Shown here piece after piece: positions 1 through 64,000 of a stretch of DNA of 64,000 nucleotides. Below the pieces are notes generated by a model. The model worked only from the letters and a program-made list of their open reading frames with translations. It was not told the DNA's origin and ran no database searches. The stretch is from Nymphaea colorata. Lineage: Eukaryota > Streptophyta > Magnoliopsida > Nymphaeales > Nymphaeaceae. The DNA is taken from contig NC_045138.2 of NCBI RefSeq assembly GCF_008831285.2, forward strand, positions 17,207,934 to 17,271,933, given 5' to 3'. Position 1 is the first letter of the stretch. Each line of letters opens with the position of its first letter. The position numbers and the translations under genes were made by a program.

Positions 1-111
1 CACGTTCAGCATGATGCCAAGACAACTAAAGAAATATTTGGCAGAAGGCAACTCATACGGCCTTTGGTTCTGAAACCACTGAGTTATTCTGGATTTAGGA
101 TGGGATGGTAA
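1..111 (+). CDS. Possible last coding exon of a gene entering from the left (partial)
   Basis: Frame 1 is open from the first base to a TAA at 109-111 and encodes 36 residues ending in LKPLSYSGFRMGW. The composition looks protein-like (basic, then hydrophobic, ending in Trp), and the sequence after the stop turns AT-rich like a 3' UTR. I do not recognise the family. No upstream splice site is visible because the window begins inside the frame, so a chance open frame is possible. Confidence 0.35.
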   Translation, partial: HVQHDAKTTKEIFGRRQLIRPLVLKPLSYSGFRMGW

Positions 112-3100
112 TAAGATTGAGATCGATGATGTTTTAAGATCAAAATGGTTTATTATGGATTTTCACGATTATATAATCTTTTTATCTGTTCTGCATCTTG
201 GCAGCAAGGTTAACGACTTTGTATCATACTTTAAAAAAATATTTGCTGCAATATTGAAATTTCACGGTTGTGTTGCATAGATTTGAAAAGCTGTCAGTCT
301 GCCACCTGTTCAGAAGCTATCATGGTCTTCCTTTTCTTAGTTTTTGTCGACAAGCTGGCGCCTGGAAAACGTTACTAAATTTTATACCAACAGATTTGCA
401 CTATGGGTATGAAACTCTCTGACTTTCTTTTTTAACTCTAAAAATATTAAATCTTAGGCCATGCAACAGCAAGGTAGATGGAGTTAGTTCTGGATGAGCT
501 GCTGTCATGAACTTTGTGCGATGGATGCAATGATATTATTGTGTTCTATATATCCGTGTGTATTTTTGTTATTTAAAAAAAAAACCTTTATTTTACCAAT
601 ATTTTTCCATGTGAACATGATTTCTTTTATGAGTTCTTCCTGAGATTTTTCCCACATAAAGTCTGTTGACATCTATCAAAATTCCTTTTAATGCAACCAG
701 GGGCATTGACCCCTTATCTTAGGGGGCAAGAAGTTGGGTGAAAGCTTTTGCTCTTTTTTGTGCAGAAAAATTAAATACTCCTCTTGCTCACGTCAAAACT
801 TTTGAAGATTGAGATCTAATAAAAAGAAAAATATTTTTATGAGTATAATCATATAACCCTACGAAAATAAGAACATTTTTTCACCTCTTTGAACTTTTTC
901 TTTGTAATCACATCCCCGTTTTTCTTTCATAAAAAACAAAAGAAAACGAAGTTCATCTCCCATGTTTTCCCTCAAGAATTAGAGGATCAATTTTTTGGCA
1001 CCAGATCAAATAAAATTTCAAGAATCCTAATAAAATTCTACACAGAGCTGTGCTCTGTACCTTTGAAAACAATTTTGTATAATTAAGCTCCTTGGCACGA
1101 AAAGTCTCACCCTTCATCCAAGCCAACAACATGTTATTTTCATAATTTTGTTGTTATCACAGTCATTATTATGTAACAAGCTATGGAGATACAAACGGTC
1201 TCGTGTATGGGGAAACTAAATGGCTCATCCCTCAAGAAACGTAAGCTTTCAAACTTGAGCTTTATTTTGAAAGCCCACACACTAGATCAGAGAAGACAGA
1301 TTATTATTGTTGGACTTACTTACTTGGTGTGTATAATCTAACTTCTCAAATAATTATACATGAAATCTCATGATGGCAGTTTGGATCCTTATATATAGTT
1401 AATAGTCAAACGTCACATGTCCTTAATTTTGTCCATGATGGCAATTTTCCGGGTGAGAAAGATGGTTCTCCCACCACCCACATAAGAGCCAACACCCTTC
1501 TCTTTCCCCTTGGGTCCAAATTTGTGTTAGTAGTAGGTGTTGAGATCTTCGCTTGGTTTAACTGATACATAGGACTCATACTCCTGTACAATACAGGAGC
1601 ATAGCCACCCACGGGTTTCAAAATGGAGACATGCCTGAGTTCTCCACGAGTCCGCCATTTGATATATGACCCGAAGAGCTTCTATGAAAACAGCTTTTTC
1701 AGAAAACTTTTTTTTCTTTTAAATGTTGTTTTCATGTCACTAAACAAGTCAAAAAAATGAGTTTTGAAGGCAAAACAGCGTTTTACCTTGAAAATGATTT
1801 TTTTTTTTTACATGCATCCAAACATGCCCTAAGAAGTTGCATGAAAATTGAATCCAGGATGGCAAAACGTGAGAAAACCCTAATTTCAGGTCCAACCCAT
1901 GTGCCCCCATGCTTTTAAGGCTGGAGCCTGCCCAGGCCCATTATAAGTGTGTCAAGAACTGGTTGGTTTGTGTTAACTTGTACTGGATCTGGCAGGGTCT
2001 GGGTTTTGTGGACAAAATCTTTAATGAACCTGTCTCCCTCATCATTTTCGAAGCCATGGATATGGATCTTCTTATGATAGCCAGATCTACACTGAGGTAT
2101 TGATGGTGATTCTCAAATATCGCAGAACAGAATGTCATACAATGAGATAGAATGTAATAGAAACGCTGGTGCGTCTGATAAGAAGAACATTATGCTTTTG
2201 GAAAATATGTGTTTATAATGTGTGCTTGAAGAATGCAATCTTCTCAATTCAGAAAATATAACATGAAACATATTGTTACGTCCTCTAAGTTCAATGTTAA
2301 GATGTTAAGTCCAAAGTCACATTATGATCTGATATCATTAACACGTCAAACCAAACAACACCAACTATCCCACCTTTCTTTTAGATAAGCAAGCTGGGAT
2401 TAGGTAGAGTGTGACCAAATTATCAGAACGTCAGTGGACAAAACTCTTGTCCTTACCCGTCATGAATGTATTTAAGACGGATACATGAAATAAAATGCGA
2501 ATAAGATGAGTTCATGACAGATCTCGCAATTTCTGGCTATTAAAATATCCAACTTTCCCCGTATTTAGCTGTTCCATGTTTGACTCATTTGCAGCCTGAC
2601 ATCACAAAAGGACCACAAATGAACAGTAGATCGTACCATCTTCTACTTGAAACAATAGATGAAAAATGGGAACATCCTTGGACATTCTGTGCCAGACTTT
2701 TTCCACCATCACTCAAACACGCCCTCAGTACATGCCCAAAAGGTGTCCGTGCATGTAATAAAGGTGATACTTAGTAGATGCCACCAACTTGATTAACTAT
2801 GATGAGTTGGAAACACGTAAGAATTATTTCTTGTCGCAAGGTCGGCGCTGAGTAGGCATGAAAACCTTACCAACCGTGGGCCGACCTAATTGTGACCAGT
2901 GAGTAGGAGACTCCCTTTTCCCCTTCTCTTGACCTACCAAAGAAAAGTTGGGCCGACCCACATAATGGGCAAAAGTTTGTTCCTTGAAAAGAATTTTACG
3001 CCATGAAGACGAACAGCTTTTGAAGGTCCCCGGAATTTGGTTGGTACCAAACACAGGAGAAACTTGAACAAGTTTGAAAGGAAAAAAAGAGAGATTTAAT

Positions 3101-3554
3101 TGATTGAGATTTCAAATCAAATGGAAATGCGTGTAGAGCTCAATGGATGCCTCTGCTAGCTCATGTTTTTTTTGTGAAAGTATACCAAATTATTGACTAG
3201 AAAGACTTGAATGGTTTGGATTTGGGTTGGGATCGATTTAGTATAATCTTTCAGGAAACAAACATAAGATTCTGAATTGGTCCATTAGGATCTGGACTCA
3301 GCTGATTGTTTCTGTTTCGGATAATTTGAAGAATCATCAACTGAAGTTCAATAATCTCCAGTTCTGCCCGAATCTGATGCATTTACATCCCCTAAAAAAA
3401 CAAATGTAAGATGCCTAGCTATTCAGTTAGAACTTGGTTTCCGCTAACCTAGTATCTGTTTGGTATAATTTGGAGAATCATCAATTGAAATTCAATAATG
3501 TTCCGATTTGACCTCATTAGTAGCTGTCGATCTTAGGGGTAAGGGAGACACTTT
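112..3554. other. Intergenic, no gene seen
   Basis: This stretch is AT-rich and contains only open frames of under about 80 codons with no recognisable protein features. The first several hundred bases may be the 3' UTR and downstream region of the partial gene at the left edge. No tRNA, conserved motif or clear transposon end was found. Confidence 0.6.
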
Positions 3555-3990
3555 TATAATACCTCAAAAATTTAATCTCATGTTAAAGATTATGAATTAT
3601 CTTTAAGAGCTTATAAAAAATGTAATTAAATAGATGGTTATTCTTTGGAGTCGAAACTAGTAGGAGGCGGGTTGGAATCCGCCGAAGCAAGGGCTCGAGC
3701 CTAGAAGTGGGTTGGGTTGTTATAGTGGTATCAGAGCCGGTTCAACACTCGGACCTATGGTCCCACACAGGCAAATGCATGTGCTTTAGAATGGGTGGAT
3801 TGTAACATCTCAAAAATTTAATCTCGTATTAAAGATTATGAGGGATCTTCAAGGGCTTATAAATGAGGTTATTAAATAGATGGTCGTCCTGAATCCTAGT
3901 CTTTTTGAGGTTGAAACCGAAACTGCTATGAGGATGGTTGGGATCAGCCGAAACAAGGGCCCGAGCCTAAAAGTGTGTCGAGTTGTTACA
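3555..3990 (+). mobile_element. TRIM (terminal-repeat retrotransposon in miniature)
   Basis: Two diverged direct repeats, 3555-3724 and 3801-3990, act as LTRs: they begin TATAATACCTC and TGTAACATCTC and end TTGTTATA and TTGTTACA. Immediately after the first LTR, at 3726-3737, is TGGTATCAGAGC, the classical primer-binding site complementary to the 3' end of initiator tRNA-Met. Only 76 bp separate the LTRs, so no protein is encoded, which is the hallmark of TRIMs. The element is flanked by ACTTT (3550-3554) and ACTTC (3991-3995), a target-site duplication with one mismatch. LTR divergence and the decayed TG at the left end indicate an old insertion. Confidence 0.88.
3726..3737 (+). promoter_or_regulatory. 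tRNA-iMet primer-binding site of the TRIM
   Basis: The 12-base motif TGGTATCAGAGC sits two bases after the end of the left LTR, the position expected for minus-strand priming in plant LTR retroelements. Confidence 0.85.
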
Positions 3991-3995
3991 ACTTC

Positions 3996-5213
3996 GGCTC
4001 TCGCTTAGATGATGGGATACTTGGATTTTCTCCCGCTCAACCAAATCAACTAAAATTGAACAATTTCTAGATCTGACCAGAAGCGAACCCATTTAGATCC
4101 CCAAATAGTTGTTGATAACTCATTCTCTGACCTGTTGTGTGCCAACTAAAAGGACCATCTTTCTATCTTCATCTTTTTCTGCTCCAAAGGTGAAAGAATT
4201 TTGACTGCTTGATTTGCTTTTTGAGTTGCTGGCCAAGGTCTAGGGTGGAACAATCATGTCAAGCAATTTAAAATCTTATTTTCTCTTTGCTCATGATTTG
4301 AAAACTTTAGTGCTGGTGATCCTGAGGCCCTGCATAACTTGGGCACCCAACTTTGAAACCCCTTTTTCCCCAGTCTGACACAAAGCAATCGAGTTGTCTA
4401 TGTGCACCCCATTTACACACCCATTTCTTGAGAATCAAATTGTAAAAGAAAACATTAAAAGGTTTTGGAAAAATGATGGGTTTCTCTTCTTTTTTTTTTT
4501 TTTTTACTTATGGAAGGAAAAATATGAGTCAAAGGAGACATGATATAGATTGGTAACAAGCATTGATGGTGTTGAACACAATGATGAGCAGGGAAACCTA
4601 AAGTGACAAAATATAAAGATCTTCCAACTCTGGAAATTATTTTGTTTTAAAAAGAAAATCTCAGGAAAACTTTAGCGCTTGTAAGAAGTACGAAAAAGCT
4701 AACAAGAATGTCAACAATATAAGAAGCAAGGCAAACTATTTTTTCACAGGTACGAAATCCTAGAAATAAGTGTTTTATTTATTTCCTTTTATTATCATGA
4801 TGTCTGGTGTTAAGTGTACCAATATCTTTCTTACTAGGTTTCATGTTGATATGCCAGTTTTAGAGTCAAATGACAGATCTTGAACACCTTTTTGCGCAAA
4901 AGGAAAGAAACTTTTGTAGAATATGATCAGTGCAATGTTTGGTGAGTTTATAAATGCATGCCATATCATTTTCTTATTTTACTTGGGGAAACTCTTTCTA
5001 GAAAAGAAGCTTCATCGCTCATCTGGGCAAAAATCCTGAAAGCCATTTGATCGCACCCTTGGTTCTGGCATCGACTTTTGCAAACAAAGCGCACCATTAA
5101 GATTTGAACCAGTGACTAGCTGTCTACCAGCCCATGGCCCAACCAGTTATGTCACATCATTCAGGACTCATACAAGAGTTTTCAACTTGACACCCTTCAC
5201 ATCCTCCTCCTCT
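3996..5213. other. Intergenic, no gene seen
   Basis: No open frame of credible length and no splice-linked coding exons are visible. A T-rich tract lies near 4490-4505. Confidence 0.6.
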
Positions 5214-5566
5214 CAGGGCAGTACAATGAGTCGAGCCAACTCGAAGTCGACTAGCTCAAGGTCCACTCCCTCGAGCTTAACTAAACTTGAGTTTATGAAC
5301 GAGTCAAGTTAAACTCAAGTAAGCCCATTTAATCTAGGTTATCATTTTTTTTGTAATTTAGAAACTTAAAACCAAGGAAAAAGATCCAATTCAAATTGGG
5401 AGTTGGTAAACAAGCTTAGGTGAGTTTCGAGCTGAGGCTGAGTCAAGCTTGAGCTAACCTTGTACAGCTCAATTTGAGCTCAAGCCAAGCTCGAGCCTAG
5501 CAATATATGAGTCTAGTCAAGTCAAGATGACTGATCTCGTGCTCAACTCGGCTCGGTACAGCCCTA
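5214..5566. mobile_element. CTCGAG-rich MITE, degenerate TIRs
   Basis: The left end reads AGGGCAGTAC and the right end GTACAGCCCT, inverted apart from one mismatch. The body is built from diverged short GAGCTCGAG/GAGTCGAG-type motifs in both orientations. It resembles the better preserved element at 24562-25024. No clear target-site duplication was found, so the exact ends are approximate. Confidence 0.55.
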
Positions 5567-6899
5567 GCCCCTTTCCCTTGGCCATGAAATCTTTAGCATA
5601 GACAAACAAATGAAGAAAAGGCTAGACTGTATCAACTTCAATCGAAGTGTGGATTCCACTGCTGGTCTGCAATTCTTTTGGAGACTCGTACGGGGATGCA
5701 ATCACGTAAGCACATCGGATTTGCATTCAGACACCTGCCCATTCTAACATGTTAATCAGTAGGCAAATGAAATTCCTTAGATCCAAACTTGGTATGGACA
5801 TGGGATTCTGCATCCAAGTCAAAACATGAGACCACTTAAAACCCAAATGTGAGTGGACTGGGAGATCAGGTCATACATTGGATCCAAATTCTTACTTGAA
5901 AGTTCAATTATGCAAGATCCAATTATGCCAGAATCCATAAAGCCTAGATCCAAGTTTCAACTCTAGTCAGACCTGTCCAGTTTCCATGATTAGTGGCTGA
6001 GATGGTGGACTGTATCAAGGTACAACAGCACTAACCCCATTCCATGATTGTCTCCAACGAAATGTCATGTTGGAAGAAAGGGCTCAGTTTGAGGGGTTGG
6101 TACACCTTTACAAAGCGCTACGTGAAAGCTTTGTGTTGTTTGAGCACTGATCATCCACATCCCAGGAATGATAGCTCCTAGATCCAAACAAAACAAGCCT
6201 AATATCAATTCCTGGATCAAGGTCTAATCCGAGATGTATAATTTTTTACTTCATTGACCAAGTTTGGGTAAACCGGAGTATTTCATCTTATCACCAGCTG
6301 AGAGCCGAAGCTTCCACCTTTCCCCTCATCTCCTTGGGTTAACAGGTTTCAATTTACACATTGGTCTCCTCCCCATTATGTCACATAGAGTTGATGCCTT
6401 AAGGGTTTGAAAGAGAGAACGGCCACCTACCTGCCCCTGCCCTCTGTTTGTGCCAACCCCCTCGGGCTCCCGTTCGAAGTCCCCAATGGTCTCCTAAGGA
6501 AACCCAATAAAAGCATGCAAATCATATTTCTGGACCCTCTTGAGCATCAAAATGATTCCTTGTTCCTTGGGTGGATTCAGTTTTTTTCTTTCTGTAATGG
6601 TTAATTAGGAATGTAAAATGGTCAAACTCGATTTAGATCTACTGTTTGCCAAATGCGATCTTATCAGATCTTTTCCTGTCGAATTCAAACTCACAGTCGG
6701 ATTTGGACTTGAATTTCTTCAAACTGATTTCTGGATTCACAGGCATAAAACCTGCAGACCTTATCCTTGTGGGTTATCAAACTCAGGTCCAAATCTGGCT
6801 ACTATTGTGAAACTTAGCACAAGCTGAAGTTTCCCTGCGAACAAACACATTGAAAAGCAAAAAAAAGAAATCCAAAACACTTATCTAGCCACTATCATG
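5567..6899. other. Intergenic, no gene seen
   Basis: Short open frames at 6407-6604 and 6618-6827 show no recognisable domain and no splice-linked continuation. The stretch carries many short GGATCC/GGATTTGG-like words, common in decayed repeat DNA. Confidence 0.55.
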
Positions 6900-7294
6900 T
6901 AGGGATATACAATGAGTAGAATCAACTCGGGATCAACTCCAACTCACCAGTGTAAGCTCGAGCTTGAGTTAAAGCTCGAGTTATAAATGACTCGAGTTCG
7001 AGTTACACAAGCTTGACTCGGCTCATGTCTTCCCTATATACTAATTTTCAGGGGCATATTGGTATTTTTTATAAATATATTAACACCCTTTTTGTGGTTT
7101 TCATTTTCATTTTCATTTAAAGAAAAAATATATATGAATCAAGTGACACAAGCTTAAACAAGTCGAGCTATGGCTCGAACTCCCTTTACCAAATCGAACT
7201 CGAGCTAATATCATAAAGCTCTACTCGAGCTTGAGCCAAATAAATTAATAATATGTGACAAGTTCAAGCTTGTCTTGACTGCTGTATGAACCAA
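6900..7294. mobile_element. CTCGAG-rich MITE remnant
   Basis: This is another copy of the family with GAGCTTGAG/CTCGAG motifs in both orientations. The left end TAGGGATATAC and right end GTATGAACCAA are only weakly inverted, so the boundaries are approximate and the element is old. Confidence 0.4.
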
Positions 7295-8640
7295 ATATCA
7301 TGGTTACCAAAGAAAAGGAATCCGAATTTTCAGAAAGTTCAGACACCAAAGCCAGTTACCCTATAAAAAGTGAAAGGAACTTGCCCTAAATTCTGGTGGC
7401 ACCAACGCGCATGAAATCATGAAGCCCCTTTTTGCAGGACAAAAACGAACCAGTTCTCAGTTGCCTTTCTCTGATTTCACAAGACATTTTCCCACTCCCA
7501 AGGAGTAAAAAGGACACCGTACCTTTCATTCCACAAGTCCATCCATCATCATAAGGGCCGATGGCTACAGTAATTTTTCCCTTTCCCTACAAGTAAGCTC
7601 CGGTCTCATGGACAGGGGACACCATGTTTTGCTCACAGGTTGCCAAACTGGAAGAAAGGTTGCCCAACTGGAGAAAGTTCAGCTCCTTTTACCAACCCTC
7701 CTGTGCCACATCTTCACCAAGTTAGAACGTTGTTTAACCAGCATTTTTTTTTTCCTCCTTGAATGGGCAAAATGAGGTTTTCTTGGGCTTTCAGAGCAGC
7801 TAGGCTCAAGTCTCACAAGCGATGTGCTTGTTGAAGGTATAGCAGAAGTCGAGCAGATACCCTCCGAAGGGATTTTACCAATATCACGAAGCTTTGCTCC
7901 TTCTTATATACCACAGGTCGAACATGTAGACGCCAGGGGTTTGACCACTAGTTTCTCTTTAAGTTTGTCCCAAACTAACTGAGGATACTAAAATAAAATG
8001 CACTTCAGGGATTGAAATGTTTAGCTAGATGGATGGAGCTGTCGCCAGCTTTGAAAAGGTAAAAATCGCTTCAGAGTGTGAAGCAACAAACTTCCCTGAC
8101 AGAGTTGGTCACATGTTAGTGGCTCTCAATCCCTACAAGGCGTCCCTTTTCTCCTGCAAAACTTTAAATAACAAGAAATCATGTTGGAACAAACTCGAGA
8201 AGATGCACAGCTTGTTAGTTAGCGGGTAGTTGAAGAATCACTCGGTAAATATGCTTGGAAAACATCAACTTTGCCGGATAGACTTTTCCTCCCTAGAGAG
8301 TGAATTTTGTTCGTCGATTAGTGTCCTCATTTCCAGCCCTCCTCTTCCCCGTCACACGATCAAATAGAACTTTTCATGAGAACTTTAAATTTCATGTAAG
8401 ACTGTTAAGTTGTCCCTTTGCTTTCACGGATAGCCGCAATCTTTTCCCATATGTTACTTAGACTTTTCATATGACTTTTCTTGTCATATTGAAGCATGCA
8501 GTCGATCCTATCTGCTAATTTCCGTCCGCAAAAACCCCTTCAACCACATAGAGCAAGCAATAATCGGACATTCTTTCTGCTACATTCTTATATACAGAAA
8601 TATTCTCGTGCTGAGATGCAACATAGTTCCATATACCTCT
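7295..8640. other. Intergenic, no gene seen
   Basis: A 66-codon frame at 8029-8229 has no recognisable features. The rightmost part may be downstream flank of the minus-strand MRS2 gene. Confidence 0.5.
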
Positions 8641-9107
8641 CAATTACATAGTACAATGGCCGGCAACACCTTTCATTCGCATAGCCAGTTTTTTATTCTT
8701 AGTAATGTATTCGATGGATGACATGTTTCTATAAAGATTATACACTTGTAATAATGAACTTGCTCCGACGCAAGCTCAAAACTAAGAATCAAGAAGAAAA
8801 AAAAAATAACAATGGCTACGAGATGCTGCCATCTCATTGGTATCAGCTGGTTACCATGCTCCTCCAACTTTCAGTAATTCCTCCTCAATAGAAGTGCATT
8901 TAAGCCACTTTTATGTGGCTGAACGGTAACAACAACGACGTTGACCTCCAAAGAAGAAGTTTGACTTTTTATAGATAGTAACTGCACTTTATCGATGCCC
9001 TGTTGCATATTTTCAACCAGAGCAGAACATGCTGCATAAAGAGCCTTCGCTTCTCTTTGGCGCCACAAGGTCAGGAGGGCTCCACTAGGGCAGAAGGTGC
9101 TTCGACG

Positions 9108-12100
9108 TCAACTCCCAACCAGACCTTTGTATCGAGCATATGAAACGATAAGGGAGAACAGCAACAAACAACCAACTCCAGAAAGGATAACCACCTATTA
9201 AATGCACAATATGATTAACATTGTCGAAAAGCAAAAAAAGTACAAAAAAACTGATAATAGAACTTGGCAGTTTACCCATTTGAACATATAGCCATGATCA
9301 TCGTTCCATGTATAAGGGATATTCATGCCGAAAATTCCAGCAACCAATGAATATACGGAAAGGCAAACCGTGCCAGAACTTAGGAAGAGCTCCAGCTGCC
9401 ATCAATACAACAGAGGCAATTTGAGAATATGATACACTAATCCACCAAAACGAATGATCATATAAAAAGAGCCACAAAGCAAATGTGAATTGACAAAGTC
9501 AAATTGGTTTCTTTAAGCACTGGTAACAGGTATATTTCTTTATTATAAAATGATGTGACATGGGTACTTCCAATGATCCACGTCATGCAAGCACTTTTGG
9601 GTGTAATTGCTGGGAGCTTCTAGGAACTGCCATAATATCCAGGCTATATTTTATTATACATTGCACACACTTTATATGCATATGCTTTTTTAGACATATT
9701 TCAATGTTATCCAATGCCGTTAAACCATCACAACCAGATGTCACTTTATCCCTTTCTGAAAAATAATTGCTTAAATACAATGTATGAAACATAGACGATG
9801 CAAACATGTAGACAGTTATATCAGATGATAGAGGTACTCAAAGCAATCACCTGAATCAGCTGGTTCCGATGATTATCAAGCTGGAAAACATGGCAAAGAG
9901 AAGGTTTAGTCTGGAGACTTGCATGGTCAAGACAAAGGCCATTAAGACAGCCAATTACCTGGATGTTGATGTAGTCTTCTGTATCATCGATGTATTCACG
10001 CAGCTGCGACGTACAATGGAAAATTGTGCGTTACACATGAACATAAGTGATGGAGATGATACATGATATAAGCCTTGAAAATATATTATTTAGCAAGAAA
10101 CAAGTCTCTTAAACAAAACTCCCCAAAGTTGTTCATAGAAGCTGAAGGAAACAATGCCATCGGCCCATCGCTACTTATTTAACAAAAATTAGTTTAGCTA
10201 CTCTATGGTGCTTTCCACCTTCCAAGCTCAGTCATGCCTTAAACTCTCAAAATAGTCGAAGACTGAAAGCTGTAGAGATTTTTCCTTTTTCCTCTTTCAT
10301 AATTGAGCTTACAGATCTAGCTTTGACATAAGCATATGATCTCAAAAGGGCCATTCTGAAGAGGATTACTACTTAAAAATATACTAATAACCTCAGAATC
10401 GTCTAAAGTGTAACAGCCCATTCCTTCTGTGTTCTTTTTCTCCACCGTCAACTATTTTTGACATGCAAGAACATCATGCAAGTAAGAAACTCATTCTACA
10501 TTCTTTGTGCATGCCATGAAGCAAGACGGTTAGCCAGAACAGTTTTTCAAAACGTCAGATTCCCAACTTGATTATTGGAACACAAGTAAGCAGAGATGAA
10601 GCAGATGGGCCAACTTATAAATAGTAAACTCCAAGTCTTTAAGTCCAAGAATGAAAGCAATCAAGAGCAATGGAGCACAACTTTATTCACAATGCACAAA
10701 TAATCAACCTACCACCTTTTTTTCATATCTTGACAGGCAAAACTTTGCTGACCTAACAATTGGCCATCACAGAAAAGAAACTTTATAAGGAAATGGCTTA
10801 TCAGTGATAAGATAGGTTCTTGATTCCATTACATTATCAGGCTCACAAAAAGCCAACAAGACTTTGGCAAGTTGAGAATCGATGTAGGCTGTCAAAAAAT
10901 TGATAAAACAAAAAAAATTGATAAAGGAAATATAATTATACTCTTTGCTCCTGGCTAGACAAGATGTTCCTGCTGTTCCCAGCCTTCATTAGAAAGCACC
11001 AAAAAGTAAAGGAACAATAACTAAGACACATACATGCACACACACATTCACATATACAAATCCAAGAAACAAACTGGCATGTGCATGGGCATTTTATTCT
11101 ACTTGTTAGTTATTACAGGAGTAGTGCTCACCGTGGTAAGCCTGTTAAGTGTGCCATCAATCTGCATAAAGTATGCCTGCAAATGGCCAGATTTTTTGTT
11201 TAAACAACACAAGGAATTGAAAAGAGAAAAAGAAATTCAACATATGGATTGATTTTCTTTTAAACCACAAAAAGGGATTGGAAAAGAAAAAATAATGCAA
11301 CAACTTTTGACCTCGAGTAACATCTCAAGCTCCTCAATATCATTTTCATTCCCATGAACCGTTGCAGCACTAACACGGCTAGCCCTAGATATTTTCGAAG
11401 CAATTGTAGGAGAAGCAGGAAACCAGTTTGGTGCACCGGAGCCACTGATGGGAGAAGTTGCACCAGCTGATTTCCTTGTTAAATAAAGATCTGCCATATC
11501 ATCATCATCATCCAATAGTTGTTCAAGTTCATCTCTGACCTGTGAACAAAAAGCATTGGGTAGTGGACAGAAGCTTGTAAGGGGAGAAAGTTCACTCCAA
11601 AGGAGATAGAAATCAAAGCATGAAAGCCATGTGATTCATAATTTTGAGACTAGTATTACATGAAATTCTAATTTTTCATCTAAAACTAATCTCTGGAATA
11701 AACAAAATAGCCAAGAGCCTGACCAAGTCTATTCTTGAAAATTCATCTTCAGCATCCCAGTTGATGCAAAAAGACACAAGCTTCAGGACTGCAAACCTAA
11801 CCCCAAAGGAGTGGACAACAGAAACACCATTAGCAAACACCACACCTTTAATCCCACCTATCAATGCCATTCATGATTACATTCTCTTAGCCCTTGTATA
11901 AAGCTCTTTGGGTTCCAAAATCTCAAGTAGTCTAACTAGTCATTTGAGTCGGATACTGACCGACCCGCTAAGCCACATGGGTGCCAGTACAGATGTAGGT
12001 GTAAGTACAGCAGTGCAGGTGTGCAAATTGTAAAAATATGGGTACAGAGGTATGGGAAGGCATAGATATAAATTAAAATTAGACATTTAGTTTTCATGTT

Positions 12101-15100
12101 GTTGCTTATTTTGTAATATACCTGTGCTTTATAGACTCAGTAAAAGTTGAGGATGCTTAAGAAAAATTTTAAACAGTTAATAGAAAGGGAAGTTTAAAGG
12201 TGATGAAAGGAAGTAAATCCTTCCCTCCCCAAACTCTCTCTTTCTCTCTCTTTTGAGTCAGCTGACACTGTCGAGGTATCTTTAAAAGCTTCTAACATTT
12301 ACATTTTGGATCAGGTCTAACCCAAACCCAATCCAAAATATAGCCAATTGCCCTGTCGCACCCTGTCTCTGAAAGGGCATACCTACATGAGTACGGCAGG
12401 GTAAACCTTGTACCCATGTTACTTAGCCAACCAGTGTTTCAAACCGGTGACTAGTTGGTCCGACTAGTTAACTAATCAGCCTACTAGTTGGTCATCCAAT
12501 TAATTCATGAAATATAGATATGTGCATTTTTAGTTGGATATATATATTTTTCTGCACTTAAGCAAAAGCATATAAGATTATGTATTTATAGTCAATCAAC
12601 TTGGACCAACGAATCCCAATCAGCCATTTTGGGGTCTTGAATAGCTTGGGTCCGACTTCCGATTTTGACAACTTAGCATAGGATGTATTGACTACCAATT
12701 ATCACAAATGCTGTGAAAATCAATTAAACTTCCATAGCGTTTCAAGTTTTAGCTCCTCCATAGAACTCCTAGTTACATAAAACTGACATGAAACATGGCC
12801 ACACCTAAAGGTGATTTGAACAATGAAGACAACCTTACATTTCAAATTCTCACCTAATATTAGATTCAAAATACTTTGATCATAATATACAAATATTCTT
12901 GGCTTTATAGTATGAATATGAACCTTTCATTTTCCGCATTTGCTTTGCTGAATCCTATTGTGGCCACACCTAAAGGTGATTTGAAAAATGAAGACAACCT
13001 TACATTTCTAATTCTCACCTAATATTAGCTTCAAAATGCTTTGATTATAGTATAGAAATATTATTGGCTTTATAGTATGAATATGATACTTGATTTTCTG
13101 CATTTGCTTTGTTGAATCTTACTCTGAATCTGTCATTAACAACAAGAGATTTGTTAGGAGTTACAGGAAGCATCAGGTGGAAGATAGACCTACAGTTGAC
13201 AGAAATGAAGAGCTCCTAAGCTTCAAGTGATTTGTTAGGGAGAGACAAAGTCACAAAAGGAACTTAAGCTTCTTTTTCTAAATGCAATTTTACTTACCAA
13301 CAATATCTTAATCAGAACAGTAAGTTAACTACAGTCTATCTTGGGGTTCAAACGTTAGTCACATATTGCATCCTTTGCCAGAAATAGAGGGAGAAAAAGA
13401 GAGAAAGAGATCTGAAAAAATGTTGAAATCCAAAAGTTCCTTCTATTCATCAAGAAAAACCTTAACACCAGCAACTCAGGAGCCTATGACCTAAAGATTT
13501 AATCATCATTTATTGAGAACGAGAAAAAACCTTTTGAACACGACCAGTCAACCTTGTCATAGCACTCTTCAACTTCCTCACACGGTCCAAGTTCCGGCTG
13601 CTAATCTGCACAAAATCATATCCATTGGCTTTGAGAGTGCAAATAAGAAAATCAAGAACTTTTCAGTGGAATCTTCTTTAGATAGGAATAGATGGTTTCT
13701 CCATCATGAAGTAACAAAATGATACTGATTGGCTTCCACAGTGCAACTAAGAATACCAAGATGTCCACACTGGAATTTTCTTTAGGTAGGAATAGACAGT
13801 TTCTCTGTCATGAACTAGGATGAAATGATACCCACTGGCTTAACGAGTACAAATGAGAAAATCAAGAACTCCATACTGGAATCTTCTTTAGATAGGAATA
13901 GACAGTTTCCCCATCATGAAGTAGGAAAAAATGATACCCATTAGCTTCCACTGCACAAATGAGAAAGCCAAGTATTCCATTACTGGAACCTTCTTTAGAT
14001 AGGATTAGACAGTTTTCTCCATCATAAAGTGGAACAAGAAATTGGTTGAGAATGGAGACATAATTCACGTCTTTCTAGACCAGAAGTCTCAACAACATGG
14101 GTCAAGAAAGGTGCTGATGGCTGAACTGGAAAAGTTGGTGGCTTCTAAGCTCTATTATATTCTTCCCAAAATGTATAAATTAGCCCATGTTCAACAAAAC
14201 AAAACACAGTGTCATAAATTTTCCTTCTCATCCGGAACATGAATCTTGAACATCTTACAAGCAAATGCCCATAAAATATACAAGAAAATGCATATGTGTG
14301 TGTGTGTGTGTGTGTGTGTGGAAACTAAAGCTTCATTGACATGTATCTCTGAACTGGATTCTAACAGCTACCAATCCTAATAATGCTGACTACTGTGTCT
14401 ATATCTCCTCTCCCCTTCCTGTTAAATCATGTTTAACAAGGAAGAAGACTAAAGAGATAGACTAGGAAGTCAGGATGTCAGGATGTTTTTAGTTGATAAG
14501 ATCTAGTGTACTCACGCACACACACAAACACATATACTAGGCCCTGACGACCAACAAAGCAAGTTAAATTTTGCAGGAGAATCGACAAACCTTGGATGTT
14601 AGCTCATCTAAGGCAGGGTAAGCAGCAGTTTCCAGTTCTGTTGTGCGTGCATCAAGGAAGCTGCAGATACCTTCTAGTGCAACCTCTAAAGCTCGGAATT
14701 CAAATGGAGGTTCTACAATTCAGGATCCAAAATTATCAGGGACTCGTATGCCACATGTGTGTGCAAAGTTCTTAATGCTCAATGATAACTCCTTGCATCC
14801 AAAAATCAGAAGAGGCAAATGAAAAATAATTTCAAGGTCAACAATCATGCATGAACTAATATATACAAAGAGGGCTATTTCCTCGAGCAAATGGAGTTTG
14901 CACTTTGCACACTATTATAACTTTGGATTTTTGTGTTATTTTAGGCTGTTCAGTATTTGACTTTATGGATGTGACCCAGTGCAGGTTTTCTAGTAGGAAC
15001 CTATTTTAGGTCACCAACTTTACAACACATACGTAGGCATTCAGAGGACTTAAGAAGTTGGTGGATTTAGTTTTCATGATAGGTTTGCGGTATATTTAGG

Positions 15101-17243
15101 TCTTAAAAAATAACACTAGCTCATTTCCAAGAGTCTATTTCTATTTTCTAGCAAAAGGGTCTACAAGAACCTTTGTAGGAACTTGTTTCGGGGATAAACT
15201 CTCAAACATGTAAAACCAAGACTGCCCATAACATAATGATGGTGCCACGTGGATTTGGATCATGTTTTAAAATGTTAGCATTTCGCTCTTCAAAGTTGAG
15301 CTAAAAAGCACGATTGGTTTTTCCACCAACCTCAATGTCCAGGAACTGTCACTATTTGATCTGGCTTTCTCAAACTTTAATATCTTACACGTTCAAGAAC
15401 TGTAAGTCCTTGATTTTTGGATTTCTCAAACTTTGGATATCATAATGTACTAAAAAAATCAATTTCAATACAACTGTCCCCGTGTATGTGCATGGGGGGA
15501 TCACGTTTTGGAGCATGTTTTAAGATGTTATCATATCCCACATCAAAGTTGAGTTAAAAACATGATTGATTTTTCACCAACCTCCATGTTCAGGAACTGT
15601 GAGTATTTGATTTTTGGCTTTCTCAAACATTCAATATCATGCATGAATATATATTCAGCAATTCTAGTCCTTGATTTTTGGCTTTCTCAAACATTCAATA
15701 TGATTGCATGAATACATGCAATGCTAGTCCTTGATTTTTGGCTTTCTCAGTTTGATTTTTGGCTTTCTTAGACTTTGACTATTGGAATGCACCTGAAGTG
15801 ATTAACAGATGAATCAATTTCAACAGACATGCTTGGTTAAATGAGCCTAGATCTAACAGCTGATGTTGCAAAACAAGAGTTCCCACCACCATATTGTGTT
15901 AGAAACCACCATATAGTTTCCCATACATATTACGAGCATTGGATTTGTAACGGTTACCAAGTTATGGCAAGGAGTACAGGAAAAAGCAGAAAAATGAAAG
16001 CAGAGATATAACAAGAAATGGGAGAGAAAACCAACACCAAATACGTACCTTTTAGCATGGGTTATTCAAATATGAAGGACAAACAAATAAAACAAAAAGT
16101 AGTTGCACGCAAGATAGCCACATAATTCAACCTAAGACCATGCAGCCAACGAATAACAAATAACTAAATGGAAAGAAAGATGGAATACGGACCATCTTCT
16201 TCACCAGCATCCATGTCATGTTGCCCGTTCACGTGCTCTTTCCCCTCCCCATTTGGTTGGACTATATTCCCTGGGGGCAGCCTCCTTCGGAGCTCCTCAA
16301 CTACGGGAATAACATTGTCATCCATGGGATCTCTAAGCAAAACCTGGGCCCAAAAAATAAACCAATAACGATGAAGAAATGAATTAGAACAACAATCTCA
16401 CAAGAAATTGTCAACATCAAATTTTAGATAAATAATTGAGAAGAAAAGGACTCCTAAGAACCGAGGACTCACCTCTTCTGAAGTAATAATAGCCTTGATA
16501 TGCTGACAAAAAAAAAAGCCCAGAAACACAAAAAAGGAAAAAAAAAAAAAAACTATCATTAGCAATCAAACACTTTCAGATTAAAGGTGCCTGTAAGCGG
16601 AAACAGAAGCAAAAGGCAGTCGAATATAAGATAACAGACTACACAATACAAGAAGAAGGATATAAAAGCCAAATTCAGAAAATTCACACGAAACAATAAG
16701 ATCGACCAATTATTCTATTAAAAGGAAAAGGACGAAGAAACCAAATTAAAGGTACAGTAAACCCTTAATAACTCATAAAAACAACAACAACAAGGAATCA
16801 TCACATCGAGAACAACCAATAGTAAGGATGCCAATTCAGGCGAACAGCATTTATATATCAATTGAACCAAACTAAAGACCTCACAATTAATCAATCTGAA
16901 GCCTTCATCACCTCAATTCAATAGACATGCGCGAAGGAAATGATCTAAAAATTCAAACCTCGAGATTGAGGACGATTGCCCGCTCGCGACCGAGGATTGT
17001 TGACGGGTATGACAGCAAGGGATCGAGGATCCGTAGGTCCCGGGCATGAATTTGCACGCGGTGCATTATGGCGTACTTGTCGACATCAAGGATCGTGCCC
17101 TCGCCCGTGCAGTCCATCACGATCCAGCTCCGAGACGCCGCTGCCTTCTTCTTGAGTCCGCCCTGCGAATCAGCGACCACGAGCGACGCCTCCCTCCCAT
17201 TCCTCTCCCCGGAGCCACCGCCCGAGTCGCCAACCCGGTCCAT
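9108..17243 (-). CDS. MRS2-7: MRS2/MGT-type magnesium transporter (MRS2-7/8/9 clade), 11 exons, 405 aa
   Basis: CorA-family Mg2+ channel; Arabidopsis clade members are membrane proteins, and MRS2-7 is reported in the ER. Coding exons in transcript order are 16959-17243, 16473-16502, 16193-16343, 14591-14712, 13531-13605, 11312-11539, 11132-11176, 9959-10003, 9851-9880, 9276-9395 and 9108-9194. All junctions are GT-AG and the frame closes at 1,218 bp. The N-terminal cytosolic part has the family blocks [13 protein letters not shown] and [16 protein letters not shown]. Helical-domain blocks include [22 protein letters not shown] and [19 protein letters not shown]. The GMN selectivity motif is at about residues 360-362 after TM1 (340-360); TM2 spans about 378-397 and the protein ends YKGLVGS. 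I chose the ATG at 17243 because the codon before it is GTG and this gives the length usual for the clade. Five exons are only 30-45 bp. The symbol is by clade similarity; MRS2-8 or -9 orthology is equally possible. Confidence 0.93.
12796..13125. repeat. 165-bp tandem duplication in MRS2 intron 5
   Basis: Two adjacent copies begin TGGCCACACCTAAAGG at 12796 and at 12961. They are about 90 percent alike by eye over the whole unit and lie in the intron between the exons at 13531-13605 and 11312-11539. Confidence 0.85.
13622..14035. repeat. Four-copy minisatellite, unit about 105 bp, in MRS2 intron 4
   Basis: Units start near 13622, 13727, 13832 and 13939. Each contains a core such as CTTCTTTAGATAGGA followed by ATAGACAGTTTC and CCATCATGAAGT. 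The unit does not read as a conserved open frame. Confidence 0.85.
14295..14320. repeat. (TG)n microsatellite
   Basis: An uninterrupted TG run of about 13 units within MRS2 intron 4. Confidence 0.95.
15258..15720. repeat. Imperfect direct duplication (about 250 bp period) in MRS2 intron 3
   Basis: Sequence from 15258 (ATCATGTTTTAAAATG) recurs from about 15508 (AGCATGTTTTAAGATG). Each copy is followed by CAAAGTTGAG, CACCAACCTC and GGAACTGT. The phrase CCTTGATTTTTGG plus a CTTTCTCAAAC-like word also recurs several times at the end of the units. Confidence 0.75.
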
Positions 17244-17448
17244 CACATCTCCGACCGAAGACCCTGAGCTAGGAGAACACCGGAATTTATGGATCCGGAA
17301 GGGGTCGGCCCCAAAACCCTACAATCCGCCGGAGGAACGAACCCTAGTCGCCGGAATCGTAACGGGAAGGCGAATTTAAGGCCGACGGAATCAAGGATAA
17401 AGGCTGCGGCAGTCGCCATCGGGAGGGGAGGGCCTCTGGTGGAGGGAG

Positions 17449-17457
17449 CTTATAAAG
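17449..17457 (-). promoter_or_regulatory. Candidate TATA box of the MRS2 gene
   Basis: On the minus strand the sequence reads CTTTATAAG, about 206 bp upstream of the start codon, between a GC-rich leader and the long inverted repeat. This is inferred from position and sequence only. Confidence 0.35.
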
Positions 17458-18176
17458 TGAGAAATTACAAAACTAGCCTCATTTCTTTCCGAATTCATAA
17501 TTTTTCGTCAGCCGATTCAATTTTAGCTGCCGTAACATGAAACGGCCCGAAATGGTTCATACTATTTTTTATTTACCAACAAATCGCAGTGAAAATCTCC
17601 TCCTTAGAAAAACCTTTTGAGATAAAATCTGGTGAATTTCATATTTTCTGCGGAAACCTTTTGAGGGAAAAAAAATGGCATATGTTGCATTAAAAGAACA
17701 TATATAAAAATTAAAAACCAAAATTCAAGTCTCTCTATTTAATCAAATGTCATGAATTTTTTTTAAAAAAAAAAATTGACCTGACCTCGTCTCAGGCAAT
17801 TGTGCTAGACAATTTTCATGTTGTTGAGGGTATTTAGGTAATTTTACGAACTTAACTTTTATTTTTTTAGACCCTTTACTTGGGGAGAACAGAGGAGTTG
17901 GCGGGAGTCATTTTCACACGTGAGTCTGCAGAGCCCCACATTTATCACGCGTGCGGGGTTGCGTTGGCGCTGTGCGAGTGCTAAATGACCGCTTTACTTC
18001 TAATCTTTCTTTTTATTACCTAAACTCCCCGACACCTTTCGGATCCGATTTGGATGCATTGCTTACCAGATCGAACCCAATCGGATCTCTGGGCCTTAAT
18101 CAGATTTGAAGTCACACTCGGACAGCCTTAGGCTTTACTTTTTAGGCATTGGTTGTCTTGGACAATTTGTTTATTA
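17454..18176. repeat. Left arm of a long inverted repeat
   Basis: This arm matches the reverse complement of 20105-21006 along its length with scattered substitutions and indels. The outer end reads AAAGTGAGAAATTACAAAAC and the inner end GACAATTTGTTTATTA. It begins about 210 bp upstream of the MRS2 start codon, so it lies in that gene's promoter. Neither arm contains an open frame of note. Confidence 0.9.
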
Positions 18177-20104
18177 GGGTATTGTGTCCTCCGTTCATTT
18201 GCTTATCATGTCTCGATCATTTCATTATGCATTTGAAGGATCTCAAATTATTGGAAAATTAATGTCCCCGGGATAAAATTGTCCGACTTTACCACTAGGT
18301 TAAACTATGGGCACAATATAAAACGCGTTAAAAAGTCGATCCCTTTAGGCCTTAATTCGAATCGCAAATTATCTTTACCTAAGTTGCATGTCTGTACCAA
18401 GTAAAGATTAGGTCACACCTGTTTCACTTTTATATTTACCGTAAGCACTAAAGATGTTAGTAATTTGGCACGACTAAAGTTATGAATATGTTTATATATT
18501 ACAAGTTCAAAGTAAATGGAATTAGGAGATTACATCTGAGTAGAGTCCATCCCCATAAAACAGGCTTGAGCTCGACTCCTTTAATTCGTTTTTGTTGAGT
18601 TTGACTTATTTATTTTAAGTTGTTAATTCGTTTAACTCATTTAACTTGTATAATTGATATTCGTTTAATTATTTTTTCATTGCATTTTATCACAAATTTA
18701 ATTTAAATGGGTTTATTTTATAATTCAAAATCAAGTTGTTTAACATTTTAAAACTCGAGCTCAATTCATTTTGACTATAGGGTTTGAGTCCAACTTAAAC
18801 TGACTCAAATAATGAACAATTTATTGCCAAGTAGTCAATCATCTCTGGGAGTGCTGTTTCTAGTTGATTTGATTTGACTTCGAATGAAATAAATTTATTA
18901 AGACAAGGCGCTTCTGGTGTCACGTCAACTTGCCAAAATAGAAAAAAAAAAGGCTAGCAAAAAGTGTCGCCTCAGCGGCATTAAAAGAAAAAAGAACGTT
19001 CGGGTCCTGGTGTGACATGTTGACCAATAGAGAACTCCGAAGTCTGGGTACATATGATACCTGCTCCATTTCCTTTTGAAATCTGATATTTCTTTAGTAT
19101 GTTAGGACTTGTCACAATCTCATTGAATACTTATTTCAAGTCATAACTGGATGAACCATTGGCGAAGAAAAAAATCTCGGCAATAAAATGGAGAAAAGAC
19201 AACAAATTTTTAAAAAATAAATAAAAAATCCTAACAATTATATAATAATAAAATAAATGAGAAATTAAAAAAACATTAGAAAATAGCGAGATAAGCAACA
19301 AATTAATTTTAGGTACACCTCTCAAACCAACTTAAAAATGTAGAGAAGTTAACTCCATTTTTGTGTTTAAAAGACGTTTTTGTCATTAAAAAGAGCATCC
19401 AAATTAAAAAAAACCAATTTTTTCATAAATATTACACGGGTGCCATATTCAAAAAGATGTTTTTGCCGGGTCCAAGTTAAAAAAAACCTATTCTTTTACA
19501 AATATTAAACGCGTGCCATTTTTTTAAAAAAATATAAAAAAATGTATAAGACGCGTTTAGTACACGTCTTTTATTTTTTACCTTTTTTTTAAAAAAAAAC
19601 GAGTTATATTCCTGTTTTATACGAGAATGTCGTTTTTAACGTTTAATACGCGTTATTTTTAAAATAATAACGCCGTTTTTTGTGACACTTCAACAAGTTG
19701 AGGTAACTTGAACTCAACTGGGTTATTAAATGTTCAAATTTGTATGCTGCCTCTTTGTTTAGAAAATAAATTTTTTAATGAAATGATTGGTTTGGCTCAT
19801 GACAATATTCGACAATCAAGCTGAATTCGAGTTTTAAGAACTCGCTCGAGCTATGTAACCAATCAGTTCACCACTAATTCAATAAACTGATCCGATTCAG
19901 GCATGTCCCGAACGAGAAATATCAAAACAAGGCTGGTTGGTTACAACTTAAAGCATAAAGCAAACGCAGTATTACTAAGCAAACGCAGTATTACTAAGCA
20001 AGCGTTTCAGCAGTTATTAGCTTTGCGAGAAAGAGTTGCAGTGCATGGCCTGGGTGGTTCATCTCCAACGTGACGACACTGTGCACTTCTGCTACAAACT
20101 GTGC
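18177..20104. other. Spacer between the inverted-repeat arms, no gene seen
   Basis: This 1.9-kb stretch is AT-rich with no coding region. It includes a GAGCTCGA-type remnant near 18560-18800 related to the CTCGAG-rich elements and a short tandem repeat at 19957-19998 (unit about 20 bp containing CAAACGCAGTATTACT). No transposase was found, so an autonomous DNA element is not present. Confidence 0.6.
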
Positions 20105-21006
20105 TAATAAACAAATTGTCCAAGACAAGACAACCAATGCCTAAAAAAGTAAAGCCTAAGGCTTAGAGGCTTGCCGAAGTGGGTACCGCCTGCCAGGCCT
20201 CGATAAATGGTTCGATAATATTTGATTATCCTTGTCAATCAAGTATTGGATCCAAATCCAAGACAGGGTTTAACTAACTGGATCTGGGACCTGACAAGGA
20301 TCTGAACCCAAATCGTACCCGTACTGGATTTGGCTTTAGAAACTCTCAAACTCATGCCCGAGTCCGGGTCTGACTTCAAATCTGATCAAGGCCCGGAGAT
20401 CCGACTGGGTTCGATCTGGTAAGCAATGCATCCAATTCGGATCCGAAAGGTGTGAGGGAGTTTAGGTAATAAAATAGGAAGTTATAAGTAAAATGGTCAT
20501 TTAACAATCGCATAGCGCAACCCCGCACGCGTGATAAATGTGGGGCGAAAATGACTCCCGCCAACTCCTCTGCGCTCCCCAAGTGAAGGGTCTGAAAAAA
20601 TAAAATTTAAGCTCACCAAATTACCTAAATACCCTCAACAAATAAGCACAATTGTCTGAGATGAGGTCAGGTCAATTTAAAAAAAAAAGTTCATGACATT
20701 GTAGGACATGATTAAATAGAGAAACTTGAATGTTGATTTTAAATTTTTTTATATGTTCTTTTAATGCAACATATGCCATTTTTTCCCCCCCGAAAGTTTT
20801 CCACAAAAATTTAAAATTGACCAGATTTTATCTCAAAGGTTTTTCTAAGAAGGAGATTTTCACTGCGATATGTTCAAAATTGTTGATAAATATAAAATAG
20901 TAAGAACTATTTCGGCATTTCGTATTACGGCAGCCAAAATTGAACCGGCTGACGAAAAATTATGTATTTGGAAAGAAACGAGGCTAGTTTTGTAATTTCT
21001 GACTTT
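20105..21006. repeat. Right arm of a long inverted repeat
   Basis: This arm pairs with 17454-18176. It is about 180 bp longer because of extra sequence around 20160-20330 that the left arm lacks. The outer end is GAAATTACAAAAC in reverse complement, as in the left arm. Confidence 0.9.
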
Positions 21007-22524
21007 AACGGCTCAAGCATATCAAGGTGATTCAAGGATTCAAGCAATTCCGCTTTCCATTGTAATTCTATTCCTTGCTAAATAATGGTCCTTGTTCTTG
21101 GTGGCCGCCAGCCCTAGGAGTTGGTAATGGGGTTTGGTCTTCGAATCGAGCCAAACAGTTCAACCTTCGGCTTCTAATTCCCAGAAATGTACGTGAGACG
21201 GCGACCTTTGACATAGAAATTCTCTTACACAGTGGCTGAGAGCTCCATCTATTTATAATCAATGGGTGGCCTTGCATAGCAACCAAGTAAAACGTGACAA
21301 GCTGTTGCTAAGGACAAATTGTCCAAGACAACCAAGGATTTAGAATCCTTGTTAAGGATCATGGAGCTGACAAATCACATCGGATTTAAGATCCAAGAAA
21401 ACCAATCAAACACTTTTTCAGGCGTGTTTGCTTTGTTGAAAAAAAATCATTTTAACCATGAATAACTTTTCCAAAGGAGGGTGTCCAATGCGTGTCTGGT
21501 TAACTTTTTTTAACTCGTGTTTGTATCAAATGGAGTTAACATCTTCTGTGACAGAAAGAGAAGTAGGGAAAAAGTACTCTAACATCCATAGGTGCGTTTG
21601 AATTCTGTGACATTCTTCACTTTCTAGTGATCAATTTTTTATAAAATAAACAATGGCCATCCTACATGATGTTTCTACTTTCTAGTGTGGGTTACATGTG
21701 GGCCTATACTGATCCCCAAAAGTTATATATATATTATATATTTTTTTAGCAATTATTTTTCTTTATGCATTAGCACCCTTTAAAAATTTTAAAATTTATA
21801 CATAATCCCCTGTAACCAGAATTTTTTAGCTCTACCTATGCCCTTCAAAACCACATGGTGTAGGTTCTTCGTTGCATTATTGGTTCATAGCGTCACTTAG
21901 GTTCTACTACCAGCATTAGTTGTAATTGTCACAACCAACACTTTAAGACGTTTTTTTGTTGTATGTCTTAATTTTTCTAATGAATATTGTTTTTTTGTTG
22001 TATGTCTTAATTTTTCTAATGAATATTGGGAGCAGGAATAGAGCCAAGATTTTTTTCAGGGGCAGGTCAAACGGGCCAAGACGATCGGCGGGTCGAGCCA
22101 AATTAAAAAAATTTGATTTTTTCAATATAAAAAAATTTCCTGTGCTTACCCGAGCCATGGCCCAGGCGGCCCCTCCCCCTCCCTCCGCCCCTGATTGGGA
22201 GTGACATGAACTTTTATTTTTAAAGTAATCTAAACTTTCTCCAAAGTAATACGGGTTTGGATCCATTTAAATATTTGAGTTTTTGAAAACCAGATCTAAA
22301 CACAGCAAGGGGAAGATCCGACTTTCACATAATATCCGATAGGTTCTCAGACTCAGACTCAAATTAAGACTTAAATATCTGAACCCAATTCGAAATTGGA
22401 TTCAACTTTCTCTCCGGGTATCACTTCATGTTGGCAATTGACTTCTACTGAGCCATTGACGTCTTTACTCATAAAATAAAATAAATAAATAAATAAAGGC
22501 TAAAGAAAGACGCACCTACCAGGT
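21007..22524. other. Intergenic, no gene seen
   Basis: A 39-bp unit is tandemly duplicated at 21951-21989 and 21990-22028. An open frame of about 107 codons on the minus strand (21943-22266) runs through this repeat and a T-rich tract and is not protein-like. An AAATA-rich microsatellite lies at about 22472-22498. Confidence 0.6.
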
Positions 22525-23313
22525 GATCTCATACTTCGCTCGATTTATTAACAAAAAATTTTATATCATCTAAAAATTCATATAGGATTCATCTCTCTCT
22601 GCATCTAGACAAGTAAGAAGGTAAGCGGTAAGAAGACGGCTACTGATGGGCGCCGGAGAAGAGAGAGAGATGAGAGAGGAGAGGAGAGGAAAGAGAAACG
22701 ACTGTCGATGTGCACTAACGAAACACAGAACGAACGAAGACGGCCTTCGATTGACCCTTGCCTCCCGGGCTCGACGCCATCTTCTTGAGCAACGGTTTAC
22801 ATTTTGGAGCCTTACTTTTATTTAAGGCTCCCCGGTCTCGATATTTTCTGAGAAATCAAAGAGAGTACCGCTTACCTTCTTACTTGTCTAGATGCAGAGA
22901 GAGATGAATCCTATATGAATTTCTCTGTCTCCCTCTCTCTTTCTCTTCTGCTCACACTGGGGAACCGTTCCTTCCTCTCCCTCACGTCTCTCCCTTACCG
23001 TTCCTTCTCTCTTTTAACTTCTTCTTTTGCTGAGACACCATTCTGAAACTTAGCTGACGTATCGCCCTTTGAGCTTCCCTTCACTTGAACTTCCTCTTCT
23101 TCTGCACAGACATCGTTCTGAAACTTAGCTCCCGTCTCTCCCTTTGGCCTTCCTTCTCTATTTAACTTCTTCTCTGTGACGTCCTTCCGAAACTCAGCTC
23201 CCTCTTCTCTCTATGTTCAAGTATTAATTTACATTTAGAATTAATGACAGTTTTTTCTGCTTTTTTAGATGATATAAAATTTTTTGTTAATAAATCGAGC
23301 GAAGTATGAGATC
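22525..23313. mobile_element. TIR element with its right inverted repeat split by a nested insertion
   Basis: The outer 52 bp at 22525-22576 is a perfect inverted match to 23262-23313, starting GATCTCATACTTCGCTCG. The next roughly 57 bp on the left (22574-22630) is also perfectly inverted, but its partner sits at 22866-22922. The original TIR was therefore about 106 bp, and the right one is interrupted by about 340 bp at 22923-23261. No transposase and no clear target-site duplication are seen. The perfect arms suggest a recent origin. Confidence 0.8.
22975..23215. repeat. Three-unit CT-rich imperfect tandem repeat
   Basis: Three units share the words AACTTCTTCT, ATTCTGAAACTTAGCT and CCTTC. 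They lie inside the insertion that splits the right TIR. Confidence 0.65.
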
Positions 23314-24553
23314 AAAAAGGAAATTTTTTCTGCTCATCGAAAAGGAATTTTTTTTTTTTCGAGTTTCACATATTTTCATATATTACGTTTCTTGCTCCTC
23401 GCCACTAAATTGTGGCATTTGGAGGTTCCTTTAATGAAAAGTGTGTGAGCACCATGGACTGTCTGAAACAAATAGTCCAAAACTTTTTGTTAAGTAAACC
23501 AAAATCCTTATGGTCAACCGGATTGGCCCATTTTCACATGGTCATCCATTTTTTTTAGTTCATTTTTTAAAAATATTGTCATTAACTACCTTTTTACTAA
23601 CGAGGCCCCAGAATTTGGCTGTCCGTTGGTACTCGGTCCAACTTGAGTCCGAACTAAAAAAAAAAAAGATATTTTTTATTAAATATATATAATATTTTAT
23701 TATGATTAATTATATTTATATATTATTTTATATTAAAAATATATTTTTAAATTTAATCGTCCATACTCGAACTTGGGTTTTAATGGTCAGGTCAGGTCGA
23801 CTTACTTTTTAATGTGAACGAAGGAAACAAATATTTAAAAATTTTCTAAGACACTTTCATCTTTTCCATAACAACTCCCTCACGGGAACATCAAGTTAAA
23901 TCCCCTCATTCTATCAAATGCACAATTCTATACGTTCTTACTTCATGATTTCTAGTTAATTACTCTCGTAGAAATAGAAATGAAGAAGAAAAGCGTGGAT
24001 TGTTGTGGGTTGTTTGAGAGCAAGCTCATCCTTGGATAAATTTTACCATACCTTAGGTACTTATTTCCCTCGATTAAATATGGGCTGGTTTTTTTTTTTT
24101 TTTAAATGAAGTCATGGTTCTGTCATCCAACCTTTTTTAATGAAGTCATGGTTCTGTCATCCAACTCCCCGTACATTGAGGGGAAATTTATCCCAAATAA
24201 AATGGAATATTTTTCCGTCCAAATGTGATAAAGTGACTTTTTTTGACCAACGACTATACATCTTATAAGGACAAAGTTAAACTCCTTTTGAGGAAAAGAA
24301 GGTCCAAGAACATGCCTAGCGTTAGATGGTATTGAAAAAAATGCTTAAGTTTGATTTACTTTCATTTTATTATCAATTTGCATGTAAATTAAGCGGTTTA
24401 AATTGATACACAAAGCATATTCGAATCCGAGCGTGTTTTCATTACATCCTTACCAAGACGAATTTGTTTTCTAAAATTTTCTTTGTGACTCAATTCAAAA
24501 CTGCATTTTTTCAAGTGAGCAAGTAGTTAATAATTTATTGTCTACAAAAGAGG
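23314..24553. other. Intergenic, no gene seen
   Basis: This is AT-rich DNA with a short tandem repeat at about 24105-24166 (34-bp period, containing AATGAAGTCATGGTTCTG). No supported coding region. Confidence 0.6.
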
Positions 24554-24561
24554 CTTGAATG

Positions 24562-25024
24562 TAGGGGTGAACATGAGCTGAGTCGAGCTCGAGTTCAGTC
24601 AGCTCAAGCTCGGCTCGACTAACAAAACCTCGAGCTTAAGAATAGCTCGACGGAAGTTGCTCGAGCTCGACTCGATTAAGGCTCGACAAGTTCGTTTGAA
24701 TGGAATTGATATTTATCGTTATGTGTTGAGCTTGAGCTCAACTTGATTATTGCTCGACAAATTCGTTTAAATAGAATTGATATTCATCGTTACGTGTTGA
24801 GCTCGAGCTCGACTCGATTAACACTCGACAAACTCGTAAACTCGTTTGAATATATCGACTTGATTAAGGATCAAACTCGACTCGGCAGTTAAGTATTGAA
24901 CTTGAATTCAACTCGATTATTTGAACGAATCGACTCGTTAAGCAAATGACTCAGCTTCAACTCGTTTATGAGTCAAGCTTTAACGAGTCGAGTTCGAGTA
25001 GCTTGACTCGTTTGTTCACCCTTA
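24562..25024. mobile_element. hAT-type MITE, CTCGAG-rich, with 8-bp target-site duplication
   Basis: The ends read TAGGGGTGAACA and TGTTCACCCTTA. They are flanked by CTTGAATG (24554-24561) and CTGGAATG (25025-25032), an 8-bp duplication with one mismatch, which is the size made by hAT transposases. The interior carries many GAGCTCGAG and CGACTCG words and no coding capacity. Confidence 0.8.
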
Positions 25025-25032
25025 CTGGAATG

Positions 25033-28000
25033 TTCCCTCATTCGCCTTACTTCCAGTTTCCTGTGACCTGGTACATTACACCCATCAAAAAATATCAAGG
25101 TCCTATCATTTATAAAAATAACATCCACTGAAAAACTGACGATGTGTTTTTAAAGTGCCGTCTACTCTTTTAGGCATGGTAACCTCTTTGGGTTGCAAAC
25201 TCTCTTTTTCAAAATGCATTTTCCTAAATATATATCTCGTTTTTGGGGTTGGGTACAGATCAAACCATTGGATGGACGGCACATATAAATCGATCTTGTG
25301 ATAGACGGCTCAGAAAGGGGCCCCTGTTGAAACAGAACAGCAGTCAGGCACAGAGTGGGGGAGAAATTGTCCTCAGTATGGGTGTCCCTTAGGGGGTTAC
25401 AGTAGGATAATTAATGACAGATGGGTAAGACACCTGACAATGAGTCCAGGAAAATTTGTCATAAGTAAACTGTACTATGCCTAAGCTGTTATATTCCACT
25501 TGTCCTCAAAGCTCAGATGGACTGACAACAAGACAATTTACACTCTGCAATAAATTGTCCTCCTTCCTTCATCATCCTCTCGCGAAAACCAAGACAATTT
25601 ATTGCTCGTTCGAATTTCCAGCCATTTTGAAAATTTACCACTCTTCCTTATCACGCATACCCAACGGAGAGGGTCTTGTCAGATCTGATGCAAAATCACG
25701 TGATGCTTTATATTTAATTTCGAAAAATCAACATATATGTAAAATATAAAAGAATTAAATGAACTTACGGATGCATGGTATTTAAAAAAAAAACTGTCTT
25801 GTATGGCGAAGTTGTTAATGTTATACATGGAGCATTTTTTTTTGCCTTTGAAATATATTTAACCTTGTATTACACTTTGAAAATCGCTTATATGGAGATT
25901 TTGAGAAGTTATTGACATTTTTCACTTTAATTTGCCGCATGCAAATTATAATAGATAGTTAGAAACATTATCGTTTCATGCCTACTTCTTACTTATAATT
26001 TCGAAAAAAATAATATCTTTTGTGGTTTTGGTTTTTTAAATGAAAGCTTCGCTATTCATGAAAATAGCCAAATAAAAGCCTGGAATGAACTCATGCTAGC
26101 TTGAAAAATAAAAGAATAGATGTATTTTTTTTCTTTCACGAAATTACCTTCTATCTAACTTGCATCCTTATTATTTTTACTTTTTTTTGTGTTCCATGTT
26201 GACAAAAATTATTTTAGACTCTAAATTCCCCTTAAAAAGTTTTTTTTAATAAGCCAACGGTAAGCAAAAGCGTAATGTTATCTTGGGGAACCACATTCAC
26301 CGTACTTTAACTTGTACATCAGTGGCACCGTGTTTATAATGCAACTAAGTTGACACCTTGAGAATTAGAAATGAAAGCTGACCACTTAGGATGATCTGAA
26401 CTTCAGTCCAAATCCAAATGTGTATATGATACTACTCACTTCAAGTTAGGAAGATCCAAGTAAATACAAACTAACAATGTTTCAGAAAAGATCCATGCAT
26501 TACTGCAGATGCAATCAAGACAATGGATCCAACTTCCATCTGAACCTGAAAAACAAATGACGATGGATGAATCTGAATTTGAACCCATACATGCTTTCGG
26601 ATCTTCAGTTTGAAGTTTGTTACAAAAAACGCGTTTTATTAAAACAAAATGCGTATAAAACGTGGAAAACAAGTCGGCCGTATAAAATGTGAAAAAATGT
26701 ATTACAAAAAAAGCACCAAAAAAACAAAAAACACGTAAACCCATATAATACCCACATTATACGTATTATATGTGTTTTTTCTCATTTTTTCATATTTTTA
26801 TTAAATTTTTTTATAATTTTTTAAGATTTATTAAATGTTTTAAATTTTTTAAAAATTCGCCGAGATTTTTCCGACATATATAAATTTACCGTATTATACC
26901 CAAGAAATTTCTCACCGTATAATACCCGTACACATTTTTGTGACAATGGACTTTGAACATATGCCTTAAGAAATACAATCTCAAATTTCTCTCATCTCGC
27001 CAAAGCCGATCGCTGGAGACTGAGATGAGCAAGAAAGGAATAAATGGGACTCGTCAAAAGTTACAGCAGAATTGATTAGAGAAAATAAAGAAACCCTAGA
27101 AAGAACATGACTTTGCAGAAGGTTGAGGGATCTGGTTGAACAAGAAAATAACAGCCCTTTTTCCTGCTCCCTCAATAAATACTTTTTAGATGTTTGTTTA
27201 ATGTTTAATGTTCCTTTTCTCACTGGCTTTTAAAAAAAAAAATTTTTTTTCTGAACATCAGGGGCACAAGATCAGATCCAGAACTACTTGAAAAGTTAAA
27301 AGAGCCCAAGAAGAGAACCTCTCTGTCTTTCTCTGCATGTGCTTGTGTTGATGGAATTGAATGCATTCACATTGGAATTGAATTGGGCGCCCCTGATTTT
27401 AGCTCATTGGGAGCTCTGCTCTACTGAAACGAGTGCTGGGCACATTTTAAAGTCCATTTCTGATGATATTTTCAAAATTTTAGCTCCACATATTTTTGTT
27501 TAGGGCTCAAAACTTAGAAATCGACTCTTAAATTGCTTTACTTTGACATGAAAAGAAGCTGCAAGATTTTGAAGTTGTGATGTTGAAGCAATTTTTTTCT
27601 TTGAGCTGCTACCCAAATCAGATGGATCTTCTCATATATATGAAGAAATGACAAGAACCCTCATTTAGAACCCAATACATTTGAAAAATATAAGTTAGGT
27701 ATTGATGAAGACACACTTTTTATACATTCGCCAAGCAATCACTAACATTATAGATCGCAATCTCATTAGATATAGCAAGCCAAGTAGCCAGGTTTTATTT
27801 AATTTCAAGGATAGTTTTCTTTGTGATTGAAAGTAAAATCTCAAAATCTAAGTTCATGATCTTATGATCACTGTTTCATTATGCAACCAATCTACGTAGC
27901 ATCGTCCTTATATTGGTCATTCAAATGCGGATCGCCTCATTAATTCAGTGACAAGGACATCTACCAACTCATCATAATATAGATATATGTATATTTAAAA

Positions 28001-29663
28001 GCCGAAATTCACCATCTTGAGTTCCACGCTATGAGAGGTTGGGACTTATTTGCTCAAACTTGAATGAAAAAATATCAACATAAAATCGTGTTCTTTAAAA
28101 ATGATTAAGCTGCTGAAACTTTTAATTTTTATGAAAACTTAATTTGCAAAAAAGCCAAGTTTTTGGGCCGAATATTCACAACCATGTTTGGTCTTTTTGA
28201 GAAAGAATAATTATGTATACGGAAATTAATCAGACTGCACTATACATATAGTAGAATATGTTATTTCGACAAGCACAAAAAAAAAATCCTTTTAATGTAC
28301 ATCATGAACCATATAACGTATAAAACATGACCCATCTATATAGAACGATATCATTTTTTTTTTCAAACGGTCTTCTTCACATTTATAACTTTTATAATCA
28401 GAAGGCTCGAATGAACCTTTTATAACTACTGTTCATTATGCAACCAATCTACGTCAAAATGGTCTTCCAATCTTAGAAATGTTATACATTTTGATTATAT
28501 ATTCTCATGAGCTTGATATTATCTGTTTTATTTGTTATTACAATCAACTATTATATTTATGTATATTTATATGACAAGCAAAATTTTTTATTATGACCAA
28601 AAGGCCCCTCAACCATTTGGTGAAGTCCAGTAAATGATTGAATTGGTTAATTCTTAATGAACCGGAGCTAGTTGGATCAGGTTGAAGCTTTTCCTTTCTT
28701 ATTCATCTTAGGTCCAAGTCAAATCTGAAGCTTATGAGCGGAGTTAGGATTCTTTTATATACAAGGGCAAAAAAATATAAATTTTTGAAATTTTTAGATA
28801 TAATAAATGATTTTTTTTTTAAATTGACATGTAAACTTTTTTTTTTTTTTGAGAGGAGGCCAAAGCCCTTGCCGTAACCTGGCTTCACCCAATGCAGTGA
28901 CGTACCTTATAGAATTGAAGAACATAGCATCCACAAAAATCAAATTGAAGACCCAGACTTTCGTACACATCTCTGTCCAACCAACTAATCTATGCCTGCT
29001 TGATGCTTAAAATTAACACCGATTCAATTTCAATTGGGGATTTGATTATCGATTCGGTTTTCATATAGATATTTACTGACGGATACACATCGACATATGT
29101 TGACATATGAGCCGATACGCCACTAAATGGAAAACACAAAGAATTCAGTGCACAATTACGGATCCAGGATCCGATAAATGTCAAATGCACGTGCGAAGCT
29201 CTACCGGGCACGTGACAGAGACGATTCGAAGTGGCCAGTTGGATGTTGCCCGGTTTTGAGATCCCCAGGCTCAAAGTACAAGGTTTCGGGTCCCCCGCTT
29301 CAGGGTGGAGGAGGGGTGGGGACCCAATGGCCACCGCCGCTCACCGTCGCTACCATTCCATTACCATCTCATCATCATCCTCGCGATGATAACCATCATC
29401 ATCTTCATCGTATCATCGCCACCATCGTCATGTGCCGCCTTTGGGGAACGTGAGCGCCATGATCAGACATCGTCATCGCCGAAATCACGCCATTTTCTCT
29501 AGTACGAGCGCTTCCTGACAAAGTTTCTCCGTCCAAATCTCGCAATCTTCCGATCATTACCTTCCTTCTTTCTTTCCCGTCTATTGGTCTCCGGTTGATG
29601 GGTTTTTGTCTCCCTAGAGATTCTAGAGAGAGGTTTTAGGAAGATATCAGGTAGGGGAGAGAG
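25033..29663. other. Intergenic and GAUT promoter region, no other gene seen
   Basis: The left 4 kb is strongly AT-rich with homopolymer tracts and no supported coding region; frames of about 90-110 codons (25477-25749, 26436-26744) show no domain. From about 29190 base composition becomes GC-richer, with an ATC/CATC-rich stretch near 29360-29430. The last 150 bp, CT-rich and in places GA-rich, is probably the 5' leader of the GAUT gene. Confidence 0.55.
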
Positions 29664-32600
29664 ATGCATTGGCAGCAGAGGCTTAAGCGGCCGAGGGTGA
29701 TCATCGTCTCATTGCTAGCCGTCTCTGTTCTGGCTCCTATATTGTTCTTGTCTCACAGAATCAACTATTTCTCGAATTTTTCGGGTAAATTTGCGAACTC
29801 CCTTGTTCGTTTACTTATTTTGGATGGTCTGTCGAGGTGCCAATTTCCGTTTTCTGAAAAGAAGGGGAGAAGGCATCCAGATTTCTTACCTATAGCACAT
29901 TGGTATCTTCTAACTGTGTTTGCTTTTCATCCATTTGAAGTGCGCAAGGAATTGGCTGAAGAGTTCAGCAATATCGTAAGTGTCAAAAGGATTCAATTTC
30001 TTTTTTCTTTGATTGTTATTTGCTTTTGAAACGGAATGGATGTTAGTTTCTATGCTATTTATGTTCCTTTGATGCTTTTTGATTGGTATAGAGATTCACG
30101 ACTGATTCACATAGGCTGAATGCGATCCAACAGGTGAAAAATTTAAACCATCTTTGTTCGACCTGTTTTTTGGACAGAACTTATTGCTGCCTTCATCCCT
30201 TTTCATTTATCTAACATTTGGTCGCCATGATTTTTTTGGTTAGGAAGGGGTCAACGATGTGAAGGAGCCTAAACGACTCATTTACAAGGACGAGAACAAT
30301 TCAAATCGTTTTCCAGATAGAGGATTAAGTGGTCAGTTTGTTTTCCCCTAGTCTGCAACTATCTTTACTTTTCTCCATTTGGTTTTTGACTTTCATTCGA
30401 ACAGCTCATGGGAGTAATCATCACGATAAAGACCTTCAAGAAAATCTGCCAGCGAAGACTGGAAAACAGGTGTGTATGACTGCATATATCTTGTTTGTAT
30501 TTCAGATTCTACAACCGGTTACTGCTGTACGGTCCATTTTTTAAAAGTCGAAGATAAGATTCTTTTGTAGTTTGATTCGTTTCTGGTGCATTAAGAGCCA
30601 TGTTGTTTTCACCCTTTGTGGAAGAGATCCTGCACAAGTGATTTTATCCAGATTTTGCAGAAACAGAAGTTTAGCATGTGCTTTGGTTTAGTAATTTAAC
30701 TTCAGGCAGCATCTCAAGAATAGATGCTGCATATGCCAGATACTTGAACACTCTTGTTTGAAGTGGCGGTTATTCGACACGCATGCATTCATATCTTGAA
30801 ATTCTGCAAGTAACCGGTGGAAACAACTCTTATTCCTTGCCTGAGTTTCTCTCAAGCAAGCTTGCCTGGAAGTGCATATAGGTAGTTGCATTTCTATATG
30901 CAAATACATAGATTTGGTCAACATCCAGCATCATAGCACCAATAGGAAATTTCTTTTTGAAATGTTATTACCAACATACACATTGCAAAAGGCTATAAAT
31001 GAAAACATGTGCTTATTGTATGAAATTTCAATGTCAACAGGAATGACATTAGATCCTCTAAGAATCTGATATCCCAGATGTAGTCATTTTTAAACCAAAC
31101 TCACGTGTAAGACAGTTAGAGGGTTTTCCCTAAATTTTTTCATTGACCTTGCTAGTGACAGGCATGCATTTCCTGCCCCGATTTTGTACTTTAAAAATGA
31201 TGTTCAATTATTTTCTATTATGCCACTTGTTTTGTGTATTTAGATGCTTTTGGATGCAAATAGGTGGATTTTTTTTTATGAAAATTACAGTATATATGGT
31301 ACTTTAGATGCTTTTCGATGCAGATAGGTGAGATTTTCTATGAAATTCGCAGTATATGTGGTATTATCATGATTTTACTACGGGGTTGCCACATGTTTGG
31401 TCCAAGTGTAGTTTAGCTGACACAAGCCAGGGAAATAACTAATCCTCAGTTTTCTAGAGACATAGTGAAAGTATGTCTACTGCTTCCCAAAAGCAGGGCC
31501 ACTGATTCCTTGCTTTCTTCAGTTGCGACCTTTTCTTCGATCAGTTGGAAGTCATCTAGGCTGCTGCCGTCATATCTCTTACAACTCTTTTTGAGTAGTT
31601 CAGTAGAGGTGTTGCTTTTGAATCAAAGGTTCCTTGCTTTTGTTGCAGTCTATTGCGTCCTTCCAGTGGCTTTACTTCACCCTTGCATTTGACTCTGAAT
31701 ATTTTTGTTTTGGTTCAGCATTCCAGTCACAAATTTAAGCATGCTCACTTATGCATATATTTTTTCTTGTGTCTGTTCGTGAAGCTAGCCATTTATAATT
31801 TCACAAACACCCATTTGTCAGTTGCATGTTAAATTAGAGGACATCTTCAAATGATCTTTACTGCAATCTTGGTTTACTGTTAGGTTCCATAGGTCATGGG
31901 TCTGTGCCATTTACCTGTCTAACTTGTGATCTGGAAAGTTCCAATAAATACTTGGAACTTATTATTCTTCATTATGAGTTATATCCACACAAATTAAATT
32001 GAATAAAACACAAACATGGTGTTAGCCACCGCTAACCTTGATGAACCCTTACAATAGAAAACCCCTAAACTCCACGCACACACTCATCCCTAATCTCCAT
32101 ATTAGGGTTTCTCCTCCCAGAGGAACACCCACAAGTTTCTGCGATAACCCTCCCTTCTGGCCGTTCCCCCTATTTAAGGCAGTTATTGGGTCAGTCCAGT
32201 GGACCCGACCCTTGATCCCATACCCGATATCTAACACATGCTCATGTGAAATCTATGAGCTACATGCACAAACTCATCTACTTAGTTAAATAACTTAACA
32301 TCAGTGGTGGAGCTATGTTGTAGCTGGTGTGGGCAGTTGCCCGCATCGGTCCTCAAAACTTACTTTATTTACATATAAAAACTTCATTAATTGTCAGTTT
32401 TTTACATATTAGTGCCCCTTAGAGTTTGAAATTTAAACTTAGAGGGTCCTTCAGCTAGAAATTTCTGGTTCCGCTACTACTTAACATCTATACGTCTACA
32501 TACTCCTGAACAAGTTTTGCATGCACAGCAGTAGAACATCATGGACATAGTCAAACTTGTGTTCTGCATGTGTCAGTGGTGGACGTCTTCAGCATCATTC

Positions 32601-35544
32601 TTTTCTTTTTCTTCTTTCTCCTTATATGCGTCTTTCGGAGCTTCACAAAAATGAACAAGTATAAAGCACAGCTTATCTCCCTCACATATTTTTTTTTTTA
32701 TGTTCAACCAATATGTATTGTGGAAAGTGAAAGTGGCATGAATAATCACCATCTTAAAATTTATTTGAACCTTACTGCCTCATTTGTTTTTTTTTGGAAA
32801 CTAGTAGCTTTTAGCATGACTTTGAACTTTGGGTGCTATTTCTCGGTTGTTCAAGTAAGGATCATGGGTTTCCTCATTTTCAGGGTATCATATGAGTATC
32901 CACACTTATGTGGACATGGTTATGCTTTCTTGTGACATCACAAATCTTATTCTGACTGATAAGCTACAGTTAGCTGCATTACCTTTTATCTGCAGAACCA
33001 GACGACCTGGCAACCTGGAGCTAGAAGGGGACAAACCCCCATTTCGAGGCAACCAACTGATGAGAGAGTGAGATTGATGAAGGACCAACTTATCAGAGCC
33101 AAGGCCTACATGAGCTTTGCCCCGCCAACTAGTAACTCTCATTTAGTTAAAGAATTAAGGCTGCGAATACGACAGGTTGAACGAGTGGTTGATACGGCTA
33201 CCAAAGATTCAGATCTGCCAAGGAGGTAACTATAAGTGTACAGTGGTTCCACATTAGCATTTCTATCAGATAAGACTGGACATAAAGTAAATTTCTTCAT
33301 GTTGGTTCACAGTGCAATGAAGCGCATGAGAGCCATGGATGCTGCTTTATTAAAAGCTGCTGCTGTTTATCATGACTGCCCTTCTATGGCAACTAGGCTC
33401 CGTGCTATGGCATTTAACAGTGAAGAACAAGTCCGTGCACATACGAAGCAGACGTCATATCTTATAAAGCTTGCATCTGGCACTCTTCCTAAAGGGTTTC
33501 ACTGCTTGTCAATGCAGCTGACAACTAACTACTTCACATTGCACGAACATCAACAGAAGCTTCCCAACCGACAAAAACTTTTGCAACATGATCTTTATCA
33601 CTTTGCTGTATTCTCAGACAATGTTCTTGCATGTGGAGTGGTTGTGAATTCCACGATCTCCACTTCAATGGTAATGACATTGAGTAATGAAATTATTCCT
33701 GTCTGCATTCAAGGCAGTCAATAGACATGACAAGATACACTTAGTACCCTTTAACCATTGTCACAAATATTCAAGCTATTTTTAAAATATAGTGATATTA
33801 TCACAAAAGAAAAATAAAACGTATTTATCAGGAAAATATTGTGACATTTTCAAAATGCTACCACAAAATAAATAATTTGATATGCAGCACTATAGCATTG
33901 TTGCTTTCTCAGGAAATCCTTTTCTGTATGTATTTTGGTTGTAATTCCATTTCTTTTGTTTCTTTTATTAATTTATTAACTATTTTGGATTTCAAAAATC
34001 TTTATCGATAATTTTATAAGAAAATTAGTGGTCTCACATCTCTATAAAATCTATTATTCTTTACATATTTTTCTTTTTGAAGTTTCCAATAATTTTCTGA
34101 GAAAATTAAAATTAAAAAAGGAAATATCTCGGAAAAGTTGAAATCCCAGTTGATAGATATCCAAGAATAAAATTCATGACAATGCTCTTGACTGATTAAT
34201 GGGAATCAGCTTGCATATTAGTCTTGAAACATGCTTGGATCAATGCTAATTTTTCTTTTTTTCTTTTTCTATTTCAGAATCCTGAAAAAATAGTCTTCCA
34301 CGTGGTAACTGATGCCATGAACTACCCAGCCATGATGATGTGGTTCCTTGTAAATCCTCCAGGCAAGGCGACTATTGAAATTTTGAATATTGATGAACTC
34401 AAATGGCTCCCGACAGGAGCTCACACCCTCTTGCAACAGCTGGAAAAAGACTACTCTAGCTCCTCCATTTCCAGGAACAGGAACCCAAAATATGCATCTC
34501 CACTTAACCACCTTCGTTTTTTCTTGCCAGAATTATTTCCAGCATTGCACAAGATCATTCTTCTTGACCATGATGTGGTAGTGCAGAGAGACTTGAGCAG
34601 GCTATGGCGCCTTAACATGCATGGGAAAGTTATTGGAGTTGTGGAGACATGTGGTGACAGTGAATCACCACGCCACCTGGACACACTCCTCAATTTCTCT
34701 GACCCACTGGTGGCAAGTTCATTCAACAGTAACACATGCTTGTGGGCGTTTGGAATGAACATCTTCGACCTGAGGGAATGGAGGCGCCAGAACTTGACAG
34801 CAGTGTATCACAAATGGCAAGAATTGGTAAGAAAGTCTTACATTGACTCTTTGATTCTTATGTGTTCTAATTGGAGTAACCGACCCTTTCTCTAGTTCTC
34901 ACTTCTCAGTGGGAAAAATTTGTTAGGAGACAAAACTGCAAAGGCCACCTAATCCTGATAATATTGATCATGCTGGTAAAAAATGAGTTGAATCCATCCA
35001 AAGTACAGTTGAGTCTGCCCGAAACAAGTGAGCTGCATTCATTGGTCCAAACATGATTTGTTGGTTACTTTGGGTCAAGCGTTTTGCCTACTTTCAATCT
35101 TATATTGATTGCTTGAATTTTCTGGGGGTTTAACATTCCTCCCCTTATGAACTACTTGTGTTTGAGTCTTAAGACTGTGTAGGAGCAAACTCGTACTTAT
35201 CTTCGGTCGTCTTTTTCTTTTTGCTATCTTTCTTCCTCCCTTTTCAAGCTGTATTTTTTTCATGGCAGAGCAAAAGAAGGCATTTATGGAAGCTGGGGAG
35301 CTTGCCCGTGGGACTAGTCACCTTCTATAACTTGACGACAGTGCTAAACCATAGATGGCATGTGCTCGGCCTTGGCTATGATTCAAGCAAGAGCAGAGAA
35401 GAGATTGAACGGGCTGCTGTGATTCATTATGATGGGAACATGAAACCATGGCTTGACATTGGCATTCCCAAGTTTAAAGGGTATTGGTCCAAATTTCTTA
35501 ATTATGACCAACCCTATCTACAACAGTGCAACATCCATGAATAG
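29664..35544 (+). CDS. GAUT6: GAUT5/6-like alpha-1,4-galacturonosyltransferase, GT8 family, 9 exons, 587 aa
   Basis: Golgi type II membrane glycosyltransferase of the GAUT family, thought to add galacturonic acid from UDP-GalA during pectin synthesis. Exons are 29664-29784, 29941-29975, 30092-30133, 30244-30331, 30405-30469, 32996-33225, 33313-33670, 34278-34826 and 35269-35544, summing to 1,764 bp with all GT-AG junctions in phase. A short basic N-terminus precedes one membrane anchor (about residues 13-33). A variable stem encoded by small exons follows, then the GT8 domain from about residue 250. The nucleotide-sugar/metal motif LLDHDVVVQRDL places the DxD at about 410-412, and HYDGNMKPW near 549 supplies the second conserved H/K set. 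The length fits GAUT5/6 (about 590 aa), and the FSN-I-RFT stem block and CNIHE ending agree. The symbol is by clade; GAUT5 is equally possible. Intron 5 (2.5 kb) carries two transposon insertions. Confidence 0.93.
32020..32236 (+). mobile_element. Solo LTR in GAUT intron 5
   Basis: The 217-bp segment begins TGTTAG and ends CTAACA, the short inverted ends of an LTR. It is flanked by CATGG (32015-32019) and CATGC (32237-32241), a 5-bp duplication with one mismatch. A TATTTAAGG promoter-like motif lies near 32171. No internal retroelement sequence adjoins, so it is a recombination remnant. Confidence 0.75.
32303..32478. mobile_element. Small non-autonomous DNA element with 10-bp target-site duplication
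   Basis: Exact direct repeats ACTTAACATC at 32293-32302 and 32479-32488 flank a 176-bp segment. Its ends, AGTGGTGGAGC and GTTCCGCTACT, are imperfect inverted repeats. A duplication of 9-10 bp fits a Mutator-like element best, but the family is not certain. Confidence 0.7.
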
Positions 35545-35950
35545 CTTCATTCATACTTAGGAAAAACAGAATACCACTTTTAGAGAGCTGCAGTATGATG
35601 CTCAATGCTCAGAAACCCTTGTTTGTTAGAGGTATGATCATGCTCACTGCAACGTCACAGCAGATATATTGAGATATACAGGTCACTGCTTAACAGAGAT
35701 CCAGGCATCTATCATATTTGATTTTTCATTCAGAGTTTCTGCTGCCATTGCAGGTGGAAATTTCTCTTCACATTTCTGCCCAATTTTTCTTTCTTTTCAT
35801 TTTTTCCCTGAGATTTTGGTTGTGATCCTCATAGCGGTGTAAACTTCAGTAATAAATGGAAGAGTTCAACAGTGGTGTATAGTTTACCTTTTCAGTTATT
35901 AAGCAGCAGCAATTCTTCTTGATACAGAATATGAAATAATATCTTGTATG
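35545..35950 (+). other. GAUT 3' UTR and flank
   Basis: Sequence after the GAUT stop is unspliced-looking and AT-rich. Most of it is repeated in inverted form at 39375-39768, which confirms that it belonged to the same ancestral transcribed unit. Confidence 0.6.
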
Positions 35951-38169
35951 TTTTTCTAGGTCGACAACTTCAAAGAAATAGCGAAGTTTTCTCTATGGGC
36001 GACAAAAAGGGGATAGAATGAATCTTTATTAGAAGGGTATTTTGGTTTATTTTCGGTCAATGGTCTGTTTCTCGCATTCTCATTTTTGGGTTGTGCAATG
36101 GAAAGGTAATTCTGGGGATTTGGGGACTTGGTACTTGATCCACGATATCTCCCACCCAATGTCTTTCCATCTTCCGTTGTTTTTGCTGAAGAATGGGTTA
36201 TGTTTTCGATTGGCCAAGAGTCGTAGCCCCCATCAGCCAGACATGTTTCCTTGTATCTCTTTTACTCTTTTGACAGACGTATCTGCTAGATTAATTGCAT
36301 TTCTGGGTTTTCCACGAGAAAAACTTTGACGTTGAAGTTGAACAATTTTATTGCTTTCAGCAAGAAACTTAGAATAATCCATTCTCCTTTATTACATGAT
36401 TGATTAAACTAAACAGAAGGTTCTCTTACTCTCTCGCTCTTTCTCTTTGGCACACACATACAGAGCTGTGGCTGGGGACACGGATGGCAAAATGTGCCAA
36501 GAGCCCCATGTATTGAAAGTGAACTTGAAGCGTTTTGTGGTGAAGTAAAACTTCAGTATGTACCAAAGTATGGGCACCTTTCCCTGGTTTGTGTATCGTC
36601 CTCATGTTTCGAAGAAAATTACTCTTACAAGCGCCGATTTTCAACTGATCAAGTGTGACTAAGTGGACCATCAGAACTTGAGACTTGGATTGTTGTGCTT
36701 GTGCTATAAATAACAAGTGGTTGAATACTTTATGTTTAAGATATAAGGTGATTTGAGGTCTTAGATTTCAATATTATAGATCCTTGATATCCAGTATGAA
36801 CCTGAAATCCTTTGTTTAAAAGATGCAAGAACCAATCTCAAGTCAGACGGTATATCGGGGATCTTAAATATATGAGTTGAAATTAACAGTTTGCTAGAAC
36901 CATAGTTTTAAACTGAGCCTGCGTAAGATCAGACCATCGGCTCCTGACATGTGAAAAACGGATCTCGTGGTAGTTTTCTTTCTTTTTCCGACTAATTATT
37001 TAATTTTTAAATTTAAAATACATTGTTAATCAAATCCGATTCACGAACGGTTCTGATTCCAAATCAATTCACTGAAATCATTTAGCTTTCCGATCCAAAA
37101 ACCGATTTTAATGACATTAAAAACAAGTGAGCAGTAGTCTTCATGGAGTATGTATAATAGAAATCAAGTAAAGAAAAAGAATAAAATTATATATAGAGAA
37201 AATTGATAAGGACGATTGGAACATTTTGCCCTCATCAATGTGAAAGCAAGTGTGCGGTCCTTTTCATGGAATACTGACCATGGTAATTAAGTAAAGGAAA
37301 GAAAAAATAAAAATATATATGAAGAAAAATAATAAGGAACACTGGAAAATCCACTCCTTCCTTATTTACAAGACCTTGTTTCAGGTAAAACTGTTCCTTT
37401 CTCTTGGGTAACAATTGAATGAAGCATGAATGTCTATGAGGTGGTTTGGTCTTCGCCGGAAAATAGTTGGAAGATAGTTGTGTGGGAAGCTGAAAGATTT
37501 ATGTAATTAAAGATCCAAAATAGACATACGCCTTTGCTTCTCTTACCAATTCTCTCCAAACAAACAGATATTAACAAATAAATACTTAATCTAACCAATC
37601 TAGAACCGAATATGCATAACAATACTTGGATGTTTAACCCAAGGCCAGCAAATTAAAGATTTTAAAATACTCCTGTCATACCTTACCAAATGCTAAGTAT
37701 TAATGACCAATATACAACAAAAAATAATTCTTAATATTTTATTTTTCAATGATAACTTGGGGTTTGGTAGTCTCAAGACTTCATAGAATGTGAACTTGCA
37801 TGTTTCTATATAATATAATCCTTTTACTTCATAGTTACCAACTAAACTATTCATCAATCCATTGAATCCTCCACATCCACTAATAAGTCCTCCGAAAGCC
37901 ACATAAAATTTACATGTTTTATATTCAAAGTCAAAGGCTTTCGTTTTGACATGGCCTCAGCGATTTAGTGATTCAGACAATTTTAGCTTTTAGTGAATAA
38001 GTTATGGATCGATTCGGAATATGACTGTACATTTTAACAAGATAAGAACAAATAAAACGTAATATATATAAAAAAAAAGTTGTATGGCGTACGGCGACTT
38101 CAGTCAGCCGGTGAGTTGAATTTGTTTGCCGGTGAACTGAATTAGTTTGCCACCGATCCGGCCGACCTT
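35951..38169. other. Intergenic, no gene seen
   Basis: A roughly 120-bp imperfect tandem duplication lies at about 37125-37350, both copies containing TTCATGGA and AAGTAAAG. A second short tandem (21-bp period, CCGGTGA start) lies at 38108-38149. Open frames such as 36042-36329 show no recognisable features. Confidence 0.55.
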
Positions 38170-38803
38170 TAAAATTTTGTGACTAATCATGACGTAGGTG
38201 AATTTCTTGTTGGGTAGCGTTAAATGGGACGAGAAAGGCTCCGTGGTGGCAATTGCCCACATGTAGACACTGGAACCATTTGCAAACAGGGAAGCTGTTG
38301 TTAAGGCTGCACATGAGTCAAGCAAGCTTGAGTTGGGTCAGCCCGAGCTTTGACTAGACTCAACACTCTACTCGAACTTGATAGAATAAGCTCGAGTACA
38401 ACTTGACAATACAGCGTGGAGCTTGAGCTCGAGCTCAACTCATTTCTGTTAAGCATGTCTCGTTTCTTTTAAATAATTTAGCTTTTTAACTCGTTTAGTT
38501 GTTACTCATTTAACTATTTTCTTATTATTTTTCAACATTTGTTGTATAGTCGAATCGAGTAAAGTTTAAACAAATCCAATTCTTACAACTTGACTTGGAC
38601 TCGTTTGAGCGTACATTTGAAGTCAAGCTTGAGTTGAGCTTTGACAAGTGAGTTCAAGGCAAACTCGAGGCCGGCTCGACTTGTTGTGCAGCCCTACATA
38701 CTCAACACACTCAGATCACGCGCCATGGGTAAAAGCCGACCCTCGCAAATATCTATTGGCTAAAGGAGAAACATCCACGAATTTAATCAATGTCTTACGA
38801 AGG
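38170..38803 (+). pseudogene. HISN2 exon-2 pseudogene fragment, interrupted by a MITE
   Basis: 38170-38301 matches the 3' end of HISN2 intron 1 plus the beginning of exon 2 (source about 47897-48040), and 38710-38803 matches the continuation (source about 48050-48145). Shared words include GTGGTGGCAATTGCCCA, GTAGACACTGGA and CTAAAGGAGAAAC. Because intron sequence is retained, the copy arose at DNA level and not from mRNA. It is broken by a 14-bp deletion relative to exon 2, by small indels and by a 395-bp insertion, so no functional product is possible. Confidence 0.9.
38302..38696. mobile_element. CTCGAG-rich MITE inside the HISN2 fragment
   Basis: The ends read TAAGGCTGCACA and TGTGCAGCCCTA, inverted with one mismatch. 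The body is rich in GAGCTCGAG-type motifs like the hAT MITE at 24562-25024. I could not identify an intact 8-bp target duplication, so the end points may be a few bases off. Confidence 0.7.
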
Positions 38804-39374
38804 TTAAGCTTTCAATACCTGGGATTGTGGGACATCTTGGCATATGCTACCACAGTTGAGAGAGAGGGAGAGGGAACCTTTTCTTTAGTTTAAACAATCA
38901 TGCGATAGAGGAGTTAGAATTGATTCTGACGCTCTTTATGAGAGTCATCAAATTGTTCAACTGCAAGGTCAAATTTTGTCTTGTGGAAAACCCAGAAGTG
39001 CAATTATCTAGCAGATACATCTGCGAAAAGAGAACAGGGAGATCGAAGGAACCATGTTTGGCTGATAGGAATTAACTCTTAGCAAATCAAAAAACATAAT
39101 CCATTCTTCAGCAAAAAGAATGGAAGATGGAAGGGTCTTAGGTGGAAGGGACTTCTCGTCATCCCGTTTAGGAATAGATAGAGATATCCTGGATTAAGTC
39201 CCAGCCCACAAACTCCTGGGATTAGATTTCCATTGCACAACCTGAACATGAGAATTTGAAAAAGAGGCCATTAACTGAAAATAAACCAAAGTTTCTAATA
39301 AAGATTCTTTCTGTGTTTCTTTTGTTGCGCATCAAGAAGCTTCGTATTGCTCTGACACTACTCAACATTCTGTA
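38804..39374. other. Intergenic, no gene seen
   Basis: Nothing coding is supported. A few residues' worth of sequence near 38820-38850 faintly recalls the start of OSB exon 2, but this is too weak to call. Confidence 0.5.
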
Positions 39375-40098
39375 CTTAGAAGTAAGAAGAATAGCCGCTA
39401 TTTAACAATTGAAATGATAAACTACACCCAACTATTGAGCTCTTCCATTTGCCGAAGTTTACATCATTATAAGGATCATACCAAAACCTCAGAGAAAAAT
39501 GAAAAGAAAGAAACGTTGGGTGGAATTGGTGGAGAGAAATGTCTACCTGTAATGGCAGCAGAAACTCTGAATGAAGAATCAAATACCATAGATTCCTGGA
39601 TCATGTTATGCAGTGACCTGTAAATCTCAATCCATCATCTGTGACATTGCAGTTGGACTATAGCTTCCAACAAGCATGATCACTCCCCTAACAAACAAGG
39701 ATTTTTAGCACTGAGCATAATGCAGCTCTGTCAAAGTGATATTCTGTTCTTCCTAAATTAGAATAAAGCTATTCATGGATGTTGCAATGTTGGAGATAAG
39801 GTTGGTAATAATTAAGAAATCTGGACCAACACCCTTTAAAATTGGGAATGCCAATATCAAGCCATGGTTTCAAGTTCCCATAGCCAAGGCCAAGCACATG
39901 CTACCTACGATCTAGCACTGTAGTCATGTTATAGAAGATAACTAATCCCACAGGCAAGCAACCCACTTTCCATAACTGCCTTCTTTTGCTCTGCCTTGGA
40001 AATACTGCTTGAAAAGTGGAGGAAGAAACATTGGAAAAAGAAAAAGACAACCAAAGATGAAATAATTATGAACTTGCTCCTACAGTCTCTGGACTGTG
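39375..40098 (-). pseudogene. Truncated inverted copy of the GAUT last exon with flanking intron and 3' UTR
   Basis: In reverse complement this matches about 35165-35930 of the GAUT gene: the end of intron 8, exon 9 (here 39769-39990) and the 3' UTR. The acceptor AG and the final TAG are still recognisable. The exon is 222 bp instead of 276: exactly 54 bp is missing, removing the block before GNMKPW that contains the conserved HYD. A TGG codon has become TAG, giving a premature stop. Upstream exons are absent, so this is a dead fragment. Confidence 0.92.
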
Positions 40099-41157
40099 TA
40101 TATGTGTGTGTGTGTGTGTGTACACAATTTCATTCACCTGTGCATGCTTGAAGAAAAAGAGGATTCATGTTGTGATCTAAGATTTCACCTTAATGACGTT
40201 GAAAGCTTGTATACAGTCTTAAATTTCATTACAGTTATTGAATCTCAGTAGATCTATGTACTGCAGTTTGTGAATAAGTGTACATTGGTGCATCCTATCA
40301 TTAGTACCCAAATAGTAGAATCTCTATTCACCGGTGGTGGAGCTATATATGGGGAACGCCATGTGGGACTTTTCAAAAGGGGCCATAGAGCATTTTCAAA
40401 AGTTCTTACGTGTGAGAATGCAAACTTTTGGAAATCCAAAGGGGTTCCCCCATCCCTGTCATTCATCCAGCTAGGTGATTGGGCATGAGGCTTTTGATCT
40501 CTATCTCTCTTAGTACATACTACATAGCAATCTAAAATTGTAATGATGAAGTGTATTATCTCATTGTACAATGACTTAACATTATCATTGCACAGACTTA
40601 ATTAATATCTCATTGTAGCTAGATGGCTGCATTGGATCCAATATTTGAATTTGTTTGCATAACCAGAAGGAATTGGTCGACACATCCATTAAAAAGGCAG
40701 CTTCTTCCGAGATCCACCCCTTCAAGCCTGCCTGCGGAAGTGTTGAAGGCATCAGGCATCAGGCATCAGGCATAACCAAGTCCTAATCTCTATCAAACAC
40801 AAGGTTTAATACTCAAGTTTGAAGCATGTATAGGCCTCACAGTGTGGGGCACTGGGCTGGGCTTTTATGACTTTCCCGAGATAGGTGTGTTTATCACGAC
40901 AGGTTTTCCTTAGAATTTTATCAGATGAGCCAGAAACAATATATTGAAACCAAAGTTTAGAGGGATTAAAAACGAACTAGTATGACATTGTTGCACTCTT
41001 TACTGAGAACAAGAAGAAAGAAAAGGTTGAAAAGAAGTGGACAAAAGAAGACAATTATACAGGAAGCAGAGAGAATGGGTCCTTTTCTTGAAATTATGGT
41101 GATTTGTAACTTAGATTAATGCTTGTCCGTAACATATTTAAGACAAAATAGAAGAAT
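40099..41157. other. Intergenic, no gene seen
   Basis: A (TG)n tract lies at 40103-40121, and a GGCATCA word is tandemly repeated near 40750. Frames at 40254-40571 on both strands overlap each other and show no protein features. Confidence 0.55.
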
Positions 41158-42688
41158 GAGTTAAACTTCATGGTAATTAAGCCTGAAGTTGCACCCAAGT
41201 GATGACTTCCAGACCTCCTAGTACCTGTTGCAGTTAGAGTCAATGTGGTTCATCTCTAATAGTGTGAAGTAATTCAAGTATCTGGGTAGGCCTAGTGATA
41301 ACTTAAAAATGAAGGGTTTGTTTTGTTCCATAAAAGAGTTTGTTTTGTTCCATAAAAGAGTCATCGTCCGCCCTCAACAGGTTTTCTTCTGCACTTCTTC
41401 CCGATTAACCTATGTAAAAGGTCTCTAATGCAAAAAATCTGATTAAACTCCCATGGTCTTGTCATATAAAAAGCCAGTGATGCCTTGTTCTAATCCACGT
41501 TAAGCATAGGATTTCTGTTCAGATACCCCATGGGATATTCAGCTTTTTTAATGTCTTCAAATTTTCTCAAAGGGCCTAAACCCAGTGTGATTCCACAAAT
41601 ACTGAGAAGAACAATGCTGGTGGAGCTTCCAACCAGTTGCTTTTCAAGCTTCTGCAGTGAAGACCAGACTAGCATCTTCATGCTGCCAGTTTGAGAACTT
41701 ACAATTGGACCAAGCAATAACCTAAGCTTTTTCCATTTTCTGGCTTATTTTCATTGTAAAATTTATGTTTCAGAAGAATTCTCCTTTTCTGGGAAAAAAA
41801 ATCATCCTGTGAATGCGAGCATGCATGTGTGTGTGTGCATGGGTATATGTATGACCTCTGGTTTGTAATTTTCCAACTTCTATTTCTGTGCCAAAATGCC
41901 AGCCTGGGCGCGTTCATGATGGCCTGTTGATAACTGACGCGAAAGCTGCTAATATGTCTCTCCGAAGTTCAACATTATTAACGGTTTGGTGTAAACAAAT
42001 TGAGGAAGTAGGAACTAATAAAAAGGTTATAAAAAATTTCAATTAACAGGTGGGCAAATGTTACTGTATACAATGATCTATTCACCTGCATTTTACATCT
42101 ATCAAAATATTAAGAAATAGTCAGTTTTTATGTGTTAAGCTTATGCAAGAAACGTATCTTGATGAATGAGGCCTAAGGTACCCACTCGTAACCCATGTGG
42201 TTGACAGCACCGACACACAAAGGGCATAGGTGAGTCCTATGCTCAAATTCTGTGAAGTTAAATTTGAAATGACAACACTATTAAAAGCAAGTTTATCAGT
42301 GAGGTTGAAGAAAATATAAGAAGCGCATGCAGGAACCTTCAAGGCATGCGTCAAAATGATGTATTGCACAGAAGTAGCGTTTGAGAATTATTTGCGCCTA
42401 ACTTCACTGTTTCGCATTATGTATACCTTAAGTGAATCATATTACATATGGTTGTATATGTGCATGTCAGCATGCTTTTCCATCATTTGAGTTCCTGGAA
42501 CATCATGTCAATGTTTCATGAAAACATGCTCATGTAGGCCATATGAAAATTAACTGAGCTGTGTAGGCGAGGATTTGATTAAAGACATGCCATGGTTTTT
42601 TTTTTCATAACAAGCTGCATGAAAAACTTGCTCAATTTCTGTTGCTTCTGCAGGATCGGTCTGACATTTTGGAATGAGTTGGCTTATG
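41158..42688 (+). pseudogene. Partial copy of OSB intron 1 and the first bases of OSB exon 2
   Basis: 41158-41227 matches about 54034-54103, and 42077-42688 matches about 54104-54742. The copy therefore spans the 3' two-thirds of OSB intron 1, the acceptor TTCTGCAG and the opening codons of exon 2 (ACATTTTGGAATGAG). It stops abruptly inside the exon, where an inverted segment begins. An extra stretch of about 850 bp (41228-42076) separates the two matching parts. No OSB exon 1 or exons 3-5 are present here. Confidence 0.88.
41316..41359. repeat. 22-bp tandem duplication
   Basis: The unit GTTTGTTTTGTTCC plus CATAAAAGA is present twice in a row inside the extra segment of the OSB intron copy. 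Confidence 0.85.
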
Positions 42689-42803
42689 CGGTTGGAGATT
42701 TTGGAGTAATGATGTAGACACCAGAATTAGCGTATCATATGCCTGCTCGTGTCACATGAACCATAAGACGAAAATCATGCGTTCCTTCCACCCACGGAGC
42801 AAC
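42689..42803. repeat. Left arm of a 115-bp inverted repeat
   Basis: This segment is the reverse complement of 43118-43233 with a few mismatches and is fused directly to the truncated OSB exon-2 copy. It contains GTAATGATGTAGACACCAG and ACATGAACCATAAGAC. The intervening 314 bp has a 60-codon open frame of no recognised type. Confidence 0.9.
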
Positions 42804-43028
42804 TTTTCAGAAATGGATCAACTGTAGTTAATCAGAAATTATGTCTACCGAAAACAAACTGCTCCTGCAAGCAGGCAATGCATTTGGCCATACTGAAGGA
42901 TATTTGCTACATTATCTGCATCTTAATCATGAGAAATTATCAAAACTTTTGACTCATCTCTCTGGAGAGACTGCATTTTTGAGTCAAAGACAGCCAGCTG
43001 TGACTCAACCCATGAAGTCTTAAATTGT

Positions 43029-43432
43029 TTTCCAGAAGTTCAGCATATCATACAAAGGCGGTTCTTCGGATGGAATATCATTCAATGCTTTAATAGGCGA
43101 TTCAGTAAGAGGGAGAGGTTGCTCCGTGGGAGGAAGGAACACATGATTTTCGTCTTATGGTTCATGTGACAGGAGCAGGCATATGATACACTAATTCTGG
43201 TGTCTACCATCATTACTCCAAAAACTCCAACCGCACCTGAATAGAAATATGTTTCTGCACATTGATCTAGGGACTGCCTCCTACCTAATCCACTAAGATC
43301 CTGCATATTAGCATGGCTCCAGTATAATCAATCCTTCATATATTTGGATCACTGATGTTCATATACATAATAGTACCGCGGAAAAATTGTATTCCACATA
43401 CAAAGCTTTAGAATTGAAGAACGTACTATTTG
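43029..43432. repeat. Segmental duplicate of 55912-56248
   Basis: This direct-orientation copy shares GGTTCTTCGGATGGAATA, CTCCGTGGGAGGAAGGAAC, GGTGTCTACCATCATTACTC and TTAGAATTGAAGAACGT with the region just downstream of OSB. It has internal indels of up to about 65 bp. It lies 0.4 kb beyond the 3' end of the PPR gene. Confidence 0.92.
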
Positions 43433-43827
43433 ATTTAACTTGTTTCATCTAATGACTTCACCTTTCACGAGATATTTTTTCTGCGGACAATTCTGACCCG
43501 GTCCATGGTCTGATAAGAGACCACAACAACGTCTAGACAAAAGACGCATTCAAATTATAGATTCATCACTTCAGAACACCATGCTAAATTCGTCCCACAA
43601 ACAAGTGGGAGGTTGGACAGTCAAGCTTCACCATTTTAATCTCACACACCTGAACTTCCTTGCAAATGATAATCCAATGTGTATAGTCCGCAAATGGAAT
43701 TTATTTAGAAGATTGTGTGTGATTTCTCCGCTGTGCTTTCTGCTGGTTTTCCAAACCTATCTTGGCTTGCTGTATCTGTTGCCAGTCACATTAGTTCCTG
43801 ATTTCGAACATGATTCATTTGCGCCAC

Positions 43828-46011
43828 TCACCAATAATCATTGCAAGAACATGATCCATCTTTGAAATGATGAAACCTAGTTCTGTCGCGAACAATAATT
43901 TCTCTTCCAAAGATCTTCGATACTAACTTTGACACTTGGTGACAGTCGCTGCAAACTCTGAGGTTCTTCACCATACGGATAGTCTGTCCTGCATTTGAGT
44001 GGATGAGCCCGAAAGCGATTGCCAACTTCTCGCTGTGTCGAGCAAGTGCATTTTCTTTCTCTTCTTCGTCCAAATCAAGAAGCACTTTAGATGTATTTGG
44101 CTTATAACCCACCCTTTCTAACCTCCTACTCATCTCATCTAACATAAGGTAGATTTCTTTGGTTTGTGGATGTGTCTTATCTCCAACTATGAACTCATGA
44201 ACGAGGCCACCCATTTCTATGAACGTACAACCAGGAGGTTTCTTCACTCCTGAATTTTTCATCATCTTCCTCACCCTGACTGCATCTTCCCATCGACCAG
44301 CAGAGCAATACATGTTTGATTGCAGAACATATACACCACTGTTTGATGGGTCTAGTTCAATCAGTCGTTCGCCGACATCCACAGCCAGCTCCACGTTGCC
44401 ATGAACCTGGCAGCCACCCAGTAGAGCTCCCCAGACGAACCTGTCTGGCTCCAACGGCATTCCTTCTATGAATTCTTTTGCTTCTTGGAGCAACCCAGCA
44501 CGGCCCAGGAGATCAACCATGCAAGCGTAGTGCTCCATATCAGGTACAAGACCATACTGACTCCTCATTGCTCTAAAAAGCCTACGCCCTTCGTCAACTA
44601 AGCCTGCATGACTACACGCACATAAAACCCCTACAAATGTCACTCTGTTGGGCTTCACCCCTGCGAGTTGCATTGCAGAAAACTTCTCCAGAGCATCGTT
44701 TGCATGCCCATGCATGGCTAACCCAGTGATCATGGCAGTCCAGACCGATACATCCCGCTTTGAAGTTGATTCAAATACCTTTTTTGCATTGTCAATGCTG
44801 CCACATTTCGAGTACATGTCAATAAGTGCAGTCACCACAAACTCATCGATGGGGATCTTTTTCCTCTCCAGGTAAACATGTGCCCACATCCCCTGCAGCA
44901 ATGCACCCAAATCAGCACATGCAGACAGCACACTGAGCATGGTGATCTCGTTAGGTTTCACCTTAGAGATCAACATATCTTCAAATAGGCTCAATGTTTC
45001 CTTGCTCATCCGACTTTGAGCATATCCAGCCAACATTGAATTCCAAGTTACCAAATTTCTTTGAGGCATTTCATCGAAGACTTTCCTTGAGATTGTCAAG
45101 CAGCCACACTTTGCATACATATCAACCAAAGCAGTTTGTAGGACCACTCCAAGCTTCAGTCGTCTCTCTATTATCCATGAATGGAGCCGCTGTCCTGTTT
45201 CCAAATTCCCTGCTTGGGCACAGGCAGTAAGTGCAGTCACCATGGTCACTTCATCTGGCTCCACACCGGCATCCACCATCCGCTCGAACATAACAAGCGC
45301 CTGAGTGTAATCTTGAGATTGCACATAGCAATTGATCATGGTGTTCCAGCACACCAAGTCTCGCTGAGGCGTTTCATCAAATACTTTTTTCGCGGCCGCG
45401 TGATCGCCACAACTCGAATACATATGAATTAACGCATTCTGGATAAAACCATCTCCGCCAAGCCCGGCGGCGATCGCCCGGCCGTGAGTTTCCCGACCCC
45501 GAGGGAGCGATCCCAGTCGGGCACACGCCTTGATCAGAAACGTGAAAGTGTGGTGGTCGAATCCAGCTCCCGACTCCTGCGTTTCTCGGAAGAAGTCAAG
45601 AGCAAGCTCAGGGGTGGCGCTGCTGGCGTAGCCCCGGATGATGGTGTTGGTGATGAAGGTGTTGGGATTCTGAATCTGAGAGAAGACGAGGCGGGCGTAC
45701 TCAATGCTGCCGTGTGGCGAAATTGCGCAGAAAGCCACCACGCGACTGATGGGGAAGGTAAGTGAGGACAGATGGTGCCTGATCATGTTGCCATGGATCA
45801 CTTTGAGTGTCCCCATGTCCCTGCATCTCTCTAGAAGGAGGAGACATGGATGATGGGAGATGGAGATGGCTGACGTTCCCCATTTAGGTGCGAGTTCCGG
45901 TGGTGGTAGTGGTGGCGGTGGTAGTGGGAGCTTACAGTGGAGCAGCATGGGTGTCAAGGAGAGCGATAGATTGTCAGATTTGATGGTTTTGCAGAAACCA
46001 AGATTTGGCAT
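43828..46011 (-). CDS. PLS-class pentatricopeptide repeat protein with E and DYW domains, 727 aa, intronless
   Basis: Organelle-targeted RNA-binding protein; DYW proteins specify and catalyse C-to-U editing of plastid or mitochondrial transcripts. The PPR array begins near residue 110 and shows a regular P-L-S order, for example LVCWNTMINCYVQS, VTMVTALTACAQAG and TALVDMYAKCG, about 11-12 units. It is followed by the E/E+ region (from about FVWGALLGGC, then PGCTFIEMGG). The C-terminal DYW deaminase domain has HSEKLA, with the catalytic H and E, the zinc motif CSDCHQ and the exact ending CSCNDYW. The first ATG is used; a second Met at residue 22 could also start the protein. The N-terminus is proline-rich and no confident plastid or mitochondrial choice can be made. 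The RNA target and orthologue are not identifiable by eye. Confidence 0.95.
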   Translation of the reverse strand: MPNLGFCKTIKSDNLSLSLTPMLLHCKLPLPPPPLPPPELAPKWGTSAISISHHPCLLLLERCRDMGTLKVIHGNMIRHHLSSLTFPISRVVAFCAISPHGSIEYARLVFSQIQNPNTFITNTIIRGYASSATPELALDFFRETQESGAGFDHHTFTFLIKACARLGSLPRGRETHGRAIAAGLGGDGFIQNALIHMYSSCGDHAAAKKVFDETPQRDLVCWNTMINCYVQSQDYTQALVMFERMVDAGVEPDEVTMVTALTACAQAGNLETGQRLHSWIIERRLKLGVVLQTALVDMYAKCGCLTISRKVFDEMPQRNLVTWNSMLAGYAQSRMSKETLSLFEDMLISKVKPNEITMLSVLSACADLGALLQGMWAHVYLERKKIPIDEFVVTALIDMYSKCGSIDNAKKVFESTSKRDVSVWTAMITGLAMHGHANDALEKFSAMQLAGVKPNRVTFVGVLCACSHAGLVDEGRRLFRAMRSQYGLVPDMEHYACMVDLLGRAGLLQEAKEFIEGMPLEPDRFVWGALLGGCQVHGNVELAVDVGERLIELDPSNSGVYVLQSNMYCSAGRWEDAVRVRKMMKNSGVKKPPGCTFIEMGGLVHEFIVGDKTHPQTKEIYLMLDEMSRRLERVGYKPNTSKVLLDLDEEEKENALARHSEKLAIAFGLIHSNAGQTIRMVKNLRVCSDCHQVSKLVSKIFGREIIVRDRTRFHHFKDGSCSCNDYW

Positions 46012-46371
46012 TGAAGAGATCTGACGATCAAAATCATCGTCACCACTGTCATGTAGACTTTCATGAATTTGATCTTATCGGATACCAGATTTAGGCAAGA
46101 ATAAACGGCGCGAGTGACAGTACAACAGAGTGCAACTTGCAGAGGAGGGATGCAGGATCGTCACTAAAGAGGGCCTTAGTTCAAATCCTGACGACTGTTG
46201 CATCCTGCTCGAGTATATACTGACCAGAAAAGATCTGGTATTTGATGACATCGAAATCCAGATATTTACTTTACGATTTCAACGTTTTGATTGTTGTCTT
46301 TTTTCGAACACTAGATGCTTCAGATTTAACGTGGCTAGGTGCTGAAGAAATAGTTCAGGCCTCTGATTCTA

Positions 46372-46655
46372 CCATTTTCGACTCTAATTTTCATCAAGAA
46401 TGCTTCAACCAAAATTGCCCAAAAAAGGATTCTCCATGATCCCCTTTGGTATTGGTACAAATCATTGAAACTCAAATCGGATGTAGATTTCTCGTAGCCG
46501 CAACGATAGATGGTCGTAAGCTTTTTAAGATGAAACGGCATGCTTTTTTCCTGGAAAAGCAACAACTGTAAAACCCGGACTATACCAAATAATCTCTCTC
46601 TCTTTCTCATACGTATTTTGTAGACGAATCCGGGAAATCAAAATTCTCGCAATAT
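46372..46655. repeat. Segmental duplicate of 56247-56530
   Basis: Shared words include AAGAATGCTTCAACCAAAAT, CAACGATAGATGGTCGTA and GGGAAATCAAAATT. In the OSB-side copy this block directly follows the block matching 43029-43432, whereas here the PPR gene lies between them. Confidence 0.92.
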
Positions 46656-47361
46656 GTTCAAACTTCAAAGCATTGGTTTCTGTCAAGAACTGAAAAAAGT
46701 CCCTATGAATGTGGAAACAAATTTGTCGAGCAACGCTTATGGGTTCGTCAGTTTTCTCAGTAAATGTCTGCCTGCCTATTCCTAAAACTTCATTAAACTA
46801 ATCTTCTTTGCAACACACATATTAACTACTTTTCAATACATTATTAATTCCCTGACAGCTAAACCATGAAAAATTTCATTCAGAACCTGCTTTCCAACAT
46901 ACGACAGTTTCTCACAAATTTTAACTTTTTTCTTTTTGCCCTCGTCATCTTTTTCATATTTTTAACTTCAGGCATCTTTCTCAATATTTATATAAAACCA
47001 CCTTCCACAGATTTAGTTCAATTTTCTGCTCACTATCTTCGATTGCACTTCATTTAGGCACTTAATCTTTTTCTCATGATTTAGTCAATATATCGCTTAG
47101 AGCTCTCTTTCCTTCAGCATTTCCTTGGTCACAGGACTTTCAATAAGGTGAATAGATAGCAGCAAGACTGTCAACGTTTACAGTGACAACAATGCTAATA
47201 ACGTTAACGACGTATGTGTCATGTCTTGGTAATGTCCTTATTCTTGAAATTATTCTTCAAAGCAGTGCTTGCTCAATTAACATAATCCGTTTGTGAGCAC
47301 TCGCTCGCTAGAGTGCAATAATTTTAGTCGCGAGAGAGAGGGAGAAAGGGCGGCGAGCGCC
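46656..47361. other. Intergenic, promoter and leader of HISN2
   Basis: AT-rich sequence without a gene. The last 60 bp before the HISN2 start codon is GA-rich, as in many plant 5' leaders. Confidence 0.5.
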
Positions 47362-50040
47362 ATGGCTGCGTCCCTTTCTTGTCCCGGCAGAGCTTGGATC
47401 CAAGGTGGTTCTACGCTATCGTGGAACCCTAGAAAATCCACACTTGTATCTCCGTTCTTCGTGAAATCTCCGAGGAACTTCACGGTCGTGAGGATGGCCG
47501 TCTCCGTCGAGAAGAGTAACCAATCTCCCCTCGAGAGATACGAAGCTCACTTGGATGATGCCAAGGTATACACGCCCTCTTCTTTCCTTATTTCCATTTG
47601 AGATGAACGTTGGATCCCCATCGTTTAGTTCCTCGCAAGCCTCTGGCGTTCATCAGCTCTTCTCAGGGAGAACAAAGAAGGTGACCTAATTTGGCGTGGT
47701 CATAAGAATAGGGAGAATCTCTAATCTCGAACTCGTGAGGTTGCTAAGCCATTCATCTCCAATCAAATTGATGGATTTTTAGTCTTCAGTCCAAGCATTT
47801 TAGTCTTCAATCAAGTCCTGAATGATGTTTAGGCTTAAAGATTCTTGGGCGCCAATAATCTTTAGTCTAGTGCTTACCCAAAAAAATTATATTAAATTTT
47901 GTGATCAATCGTGATTACTGTAGGTGAATTTATTGTTGGATAGAATTAAATGGGATGACAAAGGCTTGGTGGTGGCAATTGCCCAAAATGTAGACACTGG
48001 AGCCATTCTGATGCAAGGTTTTGCAAACAGGGAGGCTGTGGCTACAACCCTCAGATCATGCAAAGCAACTTTTTACAGCCGATCCAGGCAGTCTCTATGG
48101 ACTAAAGGAGAAACCTCCATGAATTTTATCAATGTCCATGATGTCTTTCTTGATTGTGATCGGGATTCGGTGAGTGTTTTACGCTTCTTCTCTAAGGAAA
48201 CTCATATTCGTCTATGGTATGAAGCTGCCAGATAGAAGGTTGAGTTCGTTTACTCTTTCTGCAGATAATCTATTTTGGGAAGCCTGATGGACCAACTTGT
48301 CACACAGGTGCAGAAACCTGCTATTACACATCAGTTGCTGACGTGCTAAAACTTCCTCAGGTTTTTTATCTTAGCCTTTTACTGAGCTTCTTTTGTTAGA
48401 TTGAGATTCATGCGTTCTTAGATTGAATATACTGCTCTATGAAACGTTACTTTTCATCTTTCTACAGGTTGAGGAAAACAGGCTGGCGTTAACGACTTTG
48501 TACTCTCTTGAATCCACTATAGCTCAACGTAAAGCTGAAATTGTAGAGGCACAAAATGCCAAGCCTTCATGGACGAAGAAGCTATTGCTTGATGAAAAGC
48601 TACTGTGCTCTAAGATCAGGTATATATGTCTTCTTGTGCATAACGTTGGTGATTAAATTTCATTCCCTTCAAAATGAGAACATATGCATTTGGTTTGGGT
48701 TTAATATATTTTATCCATTTTGTCAATAATTTCCTTTCTTCCTTAGGGATTCGTTTTATGGATTTATTTGTTATGACTTGTGACTGTTACCACTTTCAGT
48801 TTGGTAGCTGAGCATTTTTTTGGTGTACTTGAGCCAAGTTCACATTATTAAATATTAACTAGATACTTTACGGATTTTTCAAAATGCCTGACCATGGTAT
48901 ATGGTAAAGTGTGACGGTGAAATCATATAGTCAAACTCTGTTGATGATTTTGCCAGGGCACCTCCTTCAAATGTAATACCAGAGACTTAGATGCATGTTT
49001 GAGGAAAATGAGAAAAATGAAGCAGTAATGGAACTATGTTAGTATGATTAGATAGCTGAGACAATGAATGAACGAACAAAAAGAAAAATGAAGAACGTAA
49101 GAGGTGAAGACTTAGCAGAAGAAAAATATTGTCGTGTAATTGATTAAAAATATTATAATTAGATATGCTTAAACTGCTAAAGTAACTTATCTTGAAAAAC
49201 ATCTAAAAGAAACAACCAAACAGAAGAAATCATAGCATTACACAAACACACACATGCACACCAAGGACGAAACTGTACACTAATCTTGGATATTAACGAC
49301 TCTTTAATGGAAAAAAAAGGAAGAAAACGAGATTTTCTAGCACATTGCTGGTATCATATAGTATATTCTTGTTGAGCTGTTCATTTTGAGGTCTGATTCA
49401 TCTTTGTTGTTCGAATTTCTAGCATTTGAGGCTAATAGATTTGGCCATTAGGATTCCTGTGAAATGTTGTTTATTTACGTGGAGAAGATTTCCACGATCT
49501 AACATAAAATTTGCAGCAGATGATTGAACTAGGTCCTCTACTTCCGGCTTCAGCTGTGGATAGGAATTGTGTGTGCAGAACCAGAGTACTTTGTTTACTC
49601 AATTCCTTTAAATCTTCATACCTCACAGATTATTAAGGTGGTTCAGGGAGTAGCTTATGCATCAGTAATTACGTATATGGTTCAAAATGCTCTTGTAGAA
49701 TACAACCATTGCAATCTCTAGTTAACAGAAAAGTACTCATTTGAGGGTTTTATTTCCTTCTGTCGATGGTTAAAGGTTACCTTCTTGTTACTAAATTGTA
49801 TTTCAGTTCTGATCATGGGATGTAGCTTTCTCCAGGGAAGAGGCCGGCGAGTTGTGCCAAACATTGGAAAATGCTGAAGAAAGTAAACGGACAGCATCGG
49901 AAATGGCAGATGTACTGTATCACTCAATGGTCCTGCTTGCAAATAAGGGCGTAAAGATGGAGGAAGTTCTTGCAGTCCTCAGAGAGAGATTCTCTCAGTC
50001 AGGTATTGAGGAAAAGAGCAGTAGAAAACCAAAGCACTGA
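47362..50040 (+). CDS. HISN2: Histidine biosynthesis bifunctional enzyme: phosphoribosyl-ATP pyrophosphohydrolase and phosphoribosyl-AMP cyclohydrolase, 300 aa
   Basis: HISN2 catalyses the second and third steps of histidine synthesis, PR-ATP to PR-AMP to ProFAR, in plastids. Exons are 47362-47565, 47924-48169, 48265-48360, 48468-48619 and 49836-50040 (903 bp, all GT-AG). Residues 1 to about 55 are Ser/Arg/Lys-rich, like a plastid transit peptide. The HisI cyclohydrolase domain (about 70-180) shows LMQGFANREA, SRSRQSLWTKGETSMNFINV, the metal site DCDRDS and GPTCHTG. The HisE domain (about 185-285) shows LYSLESTIAQRK, KIREEAGEL and EMADVLYH with the acidic metal ligands. Domain order I-E matches bacterial HisIE and plant HISN2. 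An upstream in-frame stretch lacks an ATG, so the start at 47362 is clear. Intron 4 is 1.2 kb. A broken copy of exon 2 lies near 38.2-38.8 kb. Confidence 0.95.
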
Positions 50041-50093
50041 GAACCCGGCTATAGACTAAAGTTATTGGTTTCACTCTGACCCTATGTTGTGCC

Positions 50094-50114
50094 TTCTTCT
50101 TCTTCTTCTTCTAG
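50094..50114. repeat. (CTT)n microsatellite in the HISN2 3' UTR
   Basis: A short run of CTT triplets about 55 bp after the stop codon. Confidence 0.85.
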
Positions 50115-50329
50115 TGAAAGGCTACAACCATGATGTATGTCTTATTTTGGACTTTGAAGTAATGCTATCAATGAAGCTTCTAAAACTTCGAACTCTGTGA
50201 TGCAAACTTTCTGGGAAGTGATGTCTTCAGTTCGAATGTGCATGTATGCTATACGGTTGTATATTTTCTGCAAAAATACGTCTGAACTTTGAACAGGCAG
50301 CAACCGAGCCTACTGGAGTTATGGTTATG

Positions 50330-50404
50330 TATTTGAGCATGCATCTTTACAGCATATTTGAGCATGCATCTTTACAGCATATTTGAGCATGCATCTTTAC
50401 AGCA
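50330..50404. repeat. Perfect three-copy 25-bp tandem repeat downstream of HISN2
   Basis: The unit TATTTGAGCATGCATC plus TTTACAGCA occurs three times without change at 50330, 50355 and 50380. Each carries the palindrome GCATGC. Confidence 0.95.
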
Positions 50405-53085
50405 CCTGGTTTTTTCCTTTGTGTGTGTGTGTGATTTGATCTAACCATGAGATTCACTTCAACATGCGGTATGTCATTTAGGTGCCTATGGTTAGTTTTC
50501 ACTTTGCTTGTTCTCAAACACTGTATATCTAAAGAAAATTTTGGTAAAGCATTCATCTTTTTACAAAAACTTGCGTTGCAAGGAGAAGTTGCTCAGATGG
50601 TGCTTCTGCAGAAAGATTCGTCCATAACAGCAATCATCAATGAGGTGAAAGTAAGCCTAATTATATCTATTGTTCATAAGAATAACTCCAAGAGAAGCCT
50701 AATTATATCTATTGTTCATAAGAGTAACTCCAAGAGAATCAAATTCTCTTGACACCAATTGGTGCCGTCTGAAGAACAGGAACGACACTTCATCAAGACA
50801 ACTAACTAACAAAAAATCAGTATATGTGACGTGGCCTTGGCTTCAATAGTCATGGCAAGTCTCTTCCCGTATCCACTGAAAGAACATGCCAAATCAAACC
50901 ACTTTCTGCACCTTTTATACCTGCCGAAACAGACACGTAGCTAAATTAATGTGTACATAACTAAATTAACTCCCACATGTAAGTCTTCATGTAACATGAC
51001 AAATTCAGCATGAAAGCATATAGGATTACAACTAAAACCTATCTGCATATGCAGTAGGCACACACACACACACGCAAGAGGATCCAAAAAGGGCCATTTT
51101 CCTGTTGTCTGTGCTTATGAACCTATTAAGCATTTTAATGGTCCTGTTAGTGACAATCTGTCAAGATACTTCATTTAGGGGATCAGATTTTTATTACCTT
51201 ATAAAAAAATGATAAAACTTTTCTGATGACCATCTTCTTTTCACAAAAATCGTAGAAAAAAATGGACGGCTCCATTGATGCAGGGTACCTCTGTTTTGGT
51301 GAAGTATTTTTATACATCCGTGATCATAATATTCTTAGAACATCTATTCCAAGCATATACACTTTCAAGAAACATAACCGTGTTCTATCAAACACTGTCC
51401 CACATCTTCCAAAAATCATTCCTCACATTTAAAATCTGAAGAGAAGTTTAAAAAAGCCAATAAAGAAGGAAAAAAATCTCAAATCAATAATCAACTACAC
51501 CCAATGAAGTGCTAGAAAGGCGGAGGAGGCTTGAACTTCAAATCATATCTTAACCAAATCTTTTATTGCATCAGCATGTTCCACTTTATTAACCATTTGG
51601 TATATTATAACATTTTTTACAGCCAAACATTGAAAATTAAATAGGTTGATGCAATATAAAATTTAGATGAAATGGAATTTCTATACCATTTGGAGATCAA
51701 GCCTTCTCCCTACCACTTGATGTAGTTGATGACTGCTTTGTGAATCTTTTTTTTTTCGACTCTTTCCATGTCTGTTGCTTTAGCCCACACACACGTGCGT
51801 GTGTGTGTGTCCGTGATTCTTCTCCTGCTTATTTCCCTCTCCCTTTGTGCAAGTTTTAAAATAGCTAGCGAGCACCCATGCAGACATCTTCACAAGTCCT
51901 GCCAATCTTAAAATTTCAGTCGCTTAAACTAATTAAGCTTGGTTGATTTGATTTTGAACCTTTATTTCAATACATGCATTCTGCTTCATGCATTTACCAG
52001 ATTTTTAAAAATTAACTATTGAAAAAAAAAGTAAAAAATTTACGTCAGACTTCAATTATAGCTTTAGAGGACTTTGTTTATAGGTGTAGATTCTTTGCCT
52101 CCTCTTCCTCCGAATCATGTTCTTCACGAGGCATGCACCTCCCTGCTCAAAGATACTCATCACAAGACCAGAACCCTGGTCTATTCAGCGCCTAATCCTG
52201 ACCAGAAAGAATTTGGAAACACAAACCTGCCCTGATAAATATGAGCAAACAATGGTTAGAACTAAACATTTTCCATCCAAAAGCGAGTTCTTGTTAAATG
52301 TTTTCTTACCACAGGCAGTCAAATAAATTGTCTTTGAAACGTAAGGCGCTCCTGTTACATTACTATTAGTTATGCGTACTTTGGTAAATTTTGAAACAAG
52401 AAGACAATGCCAAAAGATCTAATATGTCCAAAGGACATTCCTGTTAGAAACCCGATGTTAACATCAAAACTTATAAGTAGTGGCTGACCAAGTAACCACA
52501 CGATTACATTAAACCCACCGTTCTGCAGCAATAAGGGGTCAAATGCCGCTGCAGGGAGTACCAAAACCTTATAGAACATGGCAAATTTGCTTAAATGGTA
52601 GTTCTAAAACCACTACTTTTTTTCAATAAGTTGTGAACATTTGCTTTCCTCCTTATACATATATTAACTATATCGGAGTGAATAGCGTTTATGCATCATC
52701 CTTCTTATACCTACAAAAATCGAAATAGAGACACGGCAACTACACCCCTGCCCATAAAGCCTTCTTATTCATACATCGCTTGTTTTTTTTTTTTCTTTAC
52801 CTTGTTTTATTTACTGGTAAACTATGATCAAGCATGGACCGTTCTTCACACACTCATGTGTCCAAGATTAGGTCCGAAACCTTTTACTTTTATCGTGTCT
52901 TCGGGTCAATGTCTACCCAATCACGGCAATCCCTCCACAGCCTCAAAACCTCCTTTCATACTTTCCCATCTTAAACCCTTTGAGAGAGAGAGAGAGAGAG
53001 GGGGAGGGAGATATGGCCTAATCCTGTTGGTTCCATTGCTCTCTCGCCTCTCCATCTCCAAACCGAGCGACGGAGAGAGACGGAG
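50405..53085. other. Intergenic between HISN2 and OSB, no gene seen
   Basis: A 42-bp tandem duplication sits at 50653-50736 (unit beginning AAGCCTAATTATATC). Dinucleotide tracts lie at 51059-51073 (CA) and at 51786-51810 (CA then GT, a palindrome). A 158-codon frame at 52691-53167 runs over the OSB leader out of frame with OSB and is not protein-like. Confidence 0.55.
52982..53000. promoter_or_regulatory. GA-repeat in the OSB leader or promoter
   Basis: About nine GA units followed by G-rich sequence lie 85 bp before the OSB start codon. GA tracts at this position are common in plant core promoters and leaders; any role here is inference. Confidence 0.4.
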
Positions 53086-55527
53086 ATGGCATCCCTGTTT
53101 GGGCTTGCGGCTCCAGCCATATCAAAAATCATCTATGGAAGAAACCATCTTCCTCTCTCGCCTTTGAAGTCCAATTCCGCTGTCTCTCTCCAATTTACTG
53201 TGCAAAGGACGGATAAGCTTGGTCTTCGGTACAATTTTCCGAAATGCTCCGCCCGGTACACCACCGACTTCGTGCAGGAAGAACGAGTGGTCTATCCGCG
53301 GCCGTCTGAAATCCCTTGGCAGAAAGAGCTCGCCAATTCCGTCAATCTCATCGGTGTTGTTGGGACGCCTGTTCAAATTAAGCACCTGGATAGCGGGAAG
53401 GTTCTTGCTTGGACTCGACTTGCCGTCAAAACGTCGGCCACAGAGACACTCTGGTTGAGTTTTTTGTTCAAATGTTTTTCAGTCTCTGGCTTTTCTAGAT
53501 ACGACTTTGGGGAAGCTGTGAAAAATCCCCTTTTCTCGATAGTTTCGTTCCGCTTGTTATTCATGAATTGATATTGGTGTTGCTTTAGGCTTGTCAACTG
53601 CCATCAGCGAACGAATTAAAGAATATTTGTGATGGTTTCACCATGTTCTTAGCATGAGTTGCTCCTATCCGTTCATTCGTAGCAAGTGCCGATAGAATCT
53701 GATACTTTAGCACCTGTCTTTCTTTCTGTTTTCTTGTGTTTTTATGTAATGATAGAACTAAAGCTCATTATGCATTGCGTGCTACTCTACTATAAATGAA
53801 AATGTCTTGTATTTAGTCTAATTAAGATAGTATAGACTTGTTATATCTGGGAGTTCGTAGTTGGAAAATTTTGAACAAAGCATGACTTTATCTTAAAAAG
53901 TTGATCTAATCTTTTTATTCGTGTTATTTTGAAATCCAGAAGCGAATATAATTTATTACAATCGAAAATGAGCTTAAAAAATTGATAGCATTGCTGCCTC
54001 GAGAAATTTTGAGCAATTGGAGAAGAAAGCATAGAAGATGAACTTCATGATAATTAAGCCTGAAGTTGCGTCCGTAGTGACGATTTCTATACCTCCTAGT
54101 ATCTATTTACCTGTGTTTTACATCTATCAAAATATTAGGGAATACTCAGTTTTTATGTGCTAAAGCCTAAAACTTATGCAAAAAAATGTATCTTGATGAA
54201 TGAGGCCTATGGTACCAAGTCGTAATCCATGTGATTGACAGCATTGATACACAAAGGGCAAAGGTGAGTCCTTGGTGAAAATACTGTGAAGTTGAATTTG
54301 AATTGACAACACTATTATAAGCAAGCTTATCGGTTAGGTTGATAGTGAAATCGTGAAAGCATAAGAAGCGCATGCAGATTGCAGGGACCTTCAAGGCATG
54401 CATAAAAATGTATTGCACAGAAGTATATTTTGAGAATCATTTTCTCCAACTTCATTGTTTCACATTATGTATGTGTGTCATCCGTACCTTAAGAGAATCA
54501 TATTACACGTTTTATATATGTGTGCGAGCATGCTGTTTCCATCGTTTGAGTTCCTGGACCATCGTGTCAATGTTTCATGAAAATATGTTATTGAAAGCCA
54601 TATAGCAAAAACTGAGCTGTGTAGGCAAGGATTTGATTAGAGCAACGCCATTTGTTTTCCATTATAAGCTGCATGAAAAAGCTTGCTCAATTTCTGTTGC
54701 TTCTGCAGGATAGGTCTGACATTTTGGAATGAGTTGGCTTATGTGGCATTTCAGCACATGGAAAAAAGCCAGAGAATCTATGTATCTGGCAGGCTTGTAT
54801 CAGATGTAGTTAATGGAGATGATGATAAACCCCAAGCATACTACAAGGTTTTGTTCTACTTTCTGCTACCTTTATCTGCTCATTCATGTAGCGTTTCTCT
54901 GCATGGACTGTTAAAATGTTGCTTCTCTTGTAGGTTGTCGTCAATCAGCTAAATTTCATTGAGAAGAGCTCAGGTTCCTCGTTATATGAATCAGATAAAA
55001 ACTCCATGAACTCAGGTGCATGATTTTCTTCGCCCTTGAACCTTTCTTTTCTGAAGTCAGAACATGGTTGGAACTAGCCTTTCTTGGTCCCGAAAACTCT
55101 TTGTTTTGTTGGCTTTTAGGTGAAAGGCGTGGAACATATTCTGGAACTCAGACAGGCACGACTCAGGAGCTATGGCAAGCGTTTTTTGCCAACCCTTCTG
55201 AATGGTGGGATAACAGGAGCAGCAAGGTAGATGATCTCTCACCACATGCCTGCAATAGTGCACAGAGAGTAGCGTATGCTGGAGGTTCTAGCTTTAACCA
55301 TTATTTTGCTCTTGTTGTTGATGCAAAACTTGTCTTCACTTTTGCAGAGAAATCCTAAGTACCCAGATTTCAAGCACAAGGACACTGGAGAAGCTTTATG
55401 GATAGAAGGAAGGAACAATCCGTCATGGGTTAAGTCACAGCTGGCTGTCCTCGACTCAAAAATGCAGTCTCTCCAAAGAGACGAGTCAAATATGCAGTTT
55501 TTGTTCTCATCCAGCAAAGACCTCTAG
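53086..55527 (+). CDS. OSB organellar single-stranded DNA-binding protein, one PDF motif, 291 aa
   Basis: Plant-specific OSB proteins bind single-stranded DNA in mitochondria or plastids; Arabidopsis OSB1 suppresses recombination of mitochondrial DNA. Exons are 53086-53453, 54709-54847, 54934-55015, 55120-55226 and 55348-55527 (876 bp). The exon 1 donor is GTTGAG, a weaker form, but the frame across it (ETLW-IGLTFWNELA) is that of the family. Residues 1 to about 60 look like an organellar transit peptide. The SSB-like OB fold spans about 80-190 (VNLIGVVGTPVQIKHL to YYKVVVNQLNFI). A single C-terminal PDF motif follows at about 213-262: ELWQAFFANPSEWWDNR, then NPKYPDFKHK, GEALW. Some family members have two or three PDF motifs. 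Which paralogue (OSB1-4) cannot be decided by eye. Confidence 0.92.
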
Positions 55528-55911
55528 CCCTTCTGATTCCCTGGGAGCTCCTCTCATTTTTGCTCGCGGTTGGAAAAAAAAAAAAAACCTGCCATATTAA
55601 GATGATTTAGTTCAATGCGCACAGTTTTCCTCTGCATTTGTATATTTGTCATCTTTTATCGACCAGTATTAATCGTCTCTTATCAATTTGTTGGTGCCAA
55701 GTTTCTGTATAAAATTCTTAATTTTGGTTTTTGTTGGAGTAGCTCTGATTTGATCATATCAAGAAAATGTTGGCTTGTTGATTAACCTCATAAATTTTTG
55801 AATCTTTCCCATGATTATGACCCTGCTGAGTGAGTTATAGGACCAGGACATAATTCACGATTAACTAATAATTGATTCAAGTTCTGAAAAGTTAGGGTCT
55901 TTAAAATGCTT

Positions 55912-56530
55912 TCCAGAAGTTCAGCGTATCACGCAAGGCCGGTTCTTCGGATGGAATACCTTTTAACGCTTTAATAGGTGATTTAGTAAGAGAGAGGTTT
56001 CTCCGTGGGAGGAAGGAACACATGATTTTAGTCCTATGGTTCATGTGACACGAGCAGGCATGTATGGTACCCTAAGTCTGGTGTCTACCATCATTACTCC
56101 AAGAACCCCAATCTCACCTGAATAGAAATATGGTTCTGCACATTGATCGAGGGACTGCAACCGTTCATAATCCAATAAGTGCATAATAGTACTGCAGAAA
56201 AATTGTATTCCACGTACATAGCTTTAGAATTGAAGAACGTGCCATTTGCGACCCTCCAATTTTTACCAAGAATGCTTCAACCAAAATTGCCTAAAAAATG
56301 GATTCCCCATGACCCCTTAGATAAAGAAAAAAGCATTCAAATCACTGAAATTCCATTGAGGTGTGATTTCTTGTTAGACGCAACGATAGATGGTCGTAGG
56401 CTTTTAACACAGAACGACATACTTTTTCCTGAAAAAGTAACTGTAAAATCCAGATTGTACCAAATCATCTCTCTCTCTCTCATTTATTTTGTAGACAAAT
56501 CTGGGAAATCAAAATTATCGCGATATTTTA
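55912..56530. repeat. Segmental duplicate of the flanks of the PPR gene, without the PPR gene
   Basis: 55912-56248 matches 43029-43432 and 56247-56530 matches 46372-46655. The two blocks abut here, with a short CATTTG/CATTTTCG-like word at the junction. A 141-codon open frame (56179-56604) crosses the junction, but the corresponding frame in the other copy is broken and it is probably not a gene. Confidence 0.92.
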
Positions 56531-56544
56531 AGGCCTCTGAGAAA

Positions 56545-57781
56545 CGTGGTGGGTGGTTCGTAATAGGCAGTTTTTCCGGTAAATATTTTTTCACGACAAA
56601 ATGAGAACCAGCCGAGTACTGTAGAATTTGTCCAACAAGGTCGGACAACAAAAGACGATTGGAATTTTAGCGGTCAGGTTCATCTAATATTCAACAGAAC
56701 TGCATCACCAAGTTGCAGTCCACATAACCTTCCACTTTTCGGGGATGAACAGTGTATATATCGACCATAACTAAATGAATTACACAGCAATACGCACCGA
56801 TCATTCTATACTGCTGAAAATCAATTTCTTCCTCTTCACGGCTGCTGGCTATCGTTATCGGGGGCAGCTATGTGGTCTGCTTTCAGGAGCGGGGAGTCAC
56901 AAATTCATTTTTCGCTCTTTTCCAGCTTCGTTCAACTCGTGAGAGCCACAAATCGGCAGCGCCAGCGGCTACCACTAGAAAGCGAAGGAGGCCAGGGACA
57001 TAGTAGTGTACAGGAGGGACTTTTATGAAATCACAACCGAATCGACACCGGATACACGATTACCGAGGTCAGAACTGCCTTGATCTTTTACATTCTATCA
57101 GTTCACAAGATTACATTAACCGGTAATAATGAGAACATATACAAAAATTATTTCAAAAATTAAAAAACATTACGTCCCCTATAGCCCACATTTCCCATAG
57201 ACATGGGGCCTCAGAGCACGAACCAAATATTGCACGCATGAATGGAACTCCCTCTCACGGTGTGGTAATAGGTTTCACTCGACCAATACACTGAAAAAAC
57301 AACGGGAGAGAGAATATAAACCACCTTAATTATTAAGGCTGGAAACCACATACAAGCCTCACTAGTCACCAATTTGCACGTACATCTTGAACCAGAGGGC
57401 AGTGCTCAAAATTTTCAACACGAATTCCTCTATGAATCTACTGCATCCAAGTACTATTACATCAGTCACTGTACATCTGTAAATAATTCCAACCAATTTT
57501 ACAAAAACCCTTGCCTTTCACCATCATCTCTGTACATCCTACGACCGACTTCCACCCAATTCAACTCTTACCTTTTTGTTAGGGGTGCCCTCAATCTTCC
57601 AGTTTTAGCTGACGCTGGAAAACAGCGACTTTATTATACATCCATAGTCCGCTGCAAATGTATTCCAGAAGAACTGACGAATCGTGAAAAGAGATAATTG
57701 GGATCTAACGTTTAGTGCCTGCAGCATGACTGGTGAACAGTGAAAAAATACAGGATAATATTCATCTTCTGGTCTGTGATT
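56545..57781. other. Intergenic between OSB and MED14, no gene seen
   Basis: No supported coding exon. The part next to 57781 probably contains the MED14 3' UTR on the minus strand. Confidence 0.5.
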
Positions 57782-60700
57782 TCATGTTGCAGCAGATGTC
57801 ACATTTGCAGCAGAACCGTCTCTTAGTTGCTGCAGAGAGTTTTGAAGTGCCCGCAGCAAGAACTCTGCTATTATTCTTAATCTTCCCTGGTTGCCATCAA
57901 CACCAGCATTTCCACTTCCATAAACCTCTACTGCCCTTGTTACTCTCTGCTTGCATCTCTCCCAGTCTTCAAGGCGTGTCCAGCAAGCTCGCCCGCCATG
58001 ACTCCCTTCCATTCCCAGAAGAGACATTTGTGTTGTCTCGCCAAAAGTGTATCGCAATCTAATGGATACACAATATGGAAGCCAAGCTGCACCACCAGCA
58101 GCATTTATATGTGGTACATGAGTTGGATCCAAAACCAGGGTGAGGCCAAAATCAACAGAGCTATGTGCCCGGTCATAGTGAATATTACTTTTTGACACTC
58201 CGCGGCCAGAGTTTTCTGTGTGTTCATCTGCAGAAAAACCACCATGACTCTCGAGGCACAGCTCAATTTGAGGCTTCTGCATTCCAGCGGCATCCCCAAA
58301 TTGCCCCTGTAACAACCCTTTCTTCCAGGATATCAGCTTCAGGAATTCACGGAGAACCGAAACGGGAAGTGTTAGTAAGGTGATAAAAGAAGCTACACGA
58401 GATGCATCATAAGGCTCTGATGCTACACGCCTGCTAAAGTAGTCACAAATTTCTGCTATTTCAGATGGAGTGAGCTCCTCCTGCACATTGTGATTTTGTT
58501 GCTGCTGCTGTGGATTGTGAAACCGTTTGACACTAAGCACTTGGAGTAGAAGCTGCATACGATGCACACTGACAGCAAAAACATAACCCCTGCAACAGAA
58601 AATGAAAATGATGTTAGTATGACAAAAATAGACTATAATGAAATGAAAACAATTAAAACATAGGAGCATAACTCTTTTAAGTGAATGTCGGATGTGACCT
58701 GAGCCCCTGATCATTTCTTTTATGTGATATTCATAGAATGTAAGAAAAAATCCAAACGGTATAAGCATTAGTATTTTATGTGTGTGTGCTCTTGAAGAAT
58801 ACACACCTCAGCAAGAGACACACAATTTGCAAATAGGCATCAAAACAATCTATGTGCATGTATATGTGCATATGTGTGCCTAAGTCTGCTGAGTTTTATC
58901 TCTGTGCGCAACATCTTGCAGATTCCATAATATCCCACAACAGATGAGTAAATTTAGCTCCATATAGAGGTCAAAGAAAAGTGAGCTCTCACCTTCATTC
59001 CACTTAACCTAACAATATATTTATTTCAGTAAAAGATGAAAACCAAAACGTAACAGCTTCAGAAACACCAACCGTAGCATCCAGATGAAAACCTTGGTCT
59101 ACTGCATAACCAATCATTTATAGGAATGAGATGTCCAACCTCCCACTAGAGAGAACATTTTTTTCCCATTAAAGAAGATGTCTCTTTCTATACGAAGGAT
59201 TCATTGGTTTTTTACTATTTTGGATTTTGACATCTGCTTATGCACTTTGTACAATAAAATGTTCAATTCAAAGAACTGCACTTAGCAGCCCCTTCCCTGC
59301 ATATGAAACAGCTCTGCAGAAATAAATGGCAGAAACCTGAAACACTGGATTAATTCATTAGCCAGGAAGAGGCCTAGAAGTGCATTCACTTTAGCGGTGG
59401 GAATATTCTTTGTTTTGCCCTTCATCTCAGATTCCTGCCGATTCATGCGAGCAAAATGTCATTTATAACCACCTTAATTTCTAGTTTTATAAAGTTTAAA
59501 AATCAAAACAATAAACATTTCACAAGAACTTGGCAGTATAAGAAATGTCTGAATCAAAGATGACACTCTTGAAAAGAGAAGGTAAAGACCTATATCACAC
59601 AGACACTGGCCAAATGACAGCTGCACCCATGTTGAAATTCATGACACAGGTACAGACATGGGATACTGCTTGGAGACAGTCATAGCCGTGATCTGTGCAC
59701 TACACATATTTTATGCACTTTTTCATCTAATTTTGCATGCAGGCAACTATAACAGACTCCAATATTGTGTTTCCTATAAATCATTTACAACTCCATAGCC
59801 CTTTCTTCATTAGGTAAATTGTATTATCCTTTTTCATATCAAAACCTTTGAAACTGTAAATATTTCTATCGTATGTTGTTTACAACATAATGATTATTTC
59901 TTCACAGTTTTTGTTTCACACTCACACACCATGCCCACACTAATTTTTGTTAAACTGTTCTGTACATGAGTGTGCAGCATGTGACACAGGTAAAAACTAA
60001 CATGGGATTAGATGCTTACAAACAAAATCATTTGGACCAAAGAAAGCATCTCATATAGATGCACTTACCCCACAAAGAACCTTAAGGCTGGTTGCTCCAG
60101 GTCCAAATTCAAGAGTGTTCCTTCATTATCTTTCAAGATTGATCCAAGTATTTCCTTAATAATGTCAGGTAACTGAGTAAAGAGCCACAAGACTCCAAAA
60201 TATTTCAGGATATTTCTCAAGACCTTTTTCAGAGCAGCAAGAGGAACCCACCCTCCTCCATAGCCACCATCATCTCCAAGACCAATGAAAGCAGCGCTAC
60301 TTAGTTCTCCTCTAACTTGAGCCGGGACTGTAGTCCCAGATGGAAGGCGTACTGGCAAGCCTGAGTTTGTCGCACCCAAGTTTGAAGCTCCAAGCAGGCT
60401 GTTGCCTATTCGGTTCAAACTAACCCCCTGGTTTCCAATCATCGTACCAGACCTAGGAAATCCAAGAGAAGTGACTGTGTTGACTCGGCTACCAGTGGTG
60501 GCAGTGGGCTGTGAAGCCACAGAACTTAAGCTTGGATTTGTAGTGCTTGAATTCATGGAACCAATCACATTTGGTGCTCCCCCACTAAAGTTGGTATCAA
60601 AATTGTTCAACCCTTGAGCAACATGCTCCATTATGAATGGCCGAAATTGTGGACAAGGGAAGGATCCACCAGCAGTAGGACCACCCTTTGGAGGTGTTGC

Positions 60701-63700
60701 TGGCTGTAACCAGACTTGATCACCAGCGAAGCAACGCATATCAACTGCAAAAATTTTACGGTAGAGGATACGTATCCAGTAAGGACCCCTCAGCACAACA
60801 GCTACATCTGTAGGCAACAGTGAGCTAGGAACTATTCCAGGTCCACCTCTTCCAGCAGCAGAGAGCATGGCAGTGTTATGAGGACCATGGCTGCCAGTGG
60901 ATCCCATTGTAGATGTGCCTCCAACAGGATTCGCAGCTGCAGAACCTTGTGGCTGGTTCACATTTGAAGACAAACCTCCTGGAAGTAATCCTTGAGATGA
61001 TAAAATAGCGTTTTGTCTAGGGACTGTAGGCATGCTAACTGTTGTGGCGTGGACTGCAGGAGAACCAGGACCAACCATACGTGCAGGTCGTATTGCACCA
61101 GCAAGAGCAAGCAAAGGCCCAGCAGTGAGGCGAATACAGTCTAAAAGAGAAGATACCTCACCTCCATTGATGAAATCCTCTAAGAACTTCAAGGAAATAA
61201 AAAATTCTAATTAAATTAAGAACTAAAATATCAGAAAATCAAAAGATTCTGATACTCAAAACAAAAACAAAAAGGATTCTGAGTAAGAAGAATGTTCAGG
61301 TTCCAACCAGATTATAATTACAACAACAGCACAAGCAACTGCTTCAACCAGAAAAAGTTTCAACATTCACTAGGAAGACAGTGAGAACCTAAAGTTAACT
61401 GCTAACTGCAAAACTGCTACAAGATAGGAAAATACTATGGAAACAGAATGTAAAAACATTTTCCTTATTAGTTTTCAACCAGCAATTGACACGTCTCAGT
61501 TTCACCTCACTAGTTGCGTCATTGCCCCAAGCGCAAAGATTCCTTATTAACCCTCATCAGAAGAAAAAAAAATTGTAGCATCTTGGAAATATTACAATTC
61601 CACAAACTGAACTTCACAAAAGATCAAGAACATAATCAATTGTACTAAATATTTTCAACAAGGTAGGAAAAGGAAAATGGAATCTATCTGCAAGAAAATT
61701 TTCCAAGTCATCAAACTTCAAAGTCCGTCCTTTGAACCATGTAAAACCTACATAATTAGTCGATGGAGCTGCTTAACGACTCAATGAAGGGGTACACTGC
61801 CAATTTAGACTGGCAAGCATATTGAACCCAAACCTGAGCATCAATATGAGAGTAGCAAGGCTAAAAACACCTTGTGACAGTAACACACTGATACCTATTG
61901 GATGATACAAAGAACTTGTGAGAACAAACAAATGAAGACCCTAGAGCTGCAAGTAGCAATTGAGAGCCTAGATGAAAAGGCATATATAAATACGTCATCC
62001 AGGATAGAGTAACAACATGAATCAAGGAGCCAATAAGAACCAACTGGGAACCCTTTCACATCTACATGCCTTTCATCAACTTCAATTTCTTTATTAGCTA
62101 TAATTAAGCTGGAAACAAGGGTGTGTATTCATGCGTATGATGGGACCAACGTTTGCAAATTGATACCAACACGAGCAGCAGAAGTAACTAACATAAAGAT
62201 CAAAAAGACATTTATGCCCACTTTGAGAGCTAACCTTGCTATGAGGCCACAGCTGGTCAGGCGAAACATGCATAGTACATCCCTTTTTACCTGTTTCCCA
62301 TTCAACAACAAAACGTACCACTATTCCAGGCATTGAACCAAAGTAACTAAACCACAGACTCATTAGACCAACAGCTTCAATCCTAAAGGACTTCTTCAAT
62401 TGATCAGATACTTTATCAGCAACATCAACTGTGCCCTTTCCCGCAGTCTGTCCTTTATCCTCAGAACCTCCATGAGCATCATCTGGCTTCTCCTCTATTC
62501 TTACACCTAGTACTTTCCGCATGCCAAGTGCAAATAAGCGTGCATTAGAAAGCCGTTTTAAATCCTCCACCAGTTTTTGAATACTTGATTCCTCAACAAC
62601 CTTGTAACAGAGCACCACACCTTCTGAATCATAACGAATATGAGAATCTATATCAGATGCATTTGCAATTCGAACTCCAGATCCCCATGGAGTACTAGTA
62701 TTTCCTTTCTGAAGCTCCCACAGGTCCCTGAAATGCTCGTCACTAACTTTAACATCCCAGCACATGGTTCCAGGCCTACCAAGACGCAAGCATATACGCT
62801 GCCATGAATTATCACCAGATAGTGGCAACCGGAACCATAAGTTACAGGATGGGTTCCTCAGCCCAACTTCCTCTACATAAGAGATGTCAAGAGCATCCAT
62901 CTGGCTAGTAAGTCTGGCATGCTTAATACTGAGAGAACAGTGACGCACAACATGGAGGAGGACCGCAAAATATACACTAGAAGGTGCATGCCCATGATTT
63001 GCTTTGGCTAACAAATTCCCATAAGAGCAAGACTCTGATTTAGATGACAACAAAAAAGAACAAGTATCTGGTGAAGCAGCATGAAGTGAGCTGACGGACT
63101 CGGATATCTTCAGTCTTTTGTGTGGTCCAGATAGAGTTGTCAAGTCATGTAATGAAGGAATGCTGGTTAATATTGCTGAAATAGAACGCTTTCGAAGATT
63201 TTTCTCATTTCTTGTGGTTGCATCAGAAGTGGGGCTATGAGGTGTTCCAGATTCTGGTGTCTGACCTGCAGAAGGAGAATCAAAAGAGAGAGAGATAATA
63301 ATAAGATAATGGGAAGGCAATACGGAAGCAGCACATACACAACAAGTTGGATCTTACATGTGGGAGATGCCATTCTTGAGCTGGATCCAGAACTTCTCAT
63401 AGGAGAACCAACTGAACTAGTGGGAACTGAACTTCTCGGCCCGCTGGATTTTGCAGTCACAGTGGAACCTCGGGATGTTGCTCGAGCAGAAGGTACCAAA
63501 TGACTGGCCCTACCTCCAGAAACCAAAGCATTTAGCTCCTTTGGGATTTCATTAAGTCCTTTTAATGGATCTTCATCCATTGCAGAGTAGAGACTAGCAT
63601 CAACAGCATGGGTTGGTGATCTAAATGATAAAGAATCTATATCAGATTTTGGCAGTGATGGTTTTGGAACAGGTGGGCTTCTTACAGGGCCAGTTGAAGA

Positions 63701-64000
63701 AAAAGAATTTATTGCAGAACCATGAAGCATGTTCTTCATACTGTTTGGAGCATAGGAAGCATTACTCATTGGCAGGACCCCCGCAGAAAATTTGGAAAAA
63801 TTAGCTTGTGGAACCTGTACGCCTCCATCAGACTTTGAGGAGGTTAACCCTACTTTCATTCCTTGGTAGGTAAATTGACTTGAACAAAGAGGAGAACTAG
63901 ATGGTGTAGTCACGGATGAGATTTGACTCTTATTCGGTAAAGAAAGAGGTAATGATGCACCTTTTTCAATTTCAAACACCTCATCAACAACGGATGCAAA
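57782..64000 (-). CDS. MED14: MED14 (STRUWWELPETER/SWP) Mediator subunit, C-terminal 1,199 residues, partial
   Basis: MED14 is the scaffold subunit linking head, middle and tail of the Mediator complex of RNA polymerase II; in Arabidopsis it is SWP, needed for normal cell number and for several stress responses. Visible exons in transcript order are 63358-64000 (continues off the window), 62235-63265, 60069-61186 and 57782-58589. They join in phase through GT-AG introns to a TGA at 57782-57784. Recognisable plant MED14 blocks are KRSISAILTSIPSLHDLTTL, then LWPHSK spliced to FLEDFINGGEVSSLLDCIRL, LTAGPLLALAGAIRPAR, and ALRFFVG spliced to GYVFAVSVHRMQLLLQVL. A Ser/Pro-rich low-complexity segment lies near the start of the visible part, and a short poly-Gln run is encoded near 58500. 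Arabidopsis MED14 has about 1,700 residues, so roughly the first 500 lie beyond base 64000. Confidence 0.94.

Follow-up and report, generated by a model that had tools for sequence, protein, structure and literature searches.

A gene for a PPR protein of the DYW class is present in one copy of a locally duplicated segment (copy A) and missing from the other (copy B), where the sequences that flank it in A meet directly. Both copies lie in the stretch of DNA analysed, termed the window (G000:C1:17207934-17271933; 64,000 nt). The explanation preferred here, with a probability of somewhat over three in four, is that an OSB-PPR-HISN2 segment was duplicated locally, that the PPR gene was then deleted from B and the OSB-type gene broken in A, and that these losses were tolerated.

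Comparison of the window with itself shows that copy A, at about 41.14-46.66 kb, and copy B, at about 54.02-56.53 kb, share pieces with 79%-91% identity, and the main homologous pieces have the same order and orientation in both (best E-value 4e-170, far beyond chance). The pairs are 41164-41229 with 54041-54107 (84%, a short 5′ piece), 42076-42691 with 54101-54746 (80% with gaps), 43020-43311 with 55901-56189 (86%), 43366-43432 with 56182-56248 (91%) and 46372-46658 with 56242-56529 (79%). The third and fourth pairs form the left block (43020-43432, plus strand), which is the 3′ flank of the OSB-type gene; it pairs with 55901-56248 and is interrupted by about 54 bp of A (43312-43365) that have no counterpart in B. 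The last pair is the right block (46372-46658, 287 bp, no strand assigned), i.e. the intergenic region between the PPR and HISN2-type genes. The left part of copy A (41140-43432, plus strand) consists of an OSB-type relic and its 3′ flank, and positions 41230-42075 within it have no match in B or elsewhere in the genome search. Copy B (54023-56529, plus strand) has neither the PPR gene nor the HISN2 coding region; beyond its end, positions 56529-57300 do not resemble A 46658-47894 (z = -0.4).

The genome searches covered 408 Mb; very common words are skipped in the search, and the match counts are lower bounds. The left block has at least six matches (four in the window, itself included, and two short ones on C7), the right block at least three (those of A and B and a further one on C1), and the OSB region of B at least 15, itself included, with pieces on C2 and C7. 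On these numbers a dispersed repeat family was rejected. The homology between A and B is low-copy, collinear and in several pieces, and it includes genic sequence, as is characteristic of a segmental duplication. The two copies differ by K = 0.134 and 26 indel events over 1,202 aligned sites, and 23 of the 26 are not a multiple of three in length. An earlier note on this DNA had described a local segmental duplication, which is borne out, and its A and B blocks and their coordinates are correct to within about ten bases. The extent that it gave to the duplication is, however, too narrow, and the pair of an intact and a broken OSB-type gene was missed.

Aligning A with B, a check proposed in the same note, fixes the breakpoints. 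In A, 2,939 bp separate the left block from the right, and the segment between them (43433-46371, no strand assigned), which is found only in A relative to B, holds the PPR gene. In B the blocks abut with an overlap of 7 bp (56242-56248, plus strand). This overlap is the word CCATTTG, common to the left and right blocks, and may be the scar of a deletion. The microhomology at the join is strictly ATTT (4 bp), and 4 bp or more is found in 2.0% of 200,000 random breakpoint pairs; if the letters of B and of a third copy of the right block (termed L001, see below) are taken as ancestral, it is CCATTTG (7 bp), and 7 bp or more is found in only 0.04%. By either reading, one copy of a short direct repeat is left at the join. 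The word CATTTG had been reported at this place; a short repeated word is indeed there, but strictly it amounts to the 4 bp ATTT.

The ends of the A-only segment were also inspected for signs of insertion. Poly-A/T runs of at least 8 are absent within 60 bp of either end, so that the poly-A which the note had suggested looking for is not there, and inspection of the printed ends by eye shows no terminal inverted repeats or Helitron-like structures. A retroposed or transposon-borne insertion was rejected on these grounds. An imperfect 7-bp repeat, CTATTTG/CCATTTT, flanks the segment and could mimic a target-site duplication.

The PPR-E-E+-DYW gene (positions 43828-46011, minus strand) is an intact single exon that encodes 727 aa and ends in CSCNDYW. 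Its Pfam matches are PPR_2 (8.5e-60), E_motif (1.2e-20), Eplus_motif (4.5e-9) and DYW_deaminase (2.6e-42, spanning profile positions 1-93 of 93); all exceed the Pfam cut-off and place the protein in the PLS-class PPR-DYW group. The DYW zinc/deaminase signature is HxE...CxxC with a terminal DYW, and the translation carries HSE...CSDC and the terminal DYW. In the PDB it matches 9kfx, a synthetic PPR-DYW protein (3.8e-226), and 7o4e, the At3g63370 chain (9.9e-43, query positions 594-727). RFL (restorer-of-fertility-like) PPR proteins are P-class, have no DYW domain and form tandem clusters of close paralogs; membership in such a cluster is ruled out by the DYW domain and by the lack of any listed PPR match elsewhere in the window. 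A genome-wide comparison, in which 61 of 1,073 first-look candidates were scored, gave 104 matches. Among the matches listed, identity to the best other PPR gene is 50%, across most of that gene, and no partial match exceeds 55%; a close paralog that could have served as donor, with more than 55% identity, is not found among the 104 scored. The presence of the gene in A and its absence from B had been pointed out before and are confirmed here, with an intact open reading frame on one side and 2.94 kb missing on the other. This supports the proposal that gene presence/absence has been created by local rearrangement.

An open reading frame of the length of the PPR gene would be expected to acquire 4.7 stop codons and about 21 frameshifts by neutral drift since the split of A and B. 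This estimate puts half of the A/B divergence on the A branch, and the flanks are assumed to be neutral and the branches equal. In simulated neutral drift 47 of 5,000 runs remained without a stop codon, and the probability of no frameshift is about 8e-10. (These values, based on K = 0.134, supersede an earlier set with K = 0.161, in which 10 of 2,000 runs were free of stops.) Because the reading frame is intact despite the expected stops and frameshifts, the PPR gene of A has most likely been kept by selection. A PPR copy in B, if ever present, was most likely dispensable.

The OSB-type gene is intact in B (positions 53086-55527, plus strand). It has five exons (53086-53453, 54709-54847, 54934-55015, 55120-55226 and 55348-55527) with GT-AG introns and encodes 291 amino acids with an SSB domain (PF00436, 5.7e-11, over the Pfam cut-off), while matches to the NCBIfam bacterial SSB models are below their cut-offs. 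The protein has at its C-terminal end what we take to be the PDF motif. This motif of OSB proteins is described, in the part of PMC4166229 drawn on here, without its letters. The gene is thus a putative gene for an organellar single-stranded DNA-binding protein of the OSB type. The copy in A is a relic. Exon 2 is represented by only about 38 nt, with homology that stops at 42691; nothing in A matches exon 1 or exons 3-4, and a part of exon 5 lies in inverted orientation (42948-43015). The inverted exon-5 piece is enclosed in a rearrangement at 42687-43235 (no strand assigned), where positions 42687-42803 are an inverted near-copy (95%) of 43118-43235. Further OSB-like matches on C3 are more distant (45%-54% identity).

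On the other side of the PPR gene is a HISN2-type (HisIE) gene, for a phosphoribosyl-AMP cyclohydrolase / phosphoribosyl-ATP pyrophosphatase, at positions 47362-50040 (plus strand). The frames that carry its domains are open, and its start at 47362 and exon joins are estimates made by eye. Two window frames match PF01502 (PRA-CH, 1.4e-19) and PF01503 (PRA-PH, 2.7e-10), the two domains of a HisIE protein. TIGR03188 is over its cut-off, and the HisIE equivalog NF002747, with a partial query of 200 aa, falls short of its cut-off (140.5 bits, cut-off 187). In the genome search no other locus matches all three exon pieces used; the remaining matches are to a single exon piece, at three further places on C1. 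All that B has of this part is the 287-bp intergenic block that lies upstream of HISN2. Among the neighbours, glycosyltransferase family 8 has Pfam support, as HisI/HisE has, and the MED14-like frames have no Pfam match; the names given to neighbouring genes are in part presumptive.

The losses are complementary: this OSB-type gene is intact in B alone, and A alone has the PPR gene and HISN2. The loss pattern here is not PPR-specific, because OSB and HISN2 next to the PPR gene have undergone an equal kind of loss. The earlier note had set the case in a family known for rapid birth and death. The PPR gene is simply missing from one of two redundant segments, as the other two genes are, and the birth-and-death picture fits less well with a gene that has no close copy among the scored matches and a maintained reading frame.

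A third copy of the right block is found 208 kb from A, in L001 (C1:17461985-17462464, minus strand), and matches window positions 46262-46725 (464 bp). The match includes a 110-bp sequence upstream of the PPR gene (46262-46371, no strand assigned) that is present in A and L001, is not present in B, and is contiguous with the right block in both A and L001. A query with positions 46000-46400 shows 85% identity to L001 over 46277-46400 (E-value = 9e-31), crossing the 46371/46372 boundary. The divergence of A from L001 is K = 0.22 over the 110 sites on the PPR side, compared with 0.168-0.196 over 263-264 sites of the right block; as the two sides are similarly diverged, L001 behaves as one contiguous homologous piece. 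Thus the arrangement of A at the right breakpoint is common to two of the three copies and not private to A.

Right-block divergence is K = 0.163-0.168 for A-B, 0.168-0.196 for A-L001 and 0.18-0.20 for B-L001, and A-B is the closest pair, by a small margin, in all four pairwise scoring schemes. A MAFFT alignment of 249 columns with 2,000 bootstraps gives A-L001 as the closest pair in 1,627, B-L001 in 225 and A-B in 148. The A-L001 grouping would allow an insertion on the stem of A and L001, and the other alignments reverse it only slightly. On these values the tree is nearly a star, with a root that we infer, and the L001 copy goes back to about the time of the A/B split, or further.

By tblastn, PPR coding relics are absent from loci L001-L004 (E-values up to 1) and L005-L007 (up to 0.01). 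As L001 has no trace of PPR coding sequence, it supports a deletion at the right breakpoint only. The left breakpoint was not found in any third copy in the genome search: a left-side query has 11 other matches, all in the DYW-coding end from window position 43823, and positions 43433-43822 and 46000-46261 match no other place in the genome. It was also considered whether L001 is part of a second whole unit. This is ruled out, as its neighbour (36974-37411) is a repeat for which at least 40 matches, counting itself, are listed, with 13 at C1:17.40-17.54 Mb, and there is no resemblance between A 46700-47894 and 36800-38172 (z = -0.1).

The order of events would then be as follows. The original segment would have had OSB (plus strand), PPR-DYW (minus strand) and the upstream region of HISN2 (plus strand), and this segment would have been duplicated locally. 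B would then have lost 2.9 kb with the PPR gene, probably in a single event between two copies of a CCATTTG-like word, by end-joining or short-repeat deletion. In A, the OSB copy would have been broken by deletion and inversion. The losses may have been tolerated because one working copy of each gene remained.

Whether the duplicate lost the gene or the gene was inserted into one copy had been left open. A deletion in B is favoured because L001 crosses the right breakpoint, no close PPR donor is found among the scored matches and the segment ends have no poly-A/T. The repeated word at the join and the meeting of the two homologies within 7 bp add weight, and the complementary losses and the maintained PPR reading frame also agree with the preferred account. 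An insertion is unlikely; in that case an OSB-HISN2 region without the PPR gene was duplicated, the 2.94-kb segment was later pasted into A, for example as filler in the repair of a double-strand break, its donor was lost, and L001 was derived from A after the insertion. The bootstrap grouping of A with L001 agrees with this, CTATTTG/CCATTTT can be read as an imperfect target-site duplication, and in the portion of PMC1892557 used here PPR genes are reported to be frequently non-syntenic when related plant regions are compared. However, a donor that acted after the split should approach the 86%-91% identity of the left block, so the lack of a close paralog among the scored matches weighs against insertion, as does the lack of inverted-repeat or Helitron-like ends by eye. 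L001 includes sequence from the PPR side of the boundary, and the pairwise alignments do not make it younger than the A/B split; the insertion, a later third copy and the loss of the donor would all be required.

It is also conceivable, though quite improbable, that B is a mosaic, its right block having arrived behind OSB on its own as a small fragment of the PPR-HISN2 intergenic region, in the way that L001 would have reached its place 208 kb away, so that the PPR gene was never in B. A 464-bp piece of this intergenic region does exist elsewhere, in L001, and fragments of HISN2 and OSB are found at further loci. With one alignment method, the right block was significantly more divergent than the other blocks (Fisher p = 1.6e-5), but when one aligner is used for all blocks p is 0.085-0.14 in four settings, and the effect is mostly one of alignment. 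The right block is then still somewhat more divergent (K = 0.163-0.168, compared with 0.097-0.135), though not significantly, and the apparent two-fold divergence was discarded as a sign of a mosaic. The left homology ends within 7 bp of the start of the right block, in the order and orientation of A, which a mosaic would leave to coincidence; a single deletion explains this meeting of the blocks and two independent pastings do not. An assembly artefact, with A or B a mis-assembled haplotype copy, has no observation in its favour and is extremely improbable, since the copies differ by the K value and 26 indel events given above and A has sequence present nowhere else.

The preferred reading, duplication followed by deletion in B, resembles a known process. 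In the maize fractionation data, as far as the part of PMC2893956 drawn on here describes them, deletions occur between short direct repeats and leave a word of 3-24 bp at the join; they are usually 5-178 bp, and longer ones are infrequent. As in maize, a redundant gene is gone from one duplicate and kept in the other, with a repeated word at the join. Unlike the maize case, the duplication is local and not a tetraploidy, and there is a single 2.9-kb loss in one case. This deletion is longer than is usual in maize, and because of its length several steps may be hidden in it.

For non-syntenic PPR genes, many of the cases in the portion of PMC1892557 consulted are the PPR clusters of Arabidopsis chromosome 1 and radish Rfo. 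The situation here is similar in that a PPR gene is in one of two related regions with shared neighbouring sequence; it differs in that the gene is a single one of the DYW class and that OSB and HISN2 are lost likewise. A passage of PMC3503983 cites Wicker et al. 2010 for the movement of genes when breaks are repaired with foreign DNA. Small pieces of the present locus at L001, C1:16.83-16.87 Mb, C2 and C7 are reminiscent of this, but nothing points to a move of the PPR gene itself. The loss of the PPR gene from B is most likely an ordinary fractionation event, a deletion of the microhomology type.

A wider reading, doubtful but with some small chance of being right, is that the OSB-PPR-HISN2 locus serves locally as a donor hotspot, its pieces having been copied repeatedly by template-switching repair. 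Such pieces might include the PPR-HISN2 intergenic region, the 3′ half of HISN2, and introns and exons of OSB, and the copies might extend over several hundred kb of its own chromosome and to two other chromosomes. If this is true, presence/absence of the PPR gene would be one outcome among others, and the gene could vary between individuals or close species.

At base resolution, the locus clearly illustrates complementary loss of genes that followed a small local duplication; the join can still be read, and a third copy helps to orient the change. The case is instructive but ordinary, and the general view is unchanged by it: a PPR gene of the DYW class can be present in one copy of a neighbourhood and missing from another without a PPR-specific mechanism.

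Sequences related to the HISN2 gene (47362–50040, plus strand) are found both within the window and at a distance on the same chromosome. Degenerate exon fragments at positions 38172–38303 and 38707–38794, with 75%–76% identity to positions 47894–48136, form a second local HISN2 relic. Three copies of HISN2 3′ fragments are present ~380–420 kb away (loci L005, L006 and L007, C1:16.83–16.87 Mb). These display 75%–87% identity to window positions 48439–50535, and the longer common pieces of the segments that enclose them are 84%–96% alike one to another.

Elsewhere in the window, a GAUT-like glycosyltransferase-8 gene has its 3′ end duplicated in inverted orientation (positions 35165–36439 and 38858–40095, 72% identity). 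A ~400 bp repeat is at positions 36974–37411; among the 40 genome matches listed, itself included, 13 are at C1:17.40–17.54 Mb and 5 at C1:6.54–6.57 Mb. Long frames on the minus strand (positions 57782–63859) resemble Mediator subunit 14; a Pfam search of these frames gave no match.

The OSB gene also has partial copies on other chromosomes. A relic on C7 consists of the end of exon 5 and the 3′ flank (L004 positions 4662–5273, C7:8150161–8150772) and reaches as far as the equivalent of window position 43187. The 10 kb of sequence around it showed no match to the PPR gene. On C2, an intron 1/exon 2–3 fragment is present as two halves ~22.3 kb apart (L003 positions 5346–4840, C2:20096839–20097345, and L002 positions 5039–4769, C2:20074280–20074538), which overlap by 5 bp where split (window positions 54751–54755). 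This is the arrangement expected if a retrotransposon had inserted there and duplicated 5 bp of its target site.
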